Below are positions 1 through 37,765 of a DNA stretch of 37,765 nt, piece by piece. The notes under the pieces were generated by a model. The model was not told where the DNA came from. It ran no database searches and saw only the letters and a program-made list of their open reading frames with translations. Location of the stretch: IMG/VR virus record IMGVR_UViG_3300017776_000052, positions 1 to 37,765 of that record; one strand, given 5' to 3'. The translations under genes and the position numbers were made by a program. Origin of the DNA: a virus. How positions within the stretch are numbered: position 1 is the stretch's first letter; each line of letters starts with the position of its first letter.

Positions 1-1
1 A

Positions 2-964
2 ATGGCTAATAACCTGTCACTCCCATCAGTGGAGTCCTACCGTCCAGAATTCGAAGATCGCTACGATGTCGAATTCCAACAAGTCCGCAGTCGTTCGATT
101 GGACTTTGCGATCAAGTCGCCGTCAATGGTGAGTATCGTGAATTCCCTCTCGCTAACAAGACTGATTCCATCAGCGCAATCACCGATCTTTACGGTGAGA
201 CCTCTCCAGACGTTGCTACCTTCGGGAAGCGTCGTGTCACCACCTCTCCTTACAAGTCACCCCTCATCTTTGACCGGGTTACTGAGAAGAAGTTTGGCAC
301 TGGTGAGAGTCAGATCCCTGTATCGATTGCTAACCAGAAGGCCGAAGCTGCCCGCCACATGGACAAGATCATTGTCGGTGAGGCCGGTAAGAATGGTGGT
401 CTCCTTGGTAACGCTATCGAAGTTGCCGCTAATGGCGTTGTAAGCTACCCCGCTTTCGACTCCACCTACACCATCCCTGTGAACTATGACTTCGCTGCTG
501 GCGCTGCTGGTGCTGACAAGGGCATGTCTTACGACAAGCTCATGAAGCTCCGCACTGAGCTCTCCAAGCTTGATGTCATGTCTCAGGACGGAAGCACCAA
601 CAATCCTGCACCGTTTGGATTGATCCTTAGCTCTGACCAGGTTCTCCAACTCCTCCAAGACGAGAAGATCCGTAACCGCGATCAAGCTTCTGCTAAGTTG
701 GAAGAGGTCGCATCCGGCGTGATCACTGACTGCATGGGCTTCACCATGTCCGTCGATGACACCAACCTCCCTGAAGCTGGCGGCATCAAGACCTGCGTTG
801 CCTTCCACAAAGGCTCCGTTAAGTTCGGATACAATGAAATGCCTACTCACGAGTTGGATCGTCTCCCCACCAAGAATCACAGCGTTCAGTCTGTGTTCTA
901 CTGGGATTGGGGCTTCAACCGCATTTGGGATAAGGGTGTCTGGAAAGTTCCTTGCATCGGATAA
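2..964 (+). CDS. Major capsid protein
   Basis: A 320-aa protein with the size and composition of a HK97-fold major capsid subunit of the kind found in marine podoviruses (Phage_capsid_2-like). It would form the icosahedral shell. Visible features are an N-terminal arm, a central segment rich in Ala/Gly, and a C-terminal region rich in aromatic residues (FYWDWGFNRIWDKG) as in capsid axial domains. It sits upstream of a second capsid-associated gene and of a tail tubular protein, the order seen in T7-like phages. The start ATG at position 2 falls at the window edge, so the ribosome site cannot be seen and an upstream extension cannot be excluded. The assignment rests on family resemblance and synteny. 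Confidence 0.8.
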   Translation: MANNLSLPSVESYRPEFEDRYDVEFQQVRSRSIGLCDQVAVNGEYREFPLANKTDSISAITDLYGETSPDVATFGKRRVTTSPYKSPLIFDRVTEKKFGTGESQIPVSIANQKAEAARHMDKIIVGEAGKNGGLLGNAIEVAANGVVSYPAFDSTYTIPVNYDFAAGAAGADKGMSYDKLMKLRTELSKLDVMSQDGSTNNPAPFGLILSSDQVLQLLQDEKIRNRDQASAKLEEVASGVITDCMGFTMSVDDTNLPEAGGIKTCVAFHKGSVKFGYNEMPTHELDRLPTKNHSVQSVFYWDWGFNRIWDKGVWKVPCIG

Positions 965-998
965 TCCTCAAACATTTAACAACTAATAGAATAATACA

Positions 999-1421
999 AT
1001 GCCTGTTACACAATCCAAATTACAAGCTGACTATGCCAATCACGGGAATCCTGCTGATGGCATCGAAGCTGCTGGCCGTGTTCGCTTCCTCAATGACTCC
1101 ATCACCTTCGTTGGTGATGAGGGATCTGCTGATGTGATCACACTCCTCGGCAACATTCCTGCTGGCGCTCTCATTGACCCCGCCAAAAGCTCGATCATCG
1201 GGCCCGCTAAGTCAGGTGTGACTCTTGACATCGGCAGCACTGCTAGCCCTGACGCTTATGGCAACGGAGTGAGCATCGCTTCCGCTGGAACTCGCTTCTT
1301 CGACACTGATGGCTTCGAGCTTATCAAGGTTGCTGCTGAAGCTGACCTCAAGGTCACCATTGCCGGTGGATCGCCTACCGCTGGCACTCAGCGTGTGAGC
1401 ATCGCTTACTACGTTCGATAG
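999..1421 (+). CDS. Putative capsid-associated (decoration-like) protein
   Basis: A 140-aa protein rich in Gly, Ala and Ser, with no signal peptide or membrane segment and a predicted mostly beta character. It lies 34 bp after the capsid gene, and a terminator-like hairpin follows it. Small genes in this position often encode head-decoration or head-stabilising proteins, but I do not recognise the family, so the role is inferred from position only. No Shine-Dalgarno is present; the leader is A-rich (ends aataataca before the ATG). Confidence 0.6.
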   Translation: MPVTQSKLQADYANHGNPADGIEAAGRVRFLNDSITFVGDEGSADVITLLGNIPAGALIDPAKSSIIGPAKSGVTLDIGSTASPDAYGNGVSIASAGTRFFDTDGFELIKVAAEADLKVTIAGGSPTAGTQRVSIAYYVR

Positions 1422-1443
1422 AAAATTCCTCGTTGGGATAATC

Positions 1444-1481
1444 AAGGGGGAGCGGAGGTAAGTGCTTCCGTTCCCCTTTTT
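1444..1481 (+). terminator. Intrinsic terminator-like hairpin after the capsid genes
   Basis: Inverted arms AAGGGGGAGCGGAGG and CTTCCGTTCCCCTT pair around a TAAGTG loop, with G-T wobbles and one bulged G, and run into a tract of five T. It lies between the two capsid genes and the tail genes. T7 has its main late terminator in the equivalent place, so this could keep capsid expression higher than tail expression. Folding was judged by eye. Confidence 0.6.
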
Positions 1482-1493
1482 ACTTAAAGACAT

Positions 1494-2207
1494 ATGCAGA
1501 CAAGAACTCAAATCGCAAACAACGCCCTTTCATACCTTTCGGCGGGATCAATCGTTAATCTGAACGACGATGATGCCAAAGCCAGAGCTATCAATGGGAT
1601 CTTCGATCAGGCGGCGAAAGAGGTTATTAGGACCCATCGTTGGTCTTGCTGCATTGGACGCGCACAACTCAGCCAGGTTTCTGGTGATCCGCTCCAAAAT
1701 GGTAACTTCGGTTACGCTCACGCCTATCAGCTTCCTACTGACTGTCTCCGCATCCTCGACATCAACGGTGAGCCGTGGAGCGAGAAGGCTGAATTCTTTG
1801 ATCTCAATGGTCGCCAATTACTCGCTGATGTCGGTGAGGTTTACCTGCGCTACGTTCGCTGGGAGGATGATGTTTCGCAGTGGGATACCCTGCTTGCTGA
1901 TGTGGTCTCGGTGAAGATCGCCATGAAGGTGGCTAGGCAGATCACCACAGACGGCATCTCTGCCGAAGACTTAGAGAGACTCTACCGCAGAAGGCTTGAG
2001 GACGCTCGCACTGTTGACGCCATGGAGGTGGGCAGTGGAGAGAACAGCCCTATTGAGCGCCTACTCTCAAGATCCCCACTGACCAAGGTGGGTTGGAATA
2101 GCTCAGACAGATTTAGACGAGGACAGTATGCTAGCCTTAATACTTGCACCTCAATCCCAGTCCCCGATGTTCTCGAGGGATGGTCTCAAGGCTCTGACGA
2201 ATGGTAA
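1494..2207 (+). CDS. Tail tubular protein A (T7 gp11-like adaptor)
   Basis: A 237-aa protein with the pattern of the T7 gp11 family: an N-terminal helix pair starting TRTQIANNALSYL, a short conserved patch around THRWSCC, the hydrophobic YQLPTDCLRI segment and a YLRYVRWEDD strand followed by two long helices. The family forms a dodecameric ring joining the portal to the tail nozzle. In T7 the next gene is the nozzle, but here three appendage genes intervene. No strong Shine-Dalgarno precedes the ATG. Confidence is high from sequence pattern plus synteny. Confidence 0.85.
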   Translation: MQTRTQIANNALSYLSAGSIVNLNDDDAKARAINGIFDQAAKEVIRTHRWSCCIGRAQLSQVSGDPLQNGNFGYAHAYQLPTDCLRILDINGEPWSEKAEFFDLNGRQLLADVGEVYLRYVRWEDDVSQWDTLLADVVSVKIAMKVARQITTDGISAEDLERLYRRRLEDARTVDAMEVGSGENSPIERLLSRSPLTKVGWNSSDRFRRGQYASLNTCTSIPVPDVLEGWSQGSDEW

Positions 2208-2208
2208 T

Positions 2209-4938
2209 ATGAAAATCCACAAAGTTCTCGCACTCCCGCCCTCCCTTGAGGATGACGCTATCTACTTCGTAAAGAACGGTACAGGCGCTGATCTCTACAT
2301 CGTATCTAACGAGGGGGTAGCCACGAAGGTCTCTAGCGGTGTAGACTACGGTCTAACGCTTGGAGAGAGCACCACCACCGCATATCAGGGAGATCGAGGC
2401 AAATACGCCTACGATCACGCTCAGAGCCCTCACGTTGAGACTAAGACTGATATTGGATTGGGTCATGTAAACAACACCAGCGACCTCGACAAGCCAATCT
2501 CGGACGATACACAGGCCGCTCTTGACACCAAGGCTGAGCCCATCACTGTGGCTGAAGTTGCACCTGCATCCCCGGATGAGGGTGATATGTGGTTTGATAC
2601 TGTCATTGGTCAGCTCTACACCTACTATACCGATGGAGACTCCGGTCAGTGGGTAAGCGTCAACAGTAGCGCATTCAACTCAACACTCACAACAGATCAG
2701 GCTGAGGTCTTGTCTCACCTGTCCTATGATGCTGTCAACGAGAAGCTTATTGCTGATCGTGCCATTGAGACCACGCTAAACTCCTTATTCTTGGGGGAGC
2801 AGCATAAGATGTCATCTGGTGCGGAGAACATCTTCTTCACTAACCTTGGCAGCAATACCAACTTCTACCCTATGTGGGGTGGCTTGAAGGATCAGAGTGT
2901 CACAGCTAATCAGGGCGTGGATGGATACATTCCCCCCAGTGGCCGTGTTTACACCGACATGTTCAGCACCACGCTGGGCGGCAACCCTGTTCCTGCATCC
3001 TCTATTGGGTATAGTGGGGATAACTTCTTCGCGGTATCCATTGCTGGTCTCGGCATCACCACAGTGGCAGCAGAGGAGGTAAACCTTGATGCGGTCAAGC
3101 TGGAGTATCGACTATCTGTTGCTGGTCGCCCTGTTTACAAGCAGATTCTCCCTCAGACTGGAACCCTTACCGCTGGCAGCACCGTTGAGTGGTTCTTCGA
3201 TCACCCTGTTGAGATTCACGCGGGCACTACCATCTTCGCGGAGATCCGCAAGGTGAGCCGGGCTGATGATTCAGATATGGGAGTGTTCCAGGTTCGCGTG
3301 GGTGATACCAATGACCCCACCACGGGCATCCCTAGATATCAGGCAATCGTCCACAATAGACTTTTCGAGGACAAGGATCTTGAGTTAATTAGCCCTTATC
3401 AGAAGTATCAAGCAATGGACTTCGGAGTTGACACCACTGGCTCCTCGGTATTCCTGCGCGATCTCTCGCTAGGATCGGAGAGTGCTCTGGTTGCTTATGG
3501 CATCAATACTATCGAGGCTGTAGCTAACGGTGATCGTATTAAGATTAAACTCAAAGACGGTCAGAAGATTCTTGTGGAGAGTCTGCCGGTAACGGGGGCG
3601 ACGATTGACGGTAACCCTGTAAACTCGGTATTAAACCAAGCGGTCACTGAGTTAAACAACCTCTTCACCAATGGGTATAGCTTCTCGTCTCAGGGTAATC
3701 CTGTCACGGGATTTGCCCTTGCTGGCAATAACCTCACTCTCACGCTTCAGGATTCCACATCTTACGTTGTAGATGTCACATCTCTGGGTGTGGACGAGAA
3801 TAAGTTCGTTCAAAGCGGATCTCTATCAGGTAGTGACCTAGAGCTAACCATGAGCGACTCGTCCACTGTAACGATTGACGCCACCAACATGGTCAACGGA
3901 TCGCAGCTACTAGCTCCCAATGTGAGCAATCAATCCTTCGATATCACAGAGGGCGAGTCTCTCAATGCACAAATCGTCTCAACTGACTACATCGTCAATC
4001 AGTGGGCTGAGACCGATGCGCCTAGCTGGGTCTCCTTAAATCAAAGCACTGGTGTGCTGTCGGGAATAGCTCCTGCTTTCGCTGGAACATCCGCAGACAC
4101 CATCCTGATCAACTGCAAAGCAGCCAACGCCCTCGGAGGGGTGGTGACCTTTCAGGTGACACTCAACGTGCAGGAGTTGACCTACACTAATACTAAATCT
4201 CTCTTCTTTGAGGATGGTGTAAGCTCCTACCTTGGCGCTAACGCTTCTCTATTATCCGGGGTCCTAGGGCGCACGGGTAACGGTTCTGGCAGTTCGGACG
4301 CGTGGACGATCTCCCTATGGTATAAGGCATCCTCGGAGAGCGCGGGACAGACTATCTTCTACTTCGGTGACAACGACCTTCAAAACGGTGGTTATATAGA
4401 GTTGAGACAGACTAACCAAAGCGGTCAGAAGCGTCTTCGGCTGAGATACGGGTCCGACGGTAACTACCTGCAGTTCACCACACCCACCGGTAGCCTCGTC
4501 GCTGGCACTTGGCAGCACATCCTAGTAACTTACGATGGAGGTTCGACCGGCTCATCTTCCGCGTCCATGTCTAGCTACTACAGTAGATTTGGCATCCATG
4601 TTGACGGGGTGGCGCAGACTACATCAAACGCGCACAGTAACTACGGTTATACAGGCAGCGTCGATGCGGACAACTACCGCATCGGGCGCATGGCGTCGGG
4701 TAACTACCTACGTGATGCGAGAGTGAACCAGATTGCCGTTTGGGACTCCGATCAGAGCGCCAACATCTCCACGATCTACAACAGTGGAAGCACTCAGGAT
4801 CTCTCCCTGTTGTCACCCGCTCCTTCTCACTACTACGAGATTGAAAGCAGTGTCACCACAGTGCAAGATTTAATAGGTAATGCACACTTCGTTGGGTATA
4901 ACTTCTCCTCCTCGGACTTAGTAACTGATACACCTTAA
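2209..4938 (+). CDS. Tail appendage protein with Ig-like and LamG-like lectin domains
   Basis: A 909-aa modular protein. I chose ATG 2209, one base after the previous stop; an in-frame ATG at 2128 would overlap the adaptor gene by 80 bases. Near residues 85-100 it has the HVNNTSDLDKPIS motif common in phage tail fibres. Residues about 567-655 resemble a putative Ig (He_PIG) domain (PSWVSLNQSTGVLSG). Residues about 664-905 resemble a LamG/concanavalin-like jelly roll (WTISLWYKA, WQHILVTYDG), a carbohydrate-binding fold. Its likely role is host-surface recognition as part of the virion. Exact attachment is unknown. Confidence 0.75.
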   Translation: MKIHKVLALPPSLEDDAIYFVKNGTGADLYIVSNEGVATKVSSGVDYGLTLGESTTTAYQGDRGKYAYDHAQSPHVETKTDIGLGHVNNTSDLDKPISDDTQAALDTKAEPITVAEVAPASPDEGDMWFDTVIGQLYTYYTDGDSGQWVSVNSSAFNSTLTTDQAEVLSHLSYDAVNEKLIADRAIETTLNSLFLGEQHKMSSGAENIFFTNLGSNTNFYPMWGGLKDQSVTANQGVDGYIPPSGRVYTDMFSTTLGGNPVPASSIGYSGDNFFAVSIAGLGITTVAAEEVNLDAVKLEYRLSVAGRPVYKQILPQTGTLTAGSTVEWFFDHPVEIHAGTTIFAEIRKVSRADDSDMGVFQVRVGDTNDPTTGIPRYQAIVHNRLFEDKDLELISPYQKYQAMDFGVDTTGSSVFLRDLSLGSESALVAYGINTIEAVANGDRIKIKLKDGQKILVESLPVTGATIDGNPVNSVLNQAVTELNNLFTNGYSFSSQGNPVTGFALAGNNLTLTLQDSTSYVVDVTSLGVDENKFVQSGSLSGSDLELTMSDSSTVTIDATNMVNGSQLLAPNVSNQSFDITEGESLNAQIVSTDYIVNQWAETDAPSWVSLNQSTGVLSGIAPAFAGTSADTILINCKAANALGGVVTFQVTLNVQELTYTNTKSLFFEDGVSSYLGANASLLSGVLGRTGNGSGSSDAWTISLWYKASSESAGQTIFYFGDNDLQNGGYIELRQTNQSGQKRLRLRYGSDGNYLQFTTPTGSLVAGTWQHILVTYDGGSTGSSSASMSSYYSRFGIHVDGVAQTTSNAHSNYGYTGSVDADNYRIGRMASGNYLRDARVNQIAVWDSDQSANISTIYNSGSTQDLSLLSPAPSHYYEIESSVTTVQDLIGNAHFVGYNFSSSDLVTDTP

Positions 4939-4951
4939 ATAACTACAAATC

Positions 4952-6040
4952 ATGGCAATTAACTTTCCATCAGCACCCAACTCGGGGGATGTACACACAG
5001 TCGGCTCCATCATCTGGAAATACAACGGCAAAGCGTGGGACTCCCTGTATGAGCCATCTGCCCCCGCTCAGGTGGGTCTCAGCAATGTAGACAACACCAG
5101 CGACGAGGATAAGCCTGTATCAACCGCGCAACAGGCAGCACTCGACGCACTCACCAAGGATGATGTGGGGCTGGATAACGTGGATAACACCAGCGACATG
5201 AACAAGCCCGTGTCAACTGCCCAGCAAGCGGCAATCGACGCAGCGGGTGGAGGTTCCAGCTTCGACCAGGATCTCAACACCACAGACTCACCAACGTTCG
5301 CCACGCTCACCACGACGAACACCGTTGCAACGGATGTGTATGCTGTGGATGTTTCAACAACAGGCACGGTGACTGCGACCAACCTCTCTGTCACAGATGT
5401 GTATGCGGGTAACGTGGGAGCGGACAATGTTGATGTTGATGCGGATATCACCACAACCAACCTCGACGCATCAGGCACGGTGACTGCTGGCACAGTGACT
5501 GCGGACGAGGTAAGCACGGACACCTTCCAAGTCGCATCGGGTGGATACGCCTTCAAGTCAGGAGTCACCACTATCGCTTCTTTTTTCGCTGGATCTGCCA
5601 CTATTCGCGGAAATGTTCTCCCGGGCATCAATGGTATTTACGATCTAGGGGCGAGCTTTGCTCGATGGGATGATCTCTTTGTAGAGAGGGTTGACGCATC
5701 AGGCACGGTGACTGCTGGTGGCTTCGTTGGAACTCCTCAGACACTCACAGATGCCGCGACGATCACCTACGACCTTGCTGATGGCCACAACGCCAAGGTG
5801 ACGCTCACGGCGAGCAGGACGCTCTCATTGCCCTCAAACCTAGCAGAGGGAGCGTCAGGAGTGCTTACTATCACTCAGGACGGCACAGGGGGCCACGGTC
5901 TCACGCTGGCCTCTGGATGGTTCGTCTCTGCTGGTGCTCTGTCTGACATCTCAGCCCTTGGAGCTAGCGAGCAGGCCCAGATCACTTGGTATGCCTACGA
6001 GTCCAACAAAGTAAACGCCACCATTCTCCCACTACAGTAA
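4952..6040 (+). CDS. Tail fibre-like structural protein
   Basis: A 362-aa protein with two copies of the VDNTSDxxKPVSTAQQAALD tail-fibre motif (residues about 45-65 and 75-95). A repetitive Thr/Val-rich beta region follows (copies of SGTVTAGT), then a C-terminal domain with the LADGHNAKVTLTASRTL pattern typical of fibre tips that bind surface sugars. The same motif occurs once in the preceding protein, which suggests shared ancestry or co-assembly. It has no enzyme motif. The next gene starts inside its stop codon (TAATG), implying coupled translation. Confidence 0.7.
   Translation: MAINFPSAPNSGDVHTVGSIIWKYNGKAWDSLYEPSAPAQVGLSNVDNTSDEDKPVSTAQQAALDALTKDDVGLDNVDNTSDMNKPVSTAQQAAIDAAGGGSSFDQDLNTTDSPTFATLTTTNTVATDVYAVDVSTTGTVTATNLSVTDVYAGNVGADNVDVDADITTTNLDASGTVTAGTVTADEVSTDTFQVASGGYAFKSGVTTIASFFAGSATIRGNVLPGINGIYDLGASFARWDDLFVERVDASGTVTAGGFVGTPQTLTDAATITYDLADGHNAKVTLTASRTLSLPSNLAEGASGVLTITQDGTGGHGLTLASGWFVSAGALSDISALGASEQAQITWYAYESNKVNATILPLQ
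5465..5718 (+). repeat. Two 26-bp direct repeats inside the fibre gene
   Basis: The string starting GACGCATCAGGCACGGTGAC is repeated exactly over 26 bp at 5465-5490 and 5693-5718. A shorter version of its core (GGCACGGTGACTGC) occurs again near 5364. The copies encode DASGTVTAG segments. They reflect internal duplication and could allow length changes by recombination. Confidence 0.75.
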
Positions 6041-7269
6041 TGCCATTCGCCTTGCCCGGTTTCTTTCGCACGTTGGGTGCTGATCTCGACTTCTCGTCGG
6101 CCTTCCTCTACGTTGCTGCTGATGACTCAGCCGATCTAGCCAGTATCCTAGCTGGCACGTATGACTTCACCACTGTGGGCGCTATCAACGGGACTATCGT
6201 GGTAGCCACGGAAGAGGGCACATACAGCGCCGGTATCTCACTGGATGCCACAACTACCTATGATCTGTATTCGCAGGGAGTCTCGAATTCCCACAATGGG
6301 TTCATGGACACGCCTGTGGGATATGCCATCTTCCCGTCACCCTTGAGTGATGGTGAGATCGCTCAGGCTGAAGCTCACTTTGTCGCGGAGGGTGCTGCTC
6401 CAAAGAGTGCATTTGGGAGTGTTACAAACTTTACTGATGGTTGGAGAAATTGCAGAACTATTGCAACATTTCCTTTAATTGATACCTCATCTGCAGATTC
6501 ATTCTTTCGAACATGGAACTCATGTGAGAGCCTTATATCCTTCCCTGAGTTAGATTCATCATCAGTAACTTCATATCGTCAAGCATGGCAAAACTGCTCC
6601 TCCCTCACATCATTTCCCCTGCTCAACACTTCATCGGGGACGAACTTCAATAGCACATGGCGTGACTGCACCTCCCTCACATCATTCCCACTGATTAACA
6701 CTTCGTCAGGATCGAACCTTACTGCTGCATGGCAAAGCTGCACCTCCCTATCATCTTTCCCGTTGATTGATACTTCAGCAGCAACTACCCTTAACCGAAC
6801 ATGGTCCACATGCAGTTCACTCACATCCTTCCCAGCAATTAATGCTTCTCTATCAACAGACTTCTTCCAAACATGGAATGGCTGTGTCTCCCTCACATCC
6901 TTTCCGTTAATTGATGTTTCATTGGGACAAAGATTCAGCTTTACTTGGCAAAAATGTACTAACCTTACAACATTCCCTGCTGGTTTCTTTGATAGTTGGT
7001 CTCCCGCTTCTTTAATCAGCCAAGTCTTCAACCTGACATGGGACGGTTGCACCTCCCTCACCGCTCAGTCTGTGGAAAACATCCTAACATCCCTCGACAC
7101 CAGCGGAGTCTACGGAACCAACACAGGGGCAAGCGGAGGCACTCAGCTATCAGACAGCACAATCGACATCGACTACGATGGGACCACATTGTCAGGCGCG
7201 ACAACCACAGCGATCGCCAGCCTCAAGCTGAAGGACTGGGCCATCTCAATTAACTCAGTCATCCAATAA
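6040..7269 (+). CDS. Tail appendage protein with BspA-type leucine-rich repeats
   Basis: A 409-aa protein starting at ATG 6040 inside the preceding stop (TAATG); an upstream in-frame ATG at 5986 would overlap the fibre gene. Residues about 1-125 look like a virion-anchoring head region (PFALPGFFRTLGADLDFSSA). Residues about 128-345 hold around nine tandem 24-residue units of the form xFxxTWxxCxSLTSFPLIDTSS, the BspA/DUF285 type of leucine-rich repeat that usually mediates binding to surfaces or proteins. The C-terminal tail (NILTSLDTSGVYG and on) is the usual cap of such proteins. The repeat-coding DNA is clearly AT-richer than its flanks. It probably contributes to receptor binding. Confidence 0.75.
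   Translation: MPFALPGFFRTLGADLDFSSAFLYVAADDSADLASILAGTYDFTTVGAINGTIVVATEEGTYSAGISLDATTTYDLYSQGVSNSHNGFMDTPVGYAIFPSPLSDGEIAQAEAHFVAEGAAPKSAFGSVTNFTDGWRNCRTIATFPLIDTSSADSFFRTWNSCESLISFPELDSSSVTSYRQAWQNCSSLTSFPLLNTSSGTNFNSTWRDCTSLTSFPLINTSSGSNLTAAWQSCTSLSSFPLIDTSAATTLNRTWSTCSSLTSFPAINASLSTDFFQTWNGCVSLTSFPLIDVSLGQRFSFTWQKCTNLTTFPAGFFDSWSPASLISQVFNLTWDGCTSLTAQSVENILTSLDTSGVYGTNTGASGGTQLSDSTIDIDYDGTTLSGATTTAIASLKLKDWAISINSVIQ
6421..7080 (+). repeat. Tandem 72-bp-period repeats encoding leucine-rich units
   Basis: About nine units with a period near 72 bp (24 codons), diverged at DNA level but conserved in the encoded TWxxCxSLxxFP frame. The stretch 6421-6480 has 19 G+C in 60, whereas 6121-6180 in the same gene has 33 in 60, suggesting that the repeat block was acquired separately. 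Confidence 0.75.
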
Positions 7270-7270
7270 C

Positions 7271-9712
7271 ATGCCTAAAGCATCACAAATCACATTTAAC
7301 GGTGGAGAACTCACTGAGTTCATGGACCCCAGGGTTGACACTGGGAAGTATTCCAAGGGCTGCCAGACGCTCGAGAACTTCAACCCCATGCCATTCGGGA
7401 CGATCCTGAGTGCACCCGGGACTGAGCATATTACCACCACAAAGCATGCTGACAGGAAAGCTCGCCTAGTCCCCTTCAGCTTCTCAAAGGATGATGACCT
7501 CATGGAGATCGAGGTGGGTCATGAGTACCTTCGCTTCTTCCTCAACCAAGCCCCTGTAGCCCCTCCCACCCCTTCCGCATGGGTGACAGCGACACCATAC
7601 GCGGTGAATGATTACGTGACCGAGGGCGGCAACTCTTACCGATGCCTGATAGCTCATACATCAGGGACATTCTCAACAGACTTAGCAGCAGAGAACTGGG
7701 AGATCTCCACTGTTCTGGAAGTCGCCTCACCATACCAAGAGGAGGATATCTTCGAGCTTCAGTTTGAGCAGATCAACGACATCGTGATGATCGTCCATCC
7801 TGATTACGAGGAGAGCACTTTGATCAGGAAGGCGAATAATGACTGGGAGCTTCAGACGATTGATTACTCCGCATCTCCAAACTACCCGGCCCTCGCCCCC
7901 TTCAACACCACAGACACAACCCTGTCATTGCAGGGTTCTGTCGAGCAAGTGGGTGATACACCCACATTGATCGCATCCACGGATCTATTTAGCGCCGACA
8001 GCGTGGGGCAAATCATCAGCATTACTCATGACCGTGAGGATGTGACGCAACGGTTCAGATTTGACACCACCCTCCTCACCCCTGCGGAATCACCCACTTT
8101 TCTCGCTTATGGAGATGTAGTTTTTGAGACATCTGGAACAGCTACATATGGGGTGATTCTCGAAGAGTCTAAAACCCCAGGAATCTCTGGATCATGGAAA
8201 ACTAGGAGGCAATTCGATGTTATCGGGAACGAGCGGAACGAGAGGACAACCTTTTCTGTTGCGGAGCCAATATACCTGAGAGTGCGTCCTATCAATCACT
8301 CTGATGCGACCAACTCTGGTTACGGAGTCACGATTCTAGAGGTGAGCACGCCCACTGTCGACGGACTTCTCAAGGTGACTGGTTACAACGGAGACCCCAC
8401 CACGGTCTCCACCGAGGTTATTGAGCCATTTCTTCGAGGTGATGCCACCACTGAGTGGCGGGAGCAATACTTCAGCAAGAGGCGAGGATACCCGAGGGCG
8501 ATCTGCTTCCATAAGGAGCGGCGCTGCTTGGGCGGGGATGATGTGTGGTTGTCTCAACCTGGAAACTACTTCAATTATCGTGCAAGGAATGATGCTGACT
8601 CTGGTTTCATGGTGGGCGTAAATCGCAACGGCGCTCCGCACGTACAATGGCTTGAGAGCCTTCGCGAGCTTAGGGTGGGGACAAACCTAGCGGAGGGAGT
8701 GATCGTGCAGGAGAACACGACTGATGCCTTCGGGTATAACAACTACGACCTCAGATGGGACACCAACCACGGATCGAATAAGCTAAGGGCAGAGGCAATC
8801 AACGGCACTGTGCTTTACCTCCAGCAAGAGGGGCGAACTCTTCGGAATCAGGAGATCACAGGTATCGAGGATTACTACTCATCGAACGCGGAGACAACTC
8901 TAGCGGATCACATCCTTGAGGGTGGGGTCACTCAGACGGCCTATCAGCGCCAGAGATACCCTACTTGGCACGGTGTGCGTAAGGATGGGGAGCTTGCTAG
9001 CATGCTTTACGAGAAGAATCAGAACATCTTCGCTTGGTATCGTCGCAAGACAGATGGTGAGATTGAATCAATCTCGGTCAATCCACGGGCTGATGAGGAA
9101 GATCAAGTCTGCTATATCGTCAAGAGGACTGTGAATGGAGCAACCGTTCGCAACGTCGAGTATGTCAAGTTGGGTCAGTATCGTGGACTCCAGAACGATG
9201 ACACCTCAGAAATGTGGTTTGTCGATGACGGAATCAGAGTCGAGGGATCGGGCATGACGAGCGTTAGTGGGCTGGAGCATCTGGAGGGTGAGAGTGTCGC
9301 TATCTTGTGCGATGGTGCTAAGATCGCAGAGAGAACCGTGTCGGGCGGTTCTGTATCCCTCGACTACCCCACCGATATTGCTATCATTGGTCGCCCATAT
9401 GAGTATACAGTCATCCCTATGTTCTTAGAATCCCAAGGAACGATGGGTGCGACAAAGAAGATTACCAACGCAATAGTAAGACTCTGGAAATCAGGGACTT
9501 GCAAGATGCGCGTTAATGAGGGTGATTGGAGCACGCTGTCCTTTCCCAATTTCCAGTCAAGTCAAGCCCCCCTATTGCAGACGGGAGACTCAGCAAAAGT
9601 CACGGTTAATGGAGACTGGAGCAGAAATACTGCTATTGAATTAAAAGGGAGATCACCCCTTCCGCTCAACGTTCAAGCGATCACGCTGGAGTTTCAGGTG
9701 TCAGGAAAATGA
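7271..9712 (+). CDS. Tail tubular protein B (T7 gp12-like nozzle)
   Basis: An 813-aa protein whose length matches the T7 gp12 nozzle (about 794 aa). Recognisable stretches are the N-terminal NGGELTEFMDPRVDTGKYSKG, which is typical of the family, and the central RRGYPRAICFHKERRCLGG with SQPGNYFNYR and LRELRVGTNLAEGV. The family forms the hexameric tail nozzle, and DNA passes through it. It starts just after the repeat fibre and overlaps the next gene by ATGA. Identification is strong. Confidence 0.87.
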   Translation: MPKASQITFNGGELTEFMDPRVDTGKYSKGCQTLENFNPMPFGTILSAPGTEHITTTKHADRKARLVPFSFSKDDDLMEIEVGHEYLRFFLNQAPVAPPTPSAWVTATPYAVNDYVTEGGNSYRCLIAHTSGTFSTDLAAENWEISTVLEVASPYQEEDIFELQFEQINDIVMIVHPDYEESTLIRKANNDWELQTIDYSASPNYPALAPFNTTDTTLSLQGSVEQVGDTPTLIASTDLFSADSVGQIISITHDREDVTQRFRFDTTLLTPAESPTFLAYGDVVFETSGTATYGVILEESKTPGISGSWKTRRQFDVIGNERNERTTFSVAEPIYLRVRPINHSDATNSGYGVTILEVSTPTVDGLLKVTGYNGDPTTVSTEVIEPFLRGDATTEWREQYFSKRRGYPRAICFHKERRCLGGDDVWLSQPGNYFNYRARNDADSGFMVGVNRNGAPHVQWLESLRELRVGTNLAEGVIVQENTTDAFGYNNYDLRWDTNHGSNKLRAEAINGTVLYLQQEGRTLRNQEITGIEDYYSSNAETTLADHILEGGVTQTAYQRQRYPTWHGVRKDGELASMLYEKNQNIFAWYRRKTDGEIESISVNPRADEEDQVCYIVKRTVNGATVRNVEYVKLGQYRGLQNDDTSEMWFVDDGIRVEGSGMTSVSGLEHLEGESVAILCDGAKIAERTVSGGSVSLDYPTDIAIIGRPYEYTVIPMFLESQGTMGATKKITNAIVRLWKSGTCKMRVNEGDWSTLSFPNFQSSQAPLLQTGDSAKVTVNGDWSRNTAIELKGRSPLPLNVQAITLEFQVSGK

Positions 9713-10116
9713 TGGAGGTCGAGACATACACCTATGAGGACACGGATGAGTCGCACTCTCTGTATCTCATGATCGAAAGTTGGTTCGAGGGTCGCTTCCC
9801 TGAGCCTGAGCTACTTCCCAAGCTGGGAGTACTGGTCAAGGAGGATGATGAATATCTCTGCTTCGTTTGTGCTGACATGAGCAACAACATCCCTCGCGCC
9901 TATATAGATTACCTGATGACAAATCCAGAGATCGGGGCACTGAGGAGATACAAGGCTGCCAAGCTCGCGGAAGAATTCCTCTGTGAGCGTCTCCGGGATC
10001 ATGGATACAGCTTGATCTACGGAATGACTCCTCACGCTGGTATAGCCTCCCTGTCCCAGAAGCTGGGGTTTCAGGTGGACATGAAACCAAATTTAGCAAT
10101 CTACAAACTACTATAA
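9709..10116 (+). CDS. GNAT-like small protein in the gp13 position
   Basis: A 135-aa protein beginning at the ATGA overlap with the nozzle gene (the two in-frame start codons are adjacent, ATGATGG). The C-terminal half (KAAKLAEEFLCERLRDHGYSLIYGMTP, then IASLSQKLGFQ) has the helix-strand-helix pattern of GNAT acetyltransferases, but no clear acetyl-CoA-binding Q/RxxGxG/A loop is visible, so catalysis is doubtful. The size and the place between gp12-like and gp14-like genes match T7 gp13, a small virion-associated protein. A virion assembly role is inferred from position. Confidence 0.6.
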   Translation: MMEVETYTYEDTDESHSLYLMIESWFEGRFPEPELLPKLGVLVKEDDEYLCFVCADMSNNIPRAYIDYLMTNPEIGALRRYKAAKLAEEFLCERLRDHGYSLIYGMTPHAGIASLSQKLGFQVDMKPNLAIYKLL

Positions 10117-10119
10117 CAC

Positions 10120-10674
10120 ATGGCCGCACTACCATTAATCTCAGTCATTGGAACCGCGATAGGAGCGGGGACACAAGTCTATTCCGCTATCCAGCAGAGC
10201 AAGGACGCTGAGGCTGCCGCGAAGTTCAACGCTGAACAGACTCGCAAGGCCGCTAAGATCAAGGAGCTTGATGACCGGGAAAACGCACTCCGCAAGCAGG
10301 AGGCTAATCGGAAGCATCTCGGTGCTCGTCGTGCTCACCTGCTAGAGAAAGGCAATGGGATCATCGAGGGTGGTGATGCGGACTTCCTCGATGAAGAGGT
10401 GGGTAATCTCGAACTCAGCATCATGGATGCCTCCACTAGGTCTCAGAGAGCTCAGGCCGGTTACGCAAATCAGGCGTTCCAGTATGACTTCCAAGCGCAG
10501 CAAGCTAAAAGCTCGCGTGGCATCAACACTGCTGCTGCCGCAATAAAGGGCTTCAACGCAATCGCTAAATCATACGGTGACAACTATGGCTTCGGTGGAG
10601 GCCCAGACGTATCAGGAGCTAAGAAGGCTGAAGTGGTCCCGGGGACATGGCACCCCAAATCAGCCGAATATTAA
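10120..10674 (+). CDS. Internal virion protein (T7 gp14-like)
   Basis: A 184-aa protein, close to T7 gp14 (196 aa) in length. It has a hydrophobic Gly/Ala-rich N-terminus (PLISVIGTAIGAGTQVYSAI), a long charged helical middle rich in Ala, Lys, Gln and Glu, and a Gly-rich tail. In T7 gp14 is ejected and forms the outer-membrane part of the DNA conduit. Gene order (nozzle, small protein, this, two large proteins) supports the call. No Shine-Dalgarno is evident. Confidence 0.75.
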   Translation: MAALPLISVIGTAIGAGTQVYSAIQQSKDAEAAAKFNAEQTRKAAKIKELDDRENALRKQEANRKHLGARRAHLLEKGNGIIEGGDADFLDEEVGNLELSIMDASTRSQRAQAGYANQAFQYDFQAQQAKSSRGINTAAAAIKGFNAIAKSYGDNYGFGGGPDVSGAKKAEVVPGTWHPKSAEY

Positions 10675-10686
10675 AAACTCAAGAAC

Positions 10687-12792
10687 ATGGCACAACCAAT
10701 CGGAAAAGGACAAGCTGGTGGACAAATCCCACAGCAGAGGGCAGGAGATCTCTCCGCGACTACTCGCGCTATCAGTAACCTCGGGGGAGCTATCGCTCAG
10801 ACCGGGCAGCTCGCTGAGCAGATGCATGAGGAGCAGAAGCGTCAGTGGACCGGGAAGGCTGAGCTCCAATTCACAGAGGCAGAGTCTGCATTGCAGGTCA
10901 AGCTCGCGAAGACTCCCGACCCAAGTAAGCATGAGGAGATCGCTCGCACTCACTTCGAGGAGGCCAAGGCCAAGATCCTCAACAACGAGTCCTACACCGG
11001 GAAGTTTCGCAATGAGCTCGCTGAGAGACTCAATCACGCCGGGGCAATGCGACTCAACAAGATCACTACTGACGCATCTCTCCAGCAGGTTCGCAATGGT
11101 CGCCAGATTAATAATGAGCGGATCAAGAATCGCTTAGCTGACAACGATTACGCTGGAGCTGCCCAGCTTATCAATGAGGGCGTCGGAGTTTATCTGACTC
11201 CAGAGATGGCTCAGGTGCAGCTCGAGGAGGTTGGCATGCGTCAGGAAGATCACGCTAAGAAGCAGGTCAAGGAGGATGCGATCAACGAGATTGCATCGGA
11301 TCCTATTGGCTGGGCTGAGCGCAATCAGGAGCCATGGGAAGGTGACATGGCAGGCGACTGGGTGACCCTCCAGAGTCACGCTAAGACGGTGCGCCGGAAT
11401 AAAGGTTACGAGGAGACCGATAACGTCCTCGATTTGATTTATAGCGACGAGCTCACAGACCCGGAGAAGATCGAGCAGATGACTCCACACTTGAGGCCCA
11501 AGGCCCGAGAGTCATTACGCGCCGAGCACATCAAGAGGCAGGAGTATCTAGCCGAGGGAATCAGGTCTAGCAGCGTAGATCAGGACTCATTGATTGGAAC
11601 AGTGGGCGACTTACTTTCAAAGTATGAGGCTGAGGAGACAGAGGATTTCGATGACGCATATGTTCATTTGGATAGCTTGATCCGGGACATCAAAGACCCG
11701 GCGCAGAAAGCTGAATACAATCGTCAACTCAAGGCTAAGAGGGCTGGTCAATGGGCCGAGTCTAAGGAGAAGAGGGATGTCGTTTTCAAGGTATTCGATG
11801 AGGCTATTGAGGGCAGCGAAGCCCTAGTGCCGGAGACCACCCAAGGTGAGGAGATGTCACTAAGCTCACACCTGTATGATGATTTCCTGTCCGATCCAGA
11901 AAACCTACTAGGCGCGGGGTTTAGTCAGGAGCATACTAATGAGATCGTAAAGGCTTCCAAGGCTTGGTATGGTGAGGGAAACCGCAAGGGTAAAGATCCC
12001 GAGGAGTTAGTGAAGCGGCATTGGAGTGCCGGAGTTAAGCAAGATGATGATTATCCGGCAGGGAAGCGAGCCGTTCTTGATGCGATCCGTCATGAGAAGA
12101 CCCCATCTTCTACTGTAGTCGATCCCACGGCAGCAGGTAGAGCGGAGATGCTCGAGCGTGAGCGCAAGGTGGAGAATACCCGCATCAAGGGTCAGCTTCG
12201 TCAGAAGTTTATCAAGTGGTTTGATCTTAACCCAGACGCTAGCCCTGAAGACATTCAGCAGAAAGCTCACGGCTTGGGGGTTGAGTTCACAACAGAGAGC
12301 ATTAAGTCGAAGATGCTTCAGAAGCAGGGTGATCGGCCCACCGCGTCAGTGGGAACTGGTGACACCTTCCGCGTGGCGAGCAGCTACCTTGGAGTGCGCG
12401 AGCTTGCTGATGCCGCTAGCAATCCCCAGATTGATAAGTGGATCAGAGACATAAACCCCGATCTCGCCACGGATAGCACCGCTTGGTGTTCAGCCTTCGC
12501 GCACGCAGTAGCTGAAGAGTCTGGATACAAGGGGAGCGGCAAACTGAATGCTAAGTCTTGGCTAGGGGTGGGTGACGAGGTTCCGGCGAAGCAGGCCCAG
12601 CAAGGTGATGTCGTGGTCCTGTGGCGAGACAATAAATCATCGTGGAAGGGTCACGTTGGATTCTTTCACGGATACGACAAGAAAGGGAACATTCGCGTCC
12701 TTGGCGGCAATCAAGGGAACGAGGTATCCATCAAGACCTACCCCTCCAATAGACTCCTCGGGGTCCGCAGACTCAAAGAACTTAACGCATAA
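10687..12792 (+). CDS. Internal virion protein (gp15-like) with C-terminal peptidoglycan hydrolase domain
   Basis: A 701-aa protein. Residues 1 to about 540 are alpha-helical and charged like T7 gp15, which builds the ejected periplasmic tube. Residues about 560-701 match the TIGR02594 family, a CHAP/NlpC-P60-like hydrolase: Cys601 in TAWCSAF, the KSWLGVGD patch, His656 in GHVGFF, and GGNQGN around Asn675 are the expected catalytic and structural positions. This domain would open the cell wall during DNA entry. In T7 the wall-degrading domain sits on gp16 instead, so the enzyme has moved to the neighbouring ejection protein. Start ATG 10687 lies 12 bp after the previous stop. Confidence 0.8.
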   Translation: MAQPIGKGQAGGQIPQQRAGDLSATTRAISNLGGAIAQTGQLAEQMHEEQKRQWTGKAELQFTEAESALQVKLAKTPDPSKHEEIARTHFEEAKAKILNNESYTGKFRNELAERLNHAGAMRLNKITTDASLQQVRNGRQINNERIKNRLADNDYAGAAQLINEGVGVYLTPEMAQVQLEEVGMRQEDHAKKQVKEDAINEIASDPIGWAERNQEPWEGDMAGDWVTLQSHAKTVRRNKGYEETDNVLDLIYSDELTDPEKIEQMTPHLRPKARESLRAEHIKRQEYLAEGIRSSSVDQDSLIGTVGDLLSKYEAEETEDFDDAYVHLDSLIRDIKDPAQKAEYNRQLKAKRAGQWAESKEKRDVVFKVFDEAIEGSEALVPETTQGEEMSLSSHLYDDFLSDPENLLGAGFSQEHTNEIVKASKAWYGEGNRKGKDPEELVKRHWSAGVKQDDDYPAGKRAVLDAIRHEKTPSSTVVDPTAAGRAEMLERERKVENTRIKGQLRQKFIKWFDLNPDASPEDIQQKAHGLGVEFTTESIKSKMLQKQGDRPTASVGTGDTFRVASSYLGVRELADAASNPQIDKWIRDINPDLATDSTAWCSAFAHAVAEESGYKGSGKLNAKSWLGVGDEVPAKQAQQGDVVVLWRDNKSSWKGHVGFFHGYDKKGNIRVLGGNQGNEVSIKTYPSNRLLGVRRLKELNA

Positions 12793-12795
12793 ACT

Positions 12796-15700
12796 ATGGC
12801 AACCACTATTACCTCTAACGAAGGATACACCTCAAGCGTCTCACCAGACCCGATCCCAGAATTCAAACCATCTTCCTTCGCAGAGAATGATTCATTTGAG
12901 ATGGATCTTCTGCGCCCGTCCATTGAGGCTGAGAAGAAGTATCAGGAGGAAGGTCTCAAGATCCGACGCACGAACTACGAAACGATCAAGAAGCACACGC
13001 TCGACTTCGACAACTTCGAGCCCGAGCAGACTAGCGAGGTCAGGCATCGGGTGCTGGCGTCTGGATATCTCGACTCCATGTTCCGTGAGGAGGATCGCCC
13101 ATCCAATGATCACGACATCCTGCGTGACTCTGTCGCCAAGTCTCGCTTCGGCGGCGAAGGCGTTGGAAGTGATGAGGCTTTTGTGGCAGCTATCCGAAAG
13201 GATTTCGAGGGAGAGAATGAGAGGCAGAAGTTCTATGACAATGCTGATCGACAGGCTACGCTCTCCGCGTTCCTTGGTGGCGGCAGAGTAAAGACGGAGT
13301 TTCAGCAGTCAATGGTGGGTAACCCACTCGCCAAGAGTGAGCGGCTGGAAATTAACGAACGCTGGCAAAAGACGCAGGAGAAGATCGAGGATAAATACGG
13401 CGCGTCACTACTGTTCGATATCAGGACAACCTTCAGCGATATGCAATCAGACCCCGACAAGTGGTTGATGCACGCATCGCACCGCACCAGAAACTACACG
13501 GACGAGGAGAAAAATCTGTTCATGTTCGCGTTGCGCGATCTCGCGACCGCTTACCCCTCAGAGGTCTCATCCACATTCGGCGGGAACTTCGCAAAGGGAA
13601 CCAGTCGTGGTGTTGGTGGCGCACTTGATAAGGGGTCTGAGGCAGCAATGGAGTTTTTCCGCAATGCGGGTGTGGGGGTTCATAATGTCTTCGTCGCTCC
13701 GTTCGCGGAGAACCTAGGGACAGAAAGCTCGAAGGCGTGGTCTGAGGAGAAGCGTCAGAACGACAAGGATTGGCTCAAGCGTGAGCGTGACGCGGTGGAT
13801 TTTCAGGCTGAGCTTCGAGATGTGTTCGAGCAGGACTACGCTCCTACGCAACCCTTAGCCCCCAAGGATACGTCGCTGCGTGCGATAGAGGAGGGTGTAT
13901 ACGCGATCCCCGGCGCGATCACAACAAGTGCCGTGGCATTCATCCCTGTGGTTGGCATGCCCTTATCCTTCGGGATGATGAAGGAGTTTGATCGCGAGAA
14001 GTATCGTCGCGAGATCCTTGCTGATGGTGGGTCTAGGGATGATGCGTATCGTCTCTCTGGCGGGATGTCGATGGTGTCAGCGGTTCCTAACATGCTACTG
14101 GAAAAGTTTCAGTCATACGGATTAGCTGGAAAAGTTCCCGGTCTCGGCAAGGTTTTCAACAAGATTGATGATATTTTCGCCAACAAGGTGGGTCGCTTTG
14201 GGACGAAGATGCTGGTAGCTGGCGCAGCGGAGACCGCTGTGGAACTTACGCAACATGCAAACACTGACTTGGTGCAGGATATCACAAGCTCTTTTAAGTC
14301 TGCTGTTCCAGGTATTGAGTGGAAGAACGGCAAAGATGGTCACTTCGATGGATACTTCAATAAGACCCTGACAACCTTCGTGGCGGTTGCGCCATTGGGC
14401 GTGATGGTTGCTGGGCGCGGCTTGACGCAGGAGCGGAGAGCGGAGGCCATGAAGCAGGCTTCCCCGTTGGAGCGCAAGGCATTCGGAATCACGGAGGAAG
14501 CTAGTGCGAAGTTGGATGCGGCTCAGACCCCGCGTGAGATGGTGCAAGCTTTTCAGGACGCGGTGAAGACTCGCGCCCCGTGGACGGAGACGGCCCAAGA
14601 GAGTGTCATGGAGTTGGAGGAGATGCACAAGATGCGCACTCAGACCAATGAGGACGCTGAGACATTCGGTGTCTCCCCATCCGTGCGAGTAGCCCCCGAC
14701 AAGTCAACCTTCGAGGTATTCGATAGGTTGACTGGTGACACACTCGCGGAGGTTAATACAGCACAAGAGGCAACCGAGGAGGTGTTCAATCAGCTTCAGA
14801 TGAAGGAGCAGGAGAGTCGCCAGTATTTCCAGCAGCTACTCGCGTCCTTCGAGGCGGCATCCTTGGATGTTGAGCAGTCAGGTGAAGCTGTAGAGGTTGG
14901 AACAGGAACATTCACAGATGCGGATGCTGAGGCTGCTATGCCCGGCTCCGATAGAAGGCTCCAGACAGAGCGTGAGCTTCTTGAGCAGCGCGATGGTGGA
15001 ACTGGCGCGGTCGCGCAGGAAGTGATGTCAGAGGGGCGGTCTGGGCACATTGCGGGGGTGTATGTCCCAGCGGGTCAGATGGGACGCAAGGAAGCGGTCA
15101 CGCAGCTACACAATAGCGCCAGCGTTCTCACACTTATCCATGAGCGAGGACACGCAAAACGCCGCAAGCTCATGGAGTCCGGTGCTTGGACGCGAGAGGA
15201 TCAGATCTCCTCATTGCGGGGGCTGGACAATCTTATCACCAAATCGGACGAGAGGTTTATGCCTGAGAACTTTGAGGAGTTAAGTGGATACGATCAAGAG
15301 GTCGCCATCGATGAGGCGATCGCTGAACTCTCTGAGGTTCTAGCACTCAACTCCCGCAAAGGAAAGAACTCCAAGATGGGTGGTCTCATCCAGCGCAACC
15401 TGTCCGCAATGGTGCAGGCTAGGATACCCGGCGCAGCACAACTCAAGTCCTTCATTGGGTCGATGCGTGACTTCTTCGGGCTTCAGCTTAAGCGTGCCAC
15501 CATTCTCAGGAAGGCAGTGCGTGACGGTAATCTCGATCAGGCTCAGGTAGATAAACTCACCGATATGCTGGTGGGGACTAACTCTCAGGAGGTCTTCGAG
15601 CAGGAGCGTGATGCGATACCTACGCAGATGGTGGATGGTCAGCAGGTGGATACTCCACTCTCGCCAGCTCCTCTTTCCATCGCGGAGGAGGCACAAGCCA

Positions 15701-18700
15701 AAGCGACGGAAGAAATCCAAGAGGAGTTGGGTCTTGGTCCAGAGGTTGATGCGTGGTTTGACGATGCACTCGGGGCGGCAGATAAGGGATGGGTGTGGTA
15801 TACCACCAGCCGAATCGACACGGTGTTGCGCAGGGGTGAAATTGAACAGGCTGAGACCCTCCTCCGCAGGCTGGAGGTTGCTCTCACAAAGATGGAGCCC
15901 CTTTCGAAAGGAGCGAGTGAGACGCTTGAGGAGGCGCGGCTTGAGGAGGCGCGCCAAGACATTAAGGATGCCAAGGTTGACACCTCAAGCCCATCCTTCT
16001 CCATCACGCCAGCGGATACCTCCTACAGAATCCAGCACCAACCATCCTCCGATGATGCCACCCTGAACGATCTCACGGAGATGTTCGGTGAAGACATTTA
16101 CGGCCCGAATGCGGCTCAGTATTACGGAGCAGGAATGGCTGGCGAAAGTGAGGTGCTTGATATCTTCAAGAAAGTGAGAGGGAATCCCGAGGCAAAAGTG
16201 AAGATTTATCGAGTTGTTCCAGCGTTTGCCGATCAGATTAATCCGGGCGACTGGGTTACTATTTCCAAGGCGGCGGCTGATGAGATGAATCATTCTGGAT
16301 TCCTTGGTGGAGATTCCAGCGGGAATCCTCAAGAATCAAAGATCATCAGTAAGGTTGTTACGGCAAAGGAGGTAACGTGGCCCGGCGACTCCATGCAGGA
16401 GCAGGGGTATTTCCCCTCAAGCCCCTCCTTCTCCATCACGCCGAATGGGTCTTATGAGAAAGGCGGGTCTTGGTATCACTCAACAGACGCTAACCTCGAC
16501 GGGAAGCGGCTGGAGCGGTGGGCTGACGGCGGTTCAGATATGGGCGGCATTTTTCTTTCAGATGACTCCCTAGAGGGGAAACGATATTCGTTGAACTATG
16601 GGAGAAATACTTACAAAACTCAAATCAACCTGGAGAGTGATGAGGTTTTCAATCTAGGGAATCATGAACACAGGGAAAGAGTTGAGGGTGTTGAGCTTTT
16701 TGATGCAGTCGGAACAGACTTTATCCGAACAGCACTTAATTCCGAGAGGGATGGCACTCTCGATTGGTCTGTCGTTGAGCCAGAACTGCTTGAGGCGGCA
16801 GGATTCAAAGCTGCGATTTTGTTCGAGAGACCAGCCGGAGAATTTGGGGCCCAGCCAGTTAGATCGATAGCGGTATTTGACGCTGACTCGATTGGGGATC
16901 TTGAGAGAGTTTCGGACAAGAGCAGGGACGAGATCAGCTTCTCCCCCGGCGATGCGCGTATGTTGTCAGATCTCTCTGAGAATGTCATGCGTAGGGTTCG
17001 CGCTCCTGAGGCTAGGGCTGTTGTCTTTGAGCAACTGGTTGACCGTATCGACGCATTGAAGCGTGATATCGCCAAGCTAATCTTCGGTGGCACGGTTGTG
17101 CAGGAAGCTCTGCCTGATGCTCGCTCGATGAAGTCGCTCAAGAAGGAGGCTGCGTTTAGGCAGGCTGATCTGCGTGAGCAGTATGAGAAAGATGGAGTGG
17201 AGCAACCCGCGAAGAAAGCTCGCACCGAGGCCAATGAGTGGCTGGAGGAGCAGGTCGCCCAGCAAAAGAAATACTACAATCCAGTAGCTCGCATTCGTCG
17301 CTCGCTGGTGATGTATGATGCGCTCCTCAAGACTTTGCCACCAGAGCTTCGCGGGAAAATGGGCGGCTTCGTCCAGATCGGCAAGCTGAATAGCGACAAG
17401 GCCCGACTCGAATTCCTCGAGCAGAAGGTTGAGCAGTTGGATATCGAGGTGGACAAGTGGATCTCCGGCAAGCATCGCAAACAGATCGAGGAGATCTTCA
17501 AAGCCAATCGCCCGAAGAAGAAATCAAGCGGTCAACCCAAGGTTGACTCTGATGCCACCTACGCCGATCAGGTGATGAAGATCGAGAAGCTCTCGAAGCT
17601 CACCCGTGATGAGGTTGAGGCGAAGATCTTGAAGGTTGACGGCAAGCTGGAAACCGAGACGGACGAGACTAAGATCCAGAAGCTCACAGAGAAGCGGGAT
17701 AGCTTGTCCGTCTTCGGCAACATCGACGGCATGAAGGCTAATGCCTTAGGCGACTTCTATCAGAACCTCAACACGATCCACAGGCAGGGTAAACTCCTGA
17801 AGGCGATGACTGATGAGCAGTTCAATCAATTCCTACAGGAGACTATCGGGATGGTTAATGATGATGTCACTGGCGGGAGGGGTGATCTCACTCAGTCTGA
17901 GATCAAGATGATGAGCGAGAGTCGGAGGAAGAAGAAGATCAACCTGAAGTATATCGGCGCGGAGAATATTGAACTGGAGGGAATGAGCGACTTCCACCGG
18001 AAGAACCTCCCCTTCGAGTGGCTACTGAACAACCTCGCTCGCGGCAACAAAGATGCTGAGACAATGAAGAGCAAGACGCATGAGCGACTCGCGACGATGG
18101 TTCACCTCTCCACAACCCGAGAGGATCGGGCCAACATGGACACACAGGAGAAGTATAGGGAGGTGCTGGGTGAGATATTCGGCGTGAAGGTCGGTGGTCA
18201 GCTTAGTACTGGAACAGGTATCGAGGATCTGATGGAGGAGTTGGAGCGGGTCGAGGAGACCAATATCTCCAAGATGGAGTATGGTAAGGAGGGTCGCTCT
18301 ACCGCGAAGCGTATTCCAGCATCCAAAGTGCAAGCTATCCTTAATGGGGAAGCCACGATTGAGGGGCTTGGTATCAGCGAGGCTGACTGGGCTGCGATAC
18401 AGGTTAGATATGCTGAGATCCAAGAGAGTGGAAAGAACATCAAGGATAACACGAGGGTGGAGTATGAATCTCAGACCGAAGGTGAAGCGAAGATGATGTC
18501 CCTCTCTCGATCCCAGGCACTCAACCTCACCATGCTCTGGAGACAGGAGGGGCTCAGGGGTTCAATGGAACATGAGGGCTATTCTGAGCAGACCATGAAG
18601 GACATGGAGGAGTTCTTAACACCGGAGGATAAACGTCTCCGCGATTGGTTGACGATTCAATACGAGGACAACTACCACAAGATCAATAAGGTATTCCGTG

Positions 18701-20064
18701 CGCAGAATGGATTCAGTCTACCTAAGACGGACTTCTACTCACCAGCAATTCGCATCGCTCTGAAGGAAGCGAAGGATATGAGTATCGATAGCGAGGGTAG
18801 GCAGGCTATGTCGGTTGATCCCAACTTCACGATTACGCGCACCGCTAACAAGGCCCCAATGGATCAGAAGGCTGGCGCTCTCAGTATCTATATCTCGCAC
18901 ACCTTGCAGACCAATCACTACACCTCTTGGGCCGATACCGTAAAAACGCTTCGTTCCGTATTCTCGGATGGTGTCTTGAGGGATAACATCAAGGGGTATG
19001 TCGGGACTGATGCGTTGCGCACGATTGAGGAGAGGATTCAGTGGTTCGCTGATGGTGGTAACCGGAAGGCGACACACATAGCATGGATGGATAAGCTGAG
19101 AGCAGCACACACCTACAACTCCCTTGCGTTTAAGTGGGCGATTGCGGTGAAGCAGCTTACCTCGATACCCGCGTATGCTTATGATATGGGCTTCGTCAAC
19201 TTCGCAAAGTATGGAGCGAGATGGATGAAGAATCCTGTGAAGAACATGATGGAGATGTGGAACACTGACTACGTCCAGAACAGATTCAAGAAGGGCTACG
19301 AGCGCGACGTGATTGACGGGTTACGAACTAAGGCTGGAGCGAATAAGTTCAAGAAGGCTCTACAGGTCGGAATGCTCTCGGGCAAACTTGGTGACATCGT
19401 GCCGGTCATGATGGGGGGGTGGATAGCTCGCGAGCACGCATATGATCAAGCGAAGCGTGATGGCATGACTGATGCGGATGCGAAGCGCAAAGCTGAGGTT
19501 GTGTCTGAGATGGTATCAGATCGCTCGCAGCAGGCTGGTGGTCTAAAAGACTTATCAACATTTCAAGGTGATGGGTCGGTGTTCAAGCTCTTCACCATGT
19601 ATAAGACATCGCCGCGTCAATACTACGCCAACGTCTATGAATCCGGCTTGGATATGCTCGCCGGTAAGAAGGGGTCGAAGACGCAGTTTGCACGGAGGTT
19701 TGCTATCAGTCATATGCTCCTCCCGCTCACCTTTCAATTCGTGAGCGACATCACCCGCATGGGTCTACGTCCCGACGATGAGGATGCTTTCTCGGGTGAG
19801 AACTACTTGAGGGCGATGCTGCTTGGGCCTTTGAACGGTCTGTTCATCGCTGGCGATGCGCTGGATATCGCTATCAGCGCCATCTCAGGAGCTAAAGTTT
19901 GGGCGAAGGAGATCCCGATACTTGGCGGTGTCATGGAGGCAGCGCGAGGTGGAGATCTTGAAGATGCTGCGGATAACATCATTCGCGGCATAGGAAAGCT
20001 AACACCGGGCGCATTCACCTTCTACGACATCATCACGGATGAATACAGGCGACTCATGAACTGA
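12796..20064 (+). CDS. Giant internal virion protein (gp16-like polyvalent protein): metallopeptidase motif plus two ADP-ribosyltransferase-like domains
   Basis: A 2422-aa protein, far longer than T7 gp16 (about 1318 aa) but in its position, so probably ejected into the cell. Domains read from the sequence: a hydrophobic segment at about 370-396; HERGH at 782-786 with acidic candidates E840, E844 and E847 downstream, a zinc-peptidase pattern; an ADP-ribosyltransferase-like domain at about 1076-1207 (R1139 in IYRVVP, S1157 in VTIS, E1202 in MQEQG); a second one at about 1219-1375 starting WYHST (H1228), of the H-type; then long helical regions, and a C-terminus with hydrophobic stretches after about 2300. 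SPSFSITP linkers at 1065-1072 and 1209-1216 and a SFSP at 1381-1384 bracket the two transferase domains. Enzyme roles are inferred from motifs; targets are unknown. Confidence 0.75.
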   Translation: MATTITSNEGYTSSVSPDPIPEFKPSSFAENDSFEMDLLRPSIEAEKKYQEEGLKIRRTNYETIKKHTLDFDNFEPEQTSEVRHRVLASGYLDSMFREEDRPSNDHDILRDSVAKSRFGGEGVGSDEAFVAAIRKDFEGENERQKFYDNADRQATLSAFLGGGRVKTEFQQSMVGNPLAKSERLEINERWQKTQEKIEDKYGASLLFDIRTTFSDMQSDPDKWLMHASHRTRNYTDEEKNLFMFALRDLATAYPSEVSSTFGGNFAKGTSRGVGGALDKGSEAAMEFFRNAGVGVHNVFVAPFAENLGTESSKAWSEEKRQNDKDWLKRERDAVDFQAELRDVFEQDYAPTQPLAPKDTSLRAIEEGVYAIPGAITTSAVAFIPVVGMPLSFGMMKEFDREKYRREILADGGSRDDAYRLSGGMSMVSAVPNMLLEKFQSYGLAGKVPGLGKVFNKIDDIFANKVGRFGTKMLVAGAAETAVELTQHANTDLVQDITSSFKSAVPGIEWKNGKDGHFDGYFNKTLTTFVAVAPLGVMVAGRGLTQERRAEAMKQASPLERKAFGITEEASAKLDAAQTPREMVQAFQDAVKTRAPWTETAQESVMELEEMHKMRTQTNEDAETFGVSPSVRVAPDKSTFEVFDRLTGDTLAEVNTAQEATEEVFNQLQMKEQESRQYFQQLLASFEAASLDVEQSGEAVEVGTGTFTDADAEAAMPGSDRRLQTERELLEQRDGGTGAVAQEVMSEGRSGHIAGVYVPAGQMGRKEAVTQLHNSASVLTLIHERGHAKRRKLMESGAWTREDQISSLRGLDNLITKSDERFMPENFEELSGYDQEVAIDEAIAELSEVLALNSRKGKNSKMGGLIQRNLSAMVQARIPGAAQLKSFIGSMRDFFGLQLKRATILRKAVRDGNLDQAQVDKLTDMLVGTNSQEVFEQERDAIPTQMVDGQQVDTPLSPAPLSIAEEAQAKATEEIQEELGLGPEVDAWFDDALGAADKGWVWYTTSRIDTVLRRGEIEQAETLLRRLEVALTKMEPLSKGASETLEEARLEEARQDIKDAKVDTSSPSFSITPADTSYRIQHQPSSDDATLNDLTEMFGEDIYGPNAAQYYGAGMAGESEVLDIFKKVRGNPEAKVKIYRVVPAFADQINPGDWVTISKAAADEMNHSGFLGGDSSGNPQESKIISKVVTAKEVTWPGDSMQEQGYFPSSPSFSITPNGSYEKGGSWYHSTDANLDGKRLERWADGGSDMGGIFLSDDSLEGKRYSLNYGRNTYKTQINLESDEVFNLGNHEHRERVEGVELFDAVGTDFIRTALNSERDGTLDWSVVEPELLEAAGFKAAILFERPAGEFGAQPVRSIAVFDADSIGDLERVSDKSRDEISFSPGDARMLSDLSENVMRRVRAPEARAVVFEQLVDRIDALKRDIAKLIFGGTVVQEALPDARSMKSLKKEAAFRQADLREQYEKDGVEQPAKKARTEANEWLEEQVAQQKKYYNPVARIRRSLVMYDALLKTLPPELRGKMGGFVQIGKLNSDKARLEFLEQKVEQLDIEVDKWISGKHRKQIEEIFKANRPKKKSSGQPKVDSDATYADQVMKIEKLSKLTRDEVEAKILKVDGKLETETDETKIQKLTEKRDSLSVFGNIDGMKANALGDFYQNLNTIHRQGKLLKAMTDEQFNQFLQETIGMVNDDVTGGRGDLTQSEIKMMSESRRKKKINLKYIGAENIELEGMSDFHRKNLPFEWLLNNLARGNKDAETMKSKTHERLATMVHLSTTREDRANMDTQEKYREVLGEIFGVKVGGQLSTGTGIEDLMEELERVEETNISKMEYGKEGRSTAKRIPASKVQAILNGEATIEGLGISEADWAAIQVRYAEIQESGKNIKDNTRVEYESQTEGEAKMMSLSRSQALNLTMLWRQEGLRGSMEHEGYSEQTMKDMEEFLTPEDKRLRDWLTIQYEDNYHKINKVFRAQNGFSLPKTDFYSPAIRIALKEAKDMSIDSEGRQAMSVDPNFTITRTANKAPMDQKAGALSIYISHTLQTNHYTSWADTVKTLRSVFSDGVLRDNIKGYVGTDALRTIEERIQWFADGGNRKATHIAWMDKLRAAHTYNSLAFKWAIAVKQLTSIPAYAYDMGFVNFAKYGARWMKNPVKNMMEMWNTDYVQNRFKKGYERDVIDGLRTKAGANKFKKALQVGMLSGKLGDIVPVMMGGWIAREHAYDQAKRDGMTDADAKRKAEVVSEMVSDRSQQAGGLKDLSTFQGDGSVFKLFTMYKTSPRQYYANVYESGLDMLAGKKGSKTQFARRFAISHMLLPLTFQFVSDITRMGLRPDDEDAFSGENYLRAMLLGPLNGLFIAGDALDIAISAISGAKVWAKEIPILGGVMEAARGGDLEDAADNIIRGIGKLTPGAFTFYDIITDEYRRLMN

Positions 20065-20122
20065 TCGGTGCTGCAATCCTATGTCCTTCACTTACAACTA
20101 AAAACCAGATACCAAAGATTCT

Positions 20123-22768
20123 ATGTCACTTCCAGACGTTCTCCCAATTGCCTCGTATAGTGGTAACGCTAGCACCAGCACAGCTTACCCCTTCCCCTTC
20201 AAGGTGTTAGCGGCATCACACGTCAAGCTGTATATTGACGGGGTGCTATCCACTGATGCCATCACGGTGACAGGGGTGGGTGATGAGGCTGGAGTCGATG
20301 TTACCACCAGCGTGGCATACACCTCGGAGCAGCAGGTCACCCTGAGGCGCGAGGTTCCATTCAGTCAAGAGACTGACTTGGTTGAGGGTGGTAGGCTACG
20401 TGAGGAGAGTCTGGAGAATGCTCTGGATTACGGTGTGATGCAGGCCCAGCAACTCAAGGAGGAGCTAGGTCGCGCAGTTAAATTCCCACCAGGCAGCTCT
20501 GGTTCCACACTCCCAAGCTCCACCAATTCAACGATTGGTCAGGATGCCAACGGGGATCTGGTCAGCCGGACAGCCCAAGAGGAGCTTGACCACTTAGGGG
20601 TTGGGACAGCAGCAACGGAGGCGTCCGCGTCAGCAGCAGCAGCAGCAACCAGTGAGACCAACGCCGCCACCAGTGAGACTAACTCTGGAACCAGCGAGAC
20701 AAACGCAGCCGCCAGCGCAGCAGCAGCAGAGGCTAGCAACGTCAACGCTTCGACAACACTAGGCGACCTCTCCAGCAAATCCTTCCCTGTCTACCGGGTA
20801 GGGAAAACCATTTTCGCAGCCGATATCACCTCGGATTTAACCATGAATTTCCCCGGTGGCGGCTCCCTCACACTCAAAACCTCAGAGCGTCCATACACTG
20901 AGGCCAATGCGACCAACGCCAATGATCCCGGTGGTGCGAATGTGACCGACTACATCACGGACATAATCAACATCATCAACGGGGATGTGCGGGACCACGA
21001 CACCTCCGAAGACTCGGGACTCTCAGGTTGGACTGCATCAGGAAACGCCATCACAACCGTTAGCAATGCGACCCCCATCACTGGGTGGAGCGCGAAACTC
21101 GCCACGGATGGAGGAGTTGATATTCCCGGAGTCATGGATCTCACCTACTACGGATCTGATAACACTCCGCTGACCGTCCCTCTCCCCCTGGAGATTCGGG
21201 CAAGCACCGAGTCCTCTCCACCAGAGCTTCCGTATGTTTCTTACCACGCCGCACAAACCCTCACGGAGTCCCAGAAGACTCAGGCGCGTGACAATATAGG
21301 CATACAAGATAGCGCGGATGGGACTAGCTTCTCAGAAGTCGCCCCCATGATGGTTAAGGCTGGACTAGGGACTCCTTTTAAAGATCCAGATGTGGAGTCG
21401 GTTCTGACAGCTACCTCCACAACTGATGATCTTGGGGTCAATCATTACCGGCGACTCATCACTGGGCTGAAGGATCTCGGCATCTGGTCAAAGCTCGAAA
21501 GCGGATTTCTCTTTGGTGATAACCATCAGTCCTCCTCCACAACCCTCCAACCAATCAAGGGTAGCAATACCGCCACGGGATCAGGCACTAATAACGATTA
21601 CGATGTCAGCTTGAATGGCACATCGAACGGATATTTGGTTTCAAATGCGAATGCAGACACCGCCGCTGCGGGTCGCGCACTAGTGACGATCTACACGCAC
21701 GACGAGGGTACGGGGCCGAACGCCCTCCTGTCTAACTACGAAGGTGGATCGAATCGCGGCATGGTGATGACGGTGGCAGGGTTGCCGATCGGAGGGGCAA
21801 TCATTCCCACGTATGCGGACAACCTTTTCGGCCTCGGTAGTGTTGATGGCTCAGCCGTCACCGCTATGCCTGATGTTGAGGCTGCGAATGACGGGCAATG
21901 GAGCTTTGGAGCACTCAGTCTTGATGATGGAAATCTCACGATCATGGGCAACTCGCGAGAAGTGGAGACTCTTCCGCTTTCAACGGTCTGGGTAGATCGC
22001 CCAAATTGGGGGATCGGAAAGAACCCGAATAGTAGCTACTTCCATACCGGCAGGATCGCCACATCGCTCATCTTCAAGGAAGGTCTGAGCAACGGGGAAC
22101 TGTTCAACCTTCGCCTTCTCTTGGAGTCAATACTGGCTGATGTCATAGACTTCCAGCCCTGTATCGTATGGGAGGGCAACTCTCTGACCGCTCAGAATTC
22201 GGGTGGAGGCACACCTCTCGCCAATAAAGTGATGGCGAACGCCGCGTGGGATGATGTAAGATTTGAGGTCTTGGCTACTGGTGGCGCGAAGCAGACCCAG
22301 AGAGTCGAGGCGCAATACTACAACCAAGCTCGTCGATGGGTTGCTGCTGGCAAAGCAAAACGGATCTTCTGGTTATGGTCTGGGATTAACGACATCACAG
22401 CCTTGATCTCTTCGTCTGATATTATCGCATCACTGAAGCGTCAACTGTTGGCGGCTCGCGAGGACGGATTCTTCACGATACTTGTGCCACTCACCCCTGT
22501 GGCTAGCGCCGGAGACGGGACGACATACACCTATAGCGCGGCGCAGCAGACAACCCTCACCGAAGTGAATGAGTGGATTGCTGACGAAGGAGCTAAGATT
22601 GCAGATCAATATCTTGACATTAACTTGCTCGCAGACACTTACCCCGCATTCGGAGATCCCACTGACTCCACCTATTACACGGCTGGAGATGGCCTACATC
22701 ACAATGACACGGGCAGAAATCTAATGCGCGACTACATCGTCGCCAATGTCGAAGTTCCAACCATATAA
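20123..22768 (+). CDS. Tail fibre (T7 gp17-type N-terminus) with SGNH esterase domain
   Basis: An 881-aa protein. Residues 1 to about 150 match the T7 tail-fibre N-terminal domain that binds the tail (ASTSTAYPFPFKVL, LRREVPFSQETDL, ENALDYGVMQAQQL). Residues about 165-215 are an Ala/Ser/Thr/Asn repeat stalk. Residues about 490-670 look like a LamG-type jelly roll. The C-terminus is an SGNH/GDSL hydrolase with block I EGNS (Ser687), block III GIND (Asn756) and block V DGLH (Asp856, His859); block I has Asn where GDSL has Asp. Such domains remove acetyl groups from surface glycans. Its position after the gp16-like gene is that of T7 gp17. Confidence 0.85.
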   Translation: MSLPDVLPIASYSGNASTSTAYPFPFKVLAASHVKLYIDGVLSTDAITVTGVGDEAGVDVTTSVAYTSEQQVTLRREVPFSQETDLVEGGRLREESLENALDYGVMQAQQLKEELGRAVKFPPGSSGSTLPSSTNSTIGQDANGDLVSRTAQEELDHLGVGTAATEASASAAAAATSETNAATSETNSGTSETNAAASAAAAEASNVNASTTLGDLSSKSFPVYRVGKTIFAADITSDLTMNFPGGGSLTLKTSERPYTEANATNANDPGGANVTDYITDIINIINGDVRDHDTSEDSGLSGWTASGNAITTVSNATPITGWSAKLATDGGVDIPGVMDLTYYGSDNTPLTVPLPLEIRASTESSPPELPYVSYHAAQTLTESQKTQARDNIGIQDSADGTSFSEVAPMMVKAGLGTPFKDPDVESVLTATSTTDDLGVNHYRRLITGLKDLGIWSKLESGFLFGDNHQSSSTTLQPIKGSNTATGSGTNNDYDVSLNGTSNGYLVSNANADTAAAGRALVTIYTHDEGTGPNALLSNYEGGSNRGMVMTVAGLPIGGAIIPTYADNLFGLGSVDGSAVTAMPDVEAANDGQWSFGALSLDDGNLTIMGNSREVETLPLSTVWVDRPNWGIGKNPNSSYFHTGRIATSLIFKEGLSNGELFNLRLLLESILADVIDFQPCIVWEGNSLTAQNSGGGTPLANKVMANAAWDDVRFEVLATGGAKQTQRVEAQYYNQARRWVAAGKAKRIFWLWSGINDITALISSSDIIASLKRQLLAAREDGFFTILVPLTPVASAGDGTTYTYSAAQQTTLTEVNEWIADEGAKIADQYLDINLLADTYPAFGDPTDSTYYTAGDGLHHNDTGRNLMRDYIVANVEVPTI

Positions 22769-22772
22769 AACC

Positions 22773-22949
22773 ATGCTAGAAAAACTGAAATCCAGAAAAC
22801 TATGGGCCGCTGTCATTGCAGCAGTCATCACCACCGTCGGGGGTCACCTCGGTTTAACACCTGATCAGCTTACAGCTATCAACACTGTCATTGCCGCATA
22901 CATCATCGGGCAGGGCGTTGCAGATGCGGGGGCGGGAAGGAAAGAATAA
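22773..22949 (+). CDS. Small membrane protein, holin candidate
   Basis: A 58-aa protein with two hydrophobic helices (residues about 9-24 and 36-54) separated by GLTPDQLTA, charged at both ends. I use ATG 22773, four bases after the fibre stop; an in-frame ATG at 22746 would overlap the fibre. Its size, topology and place at the head of a lysis cassette suggest a holin, but many small phage membrane proteins look alike. The next gene begins inside its stop codon (TAATG). Confidence 0.6.
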   Translation: MLEKLKSRKLWAAVIAAVITTVGGHLGLTPDQLTAINTVIAAYIIGQGVADAGAGRKE

Positions 22950-23089
22950 TGAAAAAGATTATTGCTCTCAGCCTCCTCTCTTTCGGACTCGCTTCTTGCG
23001 GGTCAGTAGAGGGCTTCTCTGCCACCTTCAATGTGCCATTGCCTGATAAGTTCGGGGGCGGCAGCATCCCTATCACGATTGAGAAATAA
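22949..23089 (+). CDS. Tiny lipoprotein, outer-membrane spanin candidate
   Basis: A 46-aa protein with a KK-plus-hydrophobic signal sequence and a lipobox LASC (Cys17), so it should be lipidated and exported. The mature part is only about 30 residues. It starts inside the stop of the holin candidate and ends in the start of the lysin (both TAATG), so it is part of the lysis operon. Small lysis-operon lipoproteins are usually o-spanins that join outer to inner membrane; the coiled-coil protein two genes on could be the partner. The Pro-rich stretch of many o-spanins is absent, so the role is tentative. Confidence 0.65.
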   Translation: MKKIIALSLLSFGLASCGSVEGFSATFNVPLPDKFGGGSIPITIEK

Positions 23090-23700
23090 TGAAAACTCCG
23101 CGACTCAACGAGGACGAACTCCGTGAGATCATCGCCGTCAATGGCGTTGATTCCACGGTCGTTTCTTTGGTCGCGATACGAGGGTACTATCTCGACTCTA
23201 TGGGGAAGCCGGGTCAGAATGATCGGCGCTTGTATGACGATGCCATCTTCATCGTTCACCCTGATGGGGTCGAGCGTTATCAAGCTAACACTGACCCGAA
23301 TGGTTGGCGCAATAAGACCAGCAGGCGCAAGGGGATGGCAATGCTCAAGACGGGCATTCATCGCTTTGGCAAGGGGACACACAAGGGCGCTCAAGCGTTC
23401 CGTCAATGCGAACCATTCACCGTCCACCGTGACGGAGATGGGCGCTTGGACTGTGGCTTCCATGCAATCAACCTGCACTCAGGAGGTTACAACTCAACAT
23501 CCTCCCTTGGTTGCCAGACTATTCCAAAGTCCACCTGGAAGCGATTCAAGTCCTCGCTCTACGCTCTGCTTGACGAATACGATAACCCCATGCGTCTCAA
23601 CGACTGGGGACAACGTGTTCGCTCGTTCGATTACATCCTTCTCAACGAGACTGAGCGACGCAAAGGGAACCTCATCACATCTCAACGATACATCAAATGA
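23089..23700 (+). CDS. Putative lysin with L,D-transpeptidase-like active site
   Basis: A 203-aa protein. Its core has an L,D-transpeptidase (YkuD-like) pattern: His130 in INLHSGG, then NSTSSLGCQT with Cys142, preceded by strands such as AIFIVHPDGVERYQ and FTVHRDGDG. Classical transpeptidases crosslink peptidoglycan through a His and a Cys in HxxS...GC, and phage proteins with this pattern occur in lysis cassettes. Here it lies between a lipoprotein and a coiled-coil membrane protein, with no other lysozyme, amidase or transglycosylase in the lysis block, so it is the best endolysin candidate. It has no signal peptide, so it would need the holin to cross the membrane. Confidence 0.6.
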   Translation: MKTPRLNEDELREIIAVNGVDSTVVSLVAIRGYYLDSMGKPGQNDRRLYDDAIFIVHPDGVERYQANTDPNGWRNKTSRRKGMAMLKTGIHRFGKGTHKGAQAFRQCEPFTVHRDGDGRLDCGFHAINLHSGGYNSTSSLGCQTIPKSTWKRFKSSLYALLDEYDNPMRLNDWGQRVRSFDYILLNETERRKGNLITSQRYIK

Positions 23701-24011
23701 TCACACCTACTATCATTATCGCAGCAATCGAAAGCGAGACCACCCTTCTCATTTCAGCACTCACCGTGCTGGCAGGAGTCATCGGCTTATTCTGGAAAAT
23801 CATCCACTCAAATCACCGTGAAACTAAGGAGCGCGGGGACAAGCTGGAGGTTAAGCTGGAGAAAAACAACGAGCAGCTCATCAGCCTCACGGACGAGATG
23901 GGTGAGTTAAAGGGGCGCGTCTCCCTCGCTGAAGAAGTATCCCCAAAGTTGGACACCATCTCCGATGGGATCAATGCCCTTGCCGCTCGACTAGCAGCTA
24001 GTCAGGATTAG
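23697..24011 (+). CDS. Membrane-anchored coiled-coil protein, inner-membrane spanin candidate
   Basis: A 104-aa protein with one N-terminal hydrophobic helix (about residues 15-35) followed by a charged helical region with heptad character (residues about 40-100). This is the topology of lambda Rz-type i-spanins, and the start overlaps the lysin stop (ATGA). The small lipoprotein at 22949 is a possible partner. Alternative: a second holin-like or antiholin-like membrane protein. Confidence 0.5.
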   Translation: MITPTIIIAAIESETTLLISALTVLAGVIGLFWKIIHSNHRETKERGDKLEVKLEKNNEQLISLTDEMGELKGRVSLAEEVSPKLDTISDGINALAARLAASQD

Positions 24012-24016
24012 TCAAG

Positions 24017-24062
24017 TGGTATAAAAGCGCAACCTGCTAGATATAGCTGGTATAAATGCGCA
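24017..24062 (+). repeat. Pair of 15-bp direct repeats before the EF-hand gene
   Basis: TGGTATAAAAGCGCA at 24017-24031 and TGGTATAAATGCGCA at 24048-24062 differ at one base and start 31 bp apart, about three helical turns. They fill most of the 75-bp gap before the gene at 24087. No matching -35 box stands 16-18 bp upstream of either TATAAA, so they look more like paired protein-binding sites or phage-specific promoter elements than ordinary sigma70 promoters. Confidence 0.55.
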
Positions 24063-24086
24063 GATTGGGGTAGATTCGTCATTCAA

Positions 24087-24332
24087 ATGACAAAAGAAAT
24101 CCAGGATTTAACTCGCTCCATCTACTTCTCAGCCTTCTCTGCCGTGATGATTTCGATTACGTTCATCATTGTCACCCTCTCTCTAACCCTCGCGATTATC
24201 ACAGCCCTCCTCTACGAGACCCCAGAGGAGTGGAAGGATAGGTATTTTAAAAATAATCCAGATGCCGACACTAATGGAGACGGCAAGCTGAATTGGACAG
24301 AGCAAAAGGCACACGAAAAAGAAAACTTGTGA
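24087..24332 (+). CDS. Small membrane protein with a canonical EF-hand calcium loop
   Basis: An 81-aa protein with a strongly hydrophobic helix at residues about 17-42 and a soluble tail. The tail holds DTNGDGKLNWTE (residues 61-72), which fits the 12-residue EF-hand loop at every ligand position (D, N and D at 1, 3 and 5; Gly6; hydrophobic 8; E at 12). It should bind calcium at the membrane surface. EF-hand tails of this kind are common in secreted proteins of Planctomycetota and Verrucomicrobiota. It lies at the end of the lysis region behind its own leader, so it may be part of lysis or an early membrane effector. Confidence 0.6.
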   Translation: MTKEIQDLTRSIYFSAFSAVMISITFIIVTLSLTLAIITALLYETPEEWKDRYFKNNPDADTNGDGKLNWTEQKAHEKENL

Positions 24333-24365
24333 CGCAACTCGCTTCATTTGAATCAGTTAAAAAAT

Positions 24366-24384
24366 AGTTTCTTTTTAGGAAACT
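24366..24384 (+). other. AT-rich inverted repeat, possible weak terminator
   Basis: AGTTTC and GAAACT pair around a 7-base TTTTTAG loop and are followed by TTTAG. The stem is short and AT-rich, so termination would be weak. It lies in the 95-bp control gap between the late genes (ending 24332) and the first early gene. Confidence 0.35.
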
Positions 24385-24386
24385 TT

Positions 24387-24418
24387 TAGTTGCCAACTAG
24401 GTAGCTCCCGCGTAGTTT
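24387..24418 (+). promoter_or_regulatory. Palindromic operator candidate overlapping a possible promoter
   Basis: TAGTTGCCAACTA (24387-24399) is a perfect 6-1-6 palindrome. TTGCCA (24390-24395) could be a -35 box, with TAGTTT (24413-24418) 17 bp further on as a weak -10. The first gene downstream, 28 bp away, encodes a ribbon-helix-helix-like protein, so the palindrome is a natural autoregulation site. The promoter hexamers are poor matches; the palindrome is what is clearly seen. Confidence 0.45.
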
Positions 24419-24427
24419 GTCTTCGTC

Positions 24428-24622
24428 ATGAACGACAAACCAAAACCAACAAAGACAGTGATCGAGGTCTCACCTGTGATCAAGGATCGTCTGACCGTGC
24501 TCGCGGCAGACTCAGAGACAACCCTTAAAGGCGCGACCGCAGCTATCCTAGATTGGGTGCTGCCACGATTCGAGTCTGGCACATTGCAGCTCTCCAAGAA
24601 GGAAATCTCCATCACAGAATAG
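24428..24622 (+). CDS. Small ribbon-helix-helix-like DNA-binding protein
   Basis: A 64-aa protein: a basic N-terminal tail, a short strand TVIEVSP, then two helices (IKDRLTVLAADSETT, then LKGATAAILDWVL). This is the layout of Arc/MetJ-type ribbon-helix-helix dimers, which bind operators through the strand. It is the first gene after the regulatory gap, with a palindrome 28 bp upstream, so it may be the early-region repressor. The true start could be GTG 24458, because the bases before it match the leader in front of the gene at 30715. No enzymatic motif is present. Confidence 0.6.
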   Translation: MNDKPKPTKTVIEVSPVIKDRLTVLAADSETTLKGATAAILDWVLPRFESGTLQLSKKEISITE

Positions 24623-24626
24623 AGCC

Positions 24627-24854
24627 ATGATCATCGACAACGAAATCATTCGGGAGCTTGCTCAGTGCGCTCAGAATCTACTCGACTGCGAAGAGGAGCT
24701 TATCCATGACGGGATCCACATTGACCCAGAGCACGAAGACGCTCACGAATACCGATCAAGGATGCTTTACAATGCTCTTGAAGAGTTTAACGCCGCGGCT
24801 CGTCTCGACGAGGAGCACACCATCGCAACCTCAACCACCAGCCCCTATGCTTGA
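24627..24854 (+). CDS. Small acidic protein of unknown function
   Basis: A 75-aa, strongly acidic, mostly helical protein with many His, Glu and Asp residues (PEHEDAHEYRSR). It has no membrane segment or known motif. It follows the ribbon-helix-helix gene by 4 bp and overlaps a possible membrane microprotein. It could be an early host-modifying or DNA-mimic-like protein, but nothing shows this directly. Confidence 0.6.
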   Translation: MIIDNEIIRELAQCAQNLLDCEEELIHDGIHIDPEHEDAHEYRSRMLYNALEEFNAAARLDEEHTIATSTTSPYA

Positions 24855-24933
24855 GATCGCCCTACACCCAGCAGTCCTCACATCAACCACTATGCTGATC
24901 GCGGGGCTCATCTTTATCCTGAAACAATTCTAA
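24847..24933 (+). CDS. 28-aa membrane microprotein candidate
   Basis: ATG 24847 overlaps the previous stop by 8 bp and opens a 28-residue frame with one hydrophobic helix (TSTTMLIAGLIFILKQF). The overlap style matches real junctions nearby and the reading frame ends just before the next gene. It is too short for codon statistics to decide, so it remains a candidate. Confidence 0.4.
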   Translation: MLEIALHPAVLTSTTMLIAGLIFILKQF

Positions 24934-24943
24934 GAACAAAACA

Positions 24944-25177
24944 ATGAACGAACTAATCGAAACAGAACCAAGCCTCTCGCCTCGACGCGCTTGGCAAGAC
25001 AAGCACCAAATCCTGACCTATCAATTCAAGAATGGACATGTGGCACATGTGCATAACGATGATGTGCTGGGCAAGGGAGGCACACAAGAAGACGCGCTCC
25101 TCGACTGGGCGGCACACAAAGGTGTCCCGTGCTGGCGTGAGGAGCAATTCATCAAGAGAGGGGGCAACGATGAGTAA
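24944..25177 (+). CDS. Hypothetical protein upstream of RecT
   Basis: A 77-aa protein with the strand-like LTYQFKNGHVAHVHNDD and a C-terminal TQEDALLDWAAHKGVPCW segment resembling many small uncharacterised phage proteins. The leader is A-rich (gaacaaaacaATG). It overlaps the RecT gene by 8 bp, so it is co-expressed with the recombination genes. Confidence 0.6.
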   Translation: MNELIETEPSLSPRRAWQDKHQILTYQFKNGHVAHVHNDDVLGKGGTQEDALLDWAAHKGVPCWREEQFIKRGGNDE

Positions 25178-25916
25178 TCAACTTGCACCTCAGCAGACCT
25201 CGCTGAAAGCCATCCTGTCCAGCCCGGCGATGAAAGATCAATTCGCTGCGGCGCTTCCATCACATCTCTCACCAGATCGATTCGCACGAGTAGCTATCAC
25301 CGCTCTGACCCGCACCCCCAAGCTTCAGCAGTGCACGCAGGAGAGCTTCATGAAATGCCTGCTCGATCTCTCAGCAATGGGGCTCGAGCCGGATGGTCGC
25401 CGCTCTCACCTAATACCCTACGGACGCGAATGCCAACTAGTGTTGGATTATAAGGGTCTAGTGGAACTCGCCCGTCGCTCTGGTGACGTAGTCAAGATCC
25501 ACTCAGACGTTGTCTGCGAGAATGATGCTTTCGCGCACAGCATGGGTGATGTAACTGAACACACCTACGACATCGGCAAGGATCGTGGTGCTGTGATTGC
25601 AGCATACTCACAGGTCACCCTCAAGAATGGCGCTATCCAATCTGAGATCATGTCAAAGGCTGAGATCGATGCGATCAAGAATAAGTCGAGAGCAGGACGC
25701 TCCGGCCCTTGGGTTGATCACTACAACCAGATGGCCTGCAAGACGGTGTTCCGTCGCCTCACCAAGTGGCTCACGCTATCCCCTGAGATCATGGATGCTG
25801 TATCCGCTGCTGAGAAGACTGAGTTTGCTGAGCTTCGCAACGTGACACAGGCTCAGACCGTGACAATCGATCCGTTCAATCGTATTGAATCCAACGAGGA
25901 GGAGGTATCCGAATGA
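25170..25916 (+). CDS. recT: RecT-family single-strand annealing protein
   Basis: A 248-aa protein. The start ATG 25170 follows a purine-rich Shine-Dalgarno (gagaggggg); a longer frame upstream lacks resemblance to the family. RecT features: PDRFARVAITALTRTPKLQQC, the LLDLSAMGLEPDGRRSHLIPYG block, CQLVLDYKGLVELARRSG, and the MACKTVFRRLTKWLTLSPE segment. RecT anneals complementary single strands during phage recombination and replication. It overlaps the exonuclease gene next to it (ATGA), its usual partner. Confidence 0.93.
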   Translation: MSNQLAPQQTSLKAILSSPAMKDQFAAALPSHLSPDRFARVAITALTRTPKLQQCTQESFMKCLLDLSAMGLEPDGRRSHLIPYGRECQLVLDYKGLVELARRSGDVVKIHSDVVCENDAFAHSMGDVTEHTYDIGKDRGAVIAAYSQVTLKNGAIQSEIMSKAEIDAIKNKSRAGRSGPWVDHYNQMACKTVFRRLTKWLTLSPEIMDAVSAAEKTEFAELRNVTQAQTVTIDPFNRIESNEEEVSE

Positions 25917-26587
25917 TCGTTAGGAAGAACCTAGAGCAGGGATCTGAAGAATGGTTCCGCGCTCGCCTCGGGTGCGCTACAGCATCTGCAGCCAGCAAGA
26001 TCATCACGTCTACAGGTAAGCTCTCATCGAGCCGTGTAGGCTACGCTAGGGAGATCGCTCTCGAATGCGAGATCGCAAGCAAAGGCTTCAAGGGTAACGA
26101 TGCTACTGAGCATGGTAACTACTGGGAGCCCTTCGCCCGAGCTCACTTCGAGCGTGTGCAGAATGTTAAAGTGCAGGAGGTCGGCTTCGTGACTCGCGAG
26201 GATCGAATTATCGGGTGCAGTCCTGATGGATTGATCGCTGACGATGACGGCAACTGGATTGCTGGTCTAGAGATCAAAGCTCCATTCAACGCCTCGAAGC
26301 ATATCGATTACCTCCTCGATGGTGGTGTCCCTACTGCATACAAGGCGCAGGTGCATTGGTCGATGGCGATCACTGGTCTGCCATGGTATTTCATGTCGTT
26401 CCTCCCGGACCCGGAGCGCGATGAGAACTCGCCTGAGCGACCACCGTTCCAGCAGTTGATCGTGAAGGTGGAGCCTGATGAGTTCACTGAGAAGGTCGCT
26501 ATGGCTCAAGACCAATTCCTGCCTGTGTTCCGCGAGGAGTATGGCAAGGTGATCGAAGCACTGTATGGGAAAGGGGGGCTCAAGTGA
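25913..26587 (+). CDS. YqaJ-family (lambda-exo-like) exonuclease
   Basis: A 224-aa protein of the YqaJ viral recombinase family. It has the N-terminal QGSEEWFRARLGCATASAAS block, the EHGNYWEPFAR helix, the catalytic Asp105 in GCSPDGLI and the Glu120-x-Lys122 pair in LEIKAP, the PD-(D/E)XK nuclease core. It resects dsDNA ends to give the 3' tails that RecT anneals. A strong GGAGG (25901-25905) precedes the ATG. Its 3' end overlaps the next gene (GTGA). Confidence 0.93.
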   Translation: MIVRKNLEQGSEEWFRARLGCATASAASKIITSTGKLSSSRVGYAREIALECEIASKGFKGNDATEHGNYWEPFARAHFERVQNVKVQEVGFVTREDRIIGCSPDGLIADDDGNWIAGLEIKAPFNASKHIDYLLDGGVPTAYKAQVHWSMAITGLPWYFMSFLPDPERDENSPERPPFQQLIVKVEPDEFTEKVAMAQDQFLPVFREEYGKVIEALYGKGGLK

Positions 26588-26961
26588 ACGATCCGTATGG
26601 GCCTATTGCATTCGGGGAGGCTGATATGCCAACACTGGCAGAGCCTGAGAAACCCAAGCAGGACAAGCACGCTCGCCGGAAAGCAATCCCCTTATTCGAG
26701 GGGGTCTTCAAATACTTTCCGAAGGCTCTCTGTGAAGTTGCTAAGTGCAGTCAAGCGGGGAGTGAGCAACATCATCCCGGTCAGCCCCTTCATTGGGATC
26801 GAGCCAAGTCTAGCGATGAGCCTGATGCACTGCTCAGACACCTGCTCCAGTATGATCAACTAGACGATGACGGCATGCTTCACGCAGCCAAGGTCGCATG
26901 GAGGGCGCTTGCCTTGCTTGAGAAGACAATCGAAGCTAGAGGGGAAGATCCGCTGGCATGA
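26584..26961 (+). CDS. dATP/dGTP diphosphohydrolase-like (DUF5664-type) protein
   Basis: A 125-aa protein starting at GTG 26584 within the exonuclease stop. The pattern PLFEGVFKYFPKALCEVAKCS, followed by a W-containing loop, DALLRHLLQ and LHAAKVAWRALALLEK, matches the small all-helical phage family called DUF5664 or dATP/dGTP diphosphohydrolase N-terminal. Family members with known roles hydrolyse deoxynucleotides to alter pools, some in phages that replace adenine. No PurZ-like synthetase is in the window, so a modified-base pathway is not indicated here. The family call is moderately sure, the substrate unknown. Confidence 0.6.
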   Translation: MNDPYGPIAFGEADMPTLAEPEKPKQDKHARRKAIPLFEGVFKYFPKALCEVAKCSQAGSEQHHPGQPLHWDRAKSSDEPDALLRHLLQYDQLDDDGMLHAAKVAWRALALLEKTIEARGEDPLA

Positions 26962-27407
26962 TTGATGTCTTTGTCGCTGGCTCGCCCAAACCTCAAAGTC
27001 GCCCCCGCGTAGCAGTGCGCGGGGGCCGGGCTATGGCCTATAACGCAGACTCGAAAGACATGACAGCTTGGAAGGCAGCTCTGGATGCTGCTCTCAAGTC
27101 GATTAGTTTTGGGAGTTTTGGGAGTTTTGGGGGGCCGATGCATGTGGAACTGGTGTTCCGACTGCCACGTCCGAAAGCTCATTACCGCACCGGGAAGTTC
27201 TCCCACCTACTAAAAGACTCCGCGCCGGGCGACGAGGGATCTCGATGCGATGTCGATAACCTTTCCAAGGTCGTGCTCGACAAGATCACGCGCTCAGGCT
27301 ACTGGATTGACGACAATCAGGTCGTGTTCATGTCCGTCCGAAAGCGATGGGCATTTGAAGAAGACCCTGGTTGTGAGGTGCGCGTGATACCGATTGCAAA
27401 AAAATAA
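26958..27407 (+). CDS. rusA: RusA-like Holliday junction resolvase
   Basis: A 149-aa protein. The catalytic signature is intact: Asp98, Asp100 and Lys104 in CDVDNLSKVVLD and Asp119 in WIDDNQV, spaced exactly as D70, D72, K76 and D91 of E. coli RusA. N-terminal GSPKPQSRPR is also typical. It cuts four-way junctions made in recombination and packaging. An odd feature is three perfect tandem copies of a 9-bp unit (27105-27131), giving SFGSFGSFG in the linker between the first strand and the core. Confidence 0.9.
   Translation: MIDVFVAGSPKPQSRPRVAVRGGRAMAYNADSKDMTAWKAALDAALKSISFGSFGSFGGPMHVELVFRLPRPKAHYRTGKFSHLLKDSAPGDEGSRCDVDNLSKVVLDKITRSGYWIDDNQVVFMSVRKRWAFEEDPGCEVRVIPIAKK
27105..27131 (+). 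repeat. Three tandem 9-bp repeats in the resolvase gene
   Basis: AGTTTTGGG is repeated three times without mismatch. Each copy encodes Ser-Phe-Gly and keeps the frame, so copy-number change would lengthen or shorten a loop without breaking the gene. Confidence 0.85.
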
Positions 27408-27417
27408 TAAAAAAGTA

Positions 27418-27445
27418 TTGACCCTCCATTCATTTCGATTAGGTT
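27418..27445 (+). promoter_or_regulatory. Candidate promoter for the pseudoknotted RNA
   Basis: TTGACC (27418-27423) is a good -35 box. TAGGTT (27440-27445), 16 bp later, is a weak -10. A start near 27452 would begin the transcript just upstream of the first helix of the structured RNA and in front of the replication operon. The -10 match is poor, so a non-sigma70 consensus is possible. Confidence 0.4.
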
Positions 27446-27451
27446 ACCTAC

Positions 27452-27548
27452 ACATTACCTGTGGCGGGTATTAAACGAGTTTCAAAGCTCCCTCTGTTGA
27501 CCAACCCGCCACGGTTCATATAAGGTCTAAGCAGAGGGAGTTTTTTTT
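27452..27548 (+). ncRNA. Pseudoknotted small RNA or leader ending in a terminator
   Basis: Two perfect 9-bp helices interleave. GTGGCGGGT (27461-27469) pairs with ACCCGCCAC (27504-27512). CTCCCTCTG (27488-27496) pairs with CAGAGGGAG (27532-27540). The order A-B-A'-B' is an H-type pseudoknot with loops of 18, 7 and 19 bases. Eight T follow at once (27541-27548). A possible promoter lies just upstream, so the gap may produce a discrete RNA of about 95 nt, or act as an attenuator for the downstream replication genes. I do not match it to any known riboswitch or ribozyme class. The 5' end is inferred. Confidence 0.65.
27488..27548 (+). terminator. Intrinsic terminator formed by the second pseudoknot helix
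   Basis: CTCCCTCTG and CAGAGGGAG close a 35-base loop and run directly into eight T. The upstream AAA can also pair with the T tract. The loop contains the 3' strand of the other helix, so termination could depend on whether the pseudoknot forms. Confidence 0.6.
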
Positions 27549-27551
27549 ATT

Positions 27552-27773
27552 ATGATAAGCCGACTAAACCAACAAGATGAAAGCGCAAGCGGGCCGTGCC
27601 CACTTTGTGAAACAACAAAGTCCGAGAACCTCACGCTACAAATCCAGCTGGATCTGTGTCGTGGAATAATCGCGGAGCAGCTAGAGCTATTGAAGGATCT
27701 GACCGCGGCAGCGGATGCAGCGAATACTTACTTGAACGAGTTCGGATTTTCCGATAAAGACCAAACCAAATAG
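27552..27773 (+). CDS. Small hypothetical protein
   Basis: A 73-aa protein with a CPLC pair near residue 16, which could be half of a metal-binding knuckle, and a helical remainder (LCRGIIAEQLELLKDLTAAADAA). It starts 3 bp after the T tract of the structured RNA, so its translation may depend on readthrough. No family is recognised. Confidence 0.55.
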   Translation: MISRLNQQDESASGPCPLCETTKSENLTLQIQLDLCRGIIAEQLELLKDLTAAADAANTYLNEFGFSDKDQTK

Positions 27774-27777
27774 AACA

Positions 27778-28041
27778 ATGATAACGATCGAAAGGATAAA
27801 GGAGCGAGCTCACAGTTTGCTTGAATCACACATCGACAAATCCCGATGCCTGCTCAAGCCTGCTGCTCACATGAACGATTGGGAAATTAGCAACTTTCTA
27901 GTCGGTTTTGAGGACATCGGGGATGCTGTGCTCTCCCTCAAGGAGGACGAGTTCGCCTTGGATGAGGAGATGACAAACCTGGAAGCTGCCGCATTTATCG
28001 CTGAGGCTCGGGAGGAGATCGAGAGAACAACTGAATTATGA
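27778..28041 (+). CDS. Small acidic helical protein of unknown function
   Basis: An 87-aa acidic, helical protein without recognised motifs. It lies between the previous small gene and the replication initiator, overlapping the latter by ATGA, so it is probably translated with it. A helper or modulator of replication is possible but only inferred from position. Confidence 0.6.
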   Translation: MITIERIKERAHSLLESHIDKSRCLLKPAAHMNDWEISNFLVGFEDIGDAVLSLKEDEFALDEEMTNLEAAAFIAEAREEIERTTEL

Positions 28042-28859
28042 ACTGGATAAACTTAAATATCGATGTGATCAGGGGCGAAGAGTATATCGACGCTGAACCT
28101 GTATCACGGGCGACATGGATCTCACTAATGGCTTGGTGCTGTAGCCAAGAGAATGGAGGAGTCATTAAAGATGCTCGTGCATGGGGTGATCGCAAATGGC
28201 AGCAGCTATGTGGTGTCACGCTTTCGGAAGTAGAAACCACATGCTTTCTATATGGTTTTGAGGGGGATAACCTAGTGGTTAATTTCTACCCTCTGGATCA
28301 GGAGTTGAAAGTGCAAAAGAATAGGCAGTCAGGGAAGAAGGGTGGCAGGCCTCGCAAAGTTGAAGCTCTGCAATCCATTGAAACACAAGGAGAAAAACCA
28401 TGTGGTTTACCAGATGGTTCCGATTCGCTTAAACGTAATAGTAATAGTAATAGTAATAGTAATAGTAAAGTAAGTACGATTACTCCTACAATAACGCCTG
28501 CGGCGAATGGGGGAGAGCTTCTCGATGAAGTTGACACTCCGACGAAGAAGCAGGCCAAGAAGAAAACAAAGAAGACATTCGTCCCACCCAGCCGGGAGGA
28601 GTTCATTGACCACGCTGTCGCGACTCTCCCTCGTCGGAATCCAGACTGGAGTCCAGAGCAGGCGTTCCGTTGCGCTGATCAGCAGTTCGATACCTACGTC
28701 GATCAGGACTGGCATGACGGGAACGGGAAGAAGATATCGAACTGGAAGAACAAATCAATCACAGCCATGCTCTACAGGAAGCCGCAAAACTTTGGGAGTA
28801 ATCCTCAGTTTTTCCTCGAACAAAAGAAGATTGCTGCTAACAGCGCATCACCACTCTAA
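28038..28859 (+). CDS. Replication initiator / replisome organiser-like protein
   Basis: A 273-aa protein. The N-terminal domain (about residues 1-100: NWINLNIDVIRGEEY, RATWISLMAWCCSQENGG, WQQLCGVTLSEVE, VNFYP) is the winged-helix type seen in phage replication initiators. A low-complexity linker includes (Asn-Ser)x5 at residues 134-143 and a Lys-rich run. The C-terminal domain (residues about 190-260, ending NGKKISNWKNKSITAMLYRKP) resembles helicase-loading domains. It lies directly before DnaB, as lambda O lies before P. The likely role is origin recognition and helicase recruitment. The hexamer repeat in its linker may mark an intragenic origin. Confidence 0.7.
   Translation: MNWINLNIDVIRGEEYIDAEPVSRATWISLMAWCCSQENGGVIKDARAWGDRKWQQLCGVTLSEVETTCFLYGFEGDNLVVNFYPLDQELKVQKNRQSGKKGGRPRKVEALQSIETQGEKPCGLPDGSDSLKRNSNSNSNSNSKVSTITPTITPAANGGELLDEVDTPTKKQAKKKTKKTFVPPSREEFIDHAVATLPRRNPDWSPEQAFRCADQQFDTYVDQDWHDGNGKKISNWKNKSITAMLYRKPQNFGSNPQFFLEQKKIAANSASPL
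28437..28466 (+). repeat. Five perfect tandem AATAGT hexamers in the initiator gene
   Basis: Five uninterrupted copies of AATAGT encode Asn-Ser repeats and sit in an AT-rich patch that continues into aaagtaagtacg. Tandem repeats inside a phage initiator gene recall the iterons in lambda O. A simple microsatellite made by slippage is the alternative. Confidence 0.85.
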
Positions 28860-28865
28860 AATCAA

Positions 28866-30149
28866 ATGAACCCAACAAATACAAACAAACCAATCTCTGC
28901 GGAGAGCGCAGAACGCGCCATCCTGTCAGTCATCCTCCAGCGCCCCGAGCAATTTGTGAGCAAAGCGAAAGCCGAGGATCTCCGTCCCGACCTCTTCGTG
29001 GATCACGCTTGCTCTACGCTGCTGCGGATTATCAATGAGTTCGACGCGAATGATCAGAGCATTGAGCTTATCTCGCTAACCGAGAGCCTCAACAACTCTG
29101 GCGATCTGGAGATGATCGGAGGCCCGGCTGGGCTTGCTACGCTCTACAGCTACGCGACCAACTCGCAGCACTGGAACGAACACGTAGCCATCGTGAAGGA
29201 GCGTTATTCGCGCCGTGTTGCGATCTCAGGCGCTAACAAGGTAATCGCGAGTGCGACTGAGGGAGATGCTGAAAGCGCCCTACAATCGCTTTCTGAGGCC
29301 AGAGAAGCAGTGCTGCTGTCCACAGCTAAGAAGCAGGCGTTCCAGAACGCTCAGGAATCCTACGATCGATTCCTCGCTGCGATGAATGAGCGCATGGATG
29401 GGGGGGATATGCCAGGTCAGGAGACTGGTATCGTGCAGCTAGACGAGCTAGGTGGTGGAATGCGACCTGGTGAACTCTGGATTGTGTGCGGTGAAACCTC
29501 CTCCGGTAAGTCTGCTCTCGCTTACCAGATGACCGTGCCAGCTATTGATGCCGATAAGAAAGTCCTAATCATGACGCTGGAGATGACGAGCGATGAGGTA
29601 TTCGCCCGTCTCATGTCGTGCCGTAGCCGAATCGATCTGGGCCGCATCATGAAACCTCGCGGCATGGACAAGGGTCAACTCATGCAGATGAAGCGATCCT
29701 CAGATGCCCTCCGTCAATCCAAGCTCCTGATCAGCGATCAGCCGAACATGTCTATCGATTACGTCTGCGCCCAAGCGGAGATGGAGGCTGAGATGGGAGG
29801 TGTTGATCTCCTTGTGGTGGATTACCTCCAGCTTTTAGATGGTGGACGCAAGACTGGCGACTCACAGGAGCAGGAGCTAGCGACCTACTCCCGCAGGCTG
29901 AAGCAGCTGGCCAAAAAACTGAAATGCCCAGTCATCTCACCTGCTCAGATTAACGACGAGGGAAGACTCCGGGGATCCCGAGCGATCGGACACGATGCTG
30001 ATGTCGTGCTCAAGATTCAATCTGATGGGGTTGCTGTCGCGAAATACCGCAACGCTCCTAAGAATGATGTGCTACCCCTCGGGCTGGTTGGTCAATTCCA
30101 ACGCTTCGAGACCATCCAATCCAAACCACAAACTCCATACAGACGATGA
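28866..30149 (+). CDS. dnaB: Replicative DNA helicase (DnaB-like)
   Basis: A 427-aa DnaB-type helicase. The N-terminal domain has AERAILSVILQRPEQF. The RecA core has Walker A GETSSGKS (Lys215), Walker B LLVVDYLQLL (Asp319) and a QINDEGRLRGSRAIGHDAD block carrying the arginine-finger region. It unwinds DNA 5' to 3' at the fork as a hexamer. It is somewhat shorter than bacterial DnaB (about 470 aa). It follows the initiator and overlaps the DnaA-domain gene (ATGA), so the three form a replication unit. No phage DNA polymerase or primase is seen in the window. Confidence 0.93.
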   Translation: MNPTNTNKPISAESAERAILSVILQRPEQFVSKAKAEDLRPDLFVDHACSTLLRIINEFDANDQSIELISLTESLNNSGDLEMIGGPAGLATLYSYATNSQHWNEHVAIVKERYSRRVAISGANKVIASATEGDAESALQSLSEAREAVLLSTAKKQAFQNAQESYDRFLAAMNERMDGGDMPGQETGIVQLDELGGGMRPGELWIVCGETSSGKSALAYQMTVPAIDADKKVLIMTLEMTSDEVFARLMSCRSRIDLGRIMKPRGMDKGQLMQMKRSSDALRQSKLLISDQPNMSIDYVCAQAEMEAEMGGVDLLVVDYLQLLDGGRKTGDSQEQELATYSRRLKQLAKKLKCPVISPAQINDEGRLRGSRAIGHDADVVLKIQSDGVAVAKYRNAPKNDVLPLGLVGQFQRFETIQSKPQTPYRR

Positions 30150-30553
30150 ACTACTACACTAAAAATCCAGACACACTGACAATCGGAGCTTTCAATGCTC
30201 CATCACTGCTACAAGAGAAGCCTAAGGTCGAGCCTCGAACACTCCCGGAGGCCATCGTGATGGCGGTTGCGGAATACTATGAGACCGATATTGAAACTCT
30301 GCGTCAACATGGACGCGATGAGCCTCGGGCCACGCACCGACTTACGGCGGCTTACATGGCCAAGAAGGTGACTAGTATCTCTAACGAGGACTTGGCACGC
30401 CTCCTTCGCAGGCACAACCAATCGACCATCTCTAAGATGATGTCTTCGGTCGAGCGCAAGGTCGAGAGCGGAAAAATCAGTCAAGAGGACGTTGTGCGAC
30501 TCAATGTAATTATCGGTGAACTAGTTAAAAACTGGAATTCATGCCATGCCTGA
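30146..30553 (+). CDS. Stand-alone DnaA domain IV-like protein
   Basis: A 135-aa protein. Residues about 35-112 follow the DnaA C-terminal (Bac_DnaA_C) pattern: VAEYYETDIETL, then a basic R..P..THRLTAAYMAKKVT helix, SNEDLARLLRR and HNQSTISKMMSSVERKVE, the last standing where DnaA has its GRDHTTV signature. The AAA+ motor of DnaA is absent. It would bind DnaA boxes without remodelling. It overlaps DnaB (ATGA), so a role in helicase recruitment or in competing with host DnaA is likely but inferred. Confidence 0.7.
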   Translation: MNYYTKNPDTLTIGAFNAPSLLQEKPKVEPRTLPEAIVMAVAEYYETDIETLRQHGRDEPRATHRLTAAYMAKKVTSISNEDLARLLRRHNQSTISKMMSSVERKVESGKISQEDVVRLNVIIGELVKNWNSCHA

Positions 30554-30611
30554 TGAAAATAAATTGGAGCTTCTAACCCTTATAAATCAATGGTTCCAGC
30601 GTTCTCGGTAA
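30546..30611 (+). CDS. 21-aa microprotein candidate
   Basis: ATG 30546 overlaps the previous stop by 8 bp and opens a 21-residue amphipathic frame (MPDENKLELLTLINQWFQ and on). The overlap geometry is like other junctions here. The frame is too short to be sure that it is a gene. Confidence 0.25.
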   Translation: MPDENKLELLTLINQWFQRSR

Positions 30612-30640
30612 ACTTTCTGCAAAATAATTGAAGAAAAGTG

Positions 30641-30669
30641 TAGACACGAATGAGATCCTCCCGTATAAC
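30641..30669 (+). promoter_or_regulatory. Sigma70-like promoter for the second early gene cluster
   Basis: TAGACA (30641-30646) and TATAAC (30664-30669) each match the consensus at five of six bases and are exactly 17 bp apart. The start would be near 30676, giving a leader of about 40 bases before ATG 30715. This is the best sigma70 match that I found and implies use of host RNA polymerase. Confidence 0.6.
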
Positions 30670-30714
30670 TATCTCGTCAGCGGGAAACAACCCAACGACA
30701 AACCAACAAAGACA

Positions 30715-30981
30715 ATGAACGAAATTGAAATTGCCACTAGCGAACTAGAGAAAAACGCACGTCGAATTGAATCCACGATGAAGGAATTGAACTTCCTCCT
30801 TAGCCGCCGGGCAGAGAGTCACTACTTCGCCAATCACTCACACTCCACACCTGACATGAAGGCAGATCATGAGGAGTCCATCGAATGGCACAACGAGAAG
30901 GCAGCAGACACGCTCAAGAACTGGGGCAAACTCCACGAAGAGAAGATTGCGCTGGAGGAAAGGCTCGACGAAATCAGCTAA
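30715..30981 (+). CDS. Small coiled-coil hypothetical protein
   Basis: An 88-aa helical protein (EIATSELEKNARRIESTM, and EEKIALEERLDEI at the end) with a His-rich middle (HYFANHSHSTPD). I choose ATG 30715, since an in-frame ATG at 30628 lies upstream of the promoter candidate and the bases between resemble a leader. No family is recognised. The composition suggests an oligomeric soluble protein. Confidence 0.6.
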   Translation: MNEIEIATSELEKNARRIESTMKELNFLLSRRAESHYFANHSHSTPDMKADHEESIEWHNEKAADTLKNWGKLHEEKIALEERLDEIS

Positions 30982-30989
30982 TCACTCAA

Positions 30990-31008
30990 CGGGGGTTCGA
31001 TCCCCCCG
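30990..31008 (+). other. tRNA T-arm-like hairpin (possible tRNA relic)
   Basis: CGGGGG-TTCGATC-CCCCCG forms a perfect 6-bp stem with the 7-base TTCGATC loop of a tRNA T-arm. The following CCAACTT has no matching 5' acceptor strand in the 80 bases upstream, and no anticodon arm is visible, so it is not a whole tRNA. It may be a tRNA 3' fragment left by past integration or transfer, an attachment-site core, or a chance hairpin in this 45-bp gap. Confidence 0.45.
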
Positions 31009-31026
31009 CCAACTTAAACTAAAACA

Positions 31027-31239
31027 ATGACACATTACAATCAGCTCACACTAGAGCACGCAAACAAGGACGAGCTTAAAGGTCTCAAGACCTACCGCTA
31101 CACAACCAGAAACGGCGAGGATTTCTTCTTCTCCTTGGTTCCATTCTACAAGCATGATATCTTCATCGCCTCAACCACACCTGACATGGAGGACGCATGG
31201 ATTACAGCAGATCTCGAAGCGTTCGGTCAGCCACTTTAA
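31027..31239 (+). CDS. Small hypothetical early protein
   Basis: A 70-aa protein with beta-rich segments (TYRYTTRNGEDFFFSLVPFYKHDIFIAS) and an acidic tail. The leader is A-rich (actaaaacaATG). It is one of a run of short early genes with similar leaders. No function can be seen. Confidence 0.6.
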   Translation: MTHYNQLTLEHANKDELKGLKTYRYTTRNGEDFFFSLVPFYKHDIFIASTTPDMEDAWITADLEAFGQPL

Positions 31240-31255
31240 TCAACAAACCAACACA

Positions 31256-31351
31256 ATGAAAATCACAGACAACCTCCTGTTCATTATCCTATTGGGCACA
31301 ATAATAACTTATGCCCGACTCGCAGCAGACATTTTACTGTCAATCTTCTAA
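31256..31351 (+). CDS. 31-aa membrane microprotein
   Basis: ATG 31256 follows a leader made of CAACAAACCAACACA and opens a 31-residue frame dominated by one hydrophobic helix (NLLFIILLGTIITYARL). The repeated leader motif, also found before neighbouring early genes, supports real translation. The role is unknown; small phage membrane proteins often alter host membranes or exclude other phages. Confidence 0.5.
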   Translation: MKITDNLLFIILLGTIITYARLAADILLSIF

Positions 31352-31388
31352 CCAACAAACCAACAACCAAAACCAAAAAAAACAAGCT

Positions 31389-31775
31389 ATGAGCTACATC
31401 GCCAAAACAAACATCGCCGGAGAAGAGACAGTCGCGCTCTTCAATTTCACCCAAATCGAATACTTGAATCCAGTCAAGCTGATCCTGTTTCCACTAACAT
31501 GGTTCCGCAGGTGGTGCTACGAGTTCGGAGTCACCAACAAGCGAGTCGTGTTCAAGCATGGATTCATCTCGCGGAAAGCCGTGGATCTTCGCCTTGAGTC
31601 CATCGAGACCGTTGGAATCAGCAACGGCATCATCGGAAGGATTTTCGGATACGGCAATCTCACCATCACTGGGGTGGGAAGCACACGTCCGATCACAGTT
31701 CCAAATCTCGCCAACATAATCGAGGTGAAAAAGGCTATCGAATCAGCCAAAGATCAATTCGTCATCAACAAGTAA
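31389..31775 (+). CDS. Bacterial PH-domain (bPH2/YdbS-like) protein
   Basis: A 128-aa protein. It has a hydrophobic stretch at about residues 26-40 and then the bacterial PH domain pattern (YEFGVTNKRVVFKHGFISRKAVDLRLESIETV, IGRIFGYGNLTITG, then a C-terminal helix EVKKAIESA). I use ATG 31389 after a long CCAACAAAC-type leader rather than the in-frame ATG at 31311, which overlaps the microprotein. bPH2 proteins are usually membrane-associated bacterial proteins, and some act against antimicrobials. In a phage this could tie the early takeover to the inner membrane. Confidence 0.75.
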   Translation: MSYIAKTNIAGEETVALFNFTQIEYLNPVKLILFPLTWFRRWCYEFGVTNKRVVFKHGFISRKAVDLRLESIETVGISNGIIGRIFGYGNLTITGVGSTRPITVPNLANIIEVKKAIESAKDQFVINK

Positions 31776-31792
31776 ACCAACCGATAAACCAA

Positions 31793-32089
31793 ATGAACAC
31801 CACCAAAATCATGAAAACCGTTAGCCACCAGCGAGCTTATATCAAACTTGTAAACAACAAGAAGCTGCGAACCAACGCCTCCAAGCAATACTTTCAAGTG
31901 TTTGCTGAGAGCGATGGGGGCTACCTCTTCACCGTAAACGAGATGGAGAAGGCTAAGAAGCGCGCCGAAAAGAATCCAGAGGATCTCTACCCGGTAGAAT
32001 TCACAGAGCCAAAGACTAAAATCATCACCAAGGAAGTGATTGTTGAGGTTCCCGCTAAAGGATTCTTCGCAAAACTCTTCGGATTTTAA
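31793..32089 (+). CDS. Small basic hypothetical protein
   Basis: A 98-aa protein with many Lys residues and an amphipathic C-terminus (PAKGFFAKLFGF), which could touch membranes or a protein partner. The leader contains aaaccaaccgataaaccaa. Its place in the early cluster next to DNA-binding genes is the only clue to function. Confidence 0.6.
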   Translation: MNTTKIMKTVSHQRAYIKLVNNKKLRTNASKQYFQVFAESDGGYLFTVNEMEKAKKRAEKNPEDLYPVEFTEPKTKIITKEVIVEVPAKGFFAKLFGF

Positions 32090-32100
32090 GAACTAGAACC

Positions 32101-32265
32101 ATGGACTCAAAACTATTCAGAACAGTAAACAGGAAGCGCAAGCTTAAAAATGGAGTCGTGCGCTTTAGATGTAACCTCCAAGAGAAGGCCCAGTGGGTGC
32201 GCCAGTCACGCCGCGAAAATATGACTCTCTCGCAGTGGATCATCCAGCAACTCAACAAAATTTAA
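32101..32265 (+). CDS. Small basic ribbon-helix-helix-like protein
   Basis: A 54-aa, strongly basic protein. A strand (VVRFRCNL) precedes two helices (QEKAQWVRQSRREN and TLSQWIIQQLNKI), the last being the usual SxSxW-type second helix of CopG/Arc proteins. It lies 11 bp after the previous gene. A hairpin (32274-32293) lies just downstream and could be linked to it. It is probably a transcription or DNA-packing regulator. Confidence 0.6.
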   Translation: MDSKLFRTVNRKRKLKNGVVRFRCNLQEKAQWVRQSRRENMTLSQWIIQQLNKI

Positions 32266-32273
32266 TCAATCTC

Positions 32274-32293
32274 GCCTCGGGCAATTCCGAGGC
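32274..32293 (+). other. Perfect 7-bp hairpin before the SSB-like gene
   Basis: GCCTCGG and CCGAGGC pair around the 6-base loop GCAATT. No T tract follows, so it is not an ordinary terminator. It may be a regulator site or an RNA element in the leader of the gene at 32335. Confidence 0.5.
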
Positions 32294-32334
32294 AGAACCC
32301 AACGAACAAAAACTAAACAGAAAGAAAAAACATT

Positions 32335-32649
32335 ATGGCAATATTATCCGTAAATATGGACGTGAAGAAGCTTCAGAAGCACCTCTTTTTCGAGGGGCAG
32401 AAGGGAGTTTACGCTAACCTGACCATCCTCCTCCGGGACGAGCCCGATCAATTTGACAATGACGGCTTCATCTCGCAGGACATCGGCAAGGAGGCTCGCC
32501 TCGCAGGTGAGAAGGGTCCGATCGTTGGTAACGTCAAGTGGATCAAGCGCGATGATCGACCATCCGCTCCACCAACTAACGATCCCGGCGCTGCATACCA
32601 CGCAGCAAACGCCGCAAGCAATCAAGGGAGTGAAGACATTCCTTTTTAA
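32335..32649 (+). CDS. Single-stranded DNA-binding protein-like
   Basis: A 104-aa protein with an OB-fold-like body (VYANLTILLRDEP, IVGNVKWIKRDD), then a disordered Ala/Pro/Asn linker and the acidic tip SEDIPF, close to the DDDIPF tip by which SSB proteins contact partners. It is shorter than bacterial SSB (about 178 aa). It should protect ssDNA made by DnaB and by the exonuclease. It is flanked by two GC-rich hairpins. The tip is the strongest evidence. Confidence 0.65.
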   Translation: MAILSVNMDVKKLQKHLFFEGQKGVYANLTILLRDEPDQFDNDGFISQDIGKEARLAGEKGPIVGNVKWIKRDDRPSAPPTNDPGAAYHAANAASNQGSEDIPF

Positions 32650-32670
32650 ATAACGAACCATAAACAACAC

Positions 32671-32697
32671 GGGGGGTGGTCACACCGGCCACCCCCC
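32671..32697 (+). other. Very GC-rich hairpin after the SSB-like gene
   Basis: GGGGGGTGG pairs perfectly with CCACCCCCC. The stem can be extended inward by a T-G and a C-G pair to leave a 5-base loop ACACC. There is no T tract. It probably protects or attenuates the transcript between the SSB-like gene and the phosphoesterase gene. Confidence 0.6.
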
Positions 32698-32715
32698 CAC
32701 AATTCCAACGAAATT

Positions 32716-33870
32716 ATGAAGAAACAAATCCAGCACGAAGAGGTGATCGCGGCATATGCCCAGATCAAGAATAAATCAGAAGTAGCTCGCGCCCTAGGCG
32801 TGGACGCTCGAACCGTCTACAATCATGTGAAGCGTGCAGAGTCCGAGGGCAATGCTCCTTGGCTCACGCCAGCAGCCATCAGCCCCACCATGAACCTGCA
32901 CAAAACCACCGTGCAATACAATGCCGATGGAGACCCCATCCAAGAATGGCGCAGGCTCATCCCGCAGGCATCCGACATGGAGGCATTCGTAGACTCATTA
33001 TGTGAGCGAGTCCAAGGAAAGGCCCGTGTCAAAAAGAAGAAGGCCACCAAGACCGACAATGAATCCATACTTGGAGAGATCAGTATATATGATGCCCATG
33101 TGGGGATGTATGCAACCAAGGAGGAGACCAATGTCGCTGACTCCAATACCAAGATCATCACTGAGCGTATGGTCGCTACTGCCGAGAGACTCGCAGACCG
33201 CTTCCGCAAACCGGGTCGCATGGTTGTGACATTTGGTGGGGATATCCTCCACAGTGATAACCGCAGCAATCAGACAGAGAAGAGCGGGAACGTCCTTGAT
33301 GTCGATAGCCGCTACTCCAGAGTGATCGACTCCGCAGTCGCCGCCTGCACTTCGGTGGTTGAAATTGCCGCCACAGTAGCAAAGCAAGTGGATGTGGTGA
33401 TCGTGGAGGGCAATCATGATTGGCATTCTTGCGTCTGGCTCGCTCGAGTCCTGAAGGCATTCTACGCCCAGTGCCCCAATGTGAATGTGGTTATGCAAGC
33501 CTCAGACCGTAAACACATCGTCCACGGGGACAATCTCCTCGTCTGGAGCCATGGCGATGGGGTCGCAGCTAATCAGTGGCAGTCAGTTATCGCCGCTGAG
33601 TTCGCGCCTCAGTGGGGTGTTACCAAGCATCGCCACCTGAAGATGGGCCATGTTCATCATAAGAAAAAGAACACGCCAACACGGGTGATCACTCAGACCG
33701 CTAATGGATGGGAAGAGCAACGTGGACTCCTCGTGGAATACTTGCCAGCACTGTGCTCTACTGACGCATGGCACGCTGAGAAGGGTTATCTTGGATCAAT
33801 CCGGGCAGCTACGGGCTACGAGTATCACTCGACCAAGGGACTTGTCAGCAGATTCTACGAACACGCATAG
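32716..33870 (+). CDS. Metallophosphoesterase with N-terminal helix-turn-helix
   Basis: A 384-aa protein. Residues 1-40 are a helix-turn-helix (KSEVARALGVDARTVYNHVKRAE). The rest is a calcineurin-like phosphoesterase: DAH at 126-128, GGD ending at Asp176, GNHD around 232-235, SHGDG, and GHVHH with His312 and His314, a full two-metal site. It would hydrolyse a phosphoester, perhaps on DNA given the fused DNA-binding domain. Similar two-domain proteins are frequent in phages but their substrate is not known to me. It is followed within 6 bp by the methyltransferase. Confidence 0.85.
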   Translation: MKKQIQHEEVIAAYAQIKNKSEVARALGVDARTVYNHVKRAESEGNAPWLTPAAISPTMNLHKTTVQYNADGDPIQEWRRLIPQASDMEAFVDSLCERVQGKARVKKKKATKTDNESILGEISIYDAHVGMYATKEETNVADSNTKIITERMVATAERLADRFRKPGRMVVTFGGDILHSDNRSNQTEKSGNVLDVDSRYSRVIDSAVAACTSVVEIAATVAKQVDVVIVEGNHDWHSCVWLARVLKAFYAQCPNVNVVMQASDRKHIVHGDNLLVWSHGDGVAANQWQSVIAAEFAPQWGVTKHRHLKMGHVHHKKKNTPTRVITQTANGWEEQRGLLVEYLPALCSTDAWHAEKGYLGSIRAATGYEYHSTKGLVSRFYEHA

Positions 33871-33875
33871 AATAG

Positions 33876-34613
33876 ATGAATGAGTTGGCTTTATTCGCAG
33901 GCGCTGGTGGAGGAATACTCGGAGGGCATCTCCTTGGATGGCGCACAGTGTGCGCTGTCGAATGGGAGCCCTACCCAGCATCAGTCTTGGTTGCCCGTCA
34001 AAACGAAGGAACACTCCCAGCTTTCCCGATCTGGGATGATGTTCAAACCTTTGACGGAAAACCTTGGAGAGGACGTGTTGATGTCATTTCTGGAGGCTTT
34101 CCCTGTCAGGACATCTCTTGCGCGGGAACAGGTGCAGGAATCGACGGGGAGAGATCCAGTATGTGGAGACACATGGCAAGAATCATCAGTGAAGTTCAAC
34201 CCAAACACGTCTTCGTGGAAAACTCACCAATGCTTGTGGGAAGAGGACTTACCCGAGTACTCGGTGACCTTACCAAAATGGGGTATGATGCAAAATGGGG
34301 TGTGCTGGGAGCGCATCACGTTGCCGCCCCTCACAAGCGGGACAGGATCTGGATCGTGGCCAACTCCATGCACCCGGGATTGGAAGGGAGACAGAAAGCC
34401 GGAAACTCTAATCAAGTCAGGAAGAAACTCGACGAACGGACTCCCGGAAGCGGTGACGGAAGCAGAGGGAAGGCATTGTGGTGGGAAACTGAACCCAACG
34501 TGGACAGAATGGCTGATGGGGTGGCCTGTCGGGTGGACAGACTTAAGGCCATCGGAAACGGACAGGTTCCACAAGTGGCCGCACTCGCATGGAGATTGCT
34601 AAGTGAGCAGTGA
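33876..34613 (+). CDS. DNA cytosine-C5 methyltransferase (compact)
   Basis: A 245-aa C5 methyltransferase: motif I ALFAGAGGG (residues 5-13), motif IV GGFPCQDIS with nucleophile Cys77, motif VI ENS, motif VIII RDRIWIVA, and motif X KAIGNGQVP (226-232). It methylates cytosine with S-adenosylmethionine, probably to protect phage DNA from restriction. The target-recognition stretch between VIII and X is only about 60 residues, shorter than in typical C5 enzymes (about 330 aa). No cognate nuclease gene is seen next to it. A second frame (33880-34602) covers nearly the whole gene. Confidence 0.9.
   Translation: MNELALFAGAGGGILGGHLLGWRTVCAVEWEPYPASVLVARQNEGTLPAFPIWDDVQTFDGKPWRGRVDVISGGFPCQDISCAGTGAGIDGERSSMWRHMARIISEVQPKHVFVENSPMLVGRGLTRVLGDLTKMGYDAKWGVLGAHHVAAPHKRDRIWIVANSMHPGLEGRQKAGNSNQVRKKLDERTPGSGDGSRGKALWWETEPNVDRMADGVACRVDRLKAIGNGQVPQVAALAWRLLSEQ
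33880..34602 (+). CDS. Overlapping +1-frame protein within the methyltransferase gene
   Basis: A 240-aa frame fully nested in the methyltransferase gene, shifted +1, with start codons 4 bases apart (ATGAATG). It does not look like an accidental frame. It begins MSWLYSQALVEEY, has SSWKTHQCLWEEDLP near residues 111-125 and VTLPKWGMM after it, a SWPTPCTRDWKG patch, and ends GGKLNPTWTEWLMGW plus GWTDLRP. I recall this Trp-rich architecture as a recurrent uncharacterised phage protein; this is memory, not a search. Function is unknown; both frames appear to be under protein-level constraint. A ribosomal frameshift fusion is less likely, since both frames have their own start and stop. Confidence 0.65.
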   Translation: MSWLYSQALVEEYSEGISLDGAQCALSNGSPTQHQSWLPVKTKEHSQLSRSGMMFKPLTENLGEDVLMSFLEAFPVRTSLAREQVQESTGRDPVCGDTWQESSVKFNPNTSSWKTHQCLWEEDLPEYSVTLPKWGMMQNGVCWERITLPPLTSGTGSGSWPTPCTRDWKGDRKPETLIKSGRNSTNGLPEAVTEAEGRHCGGKLNPTWTEWLMGWPVGWTDLRPSETDRFHKWPHSHGDC

Positions 34614-34620
34614 ATAAAAG

Positions 34621-34660
34621 CCCGGCTAGGTTGATTAACTTAGCCGGGTTTGCTGTTGTT
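34621..34660 (+). terminator. Terminator-like hairpin after the methyltransferase
   Basis: CCCGGCTAGGTT and AACTTAGCCGGG pair over 12 positions with one G-T wobble and a 4-base GATT loop, followed by a T-rich but interrupted run (TTTGCTGTTGTT). It lies 7 bp after the overlapping gene pair and 30-odd bp before the next gene, so it probably ends early transcription here. Confidence 0.65.
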
Positions 34661-34690
34661 AAGAGATGCTAATAATGCTAGCTTACCAGC

Positions 34691-35014
34691 ATGACAGCAA
34701 TCAACTCAGTCATGATCGCTGGACATAGGATTAAGATACAACGATCCGACCTCGAGGACTGCTATGGACAATACTCCCATGACAAAAGAACCATTCAACT
34801 CGCTGAGAATCTCCCAGAGCAGGAATACCTGCCCACCCTGCGGCATGAGATGCTCCACGCGGCCTTCCACCTGTCTGGAATCTCCTTTCTTGACTCGTTT
34901 CAAGAGGAATCCTGCGTCCGCTGCATCGATGAGATCTTTTTTCCAGCATACGAGCGCATTCTAAAACGACTAAATAACAACCAACCAAAAACCAACGATG
35001 AAATCGAACAATAG
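34691..35014 (+). CDS. Small IrrE/SprT-like zinc metallopeptidase
   Basis: A 107-aa protein with HEMLH at residues 52-56 (H52, E53, H56) and a following acidic helix (FQEESCVRCIDEIF) that could supply the third zinc ligand. The YGQYSHDKRTIQLAENLPEQ segment ahead of it is typical of small phage members of the ImmA/IrrE-SprT group. Such enzymes cut regulators or DNA-linked proteins. It opens the packaging cluster and overlaps the next gene by 17 bp. The substrate cannot be told. Confidence 0.75.
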   Translation: MTAINSVMIAGHRIKIQRSDLEDCYGQYSHDKRTIQLAENLPEQEYLPTLRHEMLHAAFHLSGISFLDSFQEESCVRCIDEIFFPAYERILKRLNNNQPKTNDEIEQ

Positions 35015-35300
35015 AGGACTCCCAGAGGGGATCTACGAGAAAGACGGGTTCTACTTCGCGAAGATCTTTCGCAAGGTGACCACAGATAGACAGGGCAAAG
35101 ACATCCATGGCCCTTATCGCAACACAATCGCCCAAGCAGTGGAGGACTGGAAGGAGATGATCGAGGAGCGTGGAGGCCCACTTCCCACAGATCACGTTAT
35201 GTCCAAGGCTCGAACCAATCGACTCGCTCGACGAGCCGCACGAAAATTCTTGCTCAGTAAGAAGTTCAAAGAGATCGTCGCTGAAGAATCCATCGCCTAA
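34998..35300 (+). CDS. Hypothetical protein with AP2-like N-terminal fold
   Basis: A 100-aa basic protein. Residues about 10-55 have a three-strand plus helix pattern (GIYEKDGFYFAKIFRKV, KDIHGPYRNT, then the helix IAQAVEDWKEMI) resembling AP2-type or integrase arm-binding DNA-binding domains. The C-terminus is a basic helix. It precedes the small terminase by 5 bp, so a packaging-site or DNA-binding accessory role is plausible. The fold call is low-confidence. Confidence 0.5.
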   Translation: MKSNNRGLPEGIYEKDGFYFAKIFRKVTTDRQGKDIHGPYRNTIAQAVEDWKEMIEERGGPLPTDHVMSKARTNRLARRAARKFLLSKKFKEIVAEESIA

Positions 35301-35305
35301 GACCC

Positions 35306-35665
35306 ATGAATGACCGCCAACGCAAATTCGCAGAGCTAGTAGTCCAAGGTCGCCCAGCAAGCCGCGCCTACCAGGAAGCTGGCTACTCCGCGACCGGCAA
35401 TTCGGCTGAGGCGTCTGCTTCTCAGCTTTTAAGGAACCCTAAGGTTGCCGAATACATCGAGGAATTGCGTGGAGAGGTCAAGGCAGCGTCCAAATTCACC
35501 CGTGAGAGTAAGCTGGAAGGCATCTACGAGATCTACCAGAACAACAAGCTGGACGATCCTAGGGTTGCTCTAGCTGCGATTGCAGAGGAAAACCGCATGA
35601 CTGGTGATCACGCTGCTGAGAGGTTGCAAGTGGAAGCTGATGTCGTCGTTCGCATTGGAGAATGA
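35306..35665 (+). CDS. terS: Terminase small subunit
   Basis: A 119-aa protein. The start NDRQRKFAELVVQGRPASRAYQEAGY is the helix-turn-helix signature of Terminase_2-type small subunits, followed by SASQLLRNPKVAEYIEELR and an oligomerisation helix region. It recognises the packaging site and loads the large subunit. It overlaps the large terminase gene (ATGA), confirming its identity by context. Confidence 0.9.
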   Translation: MNDRQRKFAELVVQGRPASRAYQEAGYSATGNSAEASASQLLRNPKVAEYIEELRGEVKAASKFTRESKLEGIYEIYQNNKLDDPRVALAAIAEENRMTGDHAAERLQVEADVVVRIGE

Positions 35666-36969
35666 AGGTAACCATTGAACTCAAGCCCCGCCCTGCCTTC
35701 AGGGAATTCGTCCACAGTAAGCATCGCTGGGCCTGCATTGTCGCGCATCGTCGTGCCGGTAAGACCTTTGCTGTTCTCCAGAAGCTCATAAAGATCGCCT
35801 TCGAGTATAAGAGATCGGGCCCGCCTCCCCGGTTCGCTGTCATCTCCCCGACTCGAGAGCAGACCAAAGATATTTGCTGGGCATACCTCAAGGAATTCGT
35901 CGCTGCTGTCCCTCAGGTGGAGATTAATGAGTCAGAACTCAAGATCACTCTGCCGAACAAGACTACCATTCGACTATACTCAGGAAACAACTTCGAGCGT
36001 TTACGGGGTTTGTATCTGGATGGGGTTATTGTCGATGAGCCAGCGGACGTGCCACCGGCTGCGTGGTCTCAGGTGATCCGTCCATGCCTCTCCGACTATC
36101 AGGGATTTGCTTGGTTCATTGGCACACCAAAAGGGAAAGATGCCTTCTACAAGAGACATCAACAGGCTCAGGAGTCTCCAGAATGGTATAGCGCGCTCAT
36201 CCGTGCGAGTGACAGTGGAATTCTTCCTGCTGAGGAGCTTAAAAGCATCCGAGATGACTACACTGTGTCTGAAGCGGACTATCGACAGGAGTATGAGTGC
36301 GACTTCTCCATCGGTAGACCCGGGGCAATCTACGCTGCTGACATCAATAGAGCTGAGGCCGAGGGTCGCATCGGGCCATTCCCCATCGATGACTCTGCAC
36401 TAGTCCATACGACTTGGGACCTCGGAGCTCCTGCGAATACCTGTGTCATTTATTGGTCCCGGGTAGGGTTGACCTATCGTATTCTGGATTGCGACATGGG
36501 GCTCGAGATGAAGACCGGGGAGAGAGTCGCTCATATGCTGGCCAAGGGATACAACTATGGATACCATTTCCTCCCTCACGATGGTGACAATAAGCACGCT
36601 GACAATATGTCATTCTCTGAGAAGCTAGCTGAGGCCGGGCTCGCTAATGTCAGATCTCTGCCTCGAGGGCCCCACGGTGCTGAGGAGAAGAGGATCCGCA
36701 TGATGACAGACATATTCAGCCAGCTATGGTTCCATGAGTCACTCACCGGGGAAGGTGGACTGCTCGAGGCCCTAAGCGCATACCATCGCAAGGAGGCTAG
36801 ACTAGGTGGCTATATCGAAAACAAGATCGCTCACGACTGGTCATCTCACCCGGCTGATGCCTTCGGATATATCTCTGAAGCTCTCCAGAATAAGATGATC
36901 CCGGAGCTTCAAGCGACTCAATCATATGGGAGAGGCAAACAACGTCCAATCGGTGTGGGCAACCTATAG
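35662..36969 (+). CDS. terL: Terminase large subunit
   Basis: A 435-aa packaging motor. ATPase: Walker A HRRAGKT (29-35) and Walker B VIVDE (Asp125, Glu126). Nuclease: acidic residues Asp253 in TTWDLG, Asp307 in LPHDGD and Asp399 in HPADAFGY, the RNase H-like triad. It cuts concatemers and pumps DNA through the portal. A GGAG precedes the ATG. Length is normal for the family. The next small gene may start inside its 3' end. Confidence 0.95.
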   Translation: MKVTIELKPRPAFREFVHSKHRWACIVAHRRAGKTFAVLQKLIKIAFEYKRSGPPPRFAVISPTREQTKDICWAYLKEFVAAVPQVEINESELKITLPNKTTIRLYSGNNFERLRGLYLDGVIVDEPADVPPAAWSQVIRPCLSDYQGFAWFIGTPKGKDAFYKRHQQAQESPEWYSALIRASDSGILPAEELKSIRDDYTVSEADYRQEYECDFSIGRPGAIYAADINRAEAEGRIGPFPIDDSALVHTTWDLGAPANTCVIYWSRVGLTYRILDCDMGLEMKTGERVAHMLAKGYNYGYHFLPHDGDNKHADNMSFSEKLAEAGLANVRSLPRGPHGAEEKRIRMMTDIFSQLWFHESLTGEGGLLEALSAYHRKEARLGGYIENKIAHDWSSHPADAFGYISEALQNKMIPELQATQSYGRGKQRPIGVGNL

Positions 36970-37006
36970 CGTTGTGGGATTATCAATCATCCAGTATTGC
37001 AGAGAC

Positions 37007-37285
37007 ATGGGATCAAGAATCAGGAGCGGCGTTTCCAAAAATTACGAGGCCAATCGAACTGCCTTTGAGAGTGCCAAGAGCACCTATGAATCTAAACTCA
37101 AATTCGGGAAGACATCTACCAGATCCAATGGTTTGTCTGAGGCCGAGATCGGTCCGGCCCCTGTGATGCAGTTCAGCAACGGATTCGCGGGAGATGCGGA
37201 GCGCAGTAAGTTTTACCAAGATCCAACCAGACAGCGGAGGCGCGGGGGGTTAGGGTTCGGTGGTCAGAACCCGCTACTCGGATAA
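37007..37285 (+). CDS. Small basic structural-type protein
   Basis: A 92-aa basic protein ending QRRRGGLGFGGQNPLLG. I choose ATG 37007, 37 bp after the terminase stop; an in-frame ATG at 36926 would overlap terminase by 44 bp. Its tail resembles that of the next gene (both finish with an N..PL(L)G pattern after basic residues), and small proteins of this kind often lie just before the portal gene. It may be a head or packaging accessory; function unknown. Confidence 0.55.
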   Translation: MGSRIRSGVSKNYEANRTAFESAKSTYESKLKFGKTSTRSNGLSEAEIGPAPVMQFSNGFAGDAERSKFYQDPTRQRRRGGLGFGGQNPLLG

Positions 37286-37308
37286 ATCACTCAAGAAATA
37301 AGTACATC

Positions 37309-37476
37309 ATGGGATCAAAACCAAAAACACCCAAGGCGGCCCCTGTAGCCGCCCCAGCCCGTCAATCATCTCTTGATATCAAGAGGACTCAAGAGGACGA
37401 AAAGAGAAAAATGCGTCAAAGGTTTGGATTCCAGAAATCCATTTACACCGGGAATAACTCAGGCCCATTAGGCTAA
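37309..37476 (+). CDS. 55-aa basic protein upstream of portal
   Basis: ATG 37309 opens a 55-residue frame that is Lys/Arg/Ala/Pro-rich (GSKPKTPKAAPVAAPARQ) and ends NNSGPLG. Its stop is 1 bp before the portal start. Its tail is like that of the preceding gene, so the two may be related. Many podoviruses have a small gene of this sort between terminase and portal. No function is known to me. Confidence 0.6.
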   Translation: MGSKPKTPKAAPVAAPARQSSLDIKRTQEDEKRKMRQRFGFQKSIYTGNNSGPLG

Positions 37477-37477
37477 C

Positions 37478-37765
37478 ATGACGGGCAAGCAGACAGTCGA
37501 GCGGTTCGATCAGTTGGAGGCCTTGCGTCTCCCTCATGAATATCTGTGGCAAGAGACTGCCTGGTTGATGAACTCTCGCAACTACAACGGGAGAGGCAAT
37601 GTCAGTGGATACGTTCCTCACAATGAGATCTACGATACTACGCTGAGAACCAAGTCACGCATGCAGGCTAATGGCATCACTTCGATGCTGTATCCTCGTG
37701 ATCGTGACTGGCTTGTTATGCGCCCAGCTTGGGAGGATCGTAAGAATCTTAGCTTGGAGAAGGTC
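37478..37765 (+). CDS. Portal (head-tail connector) protein, N-terminal part
   Basis: The first 96 codons of a gene cut by the window end. The start (RFDQLEALRLPHEYLWQETA, then TTLRTKSRMQANGITSMLYPRDRDWLVMRPAWED) matches the N-terminus of the T7-type head-tail connector family (gp8-like). This protein forms the 12-mer ring through which DNA is packaged. The remaining part would be outside the window, presumably followed by scaffold and then the capsid gene seen at position 2. Confidence 0.85.
   Translation, partial: MTGKQTVERFDQLEALRLPHEYLWQETAWLMNSRNYNGRGNVSGYVPHNEIYDTTLRTKSRMQANGITSMLYPRDRDWLVMRPAWEDRKNLSLEKV

Follow-up and report, generated by a model that had tools for sequence, protein, structure and literature searches.

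The closest described systems to the protein analysed here are the polyvalent proteins of phages and conjugative elements, T4 Alt and the other head-packaged ADP-ribosyltransferases (ARTs) of the R-S-E type, and T7 gp16. The survey by Iyer et al. (2017; PMC5512222) states that genuine polyvalent proteins lack the R-S-E Alt/VIP2 family, and nowhere in its main text is the word "linker" used. The window, i.e., the whole stretch of 37,765 nucleotides of virus record IMGVR_UViG_3300017776_000052, comes from a short-tailed phage genome and contains an open reading frame at 12,796-20,064 (plus strand, as all features given here) encoding a protein of 2,422 aa in which one domain is peptidase-like and two are ART-like. 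Like the polyvalent proteins, it is a giant multidomain phage protein with a predicted HExxH peptidase domain and a putative H-type ART, and its C-terminal core and first ART-like module (ART1) are shared with proteins that contain the Pfam domains InPase, LPD3, LPD22 and LPD23. Unlike them, it has an R-[TS]-E-type domain, and a repeated, clade-specific peptide, here called a seam, connects its modules. Judged by homology, the union of disparate domains in one polypeptide with domains typical of the class identifies it as a predicted polyvalent protein. We consider it rather probable that it is carried in the virion of a podovirus with T7 gene order, and that its cores flank an exchangeable cargo of peptidase and ART modules.

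The gene order gp14-gp15-gp16-gp17 of T7 is present at this locus. A gp14-like internal virion protein (10,120-10,671; phrog_418) and a gp15-position protein with a C-terminal CHAP domain (10,687-12,789) are encoded upstream of the polyvalent protein gene, and a tail-fibre gene (20,123-22,765), whose product resembles phage tail proteins at its N-terminus (phrog_1640), lies downstream. The order TTB, gp14-like protein, protein of 575-700 aa and polyvalent protein is common to the window and its relative L015; L108 and L109 have a matching order from the gp14-like gene onward, and the flanking genes were also read in L002. The preliminary description had called the protein gp16-like, a term that holds by gene position only, because a profile comparison (hhalign) with T7 gp16 gave no convincing gain over shuffled gp16; there is no detectable sequence similarity, the window protein is almost twice as long, and the peptidoglycan-type domain (CHAP) is encoded by the neighbouring gene. 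The description was supported in that a polyvalent protein with one peptidase-like and two ART-like domains lies within a block of internal or ejection protein genes. In line with its remark that the phage lacks an RNA polymerase of its own, no T7-type polymerase (PF00940) was matched in the record, which may be incomplete, while the T7 positive control scored. The same phage also encodes RecT-like, RecE-like and RusA proteins.

The N-terminal core (residues 1-730; 12,796-14,985) is conserved in L002; L003 is truncated at the 5' end. The C-terminal core (residues 1381-2422; 16,936-20,061) resumes at the third seam, and for its residues 1876-2292 a homologue exists in MT836673, a canonical polyvalent protein that has InPase (1e-54), LPD3 and LPD23 domains and also carries ART1. 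Between the cores, the first element is a predicted zincin-like peptidase domain (about residues 735-935; 14,998-15,600), which in hhalign comparisons matched the HESGH domains of L055 (36.7; E 4e-5) and L049 (27.4), where the highest of 58 null comparisons reached 18.9; its direct profile match with the HEVVAH domain of MT836673 was not significant. At the sequence level, the domain around HERGH is similar to HExxH domains of other polyvalent proteins. The motif itself (residues 782-786; 15,139-15,153) is invariant in the window, L002 and L003, reads HEVSEGH at the equivalent site in L015 and is lost in L014 and L108. As HExxH arises in 3% of shuffles of the protein, the motif alone is only mildly surprising. 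A Glu-rich helix (residues 834-847; 15,295-15,336), with E840, E844 and E847 invariant in the alignment, is the candidate source of the third zinc ligand. AlphaFold2 (AF2) models of this region (pLDDT 44) and of the second ART-like module (ART2) were not usable, owing to the lack of relatives, and tblastn searches of both regions against phage records gave no match.

The linkers are the strongest new result of this analysis. All the elements named in the preliminary description, namely HERGH, the two SPSFSITP copies, R1139, S1157, E1202 and WYHST, are present in the protein, and the two copies constitute seam 1 (residues 1065-1072; 15,988-16,011) and seam 2 (residues 1209-1216; 16,420-16,443). 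A third linker, ISFSPGD (residues 1380-1386; 16,933-16,953), was not named there, and the region delimited at that time ended inside it, at 16,935. These elements exceed what chance would give: apart from SSPSFSITP, nothing of six or more residues is repeated in the protein, and 1,000 shuffles produced no exact 8-mer repeat. In six related phage proteins, the motif [ST][FY][SQ][ILMP] was seen 21 times against 2.4 expected, with all 21 occurrences at module borders, and other open reading frames contained it twice in 21,790 aa. Between the seams the relatives carry differing modules (ART1, ART2, ART-PolyVal, PBECR5 RNase-like and others), among which ART-PolyVal and PBECR5 are known effector domains, and the breakpoints of homology coincide with the seams. 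Two of these phages have recently exchanged ART1, whose fourfold-site identity is 0.82, compared with core values of 0.44 and 0.48 (Fisher 1.5e-8 and 3e-7, respectively). A broader claim, that the seam is general to ART1-carrying polyvalent proteins, was rejected, since its density near ART1 was 3.15 per 1,000 aa versus 3.06 elsewhere in 29 proteins, and the claim is accordingly confined to this clade. In an unrelated gammaproteobacterial frame of 4,850 aa, tandem ART-PolyVal copies are separated by a repeated joint of their own, NPDIR[YF]ARR, so similar joints may arise separately. The seam was not described in the literature searched; the polyvalent class is known, whereas the putative ART1 enzyme family seems to be undescribed so far, as do its joints.

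One explanation, to which we give somewhat less than even chances, takes the seams for mere recombination joints or flexible spacers: short stretches in common where modules are swapped, without a role in the mature protein. Between the two SPSFSITP copies, and between the codons upstream of each, there are few differences, both the breakpoints and the recent ART1 exchange fall at seams, and the phage has the RecT- and RecE-like proteins and RusA mentioned above. However, distant relatives keep the seam peptide with different codons, and a seam stands on every module, the core included, whereas DNA joints alone need not retain S-F-S. Serine at equivalent seam positions is encoded by both AGY and TCN codons, which indicates that the peptide was kept and not only the DNA, and this also favours a second possibility, to which we give a somewhat lower probability: that the seams are processing sites, cleaved by the HERGH peptidase or a different protease with release of each module before packaging or after entry. 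The peptidase domain lies upstream of the cargo, unrelated modules are preceded by seams, and seams are more alike within a protein than between proteins (3.6 vs 2.5 of 6 positions matching; permutation p 0.0006), the pattern to be expected were they to follow a single protease; moreover, autoprocessing of polyvalent proteins has been proposed and P1 DdrB is processed (PMC5512222). Against it, L014 and L108 keep their seams although their HExxH is lost, which weakens pure self-cleavage, and the N4 vRNAP is packaged uncut, peptidase domain included (PMC5512222). A second, small HExxH gene of the phage (HEMLH) is present also in L002 and L003 and was considered as an explanation of the seams, but it was rejected because it was not found in the L014, L015 or L108 records, and that it was not found in the first and last of these likewise counts against processing.

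The ART1 module (residues 1077-1207; 16,024-16,416), with Y1077, H1081, R1139, T1155 and E1202 as its marked residues, is supported by phrog_2579, the AF2 model, ART-fold matches and conservation. It matches residues 335-463 of phrog_2579 (E 4.8e-22), being the same domain as the C-terminal region of that family, labelled "ParB C-terminal domain", although it stands in the window without the ParB part; the label does not name an enzyme activity, whereas the model and its structural matches suggest an ART fold. The R-S-E set proposed in the preliminary description stood in part, since among 93 aligned relatives R1139 is conserved in 100% and E1202 in 96%, while S1157 is not conserved and the middle residue is T1155 instead (T 81%, S 19%; the column lay within the search pattern). 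The AF2 model of ART1, the one module to give a usable model, is confident (pLDDT about 95) and puts R in strand 1, T/S behind strand 2 and the near-invariant E late. The 14 solved structures that were reported at Z>=2 all have the ART fold, although their Z is low (2.0-3.5). Conservation and model together make ART1 a likely R-[TS]-E-type ADP-ribosyltransferase with the triad R1139-T1155-E1202. Its R and E are placed as in T4 Alt and other head-packaged R-S-E ARTs, with action at entry proposed for both, whereas ART1 is a separate family with no sequence match to them.

It is unlikely, in our view, that ART1 is some other small alpha/beta domain, for instance one that binds nucleotides or DNA in partnership with ParB-like proteins. 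Such a reading could invoke the name of phrog_2579, the low structural Z, the failure of sequence searches to match ART1 to any solved ART structure, the lack of a Foldseek match in the PDB under E 1 and the 14 phage relatives found in BFVD, of which none bears an ART annotation. Sequence searches of Pfam, NCBIfam and the PDB with the window domains also returned no family. Nevertheless, the uniform ART fold of the structures retrieved and the R-S-E layout of the conserved residues argue against it, as does the repeated placement of ART1 beside ART-PolyVal modules; elsewhere it accompanies LPD22, LPD23, InPase, GGDEF and GNAT domains. In the clade of the window, AADEM occupies the position where the family usually has YA..H, so the activity of ART1 may be altered.

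The ART2 module (residues 1221-1380; 16,456-16,935) contains WYHST (residues 1226-1230; 16,471-16,485), GGIFLS and VFDADSI, and its only close relative found is the L108 counterpart, 62% identical. It scored 30.6 in hhalign against an ART-PolyVal set (PF18760, Tox-ART-HYD2 clade; null maximum 17.4 in 60) and aligns over its length, including the H strand, the G-hydrophobic-[YF] strand and the late VFD strand. H1228, invariant with L108, fits the strand-1 His in its YH[GS]T context. The strand-2 Tyr is replaced by F1253 in the alignment; Phe and other residues also occur at that position in accepted ART-PolyVal members. The candidate strand-5 Asp is D1362, Lys in L108, with D1364 conserved. Unlike ART-PolyVal proper, ART2 falls below the Pfam threshold, with no PF18760 match in the window, and from its alignment it is best regarded as divergent and ART-PolyVal-like rather than a member of that family.

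It is improbable that the protein serves structurally, in ejection or as a channel, with its enzyme-like domains as decayed passengers. Its position among internal virion proteins, the loss of the peptidase motif in two relatives and the ART1 substitutions at YA..H might suggest so, but R1139 and E1202 are retained while modules swap, and among the incoming modules ART-PolyVal and PBECR5 domains can be recognised.

The virion-carried polyvalent protein is the preferred reading. Conserved N- and C-terminal cores would enclose a variable cargo bay, holding in this phage a zincin-like peptidase domain and two putative ART-type effector modules, each preceded by the clade-specific seam. The cargo probably evolves by cassette exchange, because related phages replace modules between seams. 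The protein most likely enters the cell together with the DNA, after which the ART modules would ADP-ribosylate host or defence proteins, and the seams would be exposed joints, possibly cut to release the modules. A bolder extension, which we regard as a long shot, is that in a family of podoviruses the seam is a processing code, whereby a protease recognising [ST][FY][SQ][ILMP] frees the interchangeable effectors of an ejected fusion, among them an R-[TS]-E ART family not recognised before, and that seam and protease co-evolve in each phage.

The delivery of enzymes by phages at entry, and of several effectors from one giant fusion, is a largely untested area. Here the same core with different enzymes behind the same short peptide offers a compact test case, in which separate assays can address the cutting of seams, the exchange of modules and ADP-ribosylation. 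The ART1 family is present without annotation in at least 382 IMG/VR stretches; if ART1 is an ADP-ribosyltransferase, these viral stretches, now labelled as uncharacterised or as "ParB C-terminal domain", would gain a candidate function.

The open reading frame at 12796-20064 of the 37,765-base IMG/VR virus record encodes a protein of 2,422 residues, in which HERGH (residues 782-786), both copies of SPSFSITP (1065-1072 and 1209-1216), R1139, S1157, E1202 and WYHST (1226-1230) were all found where the preliminary description had placed them. That observation is real and its placement broadly correct; the interval originally described ends within a third linker, ISFSPGD (1380-1386). SSPSFSITP is the sole repeat of at least six residues within the protein, and 8-mer repeats appeared in none of 1,000 shuffles; HExxH occurred by chance in 3% of shuffles. 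Two close whole-protein relatives, L002 and L003, were found in IMG/VR; the first ADP-ribosyltransferase-like module (ART1, residues 1077-1207) led to two further proteins of the same layout, L014 and L015, and the second (ART2, 1221-1380) to a fifth, L108, all five being gathered without use of the linker motif. Residues 1876-2292, in the C-terminal core, are homologous to a giant protein of MT836673 (hhalign E 4e-12; tblastn 1e-13) that contains InPase (E 1e-54), LPD3, LPD23 and an ART1 domain, and on this homology our protein belongs with the polyvalent proteins of Iyer et al. (2017; PMC5512222). The frame concerned (3-8219), from an unannotated human faecal phage contig (MT836673.1), also bears two HExxH-type motifs. 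The class is already known; the novelty lies in a probable ART family that bears no functional label and in a joint, specific to this clade, where effector modules are exchanged.

Residues 1071-1208 match positions 335-463 of phrog_2579 (E 4.8e-22). Among 93 aligned ART1 relatives, R1139 is invariant, E1202 is kept in 96% and Y1077 and H1081 in 92%, and the position following W1153-V1154 is T or S in all 93, a conservation partly built in since this column lies inside the search pattern. The R1139-S1157-E1202 set proposed earlier therefore holds for its arginine and glutamate; S1157 is not conserved. The transferase fold suggested for this module is favored by a confident AF2 model (pLDDT about 95) and by VIA-align, where 14 of 14 entries at Z of at least 2 were ART-fold proteins, including Tse6, Arr, Vis, iota toxin, CDTa, ExoS and anthrax lethal factor, which contains an ART-like domain; against it, Foldseek with the model returned no significant solved relative. 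Because Z was at most 3.5, the modeled ART fold is graded only as likely. As a caution, most of the family reads YA..H after strand 2, where the clade of this phage has AADEM or similar. Elsewhere ART1 adjoins LPD22, LPD23, InPase, GGDEF, GNAT and ART-PolyVal domains; in MW202573 it is followed, by eye, by two YHG[TS]-type, ART-PolyVal-like domains, and the gene sits between those for the tail adaptor and stabilisation proteins. This MW202573 product (UOF78806.1, 5533-7569), within a P22-like structural block, is labelled 'DNA repair protein' and looks misannotated. Despite a similar residue layout, ART1 is a different family from the R-S-E Alt/VIP2 family, which Iyer et al. (PMC5512222) report as absent from genuine polyvalent proteins.

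ART2 has one close relative (L108, 62%), with no tblastn match in phage records, no PF18760 (ART-PolyVal) match and no usable AF2 model. Profile comparison with five ART-PolyVal domains aligned 113 columns (score 30.6, E 3e-4), 60 random segments from the same protein family scoring at most 17.4; H1228 is kept, the strand-2 tyrosine is replaced by phenylalanine and the strand-5 aspartate is uncertain. A zincin-like peptidase domain is likely: HERGH and downstream glutamates are invariant in our protein, L002 and L003, and the region scored 36.7 and 27.4 against HESGH-bearing domains from two further polyvalent proteins (null maximum 18.9, n = 58), its AF2 model being unusable (pLDDT 44 from four sequences).

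The linkers, or seams, conform to [ST][FY][SQ][ILMP], a class generalised post hoc from the six proteins, so that the following figures are descriptive and not a test of a prior hypothesis: 21 occurrences in the six proteins against a mean of 2.4 and a maximum of 8 in 2,000 shuffles, and 2 in 21,790 residues of other frames on the same contigs. All 21 lie at module borders and none inside the conserved cores. Between seams, our protein carries ART1 then ART2; L002, an ART-PolyVal-like domain then ART1; L003, a long ART-PolyVal-like domain followed by a further domain; L015, ART1 and ART-PolyVal; and L108, PBECR5, ART2 and ART-PolyVal. BLAST breakpoints against L002 fall on seams, residues 1061-1213 matching 1360-1512 and the core resuming at 1381 (L002 1510). 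Between our phage and L002, fourfold-degenerate sites are 82% identical in ART1 (66 sites) versus 44% in the N-terminal core, residues 1-730 (355 sites), and 48% in the C-terminal core, 1381-2422 (340 sites; Fisher p 1.5e-8 and 3e-7), a pattern indicating that ART1 was recently exchanged between the two phages. The core segment just past the seam, with 71% identity at 38 sites, does not differ from ART1 (p 0.23), hence the exchanged tract may run beyond the 3' seam. The seam is not a general feature of polyvalent proteins. An analogous joint of another lineage, NPDIR[YF]ARR, follows each of three tandem ART-PolyVal copies in a 4,850-residue gammaproteobacterial frame (L114, bases about 1438-3120).

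It is quite possible, if tentative, that the seams act as a recombination joint or spacer, which would account for module swapping without cleavage. Seams are more alike within than between proteins (3.6 versus 2.5 of 6 positions, p 0.0006; p 0.0002 without L002), and serines at equivalent positions are encoded by AGY or by TCN depending on the copy, pointing to selection on the peptide. Both observations would fit processing sites read by a protease, a role we consider possible but slightly less likely than that of joint or spacer. Self-cleavage is at odds with L014 (TVLEEKVEGD) and L108 (TVFEESAEGY), which lost HExxH and kept their seams, and the other HExxH gene of our phage, encoding HEMLH (34691-35011, + strand), was not found in the L014 or L108 records. 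This small gene near the small terminase gene matches phrog_1233 and, weakly, the phrog_87 metallo-protease; it is kept in the L002 (94%) and L003 (72%) phages and was not found in the L015 record either.

The gene order is of the T7-like podovirus type: a TTA-like tail protein (phrog_394) is followed by tail-fibre-like genes (2128-7266, +), which T7 lacks at this place, TTB (7271-9709, +; phrog_376), a gp14-like internal virion protein (phrog_418), a CHAP-domain protein at the gp15 position (10687-12789, +), the polyvalent protein and a tail-fibre gene; RecT-like, RecE-like, RusA, DnaB-like helicase, methyltransferase and terminase genes lie downstream. Residues 103-131 of TTB match the carbohydrate-binding module CBM_5_12 (E 2.1e-6), unusual in a tail tube protein. 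In our phage, L015 and L108/L109, a gp14-like protein and then a 575-700-residue protein come ahead of the polyvalent protein, and in ours and L015 TTB precedes the gp14-like one; L002 has a CHAP-gene homologue upstream and a fibre gene downstream. In our phage, the C-terminal CHAP domain of the gp15-position protein (residues 596-675) possibly replaces the peptidoglycan-cutting domain that T7 carries in gp16. When the cores were compared as profiles with gp15 and gp16 of T7 and gp15-17 of BcepC6B, no convincing match emerged, hence 'gp16-like', as the protein was initially called, stands as a statement of position, not of sequence. As had been supposed, no T7-type RNA polymerase was found in the record, possibly incomplete, by a search that recovered that of T7.

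We hypothesize that the polyvalent protein would most likely be packaged alongside the internal proteins and enter the cell with the phage DNA. RNA polymerase could be a target by analogy with T4 Alt, the one ground for naming it; more broadly, early in infection the ART modules would most likely act on host or defence proteins by modifying them.

Follow-up and report, generated by a model that had tools for sequence, protein, structure and literature searches.

A candidate pseudoknotted RNA ending in a T-tract at the head of a phage replication operon

The gap between the RusA gene and the next start codon in a virus genome record (IMGVR_UViG_3300017776_000052; the whole stretch of 37,765 nt that was analysed is here called the window) holds two interleaved inverted repeats that are followed by a run of T. 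Do these repeats encode an RNA, would that RNA fold into a pseudoknot, and what would such an RNA do for the replication genes that lie behind it?

Architecture and genomic setting of the predicted RNA

The + strand of the window encodes RecT (25032), a YqaJ nuclease (25913), a dGTP-diphosphohydrolase-like protein (26584), and RusA (26958-27407) ahead of the predicted RNA, and a 73-aa gene, an 87-aa gene, a rep-like gene, a DnaB helicase, and a DnaA-C-domain protein (30146) behind it, with a cytosine methylase and the terminase further downstream. This order bears out the placement at the head of a replication operon that had been proposed in a first-pass annotation of the window, made from the sequence and its open reading frames. 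The module takes up nearly the whole space between the RusA stop codon and the next ATG, with ~10 nt left ahead of the predicted -35 box. The 73-aa protein had no match in Pfam, PHROG, or PADLOC, and its homologues in three related phages are 37-40% identical and fast-evolving. We found no integrase or repressor among the window genes scanned and no clear origin signal in the GC-skew profile around the RNA. At the DNA level, 50,697 phage records yielded chance-level matches only; a DnaB search of prokaryote genomes confirmed nothing with the single protein and gave only distant relatives (≤33% identical) with an alignment. Elsewhere in the window, between the methylase and the next gene, there is a strong hairpin (34618-34651; 15 pairs, a 4-nt loop, AAAA before and TTT after), which looks like an ordinary, possibly bidirectional terminator.

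Table 1. Parts of the predicted RNA and the genes that follow it in the window
Feature	Position	Strand	Remarks
Predicted -35 box, TTGACC	27418..27423	+	pattern TTGAC-N8-CATTTCG-N2-TAGRTT common to L008
Predicted -10 box, TAGGTT	27440..27445	+	RNA start placed near 27452
Predicted RNA	27452..27548	+	~95 nt, from promoter start to end of T-tract, as judged from promoter and T-tract
Helix A, 5' arm GTGGCGGGT	27461..27469	+	9-bp perfect pairing with A'
Loop L1	27470..27487	+	TTTC at 27480-27483
Helix B, 5' arm CTCCCTCTG	27488..27496	+	9-bp perfect pairing with B'
Helix C, 5' arm GACC	27499..27502	+	covaries across six type A copies
Helix A, 3' arm A' ACCCGCCAC	27504..27512	+	within the loop that C closes
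Loop L3 GGTTCATATAA	27513..27523	+	would cross helix A
Helix C, 3' arm GGTC	27524..27527	+	pairs with GACC 27499-27502
Helix B, 3' arm B' CAGAGGGAG	27532..27540	+	9-bp perfect pairing with B
T8 tract of the predicted intrinsic terminator	27541..27548	+	directly after B'
First gene after the RNA, 73 aa, PCPLC motif	27552..27773	+	homologues in G002, G001, L114
rep-like gene	28038..28859	+	PHROG 23776 (unknown function); function by position only
DnaB-like replicative helicase	28866..30149	+	Pfam DnaB_C 1.5e-41, PHROG 19

The four arms, their perfect 9-bp pairing, their A-B-A'-B' order, and the eight T that follow are exactly as the first-pass annotation had them (Table 1). Parts beyond that first reading are a short helix C, a C-to-A' junction of 1 nt that permits coaxial stacking, AAAG at the end of L1 (27484-27487) that is able to extend helix B into the T-tract, and the start codon of the next gene at 27552, 3 nt beyond the T-run. 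The B hairpin is G+C-rich and has the T8 directly 3' of it, which is the structure of an intrinsic (rho-independent) terminator; its loop of 31-35 nt is far above that of usual terminators, and a standard terminator scan therefore missed it. The B/C hairpin and A-A' occupy non-overlapping sequence, and the loop lengths look sufficient for both to coexist.

A TTGACC box upstream had been proposed to start an RNA by the first helix, and the sequence fits this reading: TAGGTT follows 16 nt on, and the predicted start lies 9 nt 5' of helix A. From the end of the -10 box to A the spacing is 13-15 nt across the six copies of the RNA that we assign to type A (see below) and 15 nt in the window. Support for the promoter comes from this conserved position and not from its hexamer score, which is equalled by 16% of random window 85-mers. 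A simple consensus promoter scan of the + strand from 27.5 to 30 kb gave no match; it likewise fails to pick up the weak promoter that we propose. With no + strand promoter match between the RNA and DnaB, operon messages there would need read-through of the terminator, which argues for a terminator that is regulated or tuned.

Two such helices in this order had been called very unlikely by chance. Locally this stands: when the 161-nt region was shuffled 20,000 times with its dinucleotides preserved, interleaved perfect helices appeared 706 times at a minimum length of 7 bp, 50 times at 8 bp, and 3 times at 9 bp, and A/B is the sole interleaved 9/9 helix pair in the whole window. Over all 37.8 kb, however, ~0.07 such pairs are expected (an estimate derived from the shuffle counts), and the statistic alone is moderately significant, which is suggestive and not proof. 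It is the comparison with related phages that makes the evidence for the predicted pseudoknot decisive.

Until B' has been transcribed, all six type A copies are predicted to fold as the A-A' hairpin, which is still predicted in most members when transcripts are extended upstream. Nested energy models, which do not include pseudoknot energy, favour B/C above A in five of the six. We found no alternative antiterminator pairing and no ligand or protein partner.

Related phages and covariation of the helices

A search with RusA led to L008 and L009 (~79% identical). At the same place after RusA, L008/G001 has a helix A (TTAGCGGAGCG/CGCTCCGCTAA) and a helix B (ACCACCTG/CAGGTGGT) followed by a T-tract and an ATG, with arms quite different from those of the window and with the promoter pattern that both share (Table 1). 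An RNA of the same kind is present in G002, whose DnaB is 88% identical to that of the window; relative to L008 it carries two compensatory pairs in A/A' (TTAGC/GCTAA to TTGAC/GTCAA), and the remaining differences all fall at unpaired positions. Searches with DnaB added L114 and L116/L117. In L114, A is identical to that of the window and B is different, with one U.G pair in B, a wobble that speaks for RNA over DNA. L116/L117 has one copy in front of a D12 DNA methylase and a second in front of the rep-like gene, and the two share one promoter that is absent elsewhere in the examined parts of that phage genome. A possible third L116 copy (14538) was left out, since its loop leaves zero nucleotides for L3.

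These copies, which we call type A, have the order promoter, 13-15 nt, A, L1, B, internal loop, C, 0-2 nt, A', L3, C', B', T-tract, and ATG. Helix A has 9-13 bp, B has 8-13 bp, and C has 4-7 bp; L1 spans 14-21 nt and often ends in TTTC, L3 spans 9-12 nt, and the internal loop between B and C is short. TTTC before B is found in L114, L008, G002, and one L116 copy, and also in L168 and L182. In the six copies from five phages, which were selected by a scan that required pairing, all 126 compared cells hold standard pairs, and 19 of the 21 pairs vary; less biased are L008 and G002, where the RNA occupies the homologous place behind conserved genes, and the separation of scores. In a descriptor scan of 1.4 Mb, the members scored 23-28 and L035 scored 22.0, with other independent matches at ≤19.4 and a shuffled subset at ≤17.8; a match at 23.0 on the opposite strand mirrors one of the L116 copies. 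When further loci were scanned later, L174 (22.4) and L201 (21.4) were the top non-members, and both were then put in a looser group, type B.

Two interleaved helices with compensatory changes, as in an H-type pseudoknot, are thus found in copies that were chosen by a pairing-demanding scan and, for L008 and G002, at a homologous position. The first-pass annotation had named homologous phages without compensatory changes as grounds for refutation; the related phages instead have such changes in all three helices, with the promoter-like sequence at a fixed distance, and its central claim of a pseudoknotted RNA ending in a terminator is strengthened. The helices, their covariation, the promoter-like sequence with its position, and the place in the operon can be read directly from these genomes, and together with the changing letters they indicate that the shape of the RNA itself is under selection in related phages. 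The arms are exchanged as discrete alleles: those of the window and G002 differ (DnaB 88% identical), and the window and L114 share A (DnaB 56% identical). The first downstream gene also varies by phage and encodes the 73-aa protein, an HNH-like protein, a D12 methylase, an antirepressor, or rep.

In G002 the RNA is separated from the operon by a gene on the - strand (L032 2713-3327) whose 204-aa product looks, on visual inspection, like a Mom-type DNA modification protein; the stretch TTAACACATGATTGATAGAATGAA at the start of this gene recurs before the next one. The DnaA-C-domain protein and the genes following it are nearly identical in L033 (10102-10518) and L114 (3266-3682), whereas the DnaBs are only moderately alike, which is a sign of recent exchange.

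Candidate functions and known RNA families

The first-pass annotation had offered either a free small RNA or a leader in which termination depends on folding. Here we infer transcription, termination, the order of folding, regulation, and any signal that relieves termination from the arrangement of the parts. We lean towards a leader RNA, transcribed from its own promoter, that would fold as an H-type pseudoknot and stop just short of the first gene, i.e., an attenuator that also yields a short RNA. A sigma-70-type promoter would start an RNA of ~95-105 nt at the head of the replication operon, and helix A would form first, with the 5' arm of B lying in its loop. As C' and B' emerge, C and B would close around A' to give the pseudoknot, with C stacked on A over a junction of 0-2 nt; with A already formed, a hairpin whose loop spans 30-40 nt could close soon enough. 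Helix B and then the U-tract would stop transcription just before the first start codon, and the element would both release a compact short RNA and set the level of replication mRNA. The varying first downstream gene is not what a dedicated cis-regulator predicts and counts against reading the element as an attenuator.

More tentatively, as a possibility that we hold below even chances, the element could represent an undescribed class of phage RNA that is conserved in topology and not in sequence and heads the replication operon of a set of uncultivated phages. The knot would make a long-loop terminator work, its opening and closing would set replication mRNA, and the changing arms would keep the RNAs of neighbouring phages apart.

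An independent small RNA gene that acts on host or phage RNAs or proteins and merely fills the gap, with read-through into the operon being incidental, seems to us rather unlikely. Such a gene would have its own promoter-like sequence and both ends in or beside helices, as is the case here, and the two L116 copies before different genes, the varying first downstream genes, and the compact packing that accounts for the nearby ATG all agree with it; yet the element lies upstream of the replication operon in every phage with readable context, the operon would still depend on read-through in the absence of another + strand promoter match before DnaB, and same-sense or complementary matches of ≥12 nt do not occur elsewhere in the window.

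The element could instead be a translational leader, in which hairpin B masks a Shine-Dalgarno sequence in B' and the knot governs ribosome access to the first gene. We consider this improbable: at a distance of 6-19 nt from the ATG, the G-rich B' could pair with the anti-Shine-Dalgarno sequence in 13 of 14 elements, but a T-tract directly after the stem suits termination better, and start codons of the window phage avoid Shine-Dalgarno sequences, with a mean anti-Shine-Dalgarno energy of -1.6 versus -3.6 kcal/mol at random places. Sequestration by hairpin B thus appears disfavoured. The depletion at window start codons is a hint that the host group does not depend on Shine-Dalgarno sequences.

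Slightly more improbable still is a phage-specific antisense or immunity RNA like P4 CI or P1 C4, whose arms would work from one RNA copy on another, so that the operon of a superinfecting relative is silenced. The swapping of arms as discrete alleles among close relatives would suit it, but the scanned genes include no integrase or repressor, no separate target site of ≥12 nt was found in the window, and the arms pair intramolecularly. Chance inverted repeats or protein-binding DNA palindromes, conceivable insofar as two inverted repeats in 80 bp may arise across a 38-kb window, have a negligible share and appear already contradicted by the recurrence at the homologous place in other letters with compensatory changes, by the fixed strand order of promoter, helices, and T-tract, and by the U.G pair in L114.

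No Rfam family reached its gathering cut-off, and permissive searches gave sub-threshold matches only (Phe_leader was rejected at 22.6 bits versus a cut-off of 55), in agreement with the earlier view that the RNA falls into no known riboswitch or ribozyme class. A sequence-conserved ligand-binding core, as in riboswitches, was not found, with type A sharing only scattered loop letters such as the TTTC before B. The trans-complementary target that would place the RNA with IsrK, P1 C4, or P4 CI was absent from the window at ≥12 nt, a length that leaves shorter or G.U-rich sites outside the test. Toxins of the ToxN, CptN, or AbiF kind were absent among ten downstream proteins (Pfam and PADLOC), and the RNA has no direct repeats, which AbiF-type RNAs may not need; type III toxin-antitoxin identity was rejected for lack of an adjacent toxin and of tandem repeats. 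A pseudoknotted terminator before phage replication genes was not found described in the literature covered, which takes in a minority of subscription journals.

The closest parallels share single aspects of the element. P1 C4 and P4 CI are short terminated RNAs from a phage promoter, with read-through giving the mRNA of the next genes; the RNA described here differs in lacking an Rfam match and a detected trans target, in being conserved by topology, and in preceding replication genes. HK022 put is a structured RNA just after a phage early promoter, with two stem-loops and conserved features, that prevents termination. It resembles our RNA in its position right after a promoter and in that both may act on RNA polymerase, but the structure here ends in a terminator. 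Ordinary intrinsic terminators have the same G+C-rich stem and T-tract, without a loop of ≥30 nt that holds one strand of a second long helix. The SAM-II riboswitch is an H-type pseudoknot in a leader near the expression platform, whereas here there is no conserved pocket, both helices change freely, no Rfam family matches, and the phage genes have no common metabolite. The preQ1 riboswitch classes (PMC11625349) show the same likeness and the same differences. IsrK of prophage Gifsy-1 (PMC4825925) is a short terminated RNA from a phage promoter whose read-through product is the mRNA of the following phage genes, much like the RNA predicted here; the contrasts are again that our RNA has no trans target found, keeps its topology and not its sequence, precedes replication genes, and has no Rfam match. 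RCd22-AbiF and type III antitoxin RNAs, of which the ToxI-type are pseudoknots, are likewise structured RNAs directly upstream of a protein gene (PMC12373285, PMC8860590), but the genes downstream of our RNA vary, none of those tested matches a known toxin, and the RNA has no repeats.

Structured RNAs are usually found by conserved sequence, and close relatives here keep the topology only, so homology searches and Rfam miss the RNA. If termination depends on the knot, the element would be a compact terminator tuned by a pre-formed pseudoknot helix. It would then provide simple control of phage replication genes and a clean way to study what a knotted nascent RNA does to RNA polymerase.

Type B and looser candidates

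A scan for T-tailed, long-loop hairpins just before an ATG brought up L119, L118, L201, L213, L182, L168, and L174. In these type B loci, the loop contains a small hairpin and, behind it, a segment that is complementary to sequence lying 22-32 nt 5' of the stem. In a test that was blind to helix A, every DnaB homologue was represented by the best T-tailed long-loop hairpin ≤4.5 kb upstream of it. Such a hairpin was present at ten phage loci, each of them with an upstream partner for the loop (p = 0.0005 in five type A loci and 0.01-0.07 in five type B loci; combined type B, 4e-4). An eleventh hairpin, in bacterial contig L136, had no significant upstream partner, and the hairpin was absent in 27 other entries, several of which are fragments or duplicates. 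Type B loci are probably relatives or parallels of type A and not proven members; another loosely fitting case is L035, where an AntA antirepressor follows. For L174, the pairing CGACATGA was superseded by TGAACCCC/GGGGTTCA.

The A segments of L119, L118, L201, L213, and L174, just upstream of the hairpin, have the common motif GGGA(T/G)TGA(G/A)ACC, and TTCATGT occurs in some type B hairpin loops. By motif reading, the first gene is HNH-endonuclease-like in L119 (6001-6453), L174 (4207-4674), L118 (5456-5770), L213 (after 5059), and L033 (6985-7602), with the Pfam HNH match for L119 falling below the cut-off. The position directly behind the RNA may thus be favoured for gene insertion.

A scan of named phages with related terminases (Microcystis, Rhodoferax, Ochrobactrum, and two Manatee Spring records) gave no clear member. 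Manatee Spring phage MW202462 has a T-tailed long-loop hairpin before an ATG (L240 33775, - strand), with a 7-nt upstream partner for the loop (TTGGCGG), and this public phage record may hold one more member.

Follow-up and report, generated by a model that had tools for sequence, protein, structure and literature searches.

Two long, almost completely overlapping reading frames in a stretch of tailed-phage DNA are both protein-coding and under selection, and the use of both frames is genuine and shared by homologous loci. The frame-0 product, alpha, carries the catalytic motifs of a C5-cytosine methyltransferase; the +1-frame product, beta, is a real gene that contains motif IX and probable target-recognition cassettes. 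It is very probable that the locus encodes a single methyltransferase in two chains, a catalytic alpha and a beta that probably selects the DNA sequence.

Structure of the locus

The window, that is, the whole stretch of DNA analysed, is a virus record of 37,765 bases. A scan of ten of its proteins identified it as tailed-phage DNA, with a tail protein, a RecT-like annealing protein, a DnaB-like helicase and terminase subunits; none of these ten could be recognised as a restriction enzyme. All features described here are located on the plus strand. An exonuclease-like gene upstream of alpha ends at 33,870, and alpha starts five bases further on. Alpha is an ATG-initiated C5-cytosine methyltransferase ORF of 245 aa (33,876-34,613) with motifs I-VIII and X and no recognisable motif IX. 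Beta is a +1-frame ORF of 240 aa, also with an ATG (33,880-34,602), and consists of an N-terminal part, a probable target-recognition cassette and motif IX. Its N-terminus is MSWLYSQALVEE (starting MSWL). The near-complete overlap and the common start ATGAATG (33,876-33,882), in which the alpha ATG is at 33,876 and the beta ATG at 33,880, were found as originally predicted.

Motif IV of alpha, PCQ with the catalytic cysteine, is located at 34,101-34,109 (sequence and alignment A4), and motif VI, ENS, at 34,218-34,226, where E115 and N116 are invariant in the same alignment. Motif X, GNGQVP, lies at 34,554-34,571 (alignment A4) and is encoded by beta instead in six loci. Two motif pairings between the frames had been part of the original prediction, and one of them stood: ENS lies opposite SWKT. 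IGNGQVP (34,551-34,571) lies opposite PSETDRF and not GWTDLRP, which is found opposite RVDRLKA about seven codons before IGNGQVP.

Right after both stops, a pattern scan detected a terminator-like stem-loop of 15 pairs (34,618-34,651), which is possibly a terminator; the count of stem-loop-like sites in the region was not above that of shuffles. No RNA families were found near the alpha/beta locus.

Conservation of the +1 frame and its start

When the synonymous codons of the window's methyltransferase ORF were shuffled 200 times, the +1 frame never stayed open (0 of 200; about 4.3 stops expected), and the same shuffling of 122 homologues left it open in 0.2% of trials on average. Homologue searches confirmed the expectation that the +1 protein recurs in other phages. 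A constant frame relation among homologues, which had been proposed as a check, was also observed. Viral loci found with alpha alone as query had a beta homologue in the same +1 frame in 80 of 80 fetched cases, and beta was in +1 of alpha in all 80 of the bacterial-genome loci fetched with the beta alignment as query. The latter come from Pseudomonas, Acinetobacter, Bradyrhizobium, Akkermansia and others, and are probably prophages. Of the first 164 loci, 163 had beta in +1 of alpha, and the remaining one was a phage whose alpha ORF is broken; no beta homologue lacking an overlapping alpha was met among the loci fetched. Solely to widen the homologue search, one tblastn query used a beta sequence written by hand to resemble a consensus.

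Some loci have interrupted alpha frames. In Mycobacterium phage Jinglebell (L084, 1326-2031) the alpha frame is broken and the region is annotated as opposite-strand hypothetical genes; similar records (Llama, Ochi17 and others) gave a two-piece match. In L189, L191, L222 and L167 a stop interrupts alpha while beta is open; these may be prophage copies in decay, or the stops may be errors in the sequence.

Of 132 distinct loci, 130 retain the sequence AATGA, which contains the beta ATG. Four bases 5' of this ATG, the alpha codon is ATG in 74, GTG in 23 and TTG in 12 of the 132, the rest being mostly non-start codons; loci without an alpha start at the usual place have one 3-14 codons upstream. 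A Shine-Dalgarno-like match is present in 74 of 130 loci, with a spacing peak of 8 nt to the beta ATG, equivalent to 4 nt to the alpha start. The window's own alpha/beta start has no clear Shine-Dalgarno sequence, so that translation must begin there through coupling with the upstream gene or through other signals. In Salmonella phage S9-5 (L268, 910-1503), a gene annotated as an adenine methylase overlaps the alpha/beta gene start by four bases.

Frame-specific selection

Following the approach of OLGenie, substitutions in 47 independent pairs were sorted according to what they change in each of the two frames. As pairwise counts to which no multiple-hit correction was applied, beta omega was 0.567 (0.49-0.64) by NN/NS and 0.303 (0.27-0.34) by SN/SS, against 1.54 and 0.97 in the unused +2 control frame. 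The per-frame check suggested with the original prediction thus places beta under purifying selection (0.30-0.57; control 0.97-1.54), and constraint is not confined to the methyltransferase frame.

Regionally, motifs I-VIII of alpha are under strong constraint (omega 0.06-0.31). Over alpha residues 164-205, the gap between motifs VIII and X, alpha is neutral (0.98-1.20), whereas beta is constrained (0.46-0.57). Both frames are constrained in the last segment, containing motifs IX and X, and beta is here at its strongest (0.19-0.34). For beta residues 1-65, SN/SS indicates constraint (0.26), and NN/NS a weaker one (0.75). Purifying selection therefore acts in both frames of the shared DNA, with alpha neutral only in the VIII-X gap.

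Division of motifs between the two chains

Alpha matched PF00145 (3.9e-31), with the match confined to residues 4-167, and phrog_363 (3.3e-67). It contains motifs I, IV (PCQ), VI (EN), VIII and X of the C5-cytosine DNA methyltransferase catalytic domain. It differs from a single-chain PF00145 enzyme in that motif IX and the recognition domain are absent from alpha; motif IX is in beta, and so, probably, is the recognition domain. Between motifs VIII and X the alpha alignment is hypervariable. The predicted fold consists of an ordered catalytic domain, a region of very low confidence (176-229) and an ordered C-terminal motif X helix, and the model aligns to about 168 of the 324-327 residues (about half) of M.HaeIII and M.HhaI.

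Motif IX of beta, LNPTWTEWLMGWPVGW, is located at 34,489-34,536 and was assigned from BLASTP, beta omega and 190 loci. The beta sequence KLNPTWTEWLMGWPVGWT matches the segment containing motif IX in the single-chain methyltransferase of Mycobacterium phage prophi_GD43-6 (GD43-6 gp22; BLASTP E 2e-5); the tie to the classical motif runs via this phage single-chain enzyme and not via a direct significant alignment with M.HhaI. Every one of the 190 distinct loci whose two frames are intact has motif IX in beta (recognised by pattern in 186 and by eye in 4), and it was not found in alpha. Motif X in the same 190 loci is in alpha in 182, in beta in 6 and in neither in 2, in which alpha ends early.

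Beta had no match in Pfam, NCBIfam or PDB, and its structure model is poor (pLDDT 58, pTM 0.23), too weak for a fold search. It matched phrog_1008, a 'DNA methyltransferase' family (9.4e-26), a result that is partly ambiguous because the family also matches frame-0 methyltransferase segments. PHROG_1008 covers both +1-frame betas and frame-0 parts of single-chain methyltransferases, and may mix two frames or fragments.

The WPTP cassette of the window's beta (residues 160-202; 34,357-34,485) is a probable target-recognition unit. This assignment is based on the selection pattern at this place (alpha neutral, beta constrained), on an hhalign match (96.6%) to the corresponding segment of the prophi_GD43-6 single-chain enzyme, and on cassette reuse. 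By pattern count, 1, 2, 3 and 4 WPTP cassettes, with a median of 40 aa, occur in 74, 66, 17 and 5 beta proteins, so that most betas, not all, have one to four. Near-identical cassettes recur at differing positions across betas: WPTPTVCGNYNRKGA.KTSGDGLAT is cassette 1 of 2 in L045 and 2 of 2 (as WATP) in L098. The N-terminal identity filter in this comparison is unaligned, a crude guard against counting close relatives, and the position shifts are independent of it. In phages B22, Raleigh and prophi_GD43-6 (L259, L260 and L261), an alpha-frame chain has motifs IX and X, and LLPTP-type cassettes also occur in +1; this layout is possibly a third way to divide the enzyme, or consists of remnants.

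In one clade of six loci (L004, L005, L007, L024, L025 and L064), alpha stops right after motif VIII and beta runs through motif IX into RLKAIGNGQVP or the like, so that motif X is beta-encoded. Alpha and beta jointly still cover motifs I to X in these loci. Such a change of chain by motif X is hard to explain unless alpha and beta are one working enzyme.

A two-chain methyltransferase and its alternatives

In an ordinary C5 methyltransferase the order is motifs I-VIII, recognition domain, IX and X. The proposed two-chain enzyme would divide this order between the frames. Alpha would be the catalytic large domain: motifs I-VIII, which include PCQ and ENS and provide SAM binding, and a C-terminal helix that contains motif X. 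Beta, starting four bases after alpha, would supply the DNA-recognition small domain, composed of motif IX and one or more WPTP cassettes that appear to occupy the position of the target-recognition domain. Both chains would be translated from the adjacent starts on one mRNA; the common start is compatible with a fixed alpha:beta ratio, which may be inferred from it. We infer that the chains would assemble into the active enzyme, that swapping the beta cassettes would cause different DNA sequences to be methylated, and that the likely use would be protection of phage DNA against host restriction.

The least credible alternative is that the +1 ORF passively shadows a methyltransferase gene that is itself conserved and codon-biased. 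Conserved alpha residues do produce some +1 similarity, such as in the motif VI-VIII stretch of actinophage enzymes, but shuffling shows that an open +1 frame is improbable by chance, beta omega is well under 1 with the control frame at or above 1, and beta is constrained where alpha is neutral. Shuffling, omega and regional selection together refute this explanation, unless alignment or selection artefacts account for all three. A double programmed frameshift could yield one full-length methyltransferase, read in frame 0 to motif VIII, in +1 through the recognition domain and motif IX, and in frame 0 again for motif X. The joined order would match that of the ordinary enzyme exactly. However, beta's own ATG is kept, many loci have well-placed Shine-Dalgarno matches, and the part of beta upstream of motif VIII would go untranslated, yet residues 1-65 are constrained. 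This explanation was put aside on the frame-specific and regional selection results and is considered very unlikely.

It is equally improbable that beta is a separate partner, such as a regulator, inhibitor or anti-restriction protein, by which the enzyme is not completed. No homologue with a known function was found for the N-terminal part of beta, which leaves room for an additional role, but motif IX and a recognition domain under constraint are found in beta rather than in alpha, and motif X moves between the chains. Since beta holds the parts that alpha lacks, namely motif IX and what are probably recognition cassettes, a second enzyme chain is preferred over a modifier. The original prediction had proposed that the second product could assist, inhibit or specify the methyltransferase; specification and the short recognition stretch of alpha pointed in the right direction, while the idea of a modifier was too vague and missed the second chain.

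Beyond the two-chain enzyme itself, the chances are about even that these loci form a widespread phage class in which catalysis and sequence choice are placed in two frames and cassette exchange within a dual-coded gene alters the methylation pattern. The choosing chain of such a class would resemble a specificity subunit, with a variable number of exchangeable cassettes.

The locus shows, with a clarity that is unusual among natural examples, two full-length proteins encoded by one DNA segment, and is backed by about 200 loci and frame-specific selection; the parts belong to a well-understood enzyme, which makes the arrangement directly testable. Gene callers often retain only one frame, so that a 'methyltransferase' and a 'hypothetical protein' appear at the equivalent place across phages. 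In Pseudomonas phage phPA-G (L266, 1505-2233) the beta frame alone is annotated, as a hypothetical protein; at the equivalent place in MW202462 (L267, 1501-2241) alpha alone is annotated, as a cytosine specific methyltransferase. A recoded clone of an annotated methyltransferase could seem inactive because beta was lost.

Comparison with known methyltransferases

The gene for the small chain of M.EcoHK31I is nested, in a different frame, within that for the large chain, as Lee, Kam and Shaw reportedly found in 1995, and M.EaeI is a two-chain system like M.EcoHK31I. The large chain of M.EcoHK31I has motifs I-VIII and X, with the recognition domain predicted in it, and the small chain has motif IX (PMC3404938). 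The window shows the same split, with I-VIII and X in alpha and IX in beta, and is likened to M.EcoHK31I by this motif arrangement. It differs in that the probable recognition cassettes are in beta and the corresponding alpha segment is neutral. Moreover, the overlap here extends over about the whole gene from a common start, there are 1-4 cassettes, and the arrangement is common, both in phages and other viral contigs and in bacterial genomes.

In M.AquI, the large chain has motifs I-VIII, and motifs IX-X are in the small chain together with the distal part of the recognition domain (PMC3404938). Reassembly of split C5 methyltransferases is known for natural and for artificial ones, including fragments of single-chain enzymes (PMC3404938, PMC5944983). 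Only the six loci with motif X in beta resemble M.AquI, and in these beta overlaps all of alpha, unlike in M.AquI; the window itself differs in having motif X in alpha.

In the multispecific C5 methyltransferases of Bacillus phages (SPR, phi3T, rho11s), motif IX is preceded by recognition units, each of about 40 aa, arranged in tandem. Similar tandem units of about 40 aa, probably for recognition, are found here; those enzymes are single-chain, whereas the units here belong to a second chain that overlaps the first. In more distant phages, nested pairs occur in which beta starts later. Among them, gp56 and gp57 of Paenibacillus phage Arcticfreeze are a nested two-frame pair, both annotated as DNA cytosine methyltransferase, and gp57 has WPTP-type cassettes and motif IX; the gp57 start, however, lies about 200 nt inside gp56 and not at its start. 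A Bacillus anthracis prophage orphan methyltransferase was predicted to be M.EaeI-like in specificity, and overlap is unmentioned in that paper (PMC4722110). The out-of-frame HNH of ShiLan in phage methylases (PMC11855218) is a different thing, an inserted endonuclease.

The phage arrangement was not found described in a search of the open-access literature. As M.EcoHK31I and M.AquI are already two-chain enzymes with this motif split, the kind is not new. What is new here is the spread of the arrangement, the probable recognition domain in the overlapping chain, and the one to four cassettes that recur at differing positions.
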